Assembly: GCA_963969365.1 (NCBI GenBank)
Contig: OZ017756.1
Coordinates: 620,001 to 684,000, forward strand
DNA: 64,000 bases
Origin: Asterochloris sp. CNOR1
Lineage: Eukaryota > Chlorophyta > Trebouxiophyceae > Trebouxiales > Trebouxiaceae
Direction: 5' to 3'
Position numbers and translations under genes: made by a program. Shown in pieces: positions 1-64,000 of this stretch. Every line of letters begins with the position of its first letter. Positions within the stretch are counted from its first letter, which is position 1. Below the pieces are notes generated by a model that ran no database searches, was not told where the DNA came from, and saw only the letters and a program-made list of their open reading frames with translations.

Positions 1-113
1 TTTTGCCTGAAATACAGTGTGGTGTGCACCATACATTGTCCACGGCAGAGCAGCACTGCATGCTTGGCGCAATTGCGCGTCAGACACCCTGCAGTGATGC
101 ATGCGGCTTCTGA

Positions 114-539
114 CACGTGCCTACAACCTTGAGCTCAGGTGAAACAGCATGGCCTGGGAGCGAGTGGCTGCCAAGTGCTGCTGGAGACAAGCAGCTGTCA
201 GCCTTGCCCTTGGCACAGGACTGGACCCCTTGGGAGGCTGCCTCTGGCCAGCAGGCAGCCATGCAGCTGCCGTCCTCTGAGAAACCATCTCAGCCTCTGC
301 AGCGCCAGCCTAGCCAACAGCTCACTGCTGCGCAGCCCAGGAAGGCTGCCCAGGCTGGCTGGCAGGGTGCAGATGCCCGCGGTCTGCTTCAGGGCACCGC
401 TGGCTTACCTGACGGCGCCACGGCTGCTGGCAGGCAGCTGCTGCAGAACACTGCCTCGCCAGGAGCGCTGGGACCGGCATGCTCTGTGGGCCCCACCTGC
501 CAGAGCCTGGACGTCACCTGCAAGCTCAGCATCAGCCAG
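114..539 (+). other. First visible exon of the giant gene, Q/A/P/S-rich
   Basis: An open stretch follows an in-frame TGA at 111-113 and ends in CAG at the donor GTGGGT (540). It reads as a Gln/Ala/Pro/Ser-rich segment ending in a short Cys-containing tail (CQSLDVTCKLSISQ), and its phase 0 matches the next exon at 740. No in-frame ATG lies near its left edge, so it is probably entered by splicing from an exon left of the window; the exact acceptor was not fixed. The low-complexity composition makes this the least certain exon of the gene. Confidence 0.4.
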
Positions 540-3500
540 GTGGGTTTTCTCATGGAGTGAGGTGATCACATAGTGTCTGGCGTAGAGTGCTCATCTCAGA
601 TGCCTGCCCTGTTGCTACCTAGCAGCTTATTGGCATGCCCGTTTGATGCACACACTTTACATTGTGCCAAAGATGAGCAGCTCGCATCTGCGCAGCTCAT
701 GACGACAACTGGACTTCAAGATCCTCTGTGTTGCTGCAGGCATTCAGCAACACGTCCAGCGCAATTGCGGCAGGTTGCCTGACCATTTCAACAGCCGGTC
801 AGAACATCGAGCTCCCATCCTCCATCCAGGTGCCTGCACACTGTTGCAGAGCTGCCACCTGTGATGCACCTCTGACTTCTCAGCTGAGCCCTCTGCAGCA
901 TGCAAATACGCTGAAGGCTGCTGCGTCCCATCTTGCATGCTTGCACCAGCCTTAAGCGGAAGGTATGGACCAGGCAGTCCGTCAATGGCTTGATCATGAT
1001 GCTTGAAGCTTTGCGTGCTGCAGGGCTTGCAGAACAACTCCCTGTACCAGGTAGAGATCGTGACAGAGGACACTAACTTCCCCACCCCTAACAGGTGTGC
1101 ACTGCTTTGGTCTGTGACCCGTTAGGGCTGGCATCTGCAAACCAGATCTGTCAAAGTTGGCCTTTGCTGGCTTGACCTGTCAAGCCAACACTCTCTGACA
1201 CTCAGGGACGCCTGAGTGGTGCACGGCCATGTCCCTCCGCAAAGGGCAGCAGCCTTGTGGCTTGTGTTGCAGCAGGGCAGCTAAGCAGAGCCTCCCACAA
1301 CTTTGCTCAATGCAGTCAGTCTTGGTCTGCAACTGCTTCCATGAATGAACCGCAGTGCACAGCAGTCTGTGCTATTTGTCAGCCCTACACCAGCCACAGC
1401 GCTCACAGCAGGGCCCTGTGCAGCTGTGCAGGACCTGCATGCCAGGCGAATCGTGGCAAGATGCCTTTTAAAGCCTCTATGACAAGGCACATCAGGCATC
1501 AATACATGTCGTCGTCTGTGGTGCAGGTCCCCGTCTCCCTATGTCTTCCTCGTGCGGACAGTGGACCTGACGCCGCCCGTGTTTGTGGGGGCTACGCCAC
1601 GTGTGCAGAACATTGCAGCAACCAGCTTTGAGCTGGTTGTCCAGATGAACAAGGCTGGCATGGTCTTCTACATAGTGCTGCTCCAGGTAAGGTGCTGCAC
1701 AGATGGGACTCCAGGGCGCGATGCATCACTGGCTGGCGGTCCAGATGAATAGGAATGGCTGGCTTAACCTGGTGCTTGCCCCAGCCGTTGAGGAGCCTGC
1801 AGCAGTGCGACCTGACAGCTGGCAGATATTGGATGTAGATGAACAATGCTGAGCTGGGGAGGCAAACAGGGTATCTTGGTCATATGCTCAGAGCGCTACT
1901 TGAGCTAGGATTGGCACCTGCAGATTGGAATGTAACGGCTTGAACTTGAGATGTGCCTGAAAAGCCGGGGCGCCAGAGTGGTCTGGTCTTCTGCATGGCG
2001 CTCCTCCAAATGAGGTTACCTGGCAGTCTGCTCTGAGGTCTGTTTAAGCTTTGAGCTGACACAGCGTATAAAGCTTTTGAAACATGGCTGCCAGCGATTC
2101 ATGGTGCAGGCTGCACAGAGTGCCCTCAAGGGTCCACAAACAGCTTGAATGACCCTGCCCTTGAGCCTCTTTCACCACAGGCGTGAAGCTGGCAGTCAGC
2201 TGATAGCAAATGTGGCATGTCGACACCCTCGCGCAGCTCCTGCCAGCAGCTGCAGCAGTCACACCTCATTGGGCTTCGTATCATGACATACAGGCGCCCT
2301 CCTGCCACTGAATGCAACAGCCACACCTCCCTGGGGGTTCATGGCAGGACATGCACGCATGCAATACGCTTTCTTTCTGACATCACCCACCTGCTGCTGC
2401 CAGGGCTCCCTTGCACCCAACTCAGCTCAGGTCATCTCGGCCCAGCAGTTCAACAACACCACGCCAGTGGCCACAGGCAGGATAGCCGTGAACAGCACAT
2501 ACACAGACTACGCCGGCACTGTCACAGGTGTCAGCAAGACCACCTCGTACAATGTGTGGCTGGTTGGCCAGGACAACAACACCAGCCCAAACACCATGCC
2601 CCAGGTGCAGAGCTGCAGACAAGACTTCATGTAGAAATACAGGCACAGGTAGCAGATGAATGCCCACATCGTGTGGGTACCTTGCAGATGTGATGCCTGT
2701 GGACGCATCCTTGGCTCATGCCCCTGCACTGTTTCCCTCATGGGATGCAGTCCGGGCAGCCTGCCAGGAGGCTGTGTGGCATGGCTCAGCTGTGTGGCCA
2801 GGCTGGTTCTGCTTTCCTCATGTGTCCTGAAGCCACATGGGCTGCACTGTGCAGTATCTGAAGACCTTGCTGCTGGCGGCATGCTTCAAAGTCAACGTCA
2901 GCCTGTATAGCTCTTGATGAGCTGCTGCCTCACATTGCCTCTTGTGGCTGACCACCAGACAATGCCTGCAGCCAACGCTGCTCAACGTCAGCACGCCCAA
3001 CACGGTGCCCCCAGTCTACACAGTGGCAGCTGTTGGCAGCTTTGTGGAGGGGCAGGCTCAGCTCACTGTGGCGACAGACGAGCCGGCATACTCAAGATAC
3101 GTGGTGGAGCTGAGCCTCAACCCCAACAGACCAAGCCCAGACCAGGTGCAAACTCTGCTCCCAGCTCTGCAGGGCACAGACCTGTCTCAGCAGCAGCTCA
3201 TGCTCATGTTGCTCACGGTGGAAGGCTTCTGCCACAGTTATTGCACTCATGTGCTGCTCCTGGTAATGCTCTGGGTGCTACGCTGCTGACCTGGGGGGCC
3301 GCGCAGCACGTCAAATCACAGCACCCTGCAGTGGCCCTGCTACTGCTGAGGTCCCCATGCTAAGCTGAGTAAAAGCCCCATGTGCTCAGGGGTGCGTCAG
3401 TGCCTTCCCTGTGCGTCTGCCCAGCCTCTCCCTTGTGCTGCAGGTCTTTTCGGCCACACCAGCCTCCAATGCAGTGCTGGTGGACTCTGCCCAGGTCTAC

Positions 3501-6500
3501 ACAACTGCTGCCAACCTCAATGCGACCGCCACTCTGCACAACCTCACCGATGCCACGCCCTACACTGTGTGGCTGGTGGCACAGGATATGCAGTCGTCAC
3601 CCCTGAGGCAAAGCACTGCCACTCCTGTGGCCTGGACACAGCCACGGCTCACCCCACCGCAGCTGACTGCCAGCATTGTTGCTGGCTCTCAGGCCTCTGG
3701 GCACAGGTCAGCTGTACTGGATACCTGCTGGCCGTGGACTGCACGCCCATTTGTGTTGATTGCAGCCCAGGATCTACCTTGCTGCAGCGGCGACAGCTCA
3801 TCAGCAATGTTGTCCATTTATTTGGCTCTCAGGCCACAAAGTCATCGTCAGAGGCAGCCTGGTCACTCAGCATGCTGGGTCCCTACTGGCAATCCCTGTC
3901 TCTGCCTAAGGGGGTATTTTTGTGCCTCCATTAGACAGGTCTCCCACATGCTGATCCTGTGTGTTATCCCTTCTCAACCCTGACGCATCAGGCTCAGCTT
4001 CAGCCCTGGGCCTGCTGCATGCACATAGTGTGGCATGTATCAGCCTGCAGCTTCACGCTGCTGGTCTCCCTCAACACCTCAGTCACTGTGCACTGTGCGG
4101 TGGCGCCCAGCTTTCCCTAGCCAGATCAGCGCCACCAGCCTGAGTGCTGCCGCCTTGAGCAGGTCTCACTCCCTGCAGTAAACTGGTGACCGCCCTCAGC
4201 GCTGTTCACTGTGTGGGCGGTGCTAGTCGACGTGGTCAATGCCACCAGCCTCCACACTGCCAACCCAACCAAGTGCGTCTGCCTGCAGCTTCACGCTGGT
4301 GGTCTCCCTCAACACCACAGGCGCTGTGCACTATGTGGTGGTGCCCAACTCCCCGGGCCTGGTCAGCGCTGCCAGCCTCAATGCTGCTGCCCTGTCAACC
4401 CAGGCAGCCACTTCTGTCTTCCCAGGCACCACTATAGCTGCCACTGGAGACATCTCTGTGCCCCAGGCATTCCTAAATGTCACGCAAATTGTCACGGTGG
4501 GTAACGCTGCTGGTTGTGGTCTGCAGCCGAAGGGATGCATGCTGCTGGCTTGGCACATGGACATCTGTTATACATCAGCAGCTGAATCGCCTCTGGCTCT
4601 GACTGCAAGGGCTCTTTTGAGCATTGCAGCTGCAGTGCGCCATGTCTGGCTGATCTTGCCCTTCACATTGAGCAACTCAATCAAGGCCACGTGACTTTGC
4701 TGCACATGCAGGGTCTGAACGATTCCTCGGATTACATCGTATTTGTGGCTGGACGGGACACAAATACTGTCCCAGGCCCCAACTACCGCAGCCCGCCCAC
4801 TGAGCTGGAGGTGAGATGCATGTGCAGTGCCCCTGAGCAATGTGCAGGCAGTTCTTGGTGTTGCATCCGGCCATGCAATGTCAATCTTGGACAGCGTCCT
4901 TGTGGTGCAAGAGTTACCGTCTGGCAGATGTCGGAGCTGCTTCTGATGTGCAGCATTGGGCTTTTGCGTCTGGGTGGTGGGTTTTGGTAGAGCCTGTCCT
5001 CAGATGATGCCGCAGTAAACATTTGGAAGGAGAGTAGTGCTCGCCCTGCAGGTGGTCACCCCAGACGTGACCCCGCCACTGTTCACGGGCTCAACGCCTC
5101 TCATTGCAGCAGTGCAGCAGACGGCGTTCACGGTTCTGGTGCAGCTCAATGAGGCGTCACTTGTTTTCTATGCGGTGCTCCCCAATGCCTCGCCCCAGCC
5201 CAACATTGCCTCGCTCATTGCTGGCACTGTCACAGGAGCGCTGGCAAGCAACACAATTCAGGCGACCCAGGTGTGGCATCCAGTCTGGCCCTCTCTAGGA
5301 CTATCCACACCCACATTTACATGGCACATGCTTGGCCTAGCGCTGCCTCAGCAGCAGCAGACTGTGCAGTCTTGATCCCTAAGTCGTCCACAAGCCCCCA
5401 CTCTGCAGCAACTTTACGCTGCATCAAGGATTGCTAAGGGCTCGTGGTGAGCGATTCCACCTCTGAGGCCAGATCCCGCGGAATCAAGTCCCTATGCTGC
5501 CAGCCTGGCCCTCTCTGCTGCAGGCTGTCACAAATTACACCAGCCTGGTGAACCAGAACCTGCGCAATCAGGTCACCTACCAGGTGTGGTTCATCGCCAG
5601 GGATGTGGTGGGCAATGTGCAGGCCCAGCCAACAGCAGTGAGCGTCACCACTGTGCGGACTGCCCCTCCGGTGTTCCAGTCCCTGCTGGTGCAGTACATT
5701 CCTCCCACGACAGCTTACGTTGAGGTGAGCCTGCCTGGCCAGACACTGGACACAAGTTGTGACCTTCTGATGCTCAGTGGCTCTTGTGTTACGTGCAAGA
5801 GGGCAGGCTTGGTACCAGACATGAGATGATAAAAATGACTCTGGCTGGAAACACATTCTTGGCCCTGTGTGGCCTGGCCTGCAACTGGTCACCAAAGTTT
5901 GCTTCCAATGAGTAACCAGACAGAATGGCGCTCCACTTGGCATATGGCACCATGCATGCGATACCTGATGCGCCCACCACACTCAGGGGCTCCACGTGTG
6001 CTTCATCTTCAGCCTGGGCCTATGCAGGTGGTGCTTGATGAGCCCGCCACAGTGCACTACATTGGACTGCTCCAGTCCCGCGACCAAGGGCCGCCCAGCT
6101 CCTCTGCTGTGTACAGCTGGTTGGGACTGAACGGCCTGCAGCCAGACTTCAATGGCACCATCAATGCCACACAGGCAGGCGTGCCCTTCTCCTCAGGTCA
6201 GGCCCAGCTGAATGGCCTGGGTGGCTGCCTTCATCTGGTTCTTGGAGAAGGGCTGCACAGGTGCACCATTATTGCTCAGGATTCTGGGCTTGCAGGCCAG
6301 CCATTGTCAGGCCAGGGTCTGGCCTTGCTCCAGCTGCATGCCAGTGGCACTGTGGGCTTTGTTTTCAAAGCCTGCATGCCAGACATTGCTGGGCATCGTG
6401 CTGAGCTGAGGATTGCAACCGCAGCGCTGCTGCAGCCTGCCTAGTTTGCAGCAGCTGCTGCACCCTACTCACAGCAGCCAACACTTGCCCGTTGACCTAC

Positions 6501-9500
6501 TGCTGCCCTGTTGCCCTGCAGGCTCCTGCGGCATTACTCAGGGCACAGTCTACAATGTCTACCTGGTGGCCCAAGACTCTGTGTCCCCCCCCAACCTTCA
6601 GACGGCTCCCTCCTTGCGCGTGCTCAACAGCTCCAGTGCCAGCAGTGCTTTCACCTGCTCACCGAGCACCTTCACCCAGCAGCTCCGGCCCACACTCACC
6701 ACCACCAGCTCCAGCCCTGGGCTGCCTGTGGGGCAGTTCTACAGTGATGGCACTGGTGACAAGTGAGTTCTCTGCAGATTGTCAGGGTTCTGAGGTCCGG
6801 CCGCCTGCAGCTGCCTCTAGTTCCTCAAGCCAGCAGGCATGAGGCCTGTGTTTCTTCAGCCAATCTGTGGTGATGCTTGAAATGTTGCAGACACACTTGC
6901 TCCATGGGACTCTAGCATGGCTTCCTGCAAGTACCAGAATATGCAGACAGTATATGGCACCATTGATGCCATCGCCTTGCCATGCAGCTTCTACCGTGAC
7001 TTTTCAGGCTTCAACAACCGAGCCCCAGGCACGCCGGGCCAGCTGCAGGCGTATGTCAACTCCTTTGCCATCCCCACAAACAACACCTTCAGCTTTACCA
7101 CGCAGCCCCTGTCGCCTGCCAGCATTGTGGCCATCGTCAGGACCACAAACCCTTGGATTGAGCAGCTGCCCAGCAGCGCGCCAGATGTGAACGAAGGCCT
7201 CGTCATGAGCATACAGTGAGTGACAGACGATAGTGGCACCTGGCTCTATTGCAGGGGACTACAGCTGCTGCTGGACTGCTGTGGTAAACTGCCCAGAACA
7301 GCACCCTGGAGGGTCATGAGCATTGAGTAGGTGAGATGCATCCAGTGAGCGAGAGAAAGTGCCACATCAGGCTTTGGTGGCTGAGGCCATGACGCAGCAC
7401 GCCAGTGGCACTTTTGGTTTTCAGAGGTGCTGCTTTGTGCCAGAAATGGTGTTGAGGGCAACCCTGAACACCTTCATGGAGGGAGATGCGCACTGCGGCA
7501 CCAGTTCGTGGTGCCTGTAACCCTACCAGCTGAACTGGCATGGGGGACTGCCCTGACTTGCTTCCTGGAATGCAAAGCTCTCACCCAAGGCGCTGCAGTC
7601 TAGCTGCACAGATTGCAGCACAGCCAGACTTGCACTGAGCAGGCTTGTGAACGCCGCACCTCATGCCGGGCTGTGCAGGTACCAGCTGGCAGACCAGTAC
7701 GGCCACACACAGATCACCACATCCAACTTGGCCATTGTGCCCCAGATCACTTACACTTCTGGGCAACCCTCCGGCCAGTCTTCAGTGGTGAGCGCAGCAG
7801 CAAGCCGCCTAGCCTCGTCCCTCCACTCAAAGCATCTGCCCAGTCACTGACTTGTCACAGGGCCTGCTTGGAAGCCTGCCAGCAGGTTGCCTCGCAGCTC
7901 AGCGCTGCTTACTCTCTGGTGTCATTGCCAAGCCCGGGCATCACTGACAGGGCTTTGCATCCAAATCCAGGCAGCCACTGGGCTTGCCTTTGTGCCTGCT
8001 CCTGAAGCCCTGGGCACGCTCCTTGAAGCCCCAAGCTGATCGTCCCATGTTCTTGTGGTGCAGGTCGACCTGGGCACCTGCAACACAAGCGCTATTGCAG
8101 CTGCCAGCAGCGGTTCGGCGAACTGCAACTTCCTAGTCTCTCAATCACTGTTCCCTGCCACAGGCAGCGCAGCTGCGGTGGCCAGCCTGGCCGTCAGTGC
8201 ACGCATCAGCAGCACAGAGGTGGCCAGGTCTTCAGCCACCACTGTACGGCTCAACCCCTCGCCTGCACAGCCTTCAGTCTCTGCTGTGACCATGGTGGCC
8301 ACAGTGCCATACAGAGATTTGTATGCAGGTAATCGGGCTTGGGCACTGCAGCAGCTGAGATCCGTATTCATGTAACGATCCCACACAGGTGCAGAGTGCC
8401 TGTGCAGTGCGTTGCAGTTCAGGTCATCATGTCTCAGGAGAGCTAGCAATCCTCTGACTTGTTGTCTGTATTGGGCTGGCAAACATGACACTTATGCTCT
8501 TGACAGCCATCTGGTGTCCCCTCAGGTGAGACTTTCACGGTCAACATTGTGGCCAACAGCCCCAGCGCTGCAGTCAGCAACTGGGTCATCCCGCTGTACT
8601 TCAACCCAGCTGTCATCACCTACACCAGCTATACTGCAGCCTTAACCTGGAACACACCCATCTCCAACATCCAGTCCACCACCCTGGGCGGCACCACATA
8701 CCAGTGAGGCTGCTCACAGCCCTGTCATACCTGCCTGCCATGCAAGCAGCATCCAGCCCACCCACACTAGGCAGCACATTCTGGAAGTGAGCCTGCACAG
8801 AGTTCTGCGGGGCGTGTGCGTGTGCATCAGCTGCATGTTCTGTCCAGGCAGCACTCTGTGCAGCACAGCTGTTAGTATTCCTGCTGCGCCTGCTGCCATC
8901 CAAGCTGGCTGTGACTGCAACACGCCGCTGTGCTGATGCGCACCAATGCTTTACCTGGCCGTGAAGGGCTGCACAGTCCACTACACCCCTCTAGACACCA
9001 CGTCATGTCTCATGGCCTGGCCACCTTCTCTAACAGGTCAGGTGGCAAGTGCTGGCGCTGCCTGTCACTTCCATCATCTTGCATGCATGCAGGTACTTTA
9101 CACTCAATTGCCCTGGCCGAAACGGCGGCAGCTCAAACACAGCTGCTGCCCAGGGCAGCAATGTGAGCCTTGCCACCATCCAATTCACAGTCAACTCTGC
9201 AGCCAGCACTCAGCTGTACACAGGTGTTCTTTTTGTCGGCCGCAACTCCGCATACAGCAACACAGCGAACCTTGTGCTGACCACAGACAGCAGCTTGGGA
9301 GCAAACATTGCCACCAGCTTCACTGCTCAGGTATGAGCATGATTCGCGCTTGGCCTGCTGCCAGCAGACCATGAGCATGCAGAGTGTGAAAGGCTGGCTT
9401 CAATGTTGCAGGAAGCATGCATCTATGCCTAGCTTTGAAGAGCAGAATAAGCCTGTGACTATTGCATATCTTGTGACAGATCATGCAACTGCAGGGTGCA

Positions 9501-12500
9501 GCTATTCAGCTCATACTGCCTGGAGTCCTGGCATGTCCACGCCCCAAGCCTGCTGCACATGCAGGTCAATGACAGGCGGGGTGGGGCACAGACACAGGCA
9601 GAGCTGTCTGTCGTGGCTTCATCCACCATTGGCATCTATGCCTATGCCGCATCCAGCGAGCTTTTCAACACTGCCCTGCTGAATGGGCAGGCCGTCCAGA
9701 CCATTGTCCAGGCCTTCCTGTGAGAGCTGAGCTTATGCATTCACCTGCTTGCTGCTATGCCCCAGGGTCACTCATCACCAGCATTGGCTGTGCTTCTGGT
9801 GCAGTACCAAACAGGAGCTTAATTGGTGCCCATGCCTGTTGACTGCTGCCACCATGGGGCTTTGCAGGCTTTGTGCACATGCTGAGACCTCTGCTCAAGA
9901 GGACAGCCTGCCTTCAAGGTATCTGACACCCCGCTGCTCCACTCAGCAATTGTTTTACCTTGCAGCGTGCGCAGCTGGTACCGAGACTCTCTGGACGGCA
10001 CCTCTGCGAGCAGCAGCATCAGCTGCAGCGCCTCAACCAATGGCAATACCTTCAGCACCACCCTGTCATCCTCAGGGTGCCTGGTCGTTGCTGGCTCCAG
10101 CAATGCTGGGGGCACCAACCAGGCGGCGCTGTCAGTCACGCTGTCTGGCTCCACCAGCTTCACTGTCAATGTGAGCCCAATGGCGCTGCAGCCTCTGAAA
10201 GGCTGCGTCGTCAAGTGCTCCTGAAATTGCAGCAAGCTTGCAGGGCTGCAGGCATTTACATCCTGCTGCCAATGAGGAGTGGCCTTGAGCCATGCGCATG
10301 TCGAAGCCTGTGCCTGCAGCTCGAGGTCCACCAGGATGGAGCGGCAGCTCAGTGTTGGGGAAGACCTGAGCCTCAGTCACCACTTCCCATAGCCACTTTA
10401 CCACTCCTGCTGGCTCAGGACAACCCTGCAGTGTTGCAGGCGCCAGGTGTCGATGGCTGCCTGGCTGCTGGAATGGCAGGAACGCCGCTCTGTACTGCAT
10501 GCGACAATCATTATCTGAATGCCCCAGAGGCATGGCACCTGTGGCTGTCAGGCTGATCCGCATGTCTTTGGGGATGGCTCTGAGTCGCACCTGCCCCTCC
10601 AGGTTCCAGTCTCGATCTGGGTGCCTCAGAATCTGGCAGCTGTGGCAGACAACCCCACCCTCAGCCGCCTGCTGCCAGATGCCAACCGCAGCGCAGCGAC
10701 AGGGTGCTCCCAGCCAGCCTTCCAGGCCACCACACTCCGTGCCACTGCTGACTTTGTGTGCCCAGGGCGCACCTCCATCACTGGCGTCGATGTGTCCAGC
10801 CTGGTCACCTTCAGCAGCAGCTCCAGCCAGGTGGCTGTGTCAGGCACCGCGCTGCAGGTGAGTCACCCCACAAGGCTATGACTGCCTGCCATCCATGCAT
10901 GATGCATCAGCTGAGCTTGACTGCTTGCTGTCCAGTACCACTTGCTGTGCTGCTGCATGGGCTGCTGATCTTGCAGAGCTCAGGGCCCAGCAGTGCATCT
11001 ATGAGTGAGCCAGCAACTCCCTGCTATTCCTAAGTGCTTTCTAGGGGTTCAAGTGGCGGCTCAGCCTGAGATGGCTTGGGCTGCTGCTGACGTGAGAAGT
11101 CACCGCAGGTCGTGCAGGCACTTACAAATCTGGTGGCAATGCAGGGACTTTCAGCTGGCAGTAGCATTCCAGTCACTGCACAGGCTACTGCCCTCACCGC
11201 CACAACTGCTGTCCAAGTGGTGGACAGCTATGTGTGCCTCACCAAGATCAGTGTTGTGGCTTACACAGGCGGCCAGTGGCTGCAGCCGCCATCCACTGTG
11301 GGGCTGTATGGCACCACCACAGCAGCATTGAATGCTTTCCAGGTGAGCAGCTCTGTGCTGAACTTGGTGCAATGGCCTGTTGGGTGGTGCCTTGAACACC
11401 ATAACAGGAGCGCTATGTGATTGCTGCAGCTCTGCACCCTGTTGCTGAGGCTCAAAGCCGACGCTGCTCAGTCTTGCGGGACACAGCTCTATGTGCTGCA
11501 CTAAATGGATAGCCCTGCACTTTCACAATCCCTGTGTCTGCGCAGGCCTTCAATACTGAGCAGGCAATAGGCGTCATCAATGCGTATGCTTCCTTCAGCG
11601 ATGGCAGCCGTCAAGAGGTCACTTCACTCCCGGGTCTCGCTGTAATGTCTGCAGCTACAAGCTACTTCACTGTGTCCAACAGCTCAGGAGGCATCTCTGT
11701 GAGGCACCCAGCTCGTACAGTGCCTTGGCACTCATGGCCGCCCCTGTCATGAGGGATTTCTGCTTAATCAACGCTGTAAAGTCTCACTGCCTGGCCCCCT
11801 GTACACAGCTGCATCACCTGTGCAACGTTGCAGCTCTGAATACCGAGTTCATGCAACAATGCAGACGCAGCAGTTGCACTGCAGCTCAAGCTGCAGTCTG
11901 CTGAAGACTTCATTTTGCTCATCTGCCAGCATGCAGCAAGTCGCAGCCTCATTGTGGCAACCAGCCGGAACCATGGTAGCCAGCCTGTAATGACTGCTGT
12001 GCAGGCCCGTGTGACAGCCCAGTATGGCTCTGCTGCCTACTGCGACCAGGGGCTGCAGGCTCTGCTAAGCGTGTGTGGCGTGCAAGTGGGCACAGGCAGT
12101 GGGCCTGTGCAGGTTGCCCTGCCGCAGGCTGTCTCCATCTCCTCTTTCACTGCTGTGCCTGGCCAGATCACCAGGTCAGTGATCTGTCAGACAGGATGCT
12201 GTCGTAATTCCCCATTCATGCCTGCCTGGGGTACCACTGCACATGTCTCAGGCAGGATGTTTGGGGCGATCTGACTGTCCAGCACCATGATGCATCCTGG
12301 AGTGCATCCAGCAGCAGTCCAACACAGGCGCTGCATGCCAGCTCTCAGGAATGCAAAGCTGAGAACTCAGGCTGACTGACACCCTTGCAGGGGATCTGAC
12401 GCTGCAGCACAGCGTCCGCTGAACATGCCCACAGCCGCCAACCTTGATGTCAGGCTCAGATTCTCCGACGGCACCACCAGAGACTTCACCAACGACACCA

Positions 12501-15500
12501 GGGCTGTCTTTGTTGTCTCCTCGGTGAGAGATGGGGCGGTTCTGCACCACTTGGCGTGCCACAGTGCCAAGCTATTGCATGTGAACTGTGTCATTTCTCA
12601 GCAGCAGCAGCACACCTAAGCACCTCTGCCCGCCGCAACTGCTGCATTCAAGGCTACAAAGACACCACTCACCCTGGCTGCAGGGGTCCACCCTGTGCAC
12701 AGTCACACAGCCGGGCAACAGCAGCCTCCCACAAGTAGCAGTGCAGTCATCTGCAGCTGCGGGGATCACAGGCGCGTGCTCAATCACTGTAACCTTCCCC
12801 TCACTGAACAACAGTGCGCTGTTGGCGACAGCAGTGGTGGCGGTGGACAGCTTGAGTGCGCTGACCCTGCGCACTCAGGGGTACGACTACACAGCTGCAA
12901 CGGGCAACCTGGCAGCGGTGGCGTCCAACACCAACCAGTACAGCACCCTTCAGCAGATTGCTTGCCACCCAAGTGACTATGAGCAGGTGGGATTGGTGCT
13001 CTCCTGCTCTGTACGTCATGCGTCCCTGGGTGATCAATGTTGGACTGCTCGGAGATCTGAAGGGCTGAGCATGACTACTTGGAGGGAATGCAGCTTGGCA
13101 GTGGAGGGGTCTCAGTGTCGACCTGCTGTCTGCAGGCGACTGTCTGGCTTCTGGCTACGCTTACCAATGGGTCCACATATGATGTCACCACGGTGAGTAC
13201 GCCTGGGGCAGGGTAACCTGGAAGCTTTTAGGGGAAATGGACGACCACCAGCAGCTTCTGCTGACTTGCGGCATTCTCCGCGATTCAGTTGCCCACCCTC
13301 CCCAATGCAGCTTGCTGAAGTCTGAAGAGTTTCTGCCCACGCAGCTCCTTGCCTCATGCATGCTGTGCATGCTTGAAATTCAGCACTGCAATGCTCCCTC
13401 ATGCAGGCCCCAAGCACCAGCATCACCTCCTCAGACCTGACCACCATCAAGTTCAATGCCAACCTGGGCAACACAAGCCTTCTCAACCGCCTGCGCCCCC
13501 TACAGCCCGGCAGTGCCACCATCTCTGGCAACTATGGCGGCAGCAGCGCCAGCGCCCTGGCTATCTCAGTTGGTGGGCCGGGCGCAGCTGTCACTGTGCA
13601 GAGCATGTCGCTGACAGCCATCTGGTGCACCAGCGGCAGCAGTGACCCACAGTGCCCCATTACCTTTGCTGCCACCTACAACAGCAGCCAGGTGCTGGAG
13701 GTGAGCTCAGGCCTCCGCATCATTTTGCCTGAAATGCTTTGCTGTGTAAACTGTTAAGTGTTACTGGGTCACCTGCGCCAGTTAGTTGGACGCTCCTGCG
13801 TTGTGTCCCACCCAAATGATCAGCCAGAGCCCTGAGCCGGAGGTGCAGAAATCCTTGATCTGAATGCAGCAGAGCTGATGCACTGGTGTCATTGCCTCGC
13901 CTGGCATGCACATGCCAGCCGCAGTTGATCCGCGCTACTCAGTGTGCACTGTCGATGCCTCGCCCAGCACCCCACCAGCACATTCCAAAGTCCTTGTTGC
14001 TGGGATGGCAGGCCATGTCAGGATCAGTCAACTCCTCCACTTCTCACGGTGCTGAGTGTGCTGCAGGCCGCTCTGACCATGAGCGATGGGTTCCAGTACA
14101 GCAAGGTGCTGGGAGTGGCGCGAATTTCCCTGGACATCCTCAATATCAGCGCCCTGCTCAGCTTTTCATCCAGCCAGGTCGGCACAGCACTCGCACAGAA
14201 GTCAGCCTGTCTGTGCAGGCTGTAATCTGGTTCCAAGTGCCCCATGGGAAACCCCACCCTCCAGGGGGTCCTAGCTCGGCTCTTGCTGCGTTTGTGCACC
14301 TTAGCGTGCCAGCATGTTGCCCTGGATGCTTGATGCTGCAGGTGTGACCTGCAGGCTGCCTCAGAAAGGGTGCCACAACCAGTGCTTGCAGGGCCCCGCC
14401 ATCAGCATGCTGCCTGACGAGATGCTTGTCCACACCCTGCTGCTGTCATGTGCATACAGCGTGCGCGCACTGCAGGTGGCTGCCATCAATGTGCTTCCCT
14501 GTGGGTAGCAGGCGGCTGCCATTGATGTGCTGCCCTGTGGGTATGCAGGCGGCTGCCATCACTGTGCTGCCCTATGGGGATGCCGTCCTGCTGGGCAACT
14601 ACTACCAGCCAATCACGCTGACAGCTGCCACCCAGCCTGGCTGTGGCGCCTCTGGCACTCTAACAGCCAACCTGAACCCTGGGGTTTTCGCCAACCTCAA
14701 CCCCACCGAGCTGGACGTGGATGTGGGGCAGCCCTTTGGGGCCCAGCTGCAGGCGCAGCCAGCCAACTCGCCTACAGTCACCTACCTGTCAGTGGGCAGC
14801 AGCTTCTCCATGGATGTGCGCGTCAACTCTGCCTCCTCCCCACTCATTGCATTCCAGGTGAGGGCCTGCTGGATGCAGGCCGGCACTGCATCCACTGCAG
14901 GCAGGCGGGTAGAGGACTGCACCAGACACGTGATGCCTGCAGAGTGCACTGCTGACCTCAGGTAGCTGAGCACAGACTCATGCTGTCGGCATCCCAGCAT
15001 CTGCATGATACACTCAGCGTGCATGGGTAAAGTCTGCCATTGGGAGCCTTGATGAGCCCCTCCACTCCCTCGCATGGTCCAAAGCCTGCTCGCAGCAGTG
15101 CAGTCTGCATGCGGGCGCTTGGGCAGCTCCTGCCCTGCTCTGGCCTTGCGTGGGCCACTGGAGCCACAAACCCCTCAGACTGCTGTGGGCCCCTGCAGGT
15201 GCAAGTCACCTTTGACTCCAGCCTGCTGGCTGTCCCCTCCCAGAGCAGCTGCTCCCTGGGCACCGATTGGCAGAGCGCCTTTGTCTGCAACGCCAAGGGC
15301 AGCAACTCCTCAGTCTTCTTCAACAGCGTGGACCAGTCAGTCAACAGTGCCAAGCAGGGCACAGCTGTCAGCATTGCTACCATCACCTTCCAGGCAGTGC
15401 AGGTGAGGAGATCTCGTGTACTAGCAGCACGACCGCTGCCTCAGCTGCGCTGTATCCCCTGCATCATTGCTCCATGTAGGGTAAAATCCATGCAATTCTG

Positions 15501-18500
15501 AGGTTTCATTGGCACTCTCAAGGCTGCTGGAGCGTCAAGCAGCAAGTGGAGGGGGCTCATCTCTCCTTGTATGCTGTGCCATGTGGTGCGCTGCTGGGCC
15601 TGCAATTCACTGGTGATTCTTTGTGGCCATCTTGGAGTGCAGGCACGATCGGCTTGTCCCTCAAAAGTTTTTGGCTGCACCCTGCAGGCTTGCGCCTTAG
15701 GGTGGCCTCGCCCTGCGCGCATGACTCCTTTGTCACGCCACACACCTGCCCCACGCTCCTGTGCTGCGCTCTGCAGGCGGGCGTGGGCAACATCAGCGTG
15801 GCCATCTTTGGCCTGGCACAGGCCAGCGGCAGCAGCATCCAGAACGTGGCAGCCCGCGCAGGTGCAGGGCAGTTCTCCATTGGCAACCCCTCCGGGCGGC
15901 GCCGCTTGTTCACTGCAGGGACAGCCCTGCAGCCATGCGATCAAGCAACGGGGGCAGATTGGCCTGCACACCAGCTCATGCTGCCCCAGCAGAGCCTACC
16001 CAGAGCGTTGGGCCCGCCTAGATTTAGCCAGGCTGGTCAGGCGCGCCAGCTGCTACAGACATGCACTCAGGCTGTCTCAGCAGGGGTGTTTGGCGACATC
16101 AACTTCGACTGCCAGTTCATTTTTGTGGAGGTGGGCTTTATTTTCAAGTGCTCTCTTCCAAGACTGCAGCCAGCCATGCTGGAGATGCCCCTCCGCAATG
16201 CCAGTCTGGCACCTGCCCTACCCTGAAGCATCCTGCTCTGTGCTTCACTGCTGCCTCCTCTGTGCCTGCAGCCAGCTGCGCTGGCCCCATGCGCACACCT
16301 CATGCTTTTGGCAGAGTATATTTGCTGTGCACCTCTCTGATTGCGCCCATCCCTTTGCTGCTCTGCCTGCAGGATGTTGTGCTGCTGGACTCCATATATG
16401 GCACCTGGGACTCTGGCAACCCCAGCAATTACTACAACAACCTGGACGCAGGCTCTGTCAACGCTGGGCCCGGCGGCCAGCCCACGCAGCACCAGAGACA
16501 GGAGCTTGATATCTCATACAAGTAATGCTCCCCTGTTGAGCCACATCACCGCTGCAGTGAATGCCCTTGGACTGTCCTAGCTTGTGTACCTCCATATCTC
16601 TCTGGATATGACTGCTCAAAATCAGACCCTCGCAGCCAACACGTCTCTCACCCGCCCAGGGTACTGCATTGCATGCTGCAGCATGTTCCCTGGGAGGGGC
16701 TACGCAGAGGGGTGCAGGCACATGGCAGTTGCCCCACATCAAGTGAATTTGCTAGTGCTGCACAGCCCGCTTGCTGTGCCTGCAGCTCACTGCCACCAGT
16801 GTCACCACAGCGGATCCCCAGCTGCAGCTGCAGAATTGCCTCCCCGCTGCAAGCCTGTGGCCCGAGCCCAGATACTGTTGCTGCCTACACATACCACTCC
16901 ACATCGTTCTGCAGACACTGTTGCTGCCTACAGATACTTCTCCACATTGCCCAGCAGCGACAGCAACTACATTCCTCGCCCAGACGGTACTTCTCCACCC
17001 AACCTGGGGGCCCTGACAAATGGGGAGGTGGAGCAGCGCCCTGGCAGCAAGGAGGACAAGGCCCTTTACCAGGTCTGCAGATCTGTGGCTGCTGTTTGCA
17101 ATGCTCTGTGAGGGCTGCGCTGTCAGTGGTGGAGAGCTTGACTTCTCATCAGGGCCTGACCACCAGCGTGGCAGAGCAGCATCCTGGCAGCAAGGAAAAC
17201 GAGGCACTTTATCTGAGTTGCTGGTGGGCGGCAGAGGATGTCCCCAGCTGGAGGGCTTTCCTGTGGGCAGCTGATCAGCAGCTGTCTTGCTGAGGGGCGC
17301 GACACCAGCCCTGCACCTCTGACTGCAGAGTACCTCTGCTGGCTGCAGCTCATCAGCGCCCGCCTGCAGTACTTCCTGCAAGGAGTGTTCGTCACCCTGC
17401 CCACCGCCGGCAGCCAGGCGCTCAACATCACTGTGCGCCTGTACGACACAGCCTCCAATCTGGTCAACACCAGCGCTGGGATTCAAGTCCAGGTAGGCAT
17501 GCTGGGCACAGCAGGCCGTGACTACAAGATGTTCCTAGTGGGCTCAGCCCCTGCCACTCTGCAGTCAGCCTGCCCTTCAGCCAGCTCTAGTGTGAACATC
17601 CCTGCAGGCCTGCCCTGCACCCTGCACAGACTTGAGGTGGAGCCGGTCAGGGCTCTCTGTGCTCACGTGTGATAGCCTGCCCAGATGTCTTGCTCTGCCA
17701 TCCACGGTGCTGTACCCACTGGCACGCTGTCACCCCAAAAGCATCAGCAACGTCCAGTCTGCCGTGCAGAGAGCGGTGCTCACTTGTGCTCTGCACCCTG
17801 CAGGTGGAGCTGCAGACCGCCGTTCCCCTGACCTTCTCCAACCCCAGCGCCCTGACAGCCGGCAGCGCCCGCACCCCTGCAGGGACCTACCTCGCCACAG
17901 CTGACATGCTCAGTGCAGGGAACTTCACTGTGTCGGCGGCCACTGCAGTCAGCAGCAGCACTGGCTGTGGCTTTGCTACCAGCGGCAGCATGGGCATTGC
18001 AGTCCTGGTGCTCAGCTTTGACGCCACAGTGAGCGCTGTGCTGTGCCTCTGATGGTGCAAGCTGCCTCAAGGATACAATCTGTTGGCTGGCGCCACGTAG
18101 GGCACTGTGCAATACCATGGGTGGTGCAGGCCACTCGGAATGTCATGCTATGGCTGTTCTCGGCCAGACTTGCACATGAGACACATGCTGCCTACCCCGC
18201 TAACATGCCTGCAACCCAGTGGCTGCAGATGTGTGCTGCTATGCCACAAGGCTTGCATCAGGCCTTGGCACACCTCACGAATGCGCTATCAGCAGTGGAC
18301 TCGCTGCATGACACTGCTGCCAGTACAGCCCTTTGCACAAGTCGAAATCCTCATGAGTGCAGGGCGCCCCGCAAAACTCCTCTTTCTATCCATACTACGG
18401 CAGCGCTCAGGCCTCCCTCTATAGTCAAAATACCAGCTCCACCTACAAGTCCACTTTCACACCCTACACCACCATCAACCTGACAGGTGACACGTGTTGT

Positions 18501-21500
18501 CTCCACTCCGACAGCCGCTGCATTAGCCTTATTGCGTGTTGAGGGCCTGCTGTGCCGACACGTACCCTCCTTTGCCTTGTTGCTTGCTGGAGCGCTCAGC
18601 TGCCTACGCTGAAGCTCCGCTGTGCTGCTGTGCAGACATATACGCCCCTGCGTACCTGCCAGGCTTCCCCACAGCCAGCAACATCAATGACACAGGCTTC
18701 ACACTGAGTGTGGGCCTGTACAAGCCTGCTGTTGTGTTTTACGAGGTGTGGCCCACCAGTCAGGTGCGCGAGGGGCTTGCACACAGCCAATTTCTGTGAA
18801 GGGTGTGAGTATAGAATGCCTGGTGTGTGAGGGGCATAGCCATGAAAACTTTGGGCGACAAGACAGGAGGTCTAGCTCTTGAGCCAGGTGTGCAGGCACT
18901 GCTGTCCAGGGTTTGTCCCCCAGATCCCCCACCAAGCAGCAGGTTAAGCTTCCACTGGGCAGTGCCCTTGTCTCTCCACAACTCTCGCTGCTGCGGCGCA
19001 GGTCAACTCCACCTCTGCGCTGCAGCCCACTGTGGCCAATGTCCTGGCAAGCAGCGCTCCCTCTGGGGTGCCAACGCCTGTAGCTGCAGGGCAGTTTGGA
19101 CAGGCCACTGGCACCACTGCCCTTTACTCCACTTCTGTGGGTGGGCTCACGCATGCCACCAACTACACGGTGAGGGTGTGTGTTGCCTGAGCCTGGCAGG
19201 TCTACCTGCACAAGAGCTGCGCCTCAGCCCATGCTGTCTGCAGCACAACGGCCTCTCTAGGGCTGCCTGCAAGCTGTCTACCTGCTGTGTGCACTTCCTG
19301 CCCAGGCCTACCTAGATGAGAGCAAGGCCAACATCTGCCTGCTTACATGCCAGCATTGAGCTCTGCCTTCACCCCGCAGCACTCACGCATGCCGGCAGCC
19401 ACCTCTTGTGCCGGAGCTTGCCAGCCTGGGGGCTGCCGCTGCTGGCCCTTCACTGAATCTGGCCCTGCCTCTGTGCAGGTGTTCATGGTGGCGGTGGGAG
19501 CCAACAATGTGACAGTCAGCCAGGTCTCTCTGCTGCAAGGGGTAGTCACGCCTGACACCCAGGCCCCTTCCTTCACCGGGGTGTCTCTGGGGGCTGTCAG
19601 CATCAACCAGACCAGCGGCAACTTCAGCCTGAGCTTTGGTGTCAACACCAGCGAGCCCGCCACCGTGGACTATGCCATCTACAGGTGGGCTGCAGCGCTG
19701 CCAGCAGGTATAAAGAGTGCACATGAGGCCCAATGGCCTGACATGGACAACACAGTAGATCTACGGGAGACAGCGTGGGTGTGCGCCGACCGGCTTGCAT
19801 GTGTCCACATGCAAGTGTTGCGCTGACCCTGGGCTTCCTCTGCCCCAGTGCATGGTGCCACCTGTCTTCGCAGCAATTCCGTCTGAAGAAGTCCAGATCT
19901 GAACATGTGACTGCCTCTGCTGTGCTGCTGAAGGTTCGCAACCCCACAGTGCTGTTGCTTCCTGCAGGAGCTACACCTGCATCATGGGGGACCCCTCAGC
20001 AGCGCAGGCCATTGCAGGCGCCACCCTCCCCAGCTCCGTCTGCAGCTGCACAGGCAGCCAGGAGTGCTCCGTGGTGTCCTCCAGCAACTTCAGCGCCAGC
20101 CAGGCCGGGGCCAGCCCAGTCCTGCAGGCAAGCGCTGTCCTGCGTGGTGTGCATGGCTCACATCTGCAGCTCGCGACTTTGGTGCCAGTCAGACTCGGGC
20201 AGTTCACTTCTGCAGGCATGAAGCCCATGATGACATGCGCCCATGCCTGTTGAGTGCATGGCCCCACTGTCTGCTGCCTGACGACCGCGAAGCCCAACAG
20301 TCAGCAGTGTGGCATGCAAGCAGCCACATGATGTGCAGTTCCCCTGCCCTCCTGACTGCTTGCTGCCAGCCGAGACCATACTTCGCTTGGTGACGCACAG
20401 CATGGCAATGAATTGGCAGGCGCAGGCGCCAAAAACCGGCCACCTCTTGCTTGAAACCATACCATGAGGTACTTGCTGCAGGGGGCTCTCTCACCGCTGC
20501 CATTTGCCTCCCTGGCAGGGCTGCCAGCAGCCAACCTCACCTGCTTCACCACAGGGCTGGCTCAAGCCACAGACAACTATGAGGTGTGGTGCCAATGTGT
20601 CCTGTGCAGCCCACTCACCACATTCTGGCACATGGTGTTGCGGCCCGCTCAAGCAGTGCAAGCTGGGCAATCTGCCGCCCTTGTGCAGCCAGCGGCCCTG
20701 CAGAGCACATTTTGTATGCCGCTTTCAGAGGCACATCAAATGTGGATGGCCGCCTCTGCCAGAGCCCCTTGCTGAAGCTGGGTTGCAGGCACTGGCTGGC
20801 TGCTCCAGCCCCCCTCACTCTAAATCCTGTGCAGGTTTACTTTGTTGCCCAGGACATCTTGACAACATACAATGGCCTGAATGCCAGCTGCTCCCCTGTG
20901 TCCACCATCGCTGCTCCAGCCTCAGGGTGCCCCACCACTGTCAGCATCTCCTGCCAGCAGGTGAGCGACGCTGCAGCAGTATATGTCTGGTAGGCAGCGG
21001 CCCAGCACCTCTGCAGGAATTAGTCAAACCCATCTTTCACACCACACAGCAGCTGCTCACAGCAGCTCTGCCATGCAGTTCCTGCACAGCACTCCCGGGC
21101 TGCACCTCAGCAGCACACACACACCCCCACACCGCCTTGCCTGGTCAAAGTGGTGACCCCCCAGGCTGTACCTGACGGCCATGCTGATCCCATGGCCATG
21201 CAGGCTCGGCTGCGGCCAGACACGCAAAACACGCAGAGCAGCCCCTATGTGCAGTGGACTGTCCAGTCCAATGGAACCCTGACCTATGCCTCCACACCAG
21301 GCACACAGCCGCTGAAGGCCCAAGTGAACCTCCAGAACACTGGACCGCCCCAGTTCCTGCCTGTCACCTGCCCGTCTGGCAGCATCTGCCCCAACTCTGG
21401 AACCTATCCCATCTTTACTCCAGAACCGGTGAGGTGGTGCATGCCTTTGAGTGTTATGCCACGCTGTGGCTGCCGTGAGTGGTTCTGCCTCTGCCAATCG

Positions 21501-22111
21501 GCTAATGGATGTCTGCTCAGCTTCATGCTTCTTCATAAGGCTCCAGCAGAGACATGTTACACAAGCATGTTGGACCAGTCTGGTTTGGTGTCTGCAATAT
21601 ACGGAGTGGGCATACTCCACTCTGCAGTCTGCACCCCAGCTGAGCTTCAGATTCGGACCAGCCTGGCCTGCTGGGGCACAAACAGGCACCATGCAGCCTG
21701 CTCCTCTGTGCTGACTGCGACAGAGTGTAGCTCTTCGGCCAAAACCGGTACCAGCCTCCTGGTATACCCGCATTCAATACTGCAACACCTGAAGCTTGCT
21801 CCTCTGTGCTGCTGCAGTCTGCAGCCCAGCTGAGCTTTGAGTTGGACAAGCCTGGCCTGCTGGTGTATACCATCTACAATGACACAGCCAGCGTGAACCC
21901 CACAATGGTCAATCCACCTGCACCATTCCAGATTGGGAATGGCAGGGTGCCTGTTTTTGCAGCGGCGTCGCTGGGCAGTATTAACATCACTGCTTGTGGG
22001 AATTACAGCCTGCTGCCCTCGTCCAGCTACCTTGTGCAGTACTACATTAGGGACAAGTATGGGGAGACTCAGACCGATGTTTTTGCCTCCACTGTGCAGA
22101 CAGGCTCGTAA
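114..22111 (+). CDS. Giant extracellular TMEM132-like / cohesin-like multidomain protein (5' incomplete)
   Basis: About 45 exons can be chained by hand into roughly 8.8 kb of coding sequence (about 2,900 residues), ending at TAA 22109-22111. Reading phase agrees at nearly every junction; the exception is 11698 to 11947. Order of regions: low-complexity exon, FN3/Ig-like repeats, cohesin-like domain, TMEM132-type core with Ig-like domains, second cohesin-like stretch with an EF-hand loop, more FN3-like repeats. Many N-x-S/T sites, scattered Cys and the lack of charged or intracellular motifs point to a secreted or cell-surface adhesion or matrix protein. No signal peptide is visible, because the 5' end is missing, and no C-terminal membrane helix is seen, unlike animal TMEM132. 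Most introns are phase 0 between CAG and G. It could be two adjacent genes, but the phase continuity argues for one. The function (adhesion, cell wall) is inferred. Confidence 0.75.
1737..2020 (+). repeat. Decayed copies of the exon 1527-1686 3' end
   Basis: The intron after the exon ending at 1686 holds two degraded echoes of that exon's end. One is around 1739-1785 (CCAGATGAATAGGAATGGCT against CCAGATGAACAAGGCTGGCA at about 1642). The other is around 1965-2010 (TGGTCTTCTGCATGGCGCTC against TGGTCTTCTACATAGTGCTG at about 1661). Both carry substitutions that disrupt the reading frame. They look like relics of tandem duplication and are not annotated as coding. Confidence 0.45.
4043..4190 (+). 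pseudogene. Decayed tandem copy of exon 4289-4496 with its 3' splice site
   Basis: The acceptor GCCTGCAG followed by CTTCACGCTG occurs at 4043-4060 and again, 238 bases later, at 4281-4298, where it opens the real exon. Similarity continues for at least 110 bases with scattered substitutions. Read in the exon's phase, the upstream copy gives F-T-L-L-V-S-L-N-T-S but meets an in-frame TAG after about 22 codons. Only the downstream copy is open and in phase with the flanking exons. It is therefore an exon relic lying inside the intron. Confidence 0.65.
6522..8328 (+). other. Linker and Ig-like segment before the cohesin-like domain
   Basis: Exons 6522-6762, 6916-7215, 7679-7787 and 8064-8328 join with consistent phases; the acceptor of the second is a TAG at 6913-6915. 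The first completes the last N-terminal FN3-like unit and then runs through a Ser/Thr/Pro-rich linker. The second has several Cys and aromatic residues (CKYQNMQTVYG, WIEQLPSS). The third contains the beta-strand-like YQLADQYGHTQITTSN. The last is Ala/Ser-rich with paired Cys. Specific domain identity was not recognised. Confidence 0.5.
8526..9330 (+). other. Cohesin-like domain 1
   Basis: Exons 8526-8703 and 9093-9330 (phase 1 in, phase 0 out) read as a beta-rich domain. It opens with GETFTVNIVANSP, continues through W-V-I-P-L-Y-F-N-P-A-V, and closes with V-S-L-A-T-I-Q-F-T-V. That succession (G-x-x-F-x-V-x-V-x-A, a strand with aromatic and D/N-P, then a final L-A-x-I-x-F-x-V strand) is what cohesin domains look like. 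It sits directly before TMEM132-type signatures, the position of the cohesin-homologous domain in TMEM132 proteins. The call rests on remembered family pattern and domain order, not on a profile search. Confidence 0.5.
9565..10857 (+). other. TMEM132-type core signatures
   Basis: Exons 9565-9719, 9966-10170 and 10603-10857 join in phase. The first ends in a segment reading I-G-I-Y-A-Y then S-S-E-L-F-N-T-A-L-L-N-G-Q-A-V. This matches the animal TMEM132 signature in which an E-I/L-x-NTA-x-L-x-G-x-x-V stretch closes the cohesin domain. The second exon carries a Cys pair and a long beta-strand pattern. The third opens with VPVSIWVPQNLAAVADN, matching the TMEM132 motif V-T-V-W-V-P-x-L-P-L-x-I-x-V-x-D. 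Later come a single Cys and T-L-R-A-T-A-D-F-V in the place of the animal C-x-x-Q-Y-Q...V-x-T-x-F-V-A stretch, then a D/G-V-D-V-S-S-L-V motif. Two independent motifs in the family order make this the strongest evidence for the relationship. Confidence 0.6.
11109..14177 (+). other. Tandem Ig-like domains of the TMEM132-type core
   Basis: Exons 11109-11342, 11546-11698, about 11947-12174, 12391-12523, 12684-12986, 13136-13192, 13407-13700 and 14067-14177. The reading includes AYASFSDGSRQEVTSLPG and VRLRFSDGTTRDFTND, two copies of a strand-turn motif (F-S-D-G-[ST]-x-x-[ED]-[FV]-T). The same motif, as W/V-x-F-S-D-G-S-x-T-P-L, marks the Ig-like domains of TMEM132 and invasin-like Ig folds. V-V-A-V-D-S-L-S-A-L-T-L lies near 12845. 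The join between 11698 (phase 0) and 11947 (needs two bases) does not fit, so a small exon is missing or a border is wrong there. All other phases agree. Confidence 0.55.
14470..14582 (+). repeat. Triplicated 3' splice acceptor unit (36-37 bases)
   Basis: Three direct tandem copies of a GCAGG(T/C)GGCTGCCAT... ATGTGCTTCCCTGTGGGTA-like unit place acceptor AGs at 14475, 14511 and 14548. Entering at the first acceptor meets an in-frame TAG about 30 bases on; entering at the second shifts the frame. The third copy is in frame (A-A-A-I-T-V-L-P) with the exon ending at 14857 and matches the phase of the exon ending at 14177. The first two are therefore either decoys or alternative-splicing relics. 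Confidence 0.7.
14549..16521 (+). other. Second cohesin-like stretch followed by an EF-hand/dockerin-like calcium loop
   Basis: Exons 14549-14857, 15199-15402, 15777-16130 and 16373-16521, all in phase. A D-V-D-V-G-Q-P-F segment and S-S-F-S-M-D-V-R-V-N-S open the stretch. V-Q-V-T-F-D-S-S-L-L-A-V near 15200 and V-S-I-A-T-I-T-F-Q-A-V near 15370 are typical cohesin strands. At 16091-16130 the protein reads D-I-N-F-D-C-Q-F-I-F-V-E and then D-V-V-L-L-D across the next junction. Acidic or polar residues fall at loop positions 1, 3, 5 and 12, as in an EF-hand, and the hydrophobic helix after it resembles a dockerin half. A second loop was not identified. Calcium binding is inferred from residue spacing. 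Confidence 0.5.
16868..17235 (+). repeat. Tandem duplications flanking exon 16934-17072
   Basis: Two duplications bracket this exon. Upstream, ATACTGTTGCTGCCTACACA (about 16872) is echoed by ACACTGTTGCTGCCTACAGA (about 16915), and the second copy contains the exon's acceptor. Downstream, a GCAGC...CCTGGCAGCAAGGA unit at about 17030-17070 recurs about 143 bases later at 17170-17215 with CCTGGCAGCAAGGAAAACGA, beyond the donor and inside the intron. The downstream copy no longer ends in a usable donor. Confidence 0.55.
16934..18486 (+). other. Exons linking the EF-hand loop to the C-terminal repeats
   Basis: Exons 16934-17072, 17349-17492, 17804-18028 and 18363-18486 join in phase; an alternative acceptor for the first lies at 16954 and is also in frame. 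The second reads as beta strands (V-F-V-T-L-P...L-N-I-T-V-R-L-Y-D). The third has T-F-S-N-P-S-A-L and ends L-V-L-S-F-D-A-T. The fourth is rich in Tyr, Ser and Asn. No family was recognised. The first exon's acceptor region is tandemly duplicated in the intron before it. Confidence 0.45.
18636..22111 (+). other. C-terminal FN3-like repeats and stop of the giant protein
   Basis: Exons 18636-18763, 19002-19169, 19479-19684, 19968-20127, 20482-20583, 20835-20960, 21204-21428 and 21818-22111. The units repeat the N-terminal pattern: F-T-L-S-V-G-L-Y-K-P-A-V-V-F-Y near 18700, TPDTQAPSFTGVSL near 19550, V-Y-F-V-A-Q-D near 20835, and L-S-F-E-L-D-K-P-G-L-L-V-Y in the last exon. The exon ending at 20127 uses a GC donor (GCAAGC). 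The protein ends in an FN3-like strand (YLVQYYIRD) without a hydrophobic anchor, so it is either secreted or held by another partner. Confidence 0.6.
21570..21700 (+). pseudogene. Decayed tandem copies of the last exon's start
   Basis: The acceptor-exon junction CTGCAG|TCTGCAGCCCAGCTGAGCTT at 21812-21831 has an upstream relic at 21621-21640 (CTGCAG then TCTGCACCCCAGCTGAGCTT), offset 191 bases. The relic continues as ...GGACCAGCCTGGCCTGCTGG against GGACAAGCCTGGCCTGCTGG in the real exon. A fainter third echo (GGACCAGTCTGGTTTGGTGT) is near 21573. The relics lose the frame and the conserved residues of the functional exon. Confidence 0.6.
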
Positions 22112-22794
22112 TCTGTCTTCTTCTGCTCAGTGCTTTTTGTTTCTGCTGCTGCGCTAGTGTGAAATGTAAGGGCTTCAGGTCATCCATGATCCATTCAGGC
22201 TGTTGCAGGTGGGGCCAAGCCCTGGCAAAATATCGATTGCAGCCTGCTTTGGCACCAGAGCAAACTTTTTTCCACATGTGTGCTTCAGCATACTTTCATA
22301 AAGATGCACAATGATCAACAAGTGTTGGGTGCATGCAGCTTGCTAGCCAGCTGGAGCTCCAGATGGGCTCCGGCTCAGCATGTCTATCCAGCTGGAGCAG
22401 TTCCTTCACTGCATCACAGCCTGGACCTGCCAGTCAGTAATTGGCAACCCTGCTGGGGTCGCCAGCAAGCATGATGCAGGGGGGGGTCCTGTATTTATTC
22501 CCAATTTGAGACTTGGAGATGGCCACTTGATTGCGAACTGCCAGCCCAGATATGCAGGTTGTGGTGTGCGCTTATGATGCCATCTTGACACCTTAGCAAC
22601 ATAAATCGTTGGATTAGGGGTTCATTACACAGCTTGTTGACAGTGCACAGCTAGCATCTTCTTCACGACAAGTGTCAAAGCTACACAGAGCCTGGGCGAC
22701 TACTAGTACACTGTAAGGGGGCTGCCTATTGGGACAGCAGATGCTGCATCCCTTGCGGAAAACAATTCATTCAAAAGGTACACCATCTGTTGGT
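22112..22794. other. Convergent intergenic region with TGTAA signals on both strands
   Basis: No coding exon is recognised between the stop of the giant gene (22111) and the stop of the minus-strand TBC gene (22795). TGTAA occurs on the plus strand at 22712-22716, about 600 bases past the plus-strand stop. On the minus strand it lies at 22629-22625, about 166 bases past the minus-strand stop. TGTAA is the common polyadenylation signal of chlorophyte genes. The two transcripts would overlap at their 3' ends if both signals are used. Confidence 0.45.
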
Positions 22795-25700
22795 TCAGCT
22801 CTGGTCTCTTGTCAATTCAGAAGAAGTGGGAGTGTCGTCAGCTGCTGGCTGTGAAGATCCCTGCCACAAGACATCCAGTGCCAGCCTCATGGCCGCCTGG
22901 TCTGCTTCCAGCATGGCTTGCTGCTCGGCCGTGCTGCTCCCAGCTTTCGGCAGGCTGGAGGTGGCAAAGGCAGGATTGCTGGTGGCACGGCCACCTGTGG
23001 GGCTCTCAGTGCTGCTCTTGGTGGGGCTGGAGCTCTGCCCTAGCCCGGCAGCAGCAGCAGAGGCTGCTGCCGCAGCCACCTCGGTCAAGCTGGAGGCGCG
23101 CCTGCAGGCAGTAGGCTGGATAAGCGAAGCTAACAGCTGATGGAGTAGTCCGACATGAAGAATCGCCCTTGCTCACATGTTGAGGCTAGTAGTGCACCTT
23201 GCTGACGTCACCATGATGCAAAGCACTGTGCAAGATAGCAAAGTGGGCGCCTAGCAGAAGGCAGGGTGAACAGTCTGCAGCTAGCACAGGCCCCTGATGT
23301 GGTAGTGTACCTGCTCATACTGCCATCGTAGCCCTGGGTGACAGCCAGCCCAGCTGCATGGATCATCTCACGGGAGCACAGTGGGGCCTGGATGGCGACG
23401 GCGCTGCTGAGGACTCTGCGAGACCTCTCAGCATCCCACTTGACGGGTTCAACCTGCAGATCGCCCAGAAAAAGTGCTCAAGCACAGAGGGTGTGGTGTG
23501 AGCACGGAATTGCATGTGCAGGGCAGACATAGCGGCCTGCTGCCTTGGACGTGATGGTGGCAGCACTGCAAGCTGCTGAGTCACAAGACCTGGACGCACA
23601 TGGCGGGCTGCGTGTGTGAGCACCCCAGACCCCTCTGTTGCACTCGCCAGGCCTACTTACAGTGCTGCACCTGCCTTGGTGTGAAGATCTCAGTGGAGCT
23701 GCCTAGGCAACGCATTCAAGGCGTTTGGAAACAGGAGAGCGAAAGAAAGGCCACTGCGCATGTGCCTGCCAGGACCTCCTCGTGAGGTCATGATGTCCAG
23801 ACAGGCCAACCGCTGCATCAGCTCCCTGCTGTGCAGCAGCCTGGCAGCAGCTACCAAGCACGCAATAGGCCAGGGCGTCCTCCATGCACCTCCATTGTTG
23901 TGGCTGTGCAGGGTGTCACGCAACAAGCCCCTACCTTGAGAAGAGTATAATGCCTGCACAGGCTGCCAGCTGCAGCAACACATGCACCCATCCCGCAACC
24001 AGTCCGCAGCTGCCAGGCACTGCAACATTGTCTGCTCATCTTCAGAGTCCTGATTGCAGTCAATGAATCTATGGTAGCTGGGGTGGCAGTACTGGGCAGC
24101 CAGCCAGGCCACACCAGCCAAAAGTGCCCCTGATTATGCACTTAGGCTGTGGACCCTGGCGGTGCTCCTGTACGCTTTGAGCACCAACCCTCCACAAGGG
24201 GTGTCGCGCCCAGCGCACTGGTCATCAAGGCATGCACCTTGAGGAAGGTGATGATGTCCTCAAAGTCTGCCAGCTGCAGCAGGTCCTGCTGGCACTCAGC
24301 CAGAACAACCAGCGCAGTGCGCAGCATGATGTCCGGGCAGTTTTCGGTCAGCATGACGTCGATGACTCGAGCGGAGAATGCCGCAGAGAAGGGGCAGCTG
24401 AAGGCCGTCAGGAACCACTGGGAGGCGTACAGCACAGGTAGGGCGCCATAGGCCTGCAGGCAGGGCAGCACATGCAATGGATCGGTGGAGCTTGTGTTCC
24501 CACAGAGCTGTCAGGCTGCAGAGGCTGCTGAGCAGAAAGCAGGCAGCGACTGGTGCCGCAGCAGCAAAGAGTCCCCCCCCCTCTTGCTGTACAGATATAA
24601 TGTATCCCCAGCGACTGATGCCATGCTTCAGTCAACCCTGGAGCCTGCGGGGCCCTGATCACCTGCAGATGGTCCTTCAGCTCGGGCATGATGCGCTCCA
24701 GCAGCCACTCCAGCATGCGCAGCTGCTGCTTGAGGCCCTGCAGGCCTGGCAGGTACATCGCGCGCAGGCCCACCCCTGAGGCATCCAGCAGGCGCTGGAA
24801 CACCCTGCAGGCAGCACCGCCGCGCTGAGGACTTGCAGGCGTGACTGGCCTGCGACGGCCAATCTGCACCACGTCATGCTGCACTTCAAGGCTGTCAGCA
24901 TGTGCCTGCCAGAATGCTGACTAGAACGCAGGCTCTGAGTGTGTACAATGAGCCACTGCATTGACAGGGTGGTGCCCAAAACTGCTTGCTTCAGCAGGCG
25001 GCAGGCAAAGCGTGCCACAAAATGCACACGCCCACTGGGCCACGTGAGCAGGCCAGCATGAGCTGCAGATAGAGCTGACCTGTAGGCAGGCTCCTCAGGC
25101 AGGTACATGAGGATGATGCCTGCCACAAAGGCCATGCCCTGACAGTAGCCCACCTGCAGGCACGCAATAGTGAGCATTCGCAGCATGCGCAGGTGTGTCT
25201 GATGAGGCACAGGGTTGGAAGGCTCAGACTGCCGCAAGCCAGGAAGTTTGCTGACCAGCGTCCTTCTCTATTAACTACACCAGACAAAGGGACCCAGTGT
25301 TGTCTGTGACGCTGTGTGTGGCGGCCAAGCGCTTGGCAGACACTGCGGCATGCTCAGTGCAGCGATTTTGCTGTTGACCAATCACTCTGCTGCGTGGGGC
25401 TCGCATGGCCGTCCTTTGAAGGTCAGCATGCATTTGAACAAACGGCACCAGGGGCTGAGTTGTGCACACTTGGCTGGCTCAGTGCGCCTGGCCTCCACCA
25501 CGATGCAGACATGCTTGTTAGCCTGCTGGCAAAGCAAGCGCCGCGACATTGTAAAGCAGCCCTGGCCTGTGCTCACACAGCAGTAGGCCTCTATGTTTGC
25601 AGGGGTGAGATGCCCAGGGGTACCAAGGTAGTGCAAAGCAATAGCTGTGGTTGCAGTGTGCAACATGGCTTGAAACAGAACAACAGGTTGATGAGTGGCT

Positions 25701-28700
25701 ATAAATGGAAGCAGACTGTGAGCTGCAGACAGCACCAGATGCCCGTCCAGCTTAGTGACTCAGCTCACGCACTGTCACTCTGAATGATGACTGAACAGCA
25801 GGCCTGGCTCTCTGCAGCAGGGAACCCGCCAGTCTTTGATCAGGCGCCCTCATCAGGAAGGGAGCTTGACACCTGCAGCACCTGAACCAGATCCTGCACC
25901 CAACAGCCATGGCCCACCTCCAGGTCATGCAGCGAGTAGGCCTTGAGCACTCTAAACAGCGCCTGCTGCCCCTGCTCAAACCCAAACTGGGGATGCTCCG
26001 GGAAGGTGCGATTGATGTCGCGGCCAATGACCTCATCCACCTCCTGCAGTGGGAGAGGCAGCAGCTTTGAGCAGCCTATGACAGCTCCCGCTGCAGTGTG
26101 CAAGGCTGGCTGGCAGAGCTAGACCAACCTGTCAGCACGCCGCCTTTGCAGCAACAGCAGCAGGAGTGACCTTGAGAACAGATACGTGCCAGGCCTGTGT
26201 GGGTGGCTGCGCAGTCTGCTATCTCCTGGTGCAAACCCAAAGGAGGCACCTCCTTCTGTCAAGCTGCGCAGTGATTAACACCTCACTTCTGCCAGCTCAC
26301 CTCCTGCCCAATGCTGATCTGCAGCAAAGTGTTGTAGCGGCAGTCCTCGCTGAACTCTGCTGCCAGTGGCCACTCGATCTGGTCTGCGGCCCGCCAGAGC
26401 TCTGCAGGCAATGTGCAGAAGGCTCACTTACATATCCAGGCAAAAAGGGCTACTCCACTCTCCAGGCCACTTCCCAGAACCAGCAGGCAAGCTGGAGGAT
26501 GCTTGCAGCCCCTGATTCCACCATATCAGAGAACTTGGCATGGATTCTGGCGGGCCTGTGCACGTGCTGCATGTCCGACCACATGCCGTGGCTGGCACTC
26601 CCCAGGCATTGTGGCACCCAGACACATGGTTATATTTTTTGCAGACAGTCTCAGACTGGACAGAAGCCAAGTTGGCAGCGCCAGCCTGCTCAAGCTGGAG
26701 TGGGATTCCATAGGATTTTTGACAAGTTGCAGAGCACACAGGGCCAGGCTCACGCTGAGAGTAGGCCTCCCCCTCCTGGCTGCAGCCGCTCTCCTGCCGC
26801 ACATAGGACAGCCCTGCCGGTGGCTGGGGCTCATCCTCGCTCTTTCGCTTGAAGTTGAACACCTGTGTTCAAAGGTCGTGTCTCATGTTTGCCTTGTGGT
26901 CCATGTTCAACAGGAGGGCACCACACGCTCTGTAGAGTCCAGGCTAGGATGAGGGTCCTCAGGTGAACATATGCGGGGTAGGCACAACCTGCCAACAAAT
27001 AACACTTGAGCCTAACCCTGACCCTAACCTGCATGTTGACTCTGTTTTGTGAGCTTGCGCTCAGCGCAGCCAAATGCCCTGACAACAGGTGCGTTGTGCA
27101 CCCCTGCAGTGTCTGAATGATAGGAAATGCACATGAAGCAGACTTGGGAGCAGCTCCTGTGTGCAGCGTGCTCACCTGGCTGGTGCCCTGCACCATCTCC
27201 CAGGCATCTGAGGAGCTGCTGGCAGCTGGCGATGCAGGCACCTGCCTACCAGCCGGCCCTCCTGGGGATCCTCCCTGCTCCCCACCCTGCGCCGGCTGAG
27301 CAGCAGCATGCTTTGTGGAGGTGGCTGTGGCAGCAGCAGCCTGCTGCTGCGGCCTGGCCCTGTGGGAGGGGGAGGATGACATCAGGTGGGCTGCGTCGTG
27401 GGCTGCAGGGCTGTCCGGCCATGAACTGGGTTGGGACACCAACTGTGCTGGGCGCGGCTGAGCCTCTGGGGACTTGTGCCTGTGCCAGGTGGGCGCCAGG
27501 GGCCACACAGAGTGCCGCGCCCGAGGGGAGACGGGGCTGCTGTGCGAGCCTGCCGCCTTCCCTGCAGGCGCCTGCTGAGCCTTGGGGCTGCTCTGTGCAG
27601 CAGGCGCAGCAGCAGCAGCAAGAGGGCCAGCAGCCTGTCTGCTGCCAGGCTTGACAGCGCCTGTCTGAGCAGGATCTGCTCTGGGCGCCGGCTCTGCCTC
27701 TGCAAGGTGACGACGCTGCAGAGCAGCCACGCTCTCCTCTAGTGGATCTGCAGCATTGGGGTGCTGCCCCTGGCTGCCAGGCTGGGCTGCCGGATGCTTT
27801 GGCAGCGCCCCAGCCTCAGTGTGAGGAAGAGACGCGGCTGCCTCAGCAGCTGCAGCAGCAGCATCCCCGTTGCTCTTGCCACCAGCGGCTGGTGCTGGGC
27901 GGGTCCTTGACTCTTGCTGCCTGCCGGGGGCCTGCTGCTGCCGCCCTGGGTCAGAAGTAAGCTCTGATGCTGTGCTGATCCCAGATGTAGCCGTTTCATT
28001 GAGCAGACTTGCTAGCCCCACCCCAGACATGGAGCTGGCTCGGGATGGCACCACCTGAAGAAGTGGAAAGCCGCTTTCAAAGTCGTCCCACGCTTCATGC
28101 ATGTGCTTGAGCAGCAAAATGTAGCACAGGCGCATGCTGCACACACTGCAGCAATGCCTGCCTTTCACCACGCAGCCAGACAGGTCAATCCTGCAGTTCA
28201 GCTGGCTGGCATTGCTATCCAAGAGGTCACCAACCTGCCCGTTCTCGTACAGCTTGCAGAGCGTCTGGTCGTTGGCCAGAGCCAGCCACAGCCGCGATCT
28301 GACGTCCTGCCTAACGTCCTCCAGCAGCAGCGGACCCATCTGAACATCGACAGGGGCATCCCTCTCAGCCTGCAGCAAGACATGGGTTGGTGTGGCTATC
28401 TTGGGCTGAATGCCTCAAAGACAGAGGACCCCTCTCAGCACCTGCAGCGCGGCAAGAGCCCTTGGCCCCCTCTGCAGCGGTCAAGTGCGCAGCTCTGGCA
28501 TGGCGGCGTGGCCAAGGCCCAGCATCACAGCTACAGGCCAGCCGTGTTGACGCTGGGCCTCTGTGCTGGCTGCACACCAGTTGTAAATGGAGCATATATG
28601 CACACCCATGCCAGGAATTCTGGTGGTGCAAACGAAGGGTGGCAGCAGTCTCAGGTTTTCGGGGGCCAGCCAGGAGAAGCTGTGTCCCTTTCGCAAACTG

Positions 28701-30295
28701 CTGTCAACTTAAAGCCATTTTGCATTTCAGGCCCGCAGAAGGTGTGCACAGGAGCAACGGCAGTGACTAATGCGTCAGTGCAGGGCAGCCACATGAACAC
28801 CACAGCGCATCTATGCAGCTCAATCTTATTCGCAGCTCAATTGCAAACACTTCAGGGCACTGCAGCTGCCACCTTCAAGAGAACAGCTATTGCGTTTGAG
28901 GGCAGCCAGCAACGCATCCGCACCACCAGCAGAGCTCCAAGGGTAACTCTTCATGCACTGCATCATGCAGCAGACATGATCTCCGGCAGGACGCATTGCA
29001 GCGGGAAGGCCTTGCATAGCCCCGCATCAGCAGAGCCTGCAGGCATGATTCCCGTAGGCAATGCAGCAGGCAGCTCATAAGATCCCCTGCGACAGGCATT
29101 AGAGCTAGCAGCAGGCCTTGCAGCCCCACATCCCCACCTTCAGCAGAGCTTGCCCTCGTAGTGCCCCTATGCAGTGCAGCACGCAGCAGACAGGACCCCT
29201 TAACATGCAGAGAGCCAGCGACAGGCTTTGCACGACCCCCACACCCCTTAACACAGCAACATATTGCAGGCGTAAATCATCCGTGTGGCGTTGCAAGCAG
29301 CTGACAGGATAGTCTGCAGTATGCATGTGAGCCAGCAGCCCTTGCACAGCCCCACAGTCCCCGCCTACGGCTGAGCCTGCAGGCAGGACTCCTCCATGTG
29401 GCGCATCACTCACCTCATTGGTTACTCTGCAACACGCATCTCGCCAGACACCTTTGCACGTCCCTGCAATGCCCACCTCCAGCAGAGCTTGCAGGCGAGA
29501 CTCCTCTATGCGGCGCTGCACACGGCTGAGGGCGGCCTGTATCTGCCGGGGCCCCTGCTGCACGTAGCCAATGCCATTGCTGAAGGTCTGCGCCAGGAAT
29601 TCTGTCTCATCACGGACGCCTGTTTGGAGCACTCTGAGCCCATCGCCGGCCTGTTCAGTCACAACATGTCGTGCGCGCCTGCAGATCAGGTTTTGAAATC
29701 TCAGCAGAAATGCTGCCATTGCTACCATATGTAACACAGCCATGTGGGGAAACCCTGCAGGAAGCAGTGCTAGTGCCTGGGAAAGAAGTTGACCTTCTCA
29801 TGCAGCTGGGGCGATGACGCCAAGGCGATCTCATCATCTGATGGGCACGCCCAGTGCCGGCAGAAAGGCCCATGCTGTCTGAGCAAGGGCTGCTGGTCAA
29901 TATGCCACAGACAGCCAGGTCAGCATGCCTTACAGTGCTGAGCGATGCACCAGGCCGCACATGCAGCCTGTTGATGCTCACAGGCGCAGCTCCCTATCTG
30001 TCAGTATGGCTCCAGCTGAGGCAACAGTTCTCCCAAGGCCGCCAGCTATCTGCCTGAAGCGTGTCCCCAATGACTGCGGCCTGGGCAGCTCTGTAGGTGC
30101 CTCATCCTCTCCAGACTCGCTGTCTGTCTCAGGGGGAGGCATTGCAGCTTCCACCTGTCCTGGCCTTTGCTGCTCAATGGCTTGCTTGGCTGCTGCTGGC
30201 TCTGGTGGTAGCTCTGTTTGCTCCCCCGAGGTTGCCTCCTCTGCCCTCTGTCTCTGCTTGTGCTTGTACAACAGGTAAATGCCCGCAGGCAGCAT
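22795..30295 (-). CDS. TBC-domain Rab GTPase-activating protein
   Basis: Predicted to stimulate GTP hydrolysis on a Rab GTPase during membrane traffic. Working 5' to 3' on the minus strand, exons are about 30295-29981 and 29845-29781 (borders uncertain), 29678-29477, 28369-27176, 26862-26754, 26401-26301, 26043-25918, 25153-25080, 24804-24663, 24453-24238, 23453-23311 and 23101-22795 (stop TGA 22797-22795). From 29678 onward all phases agree, giving about 800 residues after position 28369. The TBC domain lies near the C terminus. It is preceded by an Ala/Pro/Gln/Ser-rich linker and by a helical region, and is followed by an Ala/Ser-rich tail. The N terminus starts at an ATG (30295) that has an in-frame stop upstream. 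The family is certain, but the Rab partner cannot be told. Confidence 0.85.
24238..26043 (-). other. TBC catalytic domain exons with both catalytic fingers
   Basis: Exon 26043-25918 reads I-G-R-D-I-N-R-T-F-P-E-H, the I-x-x-D-x-x-R arginine-finger motif, then G-Q-Q-A-L-F-R-V-L-K-A-Y-S. Exon 25153-25080 gives V-G-Y-C-Q-G-M-A-F-V-A-G, the Y-x-Q glutamine-finger motif. Exon 24804-24663 gives G-V-G-L-R-A-M-Y-L-P-G-L, and exon 24453-24238 gives L-Y-A-S-Q-W-F-L-T-A-F-S-C-P-F then R-V-I-D-V. These are the characteristic TBC blocks in the expected order and spacing. Both catalytic residues are present, so an active GAP is expected. Confidence 0.9.
27176..28369 (-). other. Long central exon of the TBC protein: helical segment plus low-complexity linker
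   Basis: It opens after an acceptor CAG (28372-28370) with a helical segment (MGPLLLEDVRQDVRSRLWLA, then N-D-Q-T-L-C-K-L-Y-E-N-G). This faintly resembles RUN-type helical bundles, but the likeness is too weak to assert. After about 100 residues the reading becomes Ala/Pro/Gln/Ser-rich until D-A-W-E-M-V-Q-G-T-S-Q at the donor. An internal intron around 28180-28058 is possible, since a GTGGTGAAAG donor and a CTTCAG acceptor are present. The sequence is open either way. Confidence 0.55.
28930..29520 (-). repeat. Degenerate tandem array of an exon-end fragment in a TBC-gene intron
   Basis: The end of exon 29678-29477 (coding E-E-S-R-L-Q-A-L-L-E, donor GTGGGC) is echoed several times downstream in its intron. 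Echoes lie around 29340-29400 (GAGTCCTGCCTGCAGGCTCA on the minus strand), 29130-29160 and 28960-29060 (one still reads R-E-S-C-L-Q-A-L-L). Each is followed by AT/GC-mixed sequence with GTGTGGGG or GCGGGG in place of the donor. Copies are spaced irregularly at about 90-180 bases and have diverged. This is the longest of the junction-derived arrays in the window. Confidence 0.5.
29477..30295 (-). other. N-terminal exons of the TBC protein
   Basis: From ATG 30295 the frame gives a short hydrophobic start (MLPAGIYLLYKHK), then a Glu/Pro-rich segment with an acidic S-E-S-G-E-D-E patch, then R-F-R-Q-I-A-G-G-L-G-R. A short stretch (D-D-E-I-A-L-A-S-S-P) lies at about 29845-29781. Exon 29678-29477 reads as an amphipathic helix (F-L-A-Q-T-F-S-N-G-I-G-Y...R-R-I-E-E-S-R-L-Q-A-L-L-E). 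The phase between the first two pieces could not be reconciled, so these borders are provisional, and they might even belong to a separate gene. Confidence 0.4.
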
Positions 30296-30795
30296 CAAAA
30301 CATGCTGAGCTGCTCAAACTCTCCGGAATGGAGATCTGGTAGCAGCGAAACCTCCAGGCCCACACTTTTTCTTCTTTGCTGTTAGCAGGTATTGAGGCGC
30401 ACTTGAGTCAGGCCAGGGAAGCCTGCCATTCCTCTGTTGGCGCCTCGTGGGCAGCAGTCAGCACTTGTTGTTGTGGAACCCAACCTGCAGACTAAGCTGA
30501 ACACAGTGCATGCCCAATCACAGCCCCTCGCAGAAAGTAGCTATCAGCAAGGCTAACAAGCTGCCTGCTTCCGCCAAGGCAAGTTTCTGGACACTGATTG
30601 TGGAGAGGCCCCATGTGGAAGGCTGACTTTGTAGGCCATTCTGTTGCTGCAGCAAGGCCCATTCTGGGCAGCTTGGGGCTCAGAGGCAAATAAGCATAGC
30701 AGCAATGTAGCGCAGGGAGCACAGGTGAGCAACTGCAATCCAGGAATTGGTGCAGGGCATGTAGCCCATTGACAGCTTTGCCTGCTTGCCTGCAG
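30296..30795. other. Divergent 5' region between the TBC gene and a plus-strand gene
   Basis: No convincing exon was fixed in these 500 bases. They should hold the promoter of the minus-strand TBC gene and the first exon of the plus-strand gene that continues at 30796. Two candidate starts were considered, ATG 30511 (nine codons to a weak GTAGCT donor) and ATG 30613 (no donor before its stop). Neither is compelling. Confidence 0.3.
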
Positions 30796-31752
30796 GCATG
30801 GCTTGCCAAGCTGCATGGCAACTCCAAGGGCTTCAAGCTGCCCAAATGGGAAATGCCAGGTGGGTTTGAAGGTGGCAATCTGGCTGTGCCTGTAGCAGTG
30901 ACAGCCACTTGCACCTGCTTGACAAAGTATTGCAGCCTGCTTGATGACAGCGCATACTGTGCCGCAGTCCATGTCGATGTGGATGTGCTGACGCCAGCCA
31001 TCCAGACTGTCAAGAAGTCTGCCAATGATGTCTGGATTCAGCTGCCGCCTCAAGTGCGGACAGCTGCGCCCTTTCTGGGAGTCGGCCTTGGCTCTAGCTT
31101 CATCGTATACAGGATACAGCAGAGCAGGCTGGACCGAGCAGTGAGGCAGCATCCTGCGTGCTTGCTGCTGTCATCTTGCATTGCTGTCTCAGCTGCTGTC
31201 TCAGCAGCTTGGCTGCTGCTGGCTGCAATCTGTCTGCATCATCTGCAAATCCCACATCTGCCCTGTGAGCACCACGCACCTGCCGATACAGTGCCTCTGC
31301 CCATGCAGCACAAAAAGATCACCAAGCTCGAACATGAAATTGACCTGATTGAGACAGAACGCGATGATGCTCAAAAGATGATACGGGAGCTCAGGGTGAG
31401 CTCTGCATGCCATCAGCTGGATGCAATCATTCGCAGCAGCATTAATGTAGCGCAGTGTGTCCACCTCTGTGTGGTGGCCACACAGCTTGATGCTGGCAGA
31501 GGGGGCTTCTGTGCAAGCAATTTAGCTTATGCTGCTTCCACACTGCAGCACCAAGGTGCGGGTGGCCGGGGAGCATCAGAGATGGAGATGGTGGCTGCAG
31601 TGTCTCAAGCCACCCACGCTGCTGCTGCTGCTGCAAGTGCAGCAGCAGGTGCCGCTGCCCAGTGCCTGTATGACCCTTACTTCCAGCATGGCCCAAATGG
31701 CCTGGCGCCCAGGCGCAGGCTGCCTGCTAATCGTCCTCAGAAGCCACAATAG
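30796..31752 (+). CDS. Small protein with hydrophobic segment and coiled coil, function unknown (first exon not found)
   Basis: Four exons join in phase: 30796-30859, 30968-31140, 31309-31395 and 31549-31752 (stop TAG 31750-31752), giving about 175 residues plus an unidentified start. The reading has a basic N-terminal part (L-H-G-N-S-K-G-F-K-L-P-K-W). Next comes a possible membrane segment of about 18 residues (A-P-F-L-G-V-G-L-G-S-S-F-I-V-Y) and a charged coiled coil (K-K-I-T-K-L-E-H-E-I-D-L-I-E-T-E-R). After an Ala-rich stretch it ends in a basic, Pro-containing tail. The layout suits a tail- or signal-anchored organelle membrane protein, but no family was recognised. Confidence 0.6.
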   Translation, partial: AWLAKLHGNSKGFKLPKWEMPGGFEGGNLAVPVAVTATCTCLTKYCSLLDDSAYCAAVHVDVDVLTPAIQTVKKSANDVWIQLPPQVRTAAPFLGVGLGSSFIVYRIQQSRLDRAVRQHPACLLLSSCIAVSAAVSAAWLLLAAICLHHLQIPHLPCEHHAPADTVPLPMQHKKITKLEHEIDLIETERDDAQKMIRELRVSSACHQLDAIIRSSINVAQCVHLCVVATQLDAGRGGFCASNLAYAASTLQHQGAGGRGASEMEMVAAVSQATHAAAAAASAAAGAAAQCLYDPYFQHGPNGLAPRRRLPANRPQKPQ

Positions 31753-31920
31753 GCCTCAAGCAAACCTCACACCTTTTCGACAAGGTTGCTTTGTTCCACC
31801 TCAGTCATCACAGCCCCATTTCGTTGCGCCAGGGCTCTCATGGGACATATTAGCTGACTGAGCGGCCTGTGCCTGTATTTGACTGAATGATGAATTAAAC
31901 AAGTTGAACAACTGCAGATT

Positions 31921-32552
31921 CTACCCTGCTTCTACCCTGCAAACAGGCTCTTTTGTTTCTGATTCATTGGCTGCTTGAGACAGACGTCCTTCCACTTTTG
32001 AATCTGCAGACGACAGACTCCACATCAGCCTGTCGGCATGCGGGAGCTTCCAGAATATACAGCCCAGCCTTACCAGGTTGCCAGCCACTCTCTGAACATC
32101 TGGACAGCTACTGTTCTTGGCTAGGTCCCTGACTGAGTGCGCCACCTGAGTCTGCTCCAGGTGCTGTCTGCAGCAGGCAGCACCTAGTCAGCCTTCCTGG
32201 AGCACAGACAAGCAGCATTACAGATGCGCTCACCTCTGCACGTCCATGGCGCTCAGGGCAAACAGAGTTGCCAAATGCTGTTCCGCCTTGCTTGTGTCAT
32301 TCAGGACCTCCTTTAGCTGCACATGGCATGCCGGTCAAGTTTCTGCACACTGCATGGCAGACACTGCTGCATGCATGATGCTTGGCTCACTTGATTCACG
32401 TTCTCATCAGAGAAGCAGTGTGTTGTATGTCCCACAAGAATGGCCACTTTCTTGCAATCCGCAAGCGTCCTCTGCCTCTTGGAAGGTCTGCTGGACTGTC
32501 TCTGCCCTGTGGCCGCTACAGCTGCATGGCCTTTCAGCAGGAACCTGTCCAT
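31921..32552 (-). CDS. TFIIS N-terminal-domain protein, TCEANC2-like
   Basis: Three exons, 32552-32391, 32316-32234 and 32167-31921, join in perfect phase to give 163 residues ending at TAG. It starts MDRFLLKG, comparable to the MDKFVIR start of animal TCEANC2. A basic stretch follows (R-P-S-K-R-Q-R-T-L, a possible nuclear signal), then D-C-K-K-V-A-I-L-V. A helical bundle follows: L-K-E-V-L-N-D, L-A-T-L-F-A-L, V-A-H-S-V-R-D-L-A-K-N, V-Q-R-V-A-G-N-L-V-R. This matches the TFIIS N-terminal (LW/TFS2N) fold in order, though the usual final Trp is absent. A role in transcription elongation is inferred. The start at 32552 is the first ATG in the frame; an upstream exon cannot be excluded. It is divergent from HMCES and convergent with the gene ending at 31752. 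Confidence 0.65.
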
Positions 32553-32716
32553 CACAGCTGTGGCCGCATCGACACATTGCTTTTGGCGCCCAAAAAAAGG
32601 ACAAGTACAACTGTCAGACACACCATGTTGCACAGCAGCTTGGGTGACTGTTAAAGTGCAGTGTGGGTCATCACGTGCTGATCGCGGATGCCTGCCGGTT
32701 AGCAGCCGGGGGCATT
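32553..32716. promoter_or_regulatory. Short divergent 5' region shared by the TFIIS-like and HMCES genes
   Basis: About 164 bases separate the proposed minus-strand start (32552) from the plus-strand start (32717). No TATA box or other element was identified. If both starts are right, the two genes must share or closely juxtapose their promoters, which is a basis for co-regulation. This is inferred from position alone. Confidence 0.4.
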
Positions 32717-35203
32717 ATGTGTGGCAGGGCCAGATGCACTCTCTCAAGGGAAGAGGTCATGGCAGCTGCATGTGTGGGCCAGGACCAAGCAACTTCTTGG
32801 AGAGATGAACAGAAATATCATCCTAGCGCCAACGTCGGTCCAGGTCAGACAGCAACTCAAGTGGGGCATTGGTGCCCTGCACTGTTCTCCACCCAGTTGC
32901 ATGATGGGGCTTTCAATGGAATCTGTATCCACTGGCTAAATGAGGAGTTGGTGTTAGGGCTGGCGAAGTCATAGTTTACAAGAAGCAAAGGGCTGCTCTT
33001 GTCAGTCCTGCCCCAAAAAAGTTTGTGCTCTGCCTTGCTTGCAGGCCACCACGTCCCTGTGGTGAAGCGCAGCAAGGACGGCAACCTGGAAGTGCACACC
33101 ATGAAGTGAGTGCCCCGCATTGCTGATCTGGAGTGCTATTTACGTTTTGCCCCTGCACTTTGTCTTCAGATTACAGGCTGCTGTGTCTGCTGCCAGTACA
33201 CTCTCTGTGCAGAGACTGTGATACTTGCAGGTGGGGCCTGGTGCCCAGTTTCACTAAGCCTGGAGACAAGCTCGACCATTTTCGCATGGTGAGAGCTTGG
33301 AAGGCTGCCCAGCGATATGCAGGAAACCAAAGATGCCTGCGCCTGTCTGCAGCTCTGCAGCGCTGCATAACTCTTCAGCGCTGCGTTAAACCCGCAAGTA
33401 GTCAGTTCAAATGGTCGCTGTCGCGACAATTCTCTAGTATGCATCTCTGTGCGCTCTGATGCCTGACACTTTGGCATAAGCACAGCACAACTCCTCCTGC
33501 CTGCACCCTGCATGTGCTGCACTGCAGTTCAATGCCAGAAGCGAGACAGTCGCTGAGAAGGGGATTTTCAAGCGCCTGCTGGCCAGCATGCGCTGCATTG
33601 TTCTGGTGAACGGGTTTTACGAGTGGAAGAAGGCAAGCTGTGCCTGAAGGCTCCTACAGCACATCCTGCTCCTGGCAAAGTACCGCATGTCCACCAGCCA
33701 GTTCAGAGGCACTCCACATTGTCAGGGAGCTGCAGCGCATGCACCTCCTGCACAGGATTTCACAAGCCCAATCTCTCAGCAAAGTTGCAGCGAAGGCTGT
33801 GTTGCAGACACTTTGCAGATGCAGTTGTAGCAGTATTGCACCCTGACCTGCCTACGGCAACAGGCTCATGTCTTCAGGCTCATGACCACAACCTCCTGCG
33901 CCACAATGCACAGGTTGCCAGCAGCATCTGGAGTACACTCTGGCAGACAAGGAAGCAGCCCCATGCAGGCAATAGTAATATTCTGCAGGGTGTGGTGTTG
34001 ACTGGAGCATGACAGCTGCTCGGCGTCTGCTCCCAGGAGTATCTGTGCACAACCTCTACGTATCAGCACGCAGATTCCTGCAGGAGGGCCCTGGCGGTGG
34101 CAAGCAGCCCTACTATGTTAACTGGGGGGACCGCCTGATGCCCATGGCTGGTCTGTTTGATGTGTGGTCAGCCGGAGAATTGTCAGAGCCCCTCTACACC
34201 TTCACCATCCTGACAACTGACTCCTCCAAGCGTTTGGCCTGGTGAGCTGGTGGCTGCACCCACTGCAGTTTTAGCACCCTGTGTGCTGGCTTCTCTCTGC
34301 AGGGTTGTACTTCATCGCCTGCACCTTGCATTGCCCTGAGTGGGGTGGTGATCTGATGTAGATGGCCTATTCAGATATGTGTCCAGATATTTGAAGTCAC
34401 CCTGTGCCCCTTGCAGGCTGCATGACAGAATGCCTGTGGTGCTACCCACACAGCAGGCACGAAATGCTTGGCTCGGCACTGGGGACCCAGCAAGCTGCAA
34501 GTAAGCTTCCTTGGCCCCCAGGCTCTGTCACATTGCTGGTTCTGATTGCATGCTGCTCAACTTGCCACATGTCTCCCAAGCTTGACGCCATACCTGTCCA
34601 CTCCTGACCTCGATTGTGTACAGTCTGGGGAAGCTGACCATGCCCTACAACGACGAGGATTTGGTCTGGCACCCAGTGACCAAGTCAATCAACAGCGTCA
34701 GCTTCCAGGACCTAAACGCTTGGAAGCCTGTCAAGCAGGCCAACATCGCCTGCTTCTTTTCCAAGGCAGGTTCCAAGAGCTCGTCAGCAAGCAAGGGCAG
34801 CAACCCCGCAGAGGAGCGGAGTCACCAACAACATAAAGCCAGCAGTGTACAGGATGCTGCTGAGCCTGACCCAGTAGCAGGGCAGCTGAAAGAGGAGAGT
34901 GGACCTGTCAAGCAAGAACCGACCCATGGGGATCTGGCACAGCTTGAAGCTCAGCCAGCTCCCAGCGATCAGGCTGCACCTCTTGCCTCCGCCATTCTGA
35001 ACACAGATGACGCAGGGGGTGTTGTGGAGTCGGAGGCTGATGTCAAGCAGGAGCAGCAGCATGAAAATCACATGCAGCCCCCTTTGCAATTGAGTGGAAA
35101 GAAGCGAACCTCAACTGCCCAGACTCCTGGCAAAGGCAAGAAAGCCAAGCCTGCTGGCACTCAGTCCATCTCAAACTATTTCAGCCCTAAAAAAACAAGC
35201 TGA
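32717..35203 (+). CDS. HMCES: HMCES / SRAP-domain abasic-site DNA-protein crosslink enzyme
   Basis: SRAP proteins shield abasic sites in single-stranded DNA by forming a thiazolidine crosslink through Cys2. Seven exons join in exact phase: 32717-32843, 33045-33105, 33231-33288, 33528-33632, 34084-34241, 34417-34500 and 34624-35203, giving 390 residues. It begins MCGRARC, leaving Cys2 after Met removal. Other family marks are V-G-P-G-H-H-V-P-V-V, W-G-L-V-P-S-F, F-N-A-R-S-E-T (Asn84), N-G-F-Y-E-W (Glu114) and H-D-R-M-P-V (His172), matching the active-site Cys, Asn, Glu and His. The C-terminal 150 residues are acidic/Gln-rich with basic clusters. They end T-Q-S-I-S-N-Y-F (377-384), a PIP-box-like PCNA motif with Thr in place of Gln. 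The intron after 33632 uses a GC donor. A TGTAA signal lies at 35338. Confidence 0.95.
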
Positions 35204-35337
35204 CTGCTGACACACTACTTGTAGAAGTACTAGTTGTGCTGCTTGGTCACAAGGCAAAAAGCAGGCAACAAGATTGGCCTCACTTCAACATTATTTGAGA
35301 GCTTTAAGGGCATCTGAAGACCTGTCACATGGATCGC

Positions 35338-35342
35338 TGTAA
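35338..35342 (+). terminator. TGTAA polyadenylation signal of the HMCES gene
   Basis: TGTAA lies 135 bases past the HMCES stop codon, a usual distance for chlorophyte genes. Assigned by motif and position only. Confidence 0.5.
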
Positions 35343-35543
35343 GAACAGACTGGTGGTTGGGCTGGCCTGCTGCACCTCAAGCGATGCATGCAGCACTCAA
35401 TGCCACTTGGTCACAGGTCACATGAGCTGCTGTGCTGACTGGTAGAATTGCGCCAAAGGTGGAGCCTGCTAAAGCAAGTGGTAATGCTGTGCCAATAAAG
35501 GGGTGCAGAGCCATGGCTGCGGTGTAAGTGGGATCTGGTCACA

Positions 35544-36640
35544 TTAGGCCTCTGTTGCTGCAAAGCTGCAATATAGTTGTTCCATCTCTGTGGTGTGCTC
35601 CTGAAAGCTTGCCCTGCAAGCATGCACAAATTGAAACCTACAGTCAACATGTACAAGCAGCAGAGGCAGCAGGCAGGAATGCATCTGAAGGTCTGGCGGG
35701 ATTCTGAACTGACACAAGCTGAAGCACAAGGTGGCAATGCCGTGCCTCTTCCTGTCAATTTTGTCCTGCAGGCTCCTGTTCTCAGCGTCAGCCAGCCTGA
35801 GCTGCTGCATGAGGCCATTAATCTGCTGTGAGGCCTCCTGGGAATGGTGCTGCAGCCTCTGTAATGAACAGGTCAGTAGAATCAGCCAAGGGCAGCAGCA
35901 ACAATGCAGGGTTGGGAACAGCAGCGCAGGAGCTGCTCAATTGCAAAAATGCTGTGGCAGTCTCACGTACAGTGATCTGCTGCAGCAGGCAACAATACAC
36001 CTTGCAGTCCAGCTTGAGCTTCTCATTGGCATCGATGATTGCTTGAAGGCACGCCCTTACTCTGACTGTCTCTGCAGATACAGGTAGCATTCATTCGAGA
36101 CCTGGCAGGCAGTGTGTCAGGTGCAAACTTGTGCAAGCACAAGGCTGACCTGATCTGGTCTTGACCAAATGAGCAGTGGCTTGCTCCAGCTGCTGAGAAG
36201 CACACTAGGAGTCAGTGCTGTGTCTGTGGACTGGCAGCAAGCTGGCCTCACCTGTTTGTTGGCATGCTGGATCTGCAGGCGTAGGTCAGCATCATGCAGC
36301 TCAATGTCTGCAGCAAGGAACGAATGGCAAGACTGCTTGTCAGTGGACATGTCGCCAACAATGGGGAAAGCCACTGGCCTTGCACAGTCTGCCACACGCT
36401 CCTCCATGGTGTCTGTACATCAGAGCCTGTCATCGCAGCTGAGGTGGATAGATCTGCAGGATCAAGATACCTCAGGCCAGAAAGCAAGTGACACACTAAC
36501 TTTGGCAAAAGGCCTGATAGTGCAGCATACCTCTGATTGCTCAGCTGCCTGTTTAGCGAAATTGTTCTCTGGCAGATCAGGCCATCAGAACCTTGCACGC
36601 AGGACAGGCGCATCAGCTACTGGCAACCTTCTCATGGCGT
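35544..36640 (-). CDS. Small coiled-coil protein, function unknown
   Basis: Minus-strand exons with coding character: about 36640-36580 (possible start M-L-N-A-M-R-R-L-P), a piece near 36310-36250 (D-I-E-L-H-D-A-D-L-R-L-Q-I-Q-H-A-N-K-Q, donor GTGAGG), about 36050-36001 (I-D-A-N-E-K-L-K-L-D-C-K, donor GTGTAT), 35858 to about 35722 (H-H-S-Q-E-A-S-Q-Q-I-N-G-L-M-Q-Q-L, then R-S-L-Q-D-K-I-D-R-K) and 35613-35544 (F-Q-E-H-T-T-E-M-E-Q-L-Y, stop TAA). The last two are phase-compatible. Heptad-like hydrophobic spacing indicates coiled coil throughout. Centrosomal, kinetochore and tethering proteins of this size all look alike at this level, so no assignment is made. The 5' exons are provisional. Confidence 0.5.
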
Positions 36641-36798
36641 TCAACATGGCAATGCAGACCTACAAGTGAGCATAATAGAGGACTGGGCAGGCTGTGCTGG
36701 TGTGATGTGCACCAGTTTTATTAGCCTGCTGGGCAGAGCTGACAAGGCCATCTGCTTCAACTCAGCGGGTGGTGTGGCTCTGCTGCAGCAAGACTCAC

Positions 36799-39125
36799 AT
36801 GGACCAGATAACAAAGCGTGTCCTGCCCTTTCATACAAGAGGTAAAGAGGCCTGCATGCAGGGGACACCAACCCGCTTCCTGCTGTCACCCGTTCGTGAC
36901 CTGCTGCAGCACCCACTGCCTTGCTCCCTCTCGTGTCCATGCCCTGTTGTCTTTATGCTGGTTCTCTCTCACAGCTCTCGTCGCCTCATCGGCTGCCGTG
37001 ATGCCTGTCAGTGACCTGCTGTTGTGCAATCTGACCAGGCACTGTCTGTCACAACGGCCGAACGTCAGTCTGCACTGCTGATTGGCCCACTGGTCCTGTG
37101 CAGATGCGCTGTTTCAGTGCTTCTGTGACCTGCGCAGCAACCGCCCAAAGGACAGGGAGTTCTTCAAGCAGCACCTGGCCGCGTTGAAGCCGCACACATA
37201 CAAGGGCTGGGTGGTGAGCACTGGCCAAGCACCATGCTGAGCAGGGCAAGCCACTGATGTTGCAGTAAAAATGGCGATGCAGCAGCCAGGACTGAAAGGG
37301 CTCAACCAGAGGGTGGACGCTGCCAAGCCTCGAGCCGGCTGCTGCACATGGGCTGTAGGAGGAAAGCTGCTCCACATGCAAGCTTGGTGCACAAGGGCAT
37401 GCCACCTGCAGGAGCCTTGTGCAAGCACACATCTGCTACTGGGGCATTAGGCGCTTTCAGAAGCCACACCTAGCACTACCTGCCTCTTTGACAGCTCTGG
37501 TACAGGTGCAGCTTCCCACCAGTTGCAGCATCCCTCCATCAAAAATGTCCCCTCCTTCTACAGGCTGCCATTGCCGCTGTCTTGTCGACAGTTGCGGGCG
37601 CATCTGGACTGGTCATCGCTGCCACCTTCGTGCTGGGCGCCACGCTCTGCAGCCTGGTGGCCGTGTTAGTGGCTCTGGGCGGGACGTTGGGGGCTGTGCT
37701 CACCTTCCTGGCCTTCTTCACTGTGATTAGTTGCATGGTCACCCTGGCGGCAGCTGGAAGCATGGCGGCCTGCGCAGCGTTTGGTGAGGTTTCCCTGGGG
37801 ACGCATGGCAAGAGAGCATGGTGGCATGCGCATCCTGTTGCATTGGTTCCTGGGGTATGAAGCCAGCTCTGTTACTCGTTGCATTGTGAGGGGTTGCATG
37901 GTGTCCCTGGGAGTGGCAGAGAGCATGGCGGCCTGCACAGCTTTTGATGAGCCCCCTCTGGCGTGCATGGCAGCTCTGGCAAGCAGCATTGCTGCGCAGA
38001 CTGCTGTCCAGCATCTGGTACCTGGGTTGTCTGGCAGTGGCTGGAGGCAAGAAAGCCTGTTCAGTGTCTAGTAAAACCTCCCACGCTCTCCTTGATGGTG
38101 CACGCTGGTCTGGCGTGGCTCGCAATTTCTCACAACATTTTGCACAGGCCTCTTATCAAAGCCAGAACTGCCGTGCATGCCAATTCAATTTCCCTGCCAG
38201 GCACATGCTCAGCACCCTGGTCGCCTGCAGGCTACTTCGTGCTGAGCTTCTGCCAGGCCGTCTTCACCTTCGCCGCCCGCCTGATGCACTCCACCGCCCC
38301 CACCGTGCAGCAGCGTCTCGCTGATGCCACAGGCCACAGCGAGCCTGATGCCATCACGCCTCCCCAGTCCTCCGCATCGGGTGCCGGCAAGCCTGCCTCT
38401 CTGGCTGATGTGGTTTCTCCCTGGGCGCCTTCAGGCTCGGGCGTCAACCTCCCTGATGCAAGTGAGTGGCTGTGCACATGAAAAGTCGCAGCTGGGTGGC
38501 TGTGCAGTGGCGGGTCAGGGCCCAGTGGTTTGCTGTGCACAGGGAGTGCCTGCGCTCAGGCACCACAGCGCACCAAGCGGCATTGTACGGGCAGGCGCAG
38601 TGGAATCTTGAGACGCTTGTGAGTGCAGGCACCATCTGCTATCCCCTCTTGTCAGCCTTGGATTGTTGCAGTACTTTGTTGCAGTCCATGGGGCTTGAGG
38701 CACCAAAACCAGCACAGTCTGATCAGGCTGCTTTGCTCGAAAATAATCTTGGCTGCCCCTCCTGGCCTCTGGTGAGACATGCCTATCCCTACCAGGCATG
38801 CCTGCTGCCATGCCTGCTGCCATGCCTAGTTCCTACAGCATGCAGGCTGTCCTGCAGGGCAGGCACACAATGCCCTGCCTCTGCTGCCCTTACTCACTGA
38901 GGAGGTGCATGTTTGTGCAGCGTCTGGGTTGTGCCTGCAGAGCAGGCCAAGGTCGTGGAGCCTAAGATTTCACCTGCCACTGGTGCCCCCATCAATGGAA
39001 CCCCTGGTCGCCTGCCTGCAACTACCTCTGGGTCTTCAGCCTCACCTTCCTCTGCAACCTACTCTCCAGCCGCGCCCCCACCCAGCTACACAAGCTCCGT
39101 AATCAGGGGCCCCCAGCTTGGATAG
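36799..39125 (+). CDS. Hydrophobic-hairpin membrane protein, promethin/oleosin-like in appearance
   Basis: Six exons, 36799-36841, 36975-37010, 37104-37213, 37564-37783, 38231-38461 and 38941-39125, join in phase to give 274 residues (stop TAG). Residues 1-63 are mixed, with R-S-N-R-P-K-D-R-E-F-F-K-Q-H-L. Residues 64-137 form one almost unbroken hydrophobic stretch (T-V-A-G-A-S-G-L-V-I-A-A-T-F-V, L-V-A-V-L-V-A-L-G-G-T-L-G-A-V-L, then S-C-M-V-T-L-A-A-A-G-S), continuing with Y-F-V-L-S-F-C-Q-A-V-F. The tail is Ser/Pro/Ala-rich. A long Gly/Ala/Val/Leu hairpin with soluble ends is the look of lipid-droplet/ER proteins of the promethin (LDAF1)/oleosin type. No oleosin proline-knot was found. A multi-helix ER protein is the main alternative. 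Confidence 0.6.
37732..37960 (+). repeat. Decayed copies of an exon end and donor site in the hairpin-protein gene
   Basis: The exon end GAAGCATGGCGGCCTGCGCA (about 37757) is echoed in the following intron as AGAGCATGGTGGCATGCGCA (about 37814) and as AGAGCATGGCGGCCTGCACA (about 37920). The last copy begins TGCATGGTGTCCCTGG (37895), matching TGCATGGTCACCCTGG (37732) at an offset of 163 bases. The donor GGTGAGG of the real exon is degraded to GATGAGC in the copy. Only the first copy is in phase with the next exon at 38231. Confidence 0.6.
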
Positions 39126-39998
39126 CTCATCAGGTATGAATGCAGCATAGCAACTCCCTGTATGTGTTGCAACATGGGCTGAAAGGTAGTGTCACACTGT
39201 GCAGGGCACAACATTCTATGATGAAGGTGCCAAAAAGTGTACAGCATGGCCCCATCCCTCCTGCTAATCCTCTACAAATCGTATCCTTGACAGTCTGCCT
39301 CTGGATGTGCCCAGTCATATAAAGGATTGCCTTCTCCAGCAGCACAGCTTCTCTACAACCCTTTGTGATACAGTAACCTGCTTGCATTTGATATCACATG
39401 TGCATCATGGTCTGAGCTGCGTCATCACAAATCAATTGCTCTGTAAACCCTGCAGCTCAGCCACACCTCTGTCAGGATCTGTGCGCACTATGCGTGCAGT
39501 GCTAGTCACAGTATTCAAAAGCCAATGCTCACAGCCTCCTCTACGCTGAATCATTGAGAACTCGCAGAGGACTTCTTCAGCTCCACGGAAGCCTTTGACT
39601 CTGACACGCTGTTTGAAGACATGTTTGCTGACCTGCATTTGCTCAGCAGATGAATAGGAAGGGAGTGGCACCCTTCAGAACAATTAACCCCAGCTTGCCT
39701 GAAGGCTACTGACAAATTCAGACTCAATGTGATCCAACAAAATAGAGTAGTGGTGTGTGTGAAACATCCTCCTGGACGAAAGTAAGAAGTGTCTAGCTAT
39801 TCAACTTATGGCCAGCTTACCGGACTTGAACACACCTGAACCTGCACGTCAACAAAAGATGCTCACGGATGTCCCAGGGTGCTGAATGCTTGCTATGCAG
39901 CATGCAGCTCACCTCTCAAATTGTCCCAGATCTCGAAGTATGCCAAAGTAAGTGGAGCGCACAAAAGGATCAAAAGCTGATGTGAGGCATGGAAATAG
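39126..39998. other. Convergent intergenic region with one unexplained open stretch
   Basis: Past the hairpin-protein stop there is a TGTAA at 39442-39446 on the plus strand. At about 39560-39652 the plus strand reads an acidic, aromatic stretch of about 31 codons ending in TGA (E-D-F-F-S-S-T-E-A-F-D-S-D-T-L-F-E-D-M-F). It follows an AG acceptor-like site but is not in phase with the last recognised exon. The complementary strand is also open there after a CAG. Neither reading could be tied to a gene. Nothing else is seen. Confidence 0.35.
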
Positions 39999-40905
39999 CT
40001 ACGTCGGTCTCATGAACAGCCTAAATAGCCAAGACTGGAACTTGCCTGCAAATCGATACAGGGTCTCAATACCATGGTCTATATAGGGGGTGTTGTTGTC
40101 CTGGAGAGCCTGCACAGACTTCACAAGGTGGGGTGACATCCAGTGCTCAGGGCTGTCTGAACACATCGTCTCACCAGGAGCTGGACTTTGACTGCGTCTT
40201 TTTGAGACAGACACAGGCTTGGCCCAATCAGGGATGTCCCATGTCCCCATTTGGGAACTTCATCTGGAGTGAGCTGAGCGTTTACCTTTCTGGACTGCCA
40301 GCGAAGCTGCCTCTTGCTGGCAGTGAGCAGCAACAGCTTTTGGGAGCTGGCTACATGTTGCCGCCCTTGCATGCTTTCACCCCGGTCTAGAAAGGAAATG
40401 CTGGTCAAAGTGCTGGAGACGCAGCAAGTGCATTGCTTTTCTCAGAATCTGCAGAGTTTTTGCAAGCTGCAGACATCTTAATGCTGTAGAATCTTGATGC
40501 TGTAGAAGCAGCATGGGATGCCTGTCTAGCTCACTGGCCAAAGATTGACTAAGCGCATACAGGTTTAGGGGATTTGCAAATCAACACCATGGCAACTTGC
40601 AGGCTGCAACGGGCCATTGCATACTGACTCAGGAAGCGCACAATGCCACATGTCAGGTGCTCAATGCAGTGGAGACTTGTGGCACAGCAGTCGTAAGTAT
40701 CTTGAGTATCTTTGATTGGGATTGACAAAAAAGGGCCTGTCACCTGTCTAGCTGAAACGCAGCGTACTGGCTGTAACACAAGCGGAGCACTCCTTGCAGG
40801 GCACGGGCATGTCTCTGTGCTGTTTGGCCACAAATACCAGCACAATACCAGCAGGTTTCCCGTGTTTTCTCTGAAACACCGCCAGACATCATATTAGGGG
40901 CATGT
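39999..40905 (-). other. Ambiguous minus-strand coding-like segments downstream of the giant coiled-coil gene
   Basis: Open stretches with possible splice borders occur at about 40870-40549 (V-T-G-P-F-L-S-I-P-I-K-D-T-Q), 40390-40290 (Q-K-L-L-L-L-T-A-S-K-R-Q-L-R-W-Q) and 40165-39999 (L-V-K-S-V-Q-A-L-Q-D, ending in TAG). They could be the last exons of the giant coiled-coil gene or a separate small gene. Phases could not be settled and no family was recognised. Confidence 0.3.
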
Positions 40906-40984
40906 AGCCACACATACTTCACTGGTGCAGGTCTGTCATAGTGACCGAATCAGGAGGGGGGCCAAGAATCTGAACCACAGGCAA

Positions 40985-41648
40985 TCACATGCCTCTTGCT
41001 GCCTGCCTAAGTTCAGCTTCAAGCATTCCAATTGCATCTGGAGCGCTGCTGCGCAGCTGCTGATGTACAGTGGAGGCCGCTGTCTCATGCATGCCAATGG
41101 AGTGACGCTGGAACATGCCCATGACACCTGACAGCGCGACCTCAGCCCTGCATGACAGCCCAGATTCAACCAAAAGGGCTCCACTATGGAAGACAAACAT
41201 TGATCAACAGCTCAGCCAGGCTCAAGGCACATCTGCTCACTCATTGAGTATACGGCTGAGATGGGTGATCAGTGCTGTGAGACTTTCATGTTGCCATGCG
41301 CTGCCAGCATCATCACCTGCAGCAACAGCCAATGTCTTGGCAAGCCAGGCCTTTCAGGCTCGCTGGGACAATCTCTGCTGCGACGACTGCACACTGGAGG
41401 CACAGAGGAAGGCAGCAGAGGACCCAGAGTTAATTGTCAGTCAGGCAGTGGATACCACCATGCTCTTGAGCAACACCTGAAGAGCTGAGGCCTGCCTGCA
41501 GCTGCATGAGGGTGTCTGATGCGTGCCGTGCAAGCTGCATGATGGCCTGCTGTGCCCCGGAGGCTGAGCTTGCAGTGCTGCCCAGCACGTCCTGCACCTC
41601 GTCGGGGGACATGTCCACCATGCAGGCAATGGCCTCTGCGCTCACATC
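40985..41648 (-). other. C-terminal helical exons of the giant coiled-coil gene
   Basis: Exon 41648 to about 41487 reads D-V-S-A-E-A-I-A-C-M-V-D-M-S-P-D-E-V-Q then Q-Q-A-I-M-Q-L-A-R-H-A. A donor GTGTTG after TCTTCAG joins in phase to 41316-41241 (S-A-W-Q-H-E-S-L-T-A-L-I-T-H-L-S). That exon in turn joins in phase to 41183 to about 40985 (G-V-M-G-M-F-Q-R-H-S-I, then D-A-I-G-M-L-E-A-E-L-R-Q). If the 41487 donor is not used, translation runs on to a stop at 41437 instead. The M-S-P-D-E-V-Q motif recalls the end of GRIP domains, but the preceding conserved residues are missing, so GRIP is not claimed. Confidence 0.45.
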
Positions 41649-44600
41649 CTGCATGTTGCAGCAGGATGTGCGTCAGCATGAGAGATCTGCGATGCCGATG
41701 CGCTGGAATGTCAGAAGCGGCTGGCACCACAAGAAAGCAATGCAGTTCCCCAGACAGACAACAGCCTCTAACACAGCTCAAAAGCTGATGGTGAGTGTGC
41801 CCAGTGTGGCTTGTGCAGAATGAGGCACTGCGTCTGTCCAAAAGTGCACAAGCCAGGGGCTGAGAAGGTCCTTACCGCTTCAGGCTGCTGCCGCTTGCCA
41901 TGGCTTCCTGCAGCTTGCATGGCTGCCTGCATGGCAGCCGCACTGCGCAGTGCCATGCGGATCAGGCTCCTCAAGGCCTCCACAAGAGCCTCAGCCCTGC
42001 CCTGCAGACCTGCCTGCTGGTCCCTGGCCTGGGCCTCAGCCTGGGCAAGCTCCTTCCTGCAGGCATCAGCGGCAGCCTGGGCAGTGGCTGCCTGCTGCCG
42101 TGCCTGCAGAGCAAGTGAGTGGCTGCTGTGAGTCTGCTGCGTCACCAGGTCAAATGGGTTGATGTGAAGTCTGCTATGCCTGCAGATCAGACGGGTGGCT
42201 GTGAGGCTGCCATGCCTGCAAAGCCAGTGGGTGGCTGTGAGCCTGAGTGGGAATGGGCAGTGGACAGCCAGGCCGGGGTGCTCGAGGTGCCACAGGCAAG
42301 CGAGGCTGGGCATGCCAACTTCATGCAGCCTGTGCTGACAGGGCACACTGTGTGCGGCATTGGACACTGGCCTGCCTCATACTTAGCACGCCACTGCCCA
42401 TGGGCATACTGAATTCCAGCGCACACATGACAGGAGGCACAGACATGCCGAGCGATGCTCTGCACGATGTGGTGGGTGACCAAGAATCAAAGGACGCCCA
42501 CCTGCTCAGCCTCGCGCTGTGCAGTTCTCAGCTGCACGTCACGACGTGCCACATCTGCCTGCGCCTTGCGAAGCTGGGCCTGTACAGTATCCCCATTCTG
42601 CTCCTCATCCCGCTGTGTTGCCGCCCTGCAGCAACCAAGAGCAACATTGCAGCCCCACGGCGACCATGGACAACTGACCAGAGGGAGATAATCATGGCAG
42701 TCCTTTGCAGCCCTGCTGCATTTGAGGCTGTAATGTGGACTGCAAGAAATGAGTCTGTTGGCAGCAGCTCTGGCTATGCTTTGCACCTCCACATTACCCT
42801 CTGTCAACTTTCCACCCTGCCAGCTTGGCCGGCTGCAGCTTCTGCCGACAGGTGCTCTTCATGCAGTCAGGGTGTGCTTCACAGGCAGCAGCTCCTGATG
42901 GCTTGAAAGCAAGCAGGCAGCCTCGGGCTGCTACTTTCGATGCGGGCCAGCACCCCACCTGGTGAGGCTGTGGACGCGTTCATGCAGGTCCCGCACCACC
43001 CCCTCCTTCCTGTGCAGGCTGGTCTGCAGCGCCCTAGCCCGTGCCTCGGCGGCCGCCAGCTCCTCAGACCGGTCTGTGGCCTTTGCCTGCTGCAGGGCAG
43101 ACTGCGCCTCCTCCAGCTGCAGGCATGTACAGCTGAGTGCTCAGATGGGTGTCCGAAGTGAGCTGGACCCAGCCTGACGGCAGCGCAACCCCCAGTGCAG
43201 CTTTCTGCAGCTTCATGCCTCGCATGCACCGCTGCCAGACACCTCGCCGCCTACTGCTCTGCTGAACTGTATGCAGCATGGTGGACGTCCAGTCAGCAGC
43301 TGCTTCCTGTGGGCTGCCCTTCAAGGGCATCAAACAGTGTAGTCATGCCACAGCTTGGCCAGCCAACCTGCACCAGCTGAACATGTGGGGCAGAGTAATA
43401 TTAACACAGATGCACGTCTCAAAACGCGCACCTTGGCCCGCACGTCCTTCAGCAGCTGCTCCTTGTGGGTGAGCGTCCGCCGCAGGGTGGCCAGCTTCTG
43501 CTCTGCTGCCTCCTTAGCAGCCTTCTCTGCCAGGAAAGCTGCGTTGGCCACCAGGTGGGGGCTCTCAGACCCCTGCAGCACACGTCGGTGTTGTTTTTCT
43601 TGAGCATCAAACTTTATGGTGGATGCTTGATGAGGAGGCTGGGGCAGCCCTCTCTGGCCTCTACAGGACAGACTGGTATGCTGAGTGAACTGAGTACCTA
43701 GTAGCGCTGCATGGCCACCCGTTGGGGTTTCAGGGCTCTACATCACATGCAACACTGGGTTGCGCACTGTGCTTGGTCTGGTGCACCACACTTGCTGCCA
43801 GTTGGGGCTATCTCTGCCTTCACCATACTCAGGGCTTGCGGTGTCACTATTGAACTGCGCTGTCCCAGAGGTGCACGCTGCAGTGACATATGGAAGCACT
43901 ACTGTGAAACGCCCATGACCCCACAGTAGAGCTGCCCTGATTACGCCACCTGCTGTGCACTGCAGAGCCGCAGGGTCCTGCATTATATTTGGACCTCCTT
44001 GAACAGGCAGGCCAGCTTGTTCACACCTGCTGCTGCAGTGCCTGCAGCTGCTTGTGCCGGCGAGCGCTATCTGCCTTGGCCATGCGAGCAGCCTCCTGTG
44101 CAGCCGCAAGCTGCTCCCTAAGAGTTGCAACATCCTCCCGGCTGGTCTGCCTCTCTGCAGCCTGGGCTGCAGTGCTCACCGCAACCTCCTGCGCTGCCCT
44201 CAGGTCCCTCTGCAGCGCAGTGGGGGCAGTGTTGGGGCCAGCTCTTCCTGACCTGCATGCTGCACCGCAGGTGGGCCTGCTGCAGTGCTTGTCTGCTTCC
44301 AGGGGTGCTGCAGGCAAGGCCACATGTACGCTGCACACCAGGCAGTTGGTGAGCTCACTGCTTGCAAGGTGAGACTAGTTGGTGCAGCACACCGCATGGC
44401 GCCTTGCCGCACTGGTGTGTTGCAGGTCAAGCATGCAGCGGCCGCCAAGAAGTCAGGCACAGATGTATGCGTGCATGCTGCAAGTGCATTCCAGGTTGGA
44501 GGATGGCTGACCCTTCTGCAGCTGCACAGCATGCCCGAGACCGCCATGGCGACAGGGTCCATAGGGCGCCTGCACTGCGCCCACCTGGCACGCCTTCAGC

Positions 44601-47600
44601 TTCAGTCTGAGCTTGTCAGCAGCCTCCTGGCTGCGGGCCAGGGCCGCCTCACAGCTTTCCCGCTGCATGCGTTCAAAGTCTGCCTCCCTCACTGCGGCAG
44701 CCACTGCCTCACTTTCCAGGACACAGCCCACCTCAGAGGCAGATGTGAAGGTGGTGGGGTCGCCTGATCCTGCACAACAAGTCACAGCAGTCAGAGGAGG
44801 CGTATCGGTGCAGATATGCTCTGAATTGCTCTGACACAATGTGGTGTCTTCCATCTGCCAGCCATGATCGGCGGGCATGAGTGCAGGTGTGCACCTCAAT
44901 GCTGGCAATATCCGCCTCTGCTGTGTCCTACTGAGGCTTTTGCTGAGTCATACAGCTGACAGTGGACGGATGCAAGACGCAAATGCAGCTGTGCCAGCGT
45001 TAGTGGCTGTGTCTGATGCAGAGATGGTGTGCTCTGCAGAGTGCTTCCATCCCTGCTGCATGCTCAGGGCTGCCAGAGCATGATTGTAGAGGAGCTGTTC
45101 CAGCTGCAGGTCTGTTGACAGCAGCGTGTCCCAGGGACTACCAGCCAAGCTCCAGCGCTACATGCACTGCTCTGTGCAGCCTGACCCACCAATGAAGGCC
45201 GGGATGCAACCCTGCCCAAAGCTGAAGGAGCCCAGGCTGTCCTCTTCTGCAGCATGGCTGTCGCCTGTGTCGCTGGGATCTGTAGGGATCATCACAGGGC
45301 GTGCATGGCGAGGGGCAGCGCGCCTGCAATGTGACACGACTCTGCTGGGGAAAGGGAGCAGCGCTTCCAAGGACCCTTCACATCCAGCGGTCAAGCAGCA
45401 CACATGCCGCCCTGTCCACTTCCAGCCTTCCCTCGTGGTTAAAGTAGGTTCCTGCTGTTGCCGTGTGCAGACCAGGCGAATGTATGCTGACACGGGTAAA
45501 AGATTATTGCAACTTTATCTGTGGTGGGCACTTGACTAGGTGGGCCACACCAGCACACACATACTGCCAGCGTTGTTCAGGATTTTTGATGTGCCATCTG
45601 CTGCCACCTCCTTCCAGCACAACTGCGATCAGTGTCTGGCTGTGTGTCAAGCCCGGAGGTTGCTTCTGCATGGCGCCCGGCCGCTTGTAGCCTGCCACAG
45701 GACTCCAAAACCCTACCAAGCCCAGCGCGCTCTTTTTGCAGCTGCCCGACTCTTCTGCTGCTGCAGGCAGCTTTGCAGGCAATGCCCACTCCAGCCCCAG
45801 CACTGGCCCGCCCTTCAGACAACTGACCTTCATGCAGTTGCACAACAGCAGGATTCCCAGCCTCAATGGTCCCATTGTCAACCCACGTCGTGGTCGCTGC
45901 AAGCAGGTCCGCAAACTGGCGCCCAGCAAGCCATCTGTAGCCTATGTGCTTCAAGCCATCCGTGTCACACACACAACCCCAGCGCACCTGGCCTCTGCGC
46001 CCTCACCCCTGCCGCCCAAGGGCCCCAGCCGCTGCAGGCAGCCCCGGAGCCTGTGCTCCAGGCGGGACACCTCCACCGCCTTCAACCCCTGATAGGCCTT
46101 GAACTGCCGCCGCAGAGCCTCAATCTCGCCTGACAGGCGGGACCGCTCATCGTTGGCATTGGTGATGTCCTTTAAAGCGCGCTGCTCTGTCTCACTCACC
46201 CTGCACACACATTGCTGTTGTTGCTGCATGCCATGCTGATGCTGAGTTGCACAGGGACACGGCCGTGCTTGCTTGCTGCCTGTATGGCACTGGGGTTCTA
46301 CTGGATTGGATGGTCTTCTGTCTGCCATACAGAGCACGTTCTGTTATTTAGTTCTTTCTGCTTTGTGAGCCAGCAACCCCAGCAGGGCTACGCCTCTTCC
46401 AGCCAGGCATCCTGTGAGGCCTGTCCTCTCAGCTGCCTCTGCAGGAGGCGTCTTGCCCACGAGCATCAGCCAGCGAAGCAGGCAAGACAGCCTGGACCTT
46501 GTAATTTTCCACAAAGTGAGACCACCCGGCGCAACAGAGGCCCTGTGCAGGCCGCCACACAATTCATTCTGCAGCTACTTGCCTGCTCTGGGCGGCAGCC
46601 CGACCGTGCTCCTCCCCTGCCGCAGCGGCAGAGGCGGCCATCGCGGCCGCCTCCTGCCGCAGGGCAGCCCTCTCACTGTCCATGCGCTGCTCCAGGTCAT
46701 GCATCAGCTCTGTGTGGCGCTGGGCCAGGCCCTGCACATGGTCTCAGCACACACTGACAAAACATCCTGCCATTTTCCTTTATCACATCTGCCCTTGTGA
46801 GGCTGCAGCCCTCTCACTCTTGATGCGCCGCTCCAGGTCTTGCATCATTTCAGCATGACGCTAGTCCCTGCAAGCACTAAGGGCACCCAGTATAGTGGCA
46901 ACTCTCAATGCAGCTCTCTGTTGAGCTGGGCTGGGCCCTGCGGACCATTTGAGGCACGCATCGAAGACCTAGAGTGGTTGCTTATGTGTCAGCCTTGCAC
47001 ATCAGGCACCTGCAGCCATGGTGTCATGGTAGAGTGGCTTGCAAACTGGGCTGTCGACATGCCGCAGGCTGCACAGATGAGAGGTCATCAGTGGTTCTTC
47101 AGGCAGCTTGTGCCGCACCGCATCAAGGGCTAGAACTGGCTGGCCTCAGAGTGCTGGAGAGGCACCTGTGTGGACACAAGATTTGGATGCTCTGGAAGAG
47201 CAGACTTACTGTCCCAGTTATGACTGCCCAGACAACAATACCGAGCAGTAGTCTTGTCCAGACGTGGGAAAGCTGAGCAGCTGCCAAGTTCAATGTTGTA
47301 CACTTGCTGACTGCAGTATGTACAGCACTGTCACCTGGCCGATTTCTCACTAGAGTCTCTCACGCCGTGCGAGCTCTCACTGAGCTCCGCACATCATCAA
47401 TGGGCCAGTGCAAGACGTGAAGCCAAACAGCACACTGACTGCAAATTGTGAAGAGCACTCACCTGGCGCTCGTTCTCATTGAACTCCCGCAGATCATGGA
47501 TGCGCTTGGTGAGGCGCTCACATTCCAGGGCAGCCTTCCGGGCCTGCAGTGCCACACCTTGTAAGCCCAGAGTTGCCTCACCCCGCAGTCAGTGAAGATT

Positions 47601-50600
47601 GCCTCAAAGCCAGGAAGTGCAGTGGTGAAGGACAACTTAAAGTGTTCTGCTTGCGAGATGTAAGGCTGGTACAGCAGTTGGCAGGGCACGCTGTCAACGA
47701 CAAAACCGTGTCGCTGGCCTGGCCACTCTGGGTGGCTACTCCAAGGTAGTGGGTGGCGCTTGCATGCTGCCAGTAAAGGCCTTGCAAGCAACCTGCAGGC
47801 CTGCGCATCAGCTGCACCCAGCACATATACCCCAGCTGCGTCTGTTTGCAGCATCAGGCTTGCCCTCATAATCACGTTCTAAGGCCACTGCCAGGCTGGT
47901 TCAAACATGGCTCTGCATCTGAAAGCACAGGAGCCCACAGCCTGTGCAGAGGAGTGCCTGCAATAAGGCAAACCACATGCACTCCTCCTCCACTTCAGTC
48001 TGCTCCCTGCACTCTATTTGGCTTGCCTTGAGCACAGCCCCCTCAAGCTCGTGGTCCAGGCTGCTCCTTTCACCCTGGCTGGCCTTGAGCTCCTGCCTCA
48101 GCTGGTGCACCACTGCCTGGTAGCGGCGGCAGCGAAGCAGGGAGGCCCACCGAGCCGCAGCACAGTCATTTTTCTCACTGCAGGCACTAACTCGGATTTC
48201 AGTGTTGTCACCCCAGAGAGGCAGCAGCAAGACCCACAGGGCAGCGGCGCAGTCATGCTTCTTGCTGCAGGCGCATATGCAGGAAGGCAGCAAGCCCATC
48301 TGCTGCAAAGCTGCACCGTATGCTCCACAACCCTTTCAGACAGGTGGCAGCCCAGCAGCTAGGAGCGGCAGAAAAGTTTTTGGTTCCATCGCGAGCCCTG
48401 GCAAGCCAAACAGGGCCTAAGGAGTAAGGCAGTTCCATGCAGTGCACATCAAGGCAACTGTTCTGAGTCATAAGCATGTTTTGCAGTACTCATCAGGCCG
48501 CCAGCATGGCCCTGCAAGTGCCAGCAGGCTGTGGCATGTGTGCAACCTTACTCTCTGAGAGCGTCCACTGTTGCCTGTCCCTCACAGCGCAGCCGCTGAG
48601 CCTCGTCTCGCTGAGCACTCAGTTGCTTCAGCCGCTCCTCCAGCTCACCCCTTGCATCCTGGTCTGCAGGGACGCATGCAGACCGGCAGGTCAGCAATGT
48701 CACCCTCAATACAGAGCAACATTGTGAGGCTATAGCCAGCAGCTACCTCTTTAACACACCGGCCAGGCTATTGTTGGCGGCAAGGGTTCAGGTGCACCAG
48801 GCAGCAGATAAGTTGACCGAACCCAAGGACAGTCAATATGCATATCAGGCATCACAGCAGCCTGCTTACATGACTGGCAGGTGGCCTCTGCAGTCTGCAG
48901 CTTGGTCAGCCACTCCTGCTCAGCCACTCTGTGCTCTGTGCTGGCAGTGGCCAGATCGTCCTTCAGACTGCAGACAGCAGTGGACACTGGCAGGATGACA
49001 CATGTCCACCGGGAGGGTCTGCCTCAACGGTGATGCTCAGAAGAGAATGTTTGAGAACCAGGAGATCAAAAGCCACCTCAGAGGTAGTAGGCCGAGGTCT
49101 TACAAAAGGCAGGCAACTTGTCCTTGTGTCAAGGGCATGTCCACACCTCTGGATGGTGGCGCTCAGCTGCGACGCCTTCAGAGTGGCCTGGTGCCCTGCC
49201 AGCTCCAGGTCGGCATCCTTCTGCTGCAGCCTGTGCTGCAGAGCCTCCACACGGGTGTGCAGCGCCTTGCACTCTGACCTGCGCTGCTCACCCTTTGCCT
49301 CTGCCCGCTCCTGCAAGTGGGAACAGCTTCCTGCCATTTCTGTGCACCCGCAAGTTACCTGAACAACCTGCTGCATCAAGAGCATGTGCTAGCAGCAACA
49401 CATATGCATGAAGCACCTCTTCTGCAGTGGCAGCCGCCAGCTTGCTCAGACGCATGCACCATGTCGTAACACCACAGCAACACCTAGACAACTACCTGTA
49501 TGGACAAGCGATTCCGGCGGCTGTGCGCCATAGGTCAACACCAAGCCCCAACTCACCAGGGCTGCATTGGCAGCTGCCAACTGCTCCTGGACTTGCATCA
49601 GGTCTGACTTGAGGCGCCCCTCAACATTGCTGGCCTCCCTCAGCCCTGTGATTGTGTTGCGGAGAGAGGTGACTATGCGGGCACGCTCCCCCTTCTCCTT
49701 GCTAAGGGCAGCCTGCGGTGAGAGTCAGGGTGAACTGACCCGAATGCATGAAGTGGCTGACTTCTTCCACATAATGGCAAGCAAGGATGGGTCAGGCGCC
49801 AGGACTGGACACCCCACCACAACTAGTGTGTCAGGGACTGCTATCTTCTGCACAGCACACAGTTAGTTGGTAACTGCAACATTCTTGCATGCTGTGCTGC
49901 TGTTAGCATGCACAACACAGGCTCTTCTGCGTCTCACACAGATCATCACTTCATTGCAGAATGTAGGCAGTTGCATTGGCAAGCTCCTGCAATGCAGAGT
50001 CTCAGCGATCTGAGGCAGGAGCCTGCACGCTGTGTTACTAGTTTCCCTAAAGTAACCACTGAGAGGTTGGGTCCTTACCCTGAGCGACTGCACCTCCTCC
50101 TGCAGGCCAGACTGTGAGGCAGCTGCATGGGAACGCAGGGTGTCAATCTGGCTCTGCAGCGCCCCTGCACGAGCCTCCGCCTCTGCCAGCGTGGCAGCCG
50201 CGGTGCGGGCGTCCCCGCTGTCGGTGGAGCTCTTGGCTGCCCCCTGGGCCTCCAGCTGCTGGCGGGCTGCCTCAGCCCCCGCCAGTGCTGCCTCCAGGCG
50301 GGCTATCTGCTGGCGGTGGCACCCGCTGCGCTCCTCTGCAGCCTTCTCTGCGGCAAAGAGGCGCTCCTGCATTGGCAGCGGTGGTTCTCAGAAACAAGTG
50401 CTGTTCCTTGTTATTCAAAAAGACTGAGGTCTTAGCCCCAGCCAGCGCCGCCTCCAGGTAGACTATCTGCTGCTGGTGGTGCCTGCTGCAGTCCTCTGCA
50501 GCCTTCTCATGGACATGAGGTGCTCCTGCACTGCCAGTAACGGTCCTTGGAACAGAGTGATTCCATTGTTGTATGGCCTTGGGAACAGCCTCAACTCCCT

Positions 50601-53600
50601 CCAGGCAATCCATCCGTTGCTGCTTGTGTTGACCCCTCTGGTGGCAAACAAATCCTGCGCAGGCAGCAGCAGTGCGCAGGTGACAGGTACTACTCCCTGC
50701 TCGTGTCTATGCAGCAAAGAGGAAGTCCTGCACAGGCAGCAGGAGGAAGGCACCGTCAAACTTTGTGGCTGAGCTGTTGTTTCTGCCGATGAAGTGGCCT
50801 GGGCTTTCAAAGGCCACAATCAAATCAGCCTCAGAAAAGACAGGTCATACGCCACTAGGCAGGCACGCACACACTGGAAGCCGCAGCCTCACATGGAGGG
50901 CTGCCTCCAGGGCAGTGCGAGCGCTGTGTGCTGAAGCCAGCTCCCTCCGCAGGTCTGTGCAGCGCAGCTTCCATTTGCTTGCACGCTGCGTGGCCTCCTC
51001 CAGCTGCTTGGCCATTGCATCCTGCAAGGTTCATCACTGGTGCAGGTGACTACTGACCCTGGTCAGGCTAGCGTCCTGCACCGCCTCCTTCAGCAACTTT
51101 GCCATCACAACTGTTACAATTGTGGATGCCATTGTGGGTGTGGCTGGCTGATTCTGCTGGATGGGCAGGCATCTGTATTGCCACCTCAAAGCTGCTTGGC
51201 CACAGCATCTGGGTGGGCACTAACAGGGCATTGCTTCTGCATGTGGACACCCAAAGCATCTGAGCTTGTCAGCTGCTTGGCAAATCCTGCAATGTGCAAG
51301 AGGCATGGAGACAACATCATTGGACAATGGCAACTGGTGCTGCTTGGCGCATGTGGCGGCACACAGGCTTGCCCCATTATTCAGGCATGGATGCACGCAA
51401 GCAGATGGCATGCTGAGCAGGATCTGCTGTCAGCTGGTTCAAACTCAGCGTGTTCAGGTCTAGCTTCTGTGTACCAGCCATAGAGGCTGCAATGCCCACC
51501 TCTTGTCCAGAGCTTTCTGAGAGGGTGTCAGCCTGTGTCTCTGCTGACACTGCCTTGGGAGCTGGCGGGGGCGGCAGCAGAAGGGGCTGCGGAGGGGAAG
51601 CCTGAGCGACAGACCCCGGCGATTGCAGGTCGGCCACATCCTCAGCTGCACAGCAGATGTAGCCTTCAGGTTAAGGGCTCCCGCTGCTGCCTAAAGAACG
51701 ACTGAGCACATTCTAGTGTTGAGTGGTGAAAGCCTGCTGTAGATGCTTTGCACGGCCAACAGGACATCACTGCTAATGGTCCATCATCATACCCGCATAC
51801 TGGCAGCGGTCGCTTTACAGGCAGCATCTCTTGCTAGGAAGTGCGCAGAAGTATTGAGCTCTCTTGTGGCAGGTAGGCGCACATGTGATGGGAGATGACA
51901 AGAGACTCCCAGCACTTGCAGCTCACCTGCAACAGGGACTTGCAGCTCACCTGCAGCAGGATGCTGCGCTGGGCTGCCCTGTAGAGCCTCCAGGTGGGCA
52001 GCCAGCACGTGCAGTGTTGATCGCATGGACCCCAGCTCAGCGGCACAGGCAGCCGCACTGTTGGCCAGCACCTGCCGCGCCCCTAGGCTGACCAGCAGCT
52101 GCGTTGAGGACAAGGCTGTGGCCACGGCCTCCTCTGCAGGGGCATATTTTGCGGTCATGCATTCCTGGCATGTGGGATCTGGCGAACTACATGAGCTGGC
52201 AGCCGCCAGGTGTGTTGCTGCACTGCTTGTGAGGTGCAGTCAGGTGGCATGCTGCCGCAACACCACCCAGAGTCTCTCCAGTTCTTGCAGCAACTCACGA
52301 TGGACTGGCAGGTGAGTTCAGCATTGAATCTTGGAACAGCCCTACCTTCAGCAGGGTGCTCCCCTGGCTGCAGCAAGGGGTTGACTGCTTGCTGTGCCTG
52401 CTCCACCACAGCCACATGGTGCTCCAGCAGCTGGCACAGCCCCAGGACTGCCTGCGTCTCCAGGAGCACCTTGTGATCGCCCAGGCTGCCCTCCTGGTGC
52501 TGCTCCTGCCTGCCCCTGCTGCCTGCATGCCGCCCGCCCGCCCTGCAGCAGACAAGGCTGGCCTAGTCAAGGTAGCTACCTTCCTGGCAATCTGCATGCC
52601 TGCAGGCATTGTGCACCTTGGCGGCTGGGTCCTGCTGGTGTGATTGGCAATCATGCAGCACCGTCACATTGCTGTCTGCCTCCTTGACAGGCATGGCAGC
52701 AGAATGACATGTATTGCTCATGTCAGCAGCATGCATCTGCCTGCAACGATGCAGCCTCCTTTGTGCACATACACAGGCTGCACAGACTGGGTGTGCCGCG
52801 GTGGTGTCCTGTTTATACGCGGCGGCGTTCTGTCCCTGCTGGAACCCTCTGGCGTGGACTCATACACGTTGGGCATCTTGGCAGACCCAAGGGCGACACG
52901 CAGAGTGCGCAGGCGCTCCTGCAGGCAGCCAGGGCACTTGAGCAGCACAGCCTGCCAGCAGCCCGCTGCTCGTCCATTTCATCATAAGTAATCAAGTTGA
53001 AGGGGTTGCTGCTGTTCTGCGCATCATGGCTGCCAGGGGTGGTGGCTGCCATGGCAAAGCCAATGACAGCAGTGCAGCCTGTGCTGCAACTGCAGCATGT
53101 GGCAGCCGAGGCTGCACAACCCAGGGTGTTTGCAACTGCGGTTGCATGCTGGCAGCATGCGAAAGGCAGAATGCTGTGTCGACAGCAGCACAGCAGAAGC
53201 CGACCTGTGCACGGGTACGCTCGTCTCTCAGACTGTTGTTGGCCCGTGTCAGAGTGGCCACCTTCAGGCTGAGGTCCCGAATGACTGCTCGCTGGGAAGC
53301 CTCCAGGGGCTGCGCAGCCGCAGCTGCCTTGTCCCTGGCTGCCTTCCCTTCCGCAGCCTTTGCAGCAGCCCGTAGCCGTTTGTTGCTGGCGTCGCGCTCC
53401 TGTGGTCAGGCACGCTTTGCAGTGACACGCAGACCACTGAAGGTGGCAGGAGGCGTGGTTGCTCCACAAGGCACTGCCTCAACAAAGGCTGTGCAAGCGA
53501 GGGTCATGCACAGGCTGCGCAAGCTGATTCATAAGCATCATTCAGGAGCCCATGCCCGCTGGCATATGCTTTGCCGGGGCTTCCACAACATGCAAATGCT

Positions 53601-56600
53601 CATTCAAGAAGCTACAAAGTGTGCACCTCTGGCAGCGCAATCTGCTGACCCTGAGCCTCTCCCCGAGCGCCTGCACTGCCAGCCTCATGCAGCAGGGCCC
53701 AGTAGCCTCACCCTCGCTGCTGCTGCTGGCAAGTCACGGCATGATCCATGGAATGCAGCATAGACAGCCAGCCAACATGTGGCGGGAGAGTCGGCCCACT
53801 GACCTTGAGCTTCTCTACCAGGGCCTGCACAGCCAGCCTGATGTGGCCAGACCCAGCAGCCTCGTCCCCACTGCCGCTGCTGCGAGGGCTCCCTGGTGGC
53901 GTTGGGCGGCGCCCAGTGGCGGCCTCTGCGGCCCGTACAGCTGCCACGCAGTCACGCTGCAGGTCCACCAGCTTGCGCTGCAGGTGGTCTGCGCGGTCCT
54001 GGTGCTCCCCCACATCCTGCAGGTAGTGCTCCTTTGTGCGGACTTCAGGCAGATAAGAGTGTGATGTGATGATGCGCTCGCCGTGTTTCCTCAAATCCTG
54101 CAGGAGGTCCAACTTGTGCAGCACCCATGTTTGCAGATGGTGATCTGACAAAGAAGGCTATGAGCTAGCTGTAAACCCGACGGAGGCTCAGTGCTGCTGA
54201 GCGCATGTTCACGCACACAGATCACGCACTGTGCGTGCAGGCAACACACAAGCGTTGAAAACACAAGTACGGATTTTCAGGAGCCCATGGCTGCAGAAAC
54301 ACACCTCGCTGCTATGGGGCACCCCAGGCTGCACGCAGGTGACCACAGCTTGGGCCAGCTCTGAGCTGAGGTGCTCCACCTCAGCTTCCCGGCGAGCCAG
54401 CGCCACTCTCAGGTCTGTGACTTGCTGCATCAGCTGGGTGATGTCATTCTGGCCACGAGGGCTAGCCCCCTGGCAGCCTGTTCCACCATCCTGCCCCTGT
54501 TTAGCTGTAGCCAGCCGACTGCCCTGATGCAGTAGGGATTGGTCTGCTGGTGCTGCATGCTGGCGGGGAGACAGCAGCTGCCGGGGCGAACCCATGGCGT
54601 CACGAGCCACACTCAGGTGGGTGCTGGCAGCCACGGGGACTGCTGTGAGGTGGCGGGCCTGCCCTGAGGTGGCCTGCTGCCGCTTTGCAGCAGCAGACAG
54701 CATTTGCTTCAGCTCTGAGATGCGCTGCTCTCGGTCCAGCAAACGATTCTGCAGGACCACCTCTGCCCGGGCCGACACCCTGCATGGGACGAAGCCAGGA
54801 TGGGTTGGTAAGCTGCAGGATGCTGAGGCTCTGTGCCACATGTTGTTTTCTGCACAAGGCAACTCTGGAGGACCAGGGACAGGCCAGTGCCCTACATTGA
54901 TCTACCTGAATGGGGGTGTGTGATGCAACATGCTGCAGCCTGGGGCTGCAAGTGCAATCCAGGAAGCAAGGCTGGGATTGAGGCAAGGACTGCCCACAGC
55001 TTGAATTGCACCGATACTAGGCTGCACCCAAGCTTGTGCTTGGGATCCTACGCAGGTTCTTATATTCACCTAGACTGGGACCTGCTGCGCGCTGCATCAA
55101 TTGCTGGCACCTGAGCACGATGAGTGCAATGCGATGGACCAGAGAGGCTCACTCACCTGAGCTTACGCTGCGCATCTGCTTCTGCCATCTTGCACTGCAC
55201 CAGCTGCCTGGACAGCGCCACCACAGATACGTCCTCTGAGTGCTCACTCCGGCCTGCTGCAGCGCCACTGCGGCTGCCAGCCCCCCGGCCCAGAGGTATT
55301 CGCCTGGCGCCACCTGCATCAATCAAGAGTAGACTCATGTGGTGCCCATCACTGTGCAATACGCTGTGGGTAAGCGACTCAGCACAGATCAAGCGCTGCA
55401 CGCAACATGAGGCAGGTGCAGGCACTGACTTGCTGCAGCGCCACCTGCATGAGGCCAGAGAGGCACTTGGATCTGCAGGCGCTTGTTGTCCGTGATGTGC
55501 TGTGAAAGTTGAAGAAATTCCATGCGGCTAACAGGTTGCCAAGCTTCCTTTGAGATGCAGCAGCTCTCCCAGATGGCAGTCTTGTTAAGCTCAAGTCCTC
55601 ACAGCAGTATCATCTCAAGTAGCTGGACCACAGCAAAGTGATTTAACACTCAAGCTGTTCAGCCAAAAGCCTCCCTGCTCAAAGGCAGCCAGCGGTCCAC
55701 TTGCAAGAAGTGGGGTAAGTGATGTCCTGCTCTGCGACGATTCTACCCAAGTCTAAGGAGTTGCCTTATTGGCCTGCCTTCTTGCAGCTCACAAGCTTAC
55801 ACAGCTAGCAGCTCACCGGCCAGTGGTGATGTGCCCCCGCGATGCTGCTCCACAGAGGCCTCAATTCTGGCCAGCATGCCCTGCAGGCCCTCAACGGCTG
55901 CCCCGCGGGTCTCAGTATCAGCACGCAGCTCAATGGCCTCCAGCTCCATCTTTTGCACCTGCCAAGACAAGTACATACGCCTCCATAGGTGACTGTTGGC
56001 TGAAATCATTTTGGTCTGTTGTCGCCAGCTATCAGAGCTCATGACTAGGTGTCATTGCCCCTACTGGTGGCAAGCTGAGTACATCACTTTGCGGCCCTCT
56101 TCAAACAGGCCTTCAGGTCCCAGAGGTGGCATGCTGAGCAGCTCAAACCAGGTAATTGCTCAGGGCCCGACAGCGATGATGTCATCTTGTACTTTGCACC
56201 CACCTGGCTAGACAGCCTGTCCACTTCCTCCTGTGAGGTCATGGCCTGGCGCTCTAAGTGGTGCGCGCTCTCCTCGGCTGCAGCTGCACGCTGCAGAGCC
56301 TGCAGGTGTTGAGCCATGGGGTCAGGTCGTGCAAGCATGTCAAGCAACCCTGCTCGTGTGGTACAGAACCTGCAGTAGCAGTTGCTGTGAACTACTGCCT
56401 GCGGCCAGGCAGATTAGTACACTTAGTCTTCAGGTGGGAGGCAGGCAGATGTTGCTGTGCATGCCTCACAGCTGCAGCAGGGTGCTGCAGGTCTAAAGAT
56501 GTGGTGCAGATGAGGCTTATTAGTGTCCCCACCTCCTCAAGCTCTTGAGCCTCTGGCCGCTCTGCCAGAGCTCGATCAGCATCCTGGTGTAGTGCTGCGA

Positions 56601-59600
56601 GCTGCTGAGCCGCTCGCTGCTGCTCAGCTGCCAGCACTGCAACCAGAGCAGCAACATTTTGCGCCCTTGCTGCTGCACCAGGGACCCAGGCAGCTGCAGG
56701 CAGCACAACGGCTGATCTGCCCAAGCAATGCATGAAGTAGCAGGGATCAAGCTGAGCTGCGCACTGCTACTCTGGCTTGCAAGCCTTGCGGCGCGCTGCC
56801 CTTCGTGCTGCGCCTTCACAGAGGCTGCACTCACAGCTGCCTCATCTGCAGCGCTGCCAGCTGCTGGCTGCCGGCAGCTCTGCAGTCCATATGTATGCTG
56901 CATTGATAGCTACAAGAGTGATTGATGCTGTTCCTGGGATCCAGGCACTGCCGACGGCAGGGCACCTTTGACACCAACTGGCAGCACAAAAAAGGATGCC
57001 TCTGGACATCAAATCACAGCAGCAAGGTGGAACCAAGATTGCTCTGCTGCAACGACTCCCACCACGCCAGCATCGAGTACAGTGCTGTACCTTGCTGCGC
57101 CTGCTGCACAGCATCCCGGTGCTGCTGGTGGGCGCGTTCCAACTCCTTCAGCAGCGCGTCTCGCTCGCGGGTGTGCTCCCTGTCAAGCCGCGCCTGCAGC
57201 TGCTCCTGTGCCCTGCAGCACATTGCAGAGACAGCTTCTCAGGGTAAGCCTGCCAATTTCTGTTCTTGACGTGGCTGAGGCACCCTACAGCACAACTCGT
57301 TGTCATGCAGACAGCAGGATGGAGGAGAAATTACCAGACAACAAGTCTGCTCTGAGCTAGATGGCAGCATGTTTACATGAGTGGGATGTAGTGCCCACCT
57401 GTCTGCATCGGCCCTGGCCTGCTTGGCAGCCGCAGCTGCTGCACCCTCGGCAGATTGGGCCTCATGCACCTGCAGCTCCTTGGCAGCTGTGGCCTGCCGC
57501 TGCTGCTGCAGCTGCTCCTGCAGCCTGTAGAGCTCCTGGGACTTGGCTGCCATGCGGGCATTCAGCTCTGCCACAGCAGCACTCTGCAGCAGACAAAGGG
57601 GTGGTTCACTGTTATGTGCAGGCTGCACGTGCCTTTGAGTCGCTTGATACATATCCTGTTGCTTAACAGCAGTGCAAAGTTGGTCAGGCATAAGGCAGAG
57701 CACAAAGTGGCCCACCTGGTCCGCCAGAGCAGCGTGCCCTGCCTTGTCCTGCAGCGCGCTCAGCCGTGCCTCTGCCTCCTGCAGGCATTGACAGAGCACG
57801 TTGCTGCAGTCGTGCTGCGTAAAGCAGGATGTGAGTGGGCGTCATCACATCACCCAAGCTCAGCCTTTCGACCCCTAGCCCAGCTGTGTGCATTCAGACC
57901 GCATCCTGCAAGAGCCTGCCCAAGCAGACAGCTGCTTGTTGCAGAGCGGCAAACTGTCATTGCAGGCCAGATCCACACACACACACACACAAGACATCCC
58001 TCACCTGCAGCGCACTCTTCAGGCCGATTGCCTGCAGGGCGACCGCATCCCCGCGACGCTTGGCTGCTGCATGGGAGGCAATCAGCTGCTGCTGCGCCAG
58101 CTTGAGAGCACACATCTCCCTGGTCAGGTGGAGCGAGCGCTCCTGCTGTTCAGGCACCAGCAGCAGCCTGACCACCTCTGCATCGAAATAGGCCCTGATC
58201 TCTGCATCGCGCCGCGCCACAGCGTGCTGCACGCTGCTGGCTGACTCCATATCAGCTGTACCTGCGCACAGATAGGACAGCTTGACGGCTGAGGTTGCAC
58301 TGGGCGCATGATTCTGCATGAGCACCCAGCTGCAAGCATTGATGGGCACTGCCTGAGGTTGCGTGTGCCTTTCATCAAGCAAACTGCACTCAGACTGTTT
58401 GTATTTTTAAACACACAATCGAAAGTGAGGTTGCTGGAGGACAGGCAGAATGCAATCTACATGTACCTGCAGCCTCCATGGCTACTGCCGCCAGCTTGCT
58501 TTCCAGCACCTTGCTTTCAGCCTCAGCGCAGCTCAGCTTGCGCTGAAGCGCCTCACACTGCCACTGCTGAGCTGCATGCTGGCTCTGGGCATGCTTCAAG
58601 CTCAGGCTGAGGCTGATCACCTGCATGGACACGCTAGAGAATCAAGCCAGCAGCCATCCTGGCAAATGCTAAAGGAAGCCTCTGCTGCTTTAAGAGGAAA
58701 TTTATGCTCAGCAGCATAAGTTAAGTGCTCAAGCAAAGGGCAGACATTGGCATCATGGCCAGCTCCTCAGAACACTACAGGAGGCTGTGAACATAGTTAG
58801 TGCATTGATAATTACTACACTACTTGCCTGCGCATGTGCCTGCTCCAGCTGCTCACTCAGAGCATCAGCATGGCGTTGCTGCAGAGCATGTCGCTGCTCC
58901 GCGTCATGGCTAGCCTGCAAAATAGGCCCCATGTGCAACCGTTTGCTACCACTGGAGCAAGGAGGTATGCTCTCTGCATGAAGTATTTCAAGCAGACAGT
59001 GCTGAGCAGCCACCAGGCTGCAAATAACAGGGAAGGCTCGCATGACACACAATGCCATTGTGTCGGTGCCATGCAGCATACATCATGTCAGCTCGCCTGC
59101 AGCATGCGCTTGCTGTTGATGTTCCGCACAGCCTCACGTTCAGCAAGAGCTGTGTCACACTGAACTGTTCGCTCCTCAAGTGCAGCTTCCAGGGACCTGC
59201 AGGCAAAGCAGTTTGGTCCCTCTCACCATGAAGAACATCATGTCAGCCTCACACAACTCCAGAGCCTGAACACAAAGTTGCAATGCTCTGAAGCAGCAAC
59301 GTGCAGAGAACCACAGACTCAGCCAGCAGGCGTGCAGATGTCACCCAAGCAGTGGCCAAGCCACAGCATCACTCACTTACATGCTACCTCACCTAACTTT
59401 GGTGCCCAGTGCTCCAGCCTCAGCCTGTGCGATACGTGCATCTGCGGCCGCCTTGCTGTTCTTGGCCTCAGCGTCCAATAGCATCTGCTTCAGCCGGCTC
59501 ACCACCCTGTGCGGCCGCTCCTCATTGACACCTGCAGGGATGTATAGCTTGTCTGCAGAGCTCCATGAGCTGACCTTTGTGCGCACCAAGCCCATGATGC

Positions 59601-62600
59601 TCTTTATCCACGCTGTGCGGCTGCTGCTCAGTGACAGTGGCAGACAGATGCTTCGCATGCACCACCCCGCAAGAGCTGTCAGAGCATTAGAGATGCATGC
59701 AGGCAGGCTCCTGTATGGACCAGGGCCAGCCTGTGTGCAAGAAGCTGCAGCAACAGGCAGTACACAAACTTTGCTGATTGCTGTCATTCCCTCTCAGGTG
59801 GTCAGTGATAGCAAACAAGCAGGCAGCTTAGCTCTGGAGGAAGCTTAATCGTGCCAGGTTCTCTGCAGTGGCATACGAGGGAACACCTCTGAAGCACCGA
59901 CCTCGCTTGCAGAGCAGCGCTAGAGGCATAGAATCCAGCAGGGAACACGTCTCTGGTCATAATTCGGCCTTGCTAAATAGCCTCCAGCTGAGGGCCTACC
60001 TACTGATGCCTCTGATGCCCCATCCTCACTCCTGTATCCCTCGCTGGCTTGATTTGGCCGCAGCATGGCAATCAAGTGGTCAATGCCAGACGACAGCTTG
60101 GCACCCATGCTGCCAGTCTCCATGCTGGAGGCCTCAGCAGATGGCACTAAGACATCGTCAGCATGTGAAGCAACAGGACTCAGAGGCGGTGCCATCGCAT
60201 TCGCCAAGGCCTGCCTGAGCGCTGCAGAGGCTTCAGCACGCTCCCTGCAAGCACAGTATCAGCTTGCTCAAGGGAAGTGTTAGGGGGCCTGCAGGCCCAG
60301 TGGCATGACAATGATGCTTCTACAGGTTTGAACAACTCAGACCTCACCTGCTCAGCTGCTCAAAGTGCCTGGCACGTGCGCTCTCAAGAGCAGCTTGCAG
60401 ACCAGTGATCTCAGCATCTGCCTTGTCGAGGGTGGCCTTTGCATCATCCAGCTCGCGGGTGAGCTGCAAGCCGCAGACGAGTGCGTTCAGCCCATCATTA
60501 GCCCATTGCAGCGGTTTTTTTTGAACAGCGCCCCGGGAAATGTTACGATGCAGCTCTTGTGCAGAGCGAACGTAGCCTGTTTCACAGGGCTCAAAGGCTT
60601 TGATGCAAGTTGACGTCCCGTGCAATCTGCCTCACAGGTCTGGTGCTTGATTGCAGCAAGCTGTAAGGCACGAGGTCAAAGCTGTGCCAGTCACTGACTT
60701 TCAGGTTAACCTCTGCGCCTGCGCCTGCGTCAGCCTTCCTGGCAGTCAGAGCCCTGGCCTGGCCCTCTGCAGCAGCTGCTGCCAGCGTCAATTGGTGGTC
60801 CCTATCGGTCACGGCCTGCTGCGCTTTGTTCAGCTCCAACTTGGCCTGGTGCAGCTCCCTACGCGTGCCCTCCAGCTCGCAGTGCAGCTCAGAGCCCCTG
60901 CAGGACAGATTGGTACTGTATATAAATGCATCAGCAACACGTAATCCTGTGGGTACACTTCAATCATTATCACCCTCAGACAGGGCTTCAAACGCTTGAT
61001 GCCCAGGATGCCTGCTGACCTAATCAGACCGCACAGGGCATAGTGGTGCTAGGGATGCGTAACACTGTCTCATGTAGGGCACGACTATGCATCACTGACA
61101 TCCCAGACGGCCGGGGCATGGCTCTGCTGATGGCTCACCTGCGCTCCTCCACGACCTCACGCATCCGTGCAGAGGTCAGCTGCGCCGTCAGTGACACAAT
61201 GCGCTGGTCCTTCTCCCCTGCAGCATTTACGGAGGAACCTTTCCTGAGACTGATGCGCAGGTGCGAGCCTGACTTCACGAAACCTCCTGCAACAGCCAAG
61301 CTTCAACAGCCAAATTTCAGCAGTTGCTTCCTTAGACCAACTTTAACCCGTTCAGAGGTTGTTGCACATGTTGCTCTGCTGCAGCGCAGTCAGGGCCACC
61401 CTATGCAGTGCTATACAGCACTGTTGTCCAAGTGAACAGTAACAGACTCTGCTCACCAGGCGTTCCGGCCTGCAGCGTCTCCACCGTCTCCATGAGAACC
61501 AAGAGCTGCACCCGCCGCTCCTCGGCCTCCCCCTGTGCATGCTGCAGGTCGCGCTGCAGGGCTGATGCAGCGCGGTCGGCCTGTTCCCTGTGCTCCTGCA
61601 GCTGCGCCTCCGCCCTCTTCAGGAGGCCAACCTTTGCACTCAGCTCGGCCTGCAGCACAATGCAGTCGACAACTCAGCGAGCAGCTCTGGACATGTCAGG
61701 GACCAGGACTAAGGTAGTTGCAGCCTGCTCTCTTTGCAACAGTGACAAACAGACCTCAGGCAGCCACAGCATGCCTGCACCTCCAGTTTCCCCAAGCCAG
61801 ATACCAAAGCTATCACCTTGAGCCTGATCATGTTGAGCTGGGAGGCTGCCAATGCCTGCTCCGCCTCCTGCTTGGCTGCTGTGGCAGCCTCGCTGACACG
61901 CTCTGCCTCACTCTGCCTTCGCGCAGCCAGACTGACCTCCCTCCAACGGGCTGCCTCTGCAGGAGCCTTGCCCTCAGCAGCCTCCCGTGTGCTGTGCAGC
62001 AGGCGCTCACACTCTGCCACCCTGGTATGAGCAGCTGCTACTTCCCTGGCTGCCTCTGCAGTACACCACAAGCTGATGCTTAGTGAGGCAACAGGCTCAG
62101 CTGACAGTCTGTACCAGCAGCCAAGGCGTCAACAACTGGGCTTATGCCAAGCAAAGCAACCAACAACTCAAAATTTCAAGATAATGCAGCGAGGTGGGAC
62201 TCCACGTGTCAGTGCCTGCTGGGCGGCAAGCAAGCTGTGGACCAAAAGCAAAGCTGCTGTCCCCTGGACCTGTGCTGCTTTATACAAAGGTGTTGCAGCG
62301 CACTGTGTATGCCCTGTCATGCGCATAAGCTGCACTGACCTGTCAGCTGCGCCTGCAGGCGTGCCTTCTCGACCTCCTGCACCTCCATGTCTTCCCGCAG
62401 CTGCTGCAGGCTGGACTGCTGCAACAGCAGCTGGCGCTGCAGGCTCCCAGACCGCTCCTCAAATGCCTGCAGGCCCAGTCCTCAACATCTCAGGGAGCCA
62501 TTCTCAGCAGTTTCAAATGCAGGGGTCATGCCTACAGTGCAGCTGGGCACTGAAATCCTCAGCCAGTCCTGTGGCAGTCTGCTGTGGCAGATGCATCCAT

Positions 62601-64000
62601 GCTGTGTGCAGGTGGGCAGCAGGCTCAGCGGGGACATGCAATTCTAACCTTCCAGCCTTGGGGTGAAGCCTCCAGCCAATAGGCAGACATGCAGGATGGA
62701 CCGCCAAAGGAACCGCAACATGCAAGCTGCCAGGCAGACAAGACAACTATTAAGGTGGCATCTCTATTGCCCACATCATCAGCAGCCAGGCTGCAGGCTT
62801 TACCAGTCCTCCAGACTGGTGGCAGGTACTCTGGTCTGTCAGGAAACAACAGCAGTTCTCTACAACTCACCTCTGCAGCTGAAATGGCTGCAGCAGAACC
62901 TGCGCCGCCTGCAGCAGCTCTGGCACTGGCGCTCTGCCTCAAGGCTGCCAGCTCGGACTGCAGCTGCCGCGTCTGCACCTCTGCTGCCTCAGCCCGCTCC
63001 ACAAGGGACGCCACTACATGATGCTGACTCTCAGTGGTCAGGTCTGCAGATGTACAAGAGTAGAATTGTTGGGCACCGCTGAGTGCTTGTGCCCCTGACT
63101 GCCACGCCAGCTGATCTCTCGGATGCTGTTCACTGTTTGAAGCAGCTTGTGGCAACTTCTGCCCTTGGCATCACTCACCCCTCAGCACTGGCATAATGAA
63201 AGCACCCACCTGGCAGAGGCACCTGAGCCCCAAGCCCCTGGCCCAGCAGCAAATATGAGAGCATCTGTGCAAGGCGCAGCATCAGTAAGGACTAGCACAG
63301 ACCAGACTCCCGAGCGCTCAAATTGGCAGGGGCCCAACAACAAAAGGTGCCTAAGGCAGCCCTGGCAGTGTACACGGATATGCCTGACCAGCAATAGCAT
63401 CCCCCACCCTGTTGCTGAGATCAAGGCCCCCTAGGCGCTTACCTGGCAGGGGCGCCCGCACACGCACCCCCCCCGGCCCCACCCCTGCGCTGACAGTGCG
63501 CCTCACATCCTCCATCAGCCGCGCCTCGTGCTCAGTTGCCTCATAGCCGCCCAGCTGCTGGCGCAAAGCACTGTGGTCGCGCTGCAGATCCGCCACACGT
63601 TGCTCCGCAAAGCCGAGGTCGGACTTCAGCCTTGCCTCCGAGCGGCGCAGAAAGGTGACCTCCCCACCCAAGCGGGCAATTTCCTACAGGGGGCATTAAA
63701 ACATGATATCATTGTGTGCTGACACGCAGCCCCACAGTGTCGTGACATTTCTGCCCAGGCGAGTCATTTCGAGAAGCAAATACGATCGGGGGCCTGGCAC
63801 AAAGCCGCCAGCTGACATGCATTGTCATGTAAGGGCACAACAGGCTTGTATGGGCACACCTGCGTTTGGGCAGGCTCTGTCACATCCCTGCAGCTCATGC
63901 TCACTCTTTTGCAGTTCATGTGCTGCGCGAAGCTGGCAATCGTGCAGCCTTCGGTGTTCGCAGTCACACGCAGCAAGACCCACCTCGTGTAGGTCGCTGC
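40985..64000 (-). CDS. Giant multi-exon coiled-coil protein (N terminus beyond the window)
   Basis: At least 40 short minus-strand exons, each opening after CAG and closing at GTGAGC/GTAAGG-type donors, read as continuous heptad-rich Ala/Glu/Gln/Leu/Arg coiled coil. Well-supported examples are 63683-63443 (S-E-A-R-L-K-S-D-L-G-F-A-E-Q-R), 62060-61800, 61658-61458, 58260-58000, 54800-54300, 50366-50079 (96 codons, L-E-A-A-L-A-G-A-E-A-A-R-Q-Q-L), 46200-46000 and 42103-41876 (76 codons). The chain ends at or below 41180. Total length here is probably above 2,000 residues. Non-coiled inserts include a Ser/Pro/Gln-rich exon at 54800-54300, an N-P-F-containing exon near 53000 and an acidic D-S-L-G-S-F-S-F piece near 45250. 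It resembles centrosomal, nuclear-basket or Golgi tether proteins only in a general way. It could be more than one gene. Confidence 0.6.
42097..42250 (-). repeat. Triplicated 3' splice acceptor unit in the giant coiled-coil gene
   Basis: On the minus strand a unit of the form CACAGCC-ACCC...CTGCAG|GCA(T/C)(G/A)GCAG occurs three times, with acceptor Gs at 42216, 42180 and 42104. The last opens the exon 42103-41876. The first two are spaced 36 bases apart and the third lies 76 bases on. The upstream copies do not lead into an open in-phase reading. The organisation matches the triplicated acceptor at 14470-14582 in an unrelated gene. Confidence 0.6.
50277..50745 (-). repeat. Three copies of an acceptor plus exon 5' part in the giant coiled-coil gene
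   Basis: The functional exon 50366-50079 opens CAG|GAGCGCCTCTTTGCCGCAGAG. Upstream on the minus strand, copies of its acceptor and first codons lie at 50526 (CAG|GAGCACCTCATGTCCATGAG, with similarity continuing for about 100 bases through a degraded L-E-A-A-L-A-G-A) and at about 50728 (CAG|GACTTCCTCTTTGCTGCATA). Spacings are about 160 and 202 bases. The upstream copies carry frame-breaking changes, so they are taken as exon relics inside the intron. Confidence 0.6.
51903..51960 (-). repeat. Tandemly duplicated 5' splice donor in the giant coiled-coil gene
   Basis: ACTTGCAGCTCACCTGCAAC (about 51903) and ACTTGCAGCTCACCTGCAGC (about 51927) are adjacent direct repeats of about 24 bases. On the minus strand each provides GTTGCAG or CTGCAG followed by GTGAGC, that is two identical donor sites 24 bases apart. 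Since 24 is a multiple of three, both donors keep the frame and would add or omit eight residues. Confidence 0.55.
57970..57990. repeat. Short CA dinucleotide repeat
   Basis: An uninterrupted (CA)n tract of about ten units lies in an intron of the giant coiled-coil gene. A shorter, less regular CA-rich tract lies near 21112. Both are simple microsatellites with no evident role. Confidence 0.7.

Follow-up and report, generated by a model that had tools for sequence, protein, structure and literature searches.

A putative TMEM132-type cohesin-Ig core in a large predicted adhesion protein of the green alga Asterochloris sp. CNOR1

A single large gene of the green alga Asterochloris sp. CNOR1 probably encodes an extracellular adhesion or scaffold protein whose core is homologous to the TMEM132-type module of animals. 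The gene extends into the window, the whole stretch of 64,000 nucleotides analysed here (contig OZ017756.1, positions 620,001 to 684,000, forward strand). Homology of the cohesin-Ig core with TMEM132 and the holozoan cadherins is more likely than an independent assembly, and the finding suggests that this building block may be older or more mobile than thought.

Table 1 Features of the gene in window coordinates (negative values lie upstream of the window)
Feature	Position	Strand	Basis or remark
Hydrophobic segment, aa 38-62	about -3423 to -3349	+	hydropathy; ~3.4 kb upstream of window
N-terminal FN3-like repeat run, window part	139..6602	+	exons 139-539 to 6522-6755; run begins upstream of window
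Candidate 'conserved region' (CR) before cohesin	7785..8328	+	two Cys, then PYRDLYAG; position and motif by eye
Cohesin domain 1, aa 1570-1694	8316..9274	+	end of exon 8064-8328, exons 8526-8703, 9093-9330; PF00963
ELFNTALLNGQAV	exon 9565-9719	+	
TMEM132 fourth-domain Ig/BIG, aa 1736-1841	9634..10627	+	exons 9565-9719, 9966-10170, 10603-10857; PF16070
VSIWVPQNL	start of exon 10603-10857	+	
Putative second Ig-like (TMEM132 fifth) domain position	10627..11325	+	order alone
FSDGS/FSDGT strands, perhaps from several Ig-like domains	11546..14177	+	
FSDGS	exon 11546-11698	+	
FSDGT	exon 12391-12523	+	
Weak TMEM132 sixth-domain match	12434-12738	+	PF23487, below cut-off
Cohesin domain 2, aa 2483-2575	14789..15780	+	exons 14549-14857, 15199-15402, first residues of 15777-16130; PF00963
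Dockerin-like calcium-loop motif GDINFDCQFIFVE, then DVVLL, aa 2679-2700	16092..16397	+	across intron 16131-16372; motif alone
Region of no assigned family	17349..18486	+	between dockerin-like loop and C-terminal repeats; exon model
C-terminal FN3-like repeats	18486..22111	+	exon model, repeat alignment; run up to stop codon
Stop codon TAA	22109-22111	+	exon model
TGTAA	22165-22169	+	sequence

Gene model and host

Spliced by hand from the sequence, the gene comprises 51 phase-consistent exons over 25.6 kb and codes for 3,427 residues, from an ATG at window coordinate -3534 (contig position 616466), ~3.5 kb upstream of the window, to position 22111 on the + strand. The 50 introns measure 135-717 bases. 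Behind the stop codon follows a TGTAA, which we take to be the green-algal poly(A) signal. The protein has 57 N-x-S/T sequons and 50 cysteines; a Pfam scan of the region of no assigned family yielded zero matches up to an E value of 1. The exons were chosen by our own scoring and by hand in an exon-by-exon scan, and the model was built without transcripts. It differs from the best-scoring exons at 11 ends (start exon, 139, 6755, 6891, 11109, 12391, 14177, 16130, 16934, 20148 and last exon), among which 6755, 16934, 20148 and 139 were selected to preserve the phase; one small scored exon, -1849 to -1795, was omitted. Wrong-frame readings of the exons were also open in 30 of 102 cases. This manner of selection would fit an artefact in which two or more genes were fused or wrong exons included, so that the order of modules is unreal. 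We regard this as quite improbable: the 51 exons join via 50 GT-AG introns with a lone stop at the end, the Pfam domain matches span six exon joins, the sixth by merely two residues, and the exons 8064-10857, which carry the cohesin-Ig core, are all best-scoring ones.

The first-pass annotation took the host for a green alga, in agreement with the many chlorophyll-binding-protein exons in the genome. One of these, at contig position 1524542, lies on the same 2.76-Mb contig as the locus, which makes a contamination by animal or other foreign DNA extremely improbable; no point in favour of contamination was noted.

Cohesin domain and TMEM132 fourth domain

A cohesin-like domain, then ELFNTALLNGQAV, VSIWVPQNL and F-S-D-G strands had been described in the first-pass annotation, and these motifs were all recovered in the given order in GT-AG exons joined in phase without a stop. 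The first motifs lie in the interval 8526-10857 assigned to the feature; FSDGS and FSDGT fall outside it, yet inside the interval 8526-14177 that had also been named. As an isolated piece, cohesin 1 matched the Pfam family Cohesin (PF00963) with an E value of 3.5e-6 (27.7 bits, cut-off 24.1), and in a 359-aa piece with 1e-5 (26.2 bits), while it gave no match within a 1,524-aa piece. The domain directly behind it, as in the TMEM132 order, matched Ig_TMEM132_4th (PF16070) with an E value of 3.2e-7 (30.6 bits, cut-off 27, isolated piece). The alignment runs from profile position 2 to 97 of 98 and crosses two introns. In longer constructs the scores were 27.2, 27.0 and 26.1 bits against the cut-off of 27 (E 3.8e-6 to 8.4e-6). 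The search against the TMEM132 families that had been proposed as a check thus returned a significant match, directly after a significant cohesin.

The sole other families listed for the PF16070 piece were DUF374 (E 0.077) and DUF515 (E 7.9); it matched none of the generic Ig, Big or FN3 families of Pfam. Eight control sequences were made and seven scanned (4 reversed, 3 shuffled), none of which matched PF00963 or PF16070; the best match to any family had an E value of 0.046. NCBIfam gave a single match at noise level (E 0.0033; 16.5 bits, cut-off 250), and neither cohesin 1 nor the whole core retrieved a cohesin from the PDB.

A generic cohesin and a bacterial-type Ig domain may also have been joined separately, the PF16070 score then reflecting general Ig similarity. 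Such an assembly would agree with the scores at the cut-off in long constructs, with the unconvincing fit of the next domains to TMEM132 profiles and with cohesin 1, which matched the general PF00963 and none of the TMEM132 families. However, the piece left the generic families unmatched while aligning to almost the entire PF16070 profile, it stands exactly at the TMEM132 position right behind the cohesin, and reversed or shuffled pieces showed nothing similar. We consider independent assembly unlikely and favour homology of the core with the TMEM132 module.

Neighbouring positions of the TMEM132 order

The resemblance to the animal domain order that had been proposed held for the cohesin followed by PF16070, both significant; at the neighbouring positions no TMEM132 profile reached its cut-off. 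The candidate CR had zero Pfam matches; by eye it contains two Cys and an LFP motif, which presumably resemble animal TMEM132 sequences. The fifth domain (second BIG) matched none of the TMEM132 profiles at E values of 10 or less, a range in which HMMER filters may hide weak matches. For the sixth domain (third BIG, PF23487) an E value of 0.023 (15.1 bits, cut-off 27.8) was obtained in one framing and no match in two others, at a level where controls reach E 0.046 with other families. A PDB search with one FSDGT piece gave no clear Ig match; adenovirus PIX ranked first (E 0.012), ahead of antibody-type chains (E 0.03). Six Ig-like stretches were aligned, and their divergence was too high for use. 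Full TMEM132 membership is unsupported, since the fifth domain lacks a match and that of the sixth is no better than noise; the likeness detected by profile would comprise the cohesin and the fourth domain, and the whole five-domain order goes beyond current support.

Second cohesin and dockerin-like loop

The second cohesin and the dockerin-like loop behind it were absent from the first-pass annotation. A trimmed piece of cohesin 2 matched PF00963 with an E value of 2.6e-6 (28.1 bits); a longer piece of 190 aa gave no cohesin match. Compared pairwise by BLASTP, the two cohesins aligned with an E value of 4e-5. Searched against the PDB, cohesin 2 had scaffoldin ScaE as its sole match (E 0.28), and both cohesins together found two scaffoldins (E 0.2-0.3), ranked after an unrelated transporter. 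The dockerin-like loop occurs at one site in the protein; its strict form appeared in 4 of 20000 shuffled proteins, a count for a pattern picked after the fact. Pfam gave zero matches to Dockerin PF00404, the protein having one loop-like motif rather than two calcium-loop repeats, and the piece had zero matches in the PDB. In the genome, the pattern GD[VIM]N.DC occurs at 4 sites, compared with 3 for its backward control; apart from the one in this gene, these are three that we read as chance. The dockerin family produced a single sub-threshold match in the genome (E 2.64). A cohesin-dockerin style of binding, as one would infer from this arrangement, is rather doubtful.

FN3-like repeats and hydrophobic segment

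The core had been described as embedded between FN3-like repeats, and the repeats on both sides are probably of this type. A profile of 8 repeats ranked fibronectin first in the PDB (E 0.002 and 0.0028), the scores of these two top chains being sums over several repeats, of which no single stretch passes alone. Fibronectin, NCAM, Dscam or FN3-based binders accounted for 14 of the 22 sequences listed; the assignment of some binders as FN3-based is our assumption. Single-sequence Pfam scans of the repeats returned no FN3 family.

The statement that a membrane anchor is not visible is true within the window; the gene model, which reaches upstream, adds the hydrophobic segment near the N-terminus. 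It has a mean Kyte-Doolittle value of 2.97 over 19 residues and stands behind a basic segment. The 12 most hydrophobic windows were all located at aa 37-66 in a scan with the last four exons out of frame. After correction the protein ends in an FN3-like repeat, and neither hydropathy nor the corrected exon model revealed a C-terminal transmembrane helix. Since the protein has this one strong N-terminal hydrophobic segment, it is probably anchored by its N-terminal end. The RVxF-like (PP1) pattern has zero occurrences in the protein. At least 12 loose WIRS-like strings were found, those listed being at aa 66 and beyond, in repeats or domains behind the hydrophobic segment.

Relatives and origin of the core

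Protein searches of the genome of the alga revealed no paralogue, neither with the core nor with cohesin 2 plus the dockerin-like loop; the latter query gave one extra match (E 0.04) with nothing alike on reading. All 10 matches of the FN3-like repeat query lay inside the same gene. The DNA pattern [LF]-x-NTA-x-L-x-G occurs at 7 sites, one of them in this gene; the other 6 lack a related context and are read as chance. Because the domains are interrupted by introns, family searches of the genome with PF16070 and PF00963 remained empty even at the known locus and have no bearing on copy number. No relative was found in viral contigs or, by protein scan, in genome contigs, in searches that reach close relatives only; phages gave 2 matches at E 0.8. 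Among prokaryotes, PF16070 reached its cut-off in none of 35 genomes, hand-picked from 80 loci listed for a dockerin-like pattern, in none of 392 and 227 genomes from two phyla, and in none of 14 controls, in a search run without a positive control. A weak match in 1 of the 35 genomes (E 0.003, 18.8 bits) was rejected, its locus carrying a long open frame, presumably for a RimO-like enzyme. Among the matches listed in the literature no report of an algal TMEM132 core was found; automatic annotations of such algal proteins may exist.

The lack of a related locus in the alga's own genome and in the contigs scanned, within the reach to close relatives, would be expected if the core had been exchanged, in either direction, between the alga and another eukaryote such as an animal or a choanoflagellate, instead of being inherited by ancient descent. 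However, the exon structure and base composition of the core are like those of the rest of the gene, and it is embedded in a long, native-looking protein. At third codon positions the core segments have a G+C content of 0.63-0.81, a range that includes the 0.71 of the flanking repeats, thus there is no sign of a recent import. Judged from the gene itself, horizontal transfer is unlikely, and the prokaryote counts, from the search without a positive control, speak against prokaryotes as donors.

Proposed role and significance

The role of the protein is likely surface adhesion or that of a wall scaffold; we infer its surface location and adhesion from the layout. The hydrophobic segment would act as a type II signal anchor or signal sequence, followed by about eight FN3-like repeats, the TMEM132-type core, cohesin 2 with the dockerin-like loop and about three FN3-like repeats. 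The core would consist of the cohesin, the fourth Ig domain and further probable Ig-like strands. Such a protein would most likely form a long surface rod that links the cell with its wall, with other cells or with partner organisms, and the two cohesins with the Ig core would be its binding part.

PMC6030884 dates the TMEM132 outer module to early holozoans and links TMEM132 genes to human hearing loss and panic disorder. If homologous, the algal core pushes the module back or shows a movement between kingdoms, and it offers a non-animal system for seeking the ligand of the module. It would also be a eukaryotic protein that combines two cohesins with a possible dockerin partner, of value because dockerins are not detectable in vertebrates according to the same paper (PMC6030884). 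Tentatively, the TMEM132 cohesin-Ig core may date back to the ancestor shared by plants and animals and have been kept in green algae within a surface adhesion protein having its own cohesin and dockerin-like loop; the neural adhesion family of animals might then derive from a cohesin-based adhesion system predating animals.

Comparison with known systems

With the bacterial cellulosomal cohesin-dockerin systems the algal protein shares two cohesins above the Pfam cut-off and, behind cohesin 2, one loop that follows the calcium-site pattern of dockerins; it differs in having neither a Pfam dockerin match nor a second dockerin repeat nor the scaffoldin-enzyme layout. Animal TMEM132 proteins (TMEM132A-E, C. 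elegans TMEM-132) have the domain order CR-cohesin-three BIG domains and a predicted adhesion function, as stated in PMC6030884. They share with the algal protein the cohesin directly followed by the fourth (first BIG/Ig) domain, both significant by profile, the F-S-D-G strands behind and a large outer part that is probably membrane-anchored. Unlike the animal segment near the C-terminus, the algal hydrophobic segment is N-terminal; the algal protein has repeats flanking the core at either end as well as a second cohesin and the dockerin-like loop, and lacks the C-terminal helix and tail, an RVxF-like match and significant fifth and sixth domains. A third group, the lefftyrins, coherins and hedglings of choanoflagellates and sponges, is described as having all five TMEM132 domains, in unchanged order, as part of larger adhesion proteins (PMC6030884). 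Their partner repeats are cadherins, whereas those of the alga are FN3-like; cadherin had no Pfam match in the pieces scanned, which cover the protein outside about aa 486-711, 951-1070, 1192-1262 and 2952-3330. Common to this group and the algal protein is a module embedded in a large repeat protein.

Gene model and genome setting

Exon curation relied on open frames, splice signals and reading phase, with 20 kb of upstream sequence added. The resulting model, built from the genomic sequence alone, predicts a gene of 25,646 bases with 51 exons coding for 3,427 residues; its 50 introns measure 135-717 bases, with a median of 298. Compared to the best-scoring exons of an exon scan, 11 ends differ (6755, 16934, 20148 and 139 were picked for phase); the exons of the cohesin-Ig core (8064-10857) were all top-scoring. 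Since the two alternative frames were also open in 30 of 102 exon readings, an open frame alone is weak support for an exon, and it is mainly phase consistency and the domain matches bridging introns that carry the weight for the predicted model. The splice acceptor region before exon 14549 (14470-14560) contains about three tandem copies of a GCAGGYGGCTGCCATY...GGTA-like unit, thus alternative acceptors are possible.

The genome comprises 56.4 Mb in 21 contigs, and the window spans C11:620001-684000. The chlorophyll-binding family PF00504 had 31 exon-level matches, one of them on the contig of the window, and two of three inspected loci are presumably of the green type; the organism is probably a green alga. 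Elsewhere in the window, an open frame on the + strand (34586-35200) contains MPYNDEDLVWHPVT and a C-terminal FSPKK; by eye, we take it to resemble an HMCES/SRAP-type DNA repair protein.

Features of the predicted gene (window positions; negative values lie upstream of the window)
Feature	Position	Strand	Evidence
Predicted start	ATG at -3534 (C11:616466)	+	First in-frame ATG of opening exon
Cohesin domain 1	8316-9274	+	PF00963, E 3.5e-6, 27.7 bits (cut-off 24.1), isolated piece
TMEM132 fourth domain	9634-10627	+	PF16070, E 3.2e-7, 30.6 bits (cut-off 27), isolated piece
Cohesin domain 2	14789-15780	+	PF00963, E 2.6e-6, piece trimmed to 113 aa
Predicted stop	TAA at 22109-22111	+	Sole stop in model, at end

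Cohesin-Ig core

The TMEM132-type cohesin-Ig core in the predicted algal surface protein is a real, significant and unusual domain combination. The first-pass annotation had listed motifs in the order of animal TMEM132 proteins; these were found in that order in the sequence and the curated exons, and both profiles, cohesin and TMEM132, matched isolated pieces. A 359-aa piece retained both (PF16070 27.0 bits, PF00963 26.2 bits), in a 1,524-aa piece PF16070 was the sole match of the two (27.2 bits, cut-off 27), and a 508-aa piece without the cohesin scored slightly below the cut-off (26.1 bits). Both profiles were absent from seven control pieces (four reversed, three shuffled), the top match there to any family having an E-value of 0.046. 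The TMEM132 sixth domain gave a match below the cut-off in one framing (E 0.023) and none in two others. No Pfam profile matched the fifth domain in the pieces scanned, or the region preceding cohesin 1; the stretch 10603-11342 may resemble the animal second BIG domain, as judged by eye.

Second cohesin and flanking repeats

Cohesin 2 shared 27 of 102 residues with cohesin 1 (BLASTP, E 4e-5); a longer piece of its region (190 aa) had no cohesin match in Pfam. PDB sequence searches with both cohesins gave four matches, two being scaffoldins at E 0.2-0.3. No cohesin was among those for cohesin 1, and the single match for cohesin 2 was the ScaE scaffoldin (E 0.28); these sequence matches are suggestive at most. 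About 100 residues behind the cohesin 2 match lies a dockerin-like site, GDINFDCQFIFVE-DVVLL. In dockerin calcium sites, loop positions 1, 3, 5 and 12 are occupied by acidic or amide residues, as are all four positions in this loop. The strict pattern, picked after the site was seen, occurred in 4 of 20,000 shuffled proteins, and no dockerin profile of Pfam matched in the pieces scanned. The region between the loop and the C-terminal repeats (17349-18480) had no Pfam match.

Repeats flank the core on both sides (about 11 counted by eye, eight aligned). Single pieces matched no Pfam family in the scans, but a repeat profile searched against the PDB found fibronectin first (E 0.002), the top two chains being without any single stretch that passed alone. 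Fourteen of the 22 listed sequences were fibronectin, NCAM, Dscam or binders that we take to be FN3-based. The repeats are likely, though not proven, to be FN3-like.

Probable membrane anchor

The first-pass annotation saw no membrane anchor, which holds within the window but not for the gene model, because the most hydrophobic stretch (aa 38-62, with a mean hydropathy of 2.97 across 19 residues), preceded by a basic segment, is encoded upstream. The 12 most hydrophobic segments all fall there. This would fit a surface protein of type II, or a secreted one, and is the reverse of the animal layout, in which the helix is near the C-terminus (PMC6030884). The predicted protein has only 24 lysines, besides 50 cysteines and 57 N-glycosylation sequons. 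Two similar basic linkers, NPSRRRQL (aa ~475, exon -663 to -273) and NPSGRRRLF (aa ~2610, exon 15777-16130), could be processing sites.

Origin of the core

The predicted protein does not qualify as a full TMEM132 family member, because it lacks the C-terminal helix and the PP1 motif and no match was obtained for the fifth domain; an RVxF-like pattern had no match anywhere in it. The study that defined the architecture dates it to early holozoans, yet also places the two N-terminal domains in "more diverse eukaryotes" (PMC6030884). PF16070 at cut-off was absent from 35 prokaryote genomes chosen from 80 loci listed for a dockerin-like pattern, from 392 and 227 genomes of the phyla of a Planctomycetales and a Thorarchaeota record, respectively, and from 14 controls, a weak result because a positive control was lacking. 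Third-position G+C of the core is similar to the remainder of the gene, and searches of the genome, which reach poorly across introns, revealed no second copy. Descent of the core from an early eukaryote seems likelier than either its transfer between eukaryotes or its independent assembly.

Proposed role

A string of FN3 and Ig-like domains, fixed by one end, is how adhesion or scaffold proteins are usually built, and cohesins are protein-binding domains. The predicted protein would most likely serve in attachment, either at the surface of the cell or at its wall. As a guess, one cohesin might bind the dockerin-like loop of its own or a neighbouring molecule. The cytoplasmic C-terminus of C. 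elegans TMEM-132 is reported to bind the WAVE-complex protein GEX-3 (PMC7962252). Nothing like this part is visible in the algal protein, thus at most the outer half of the animal TMEM132 function could be common to both.
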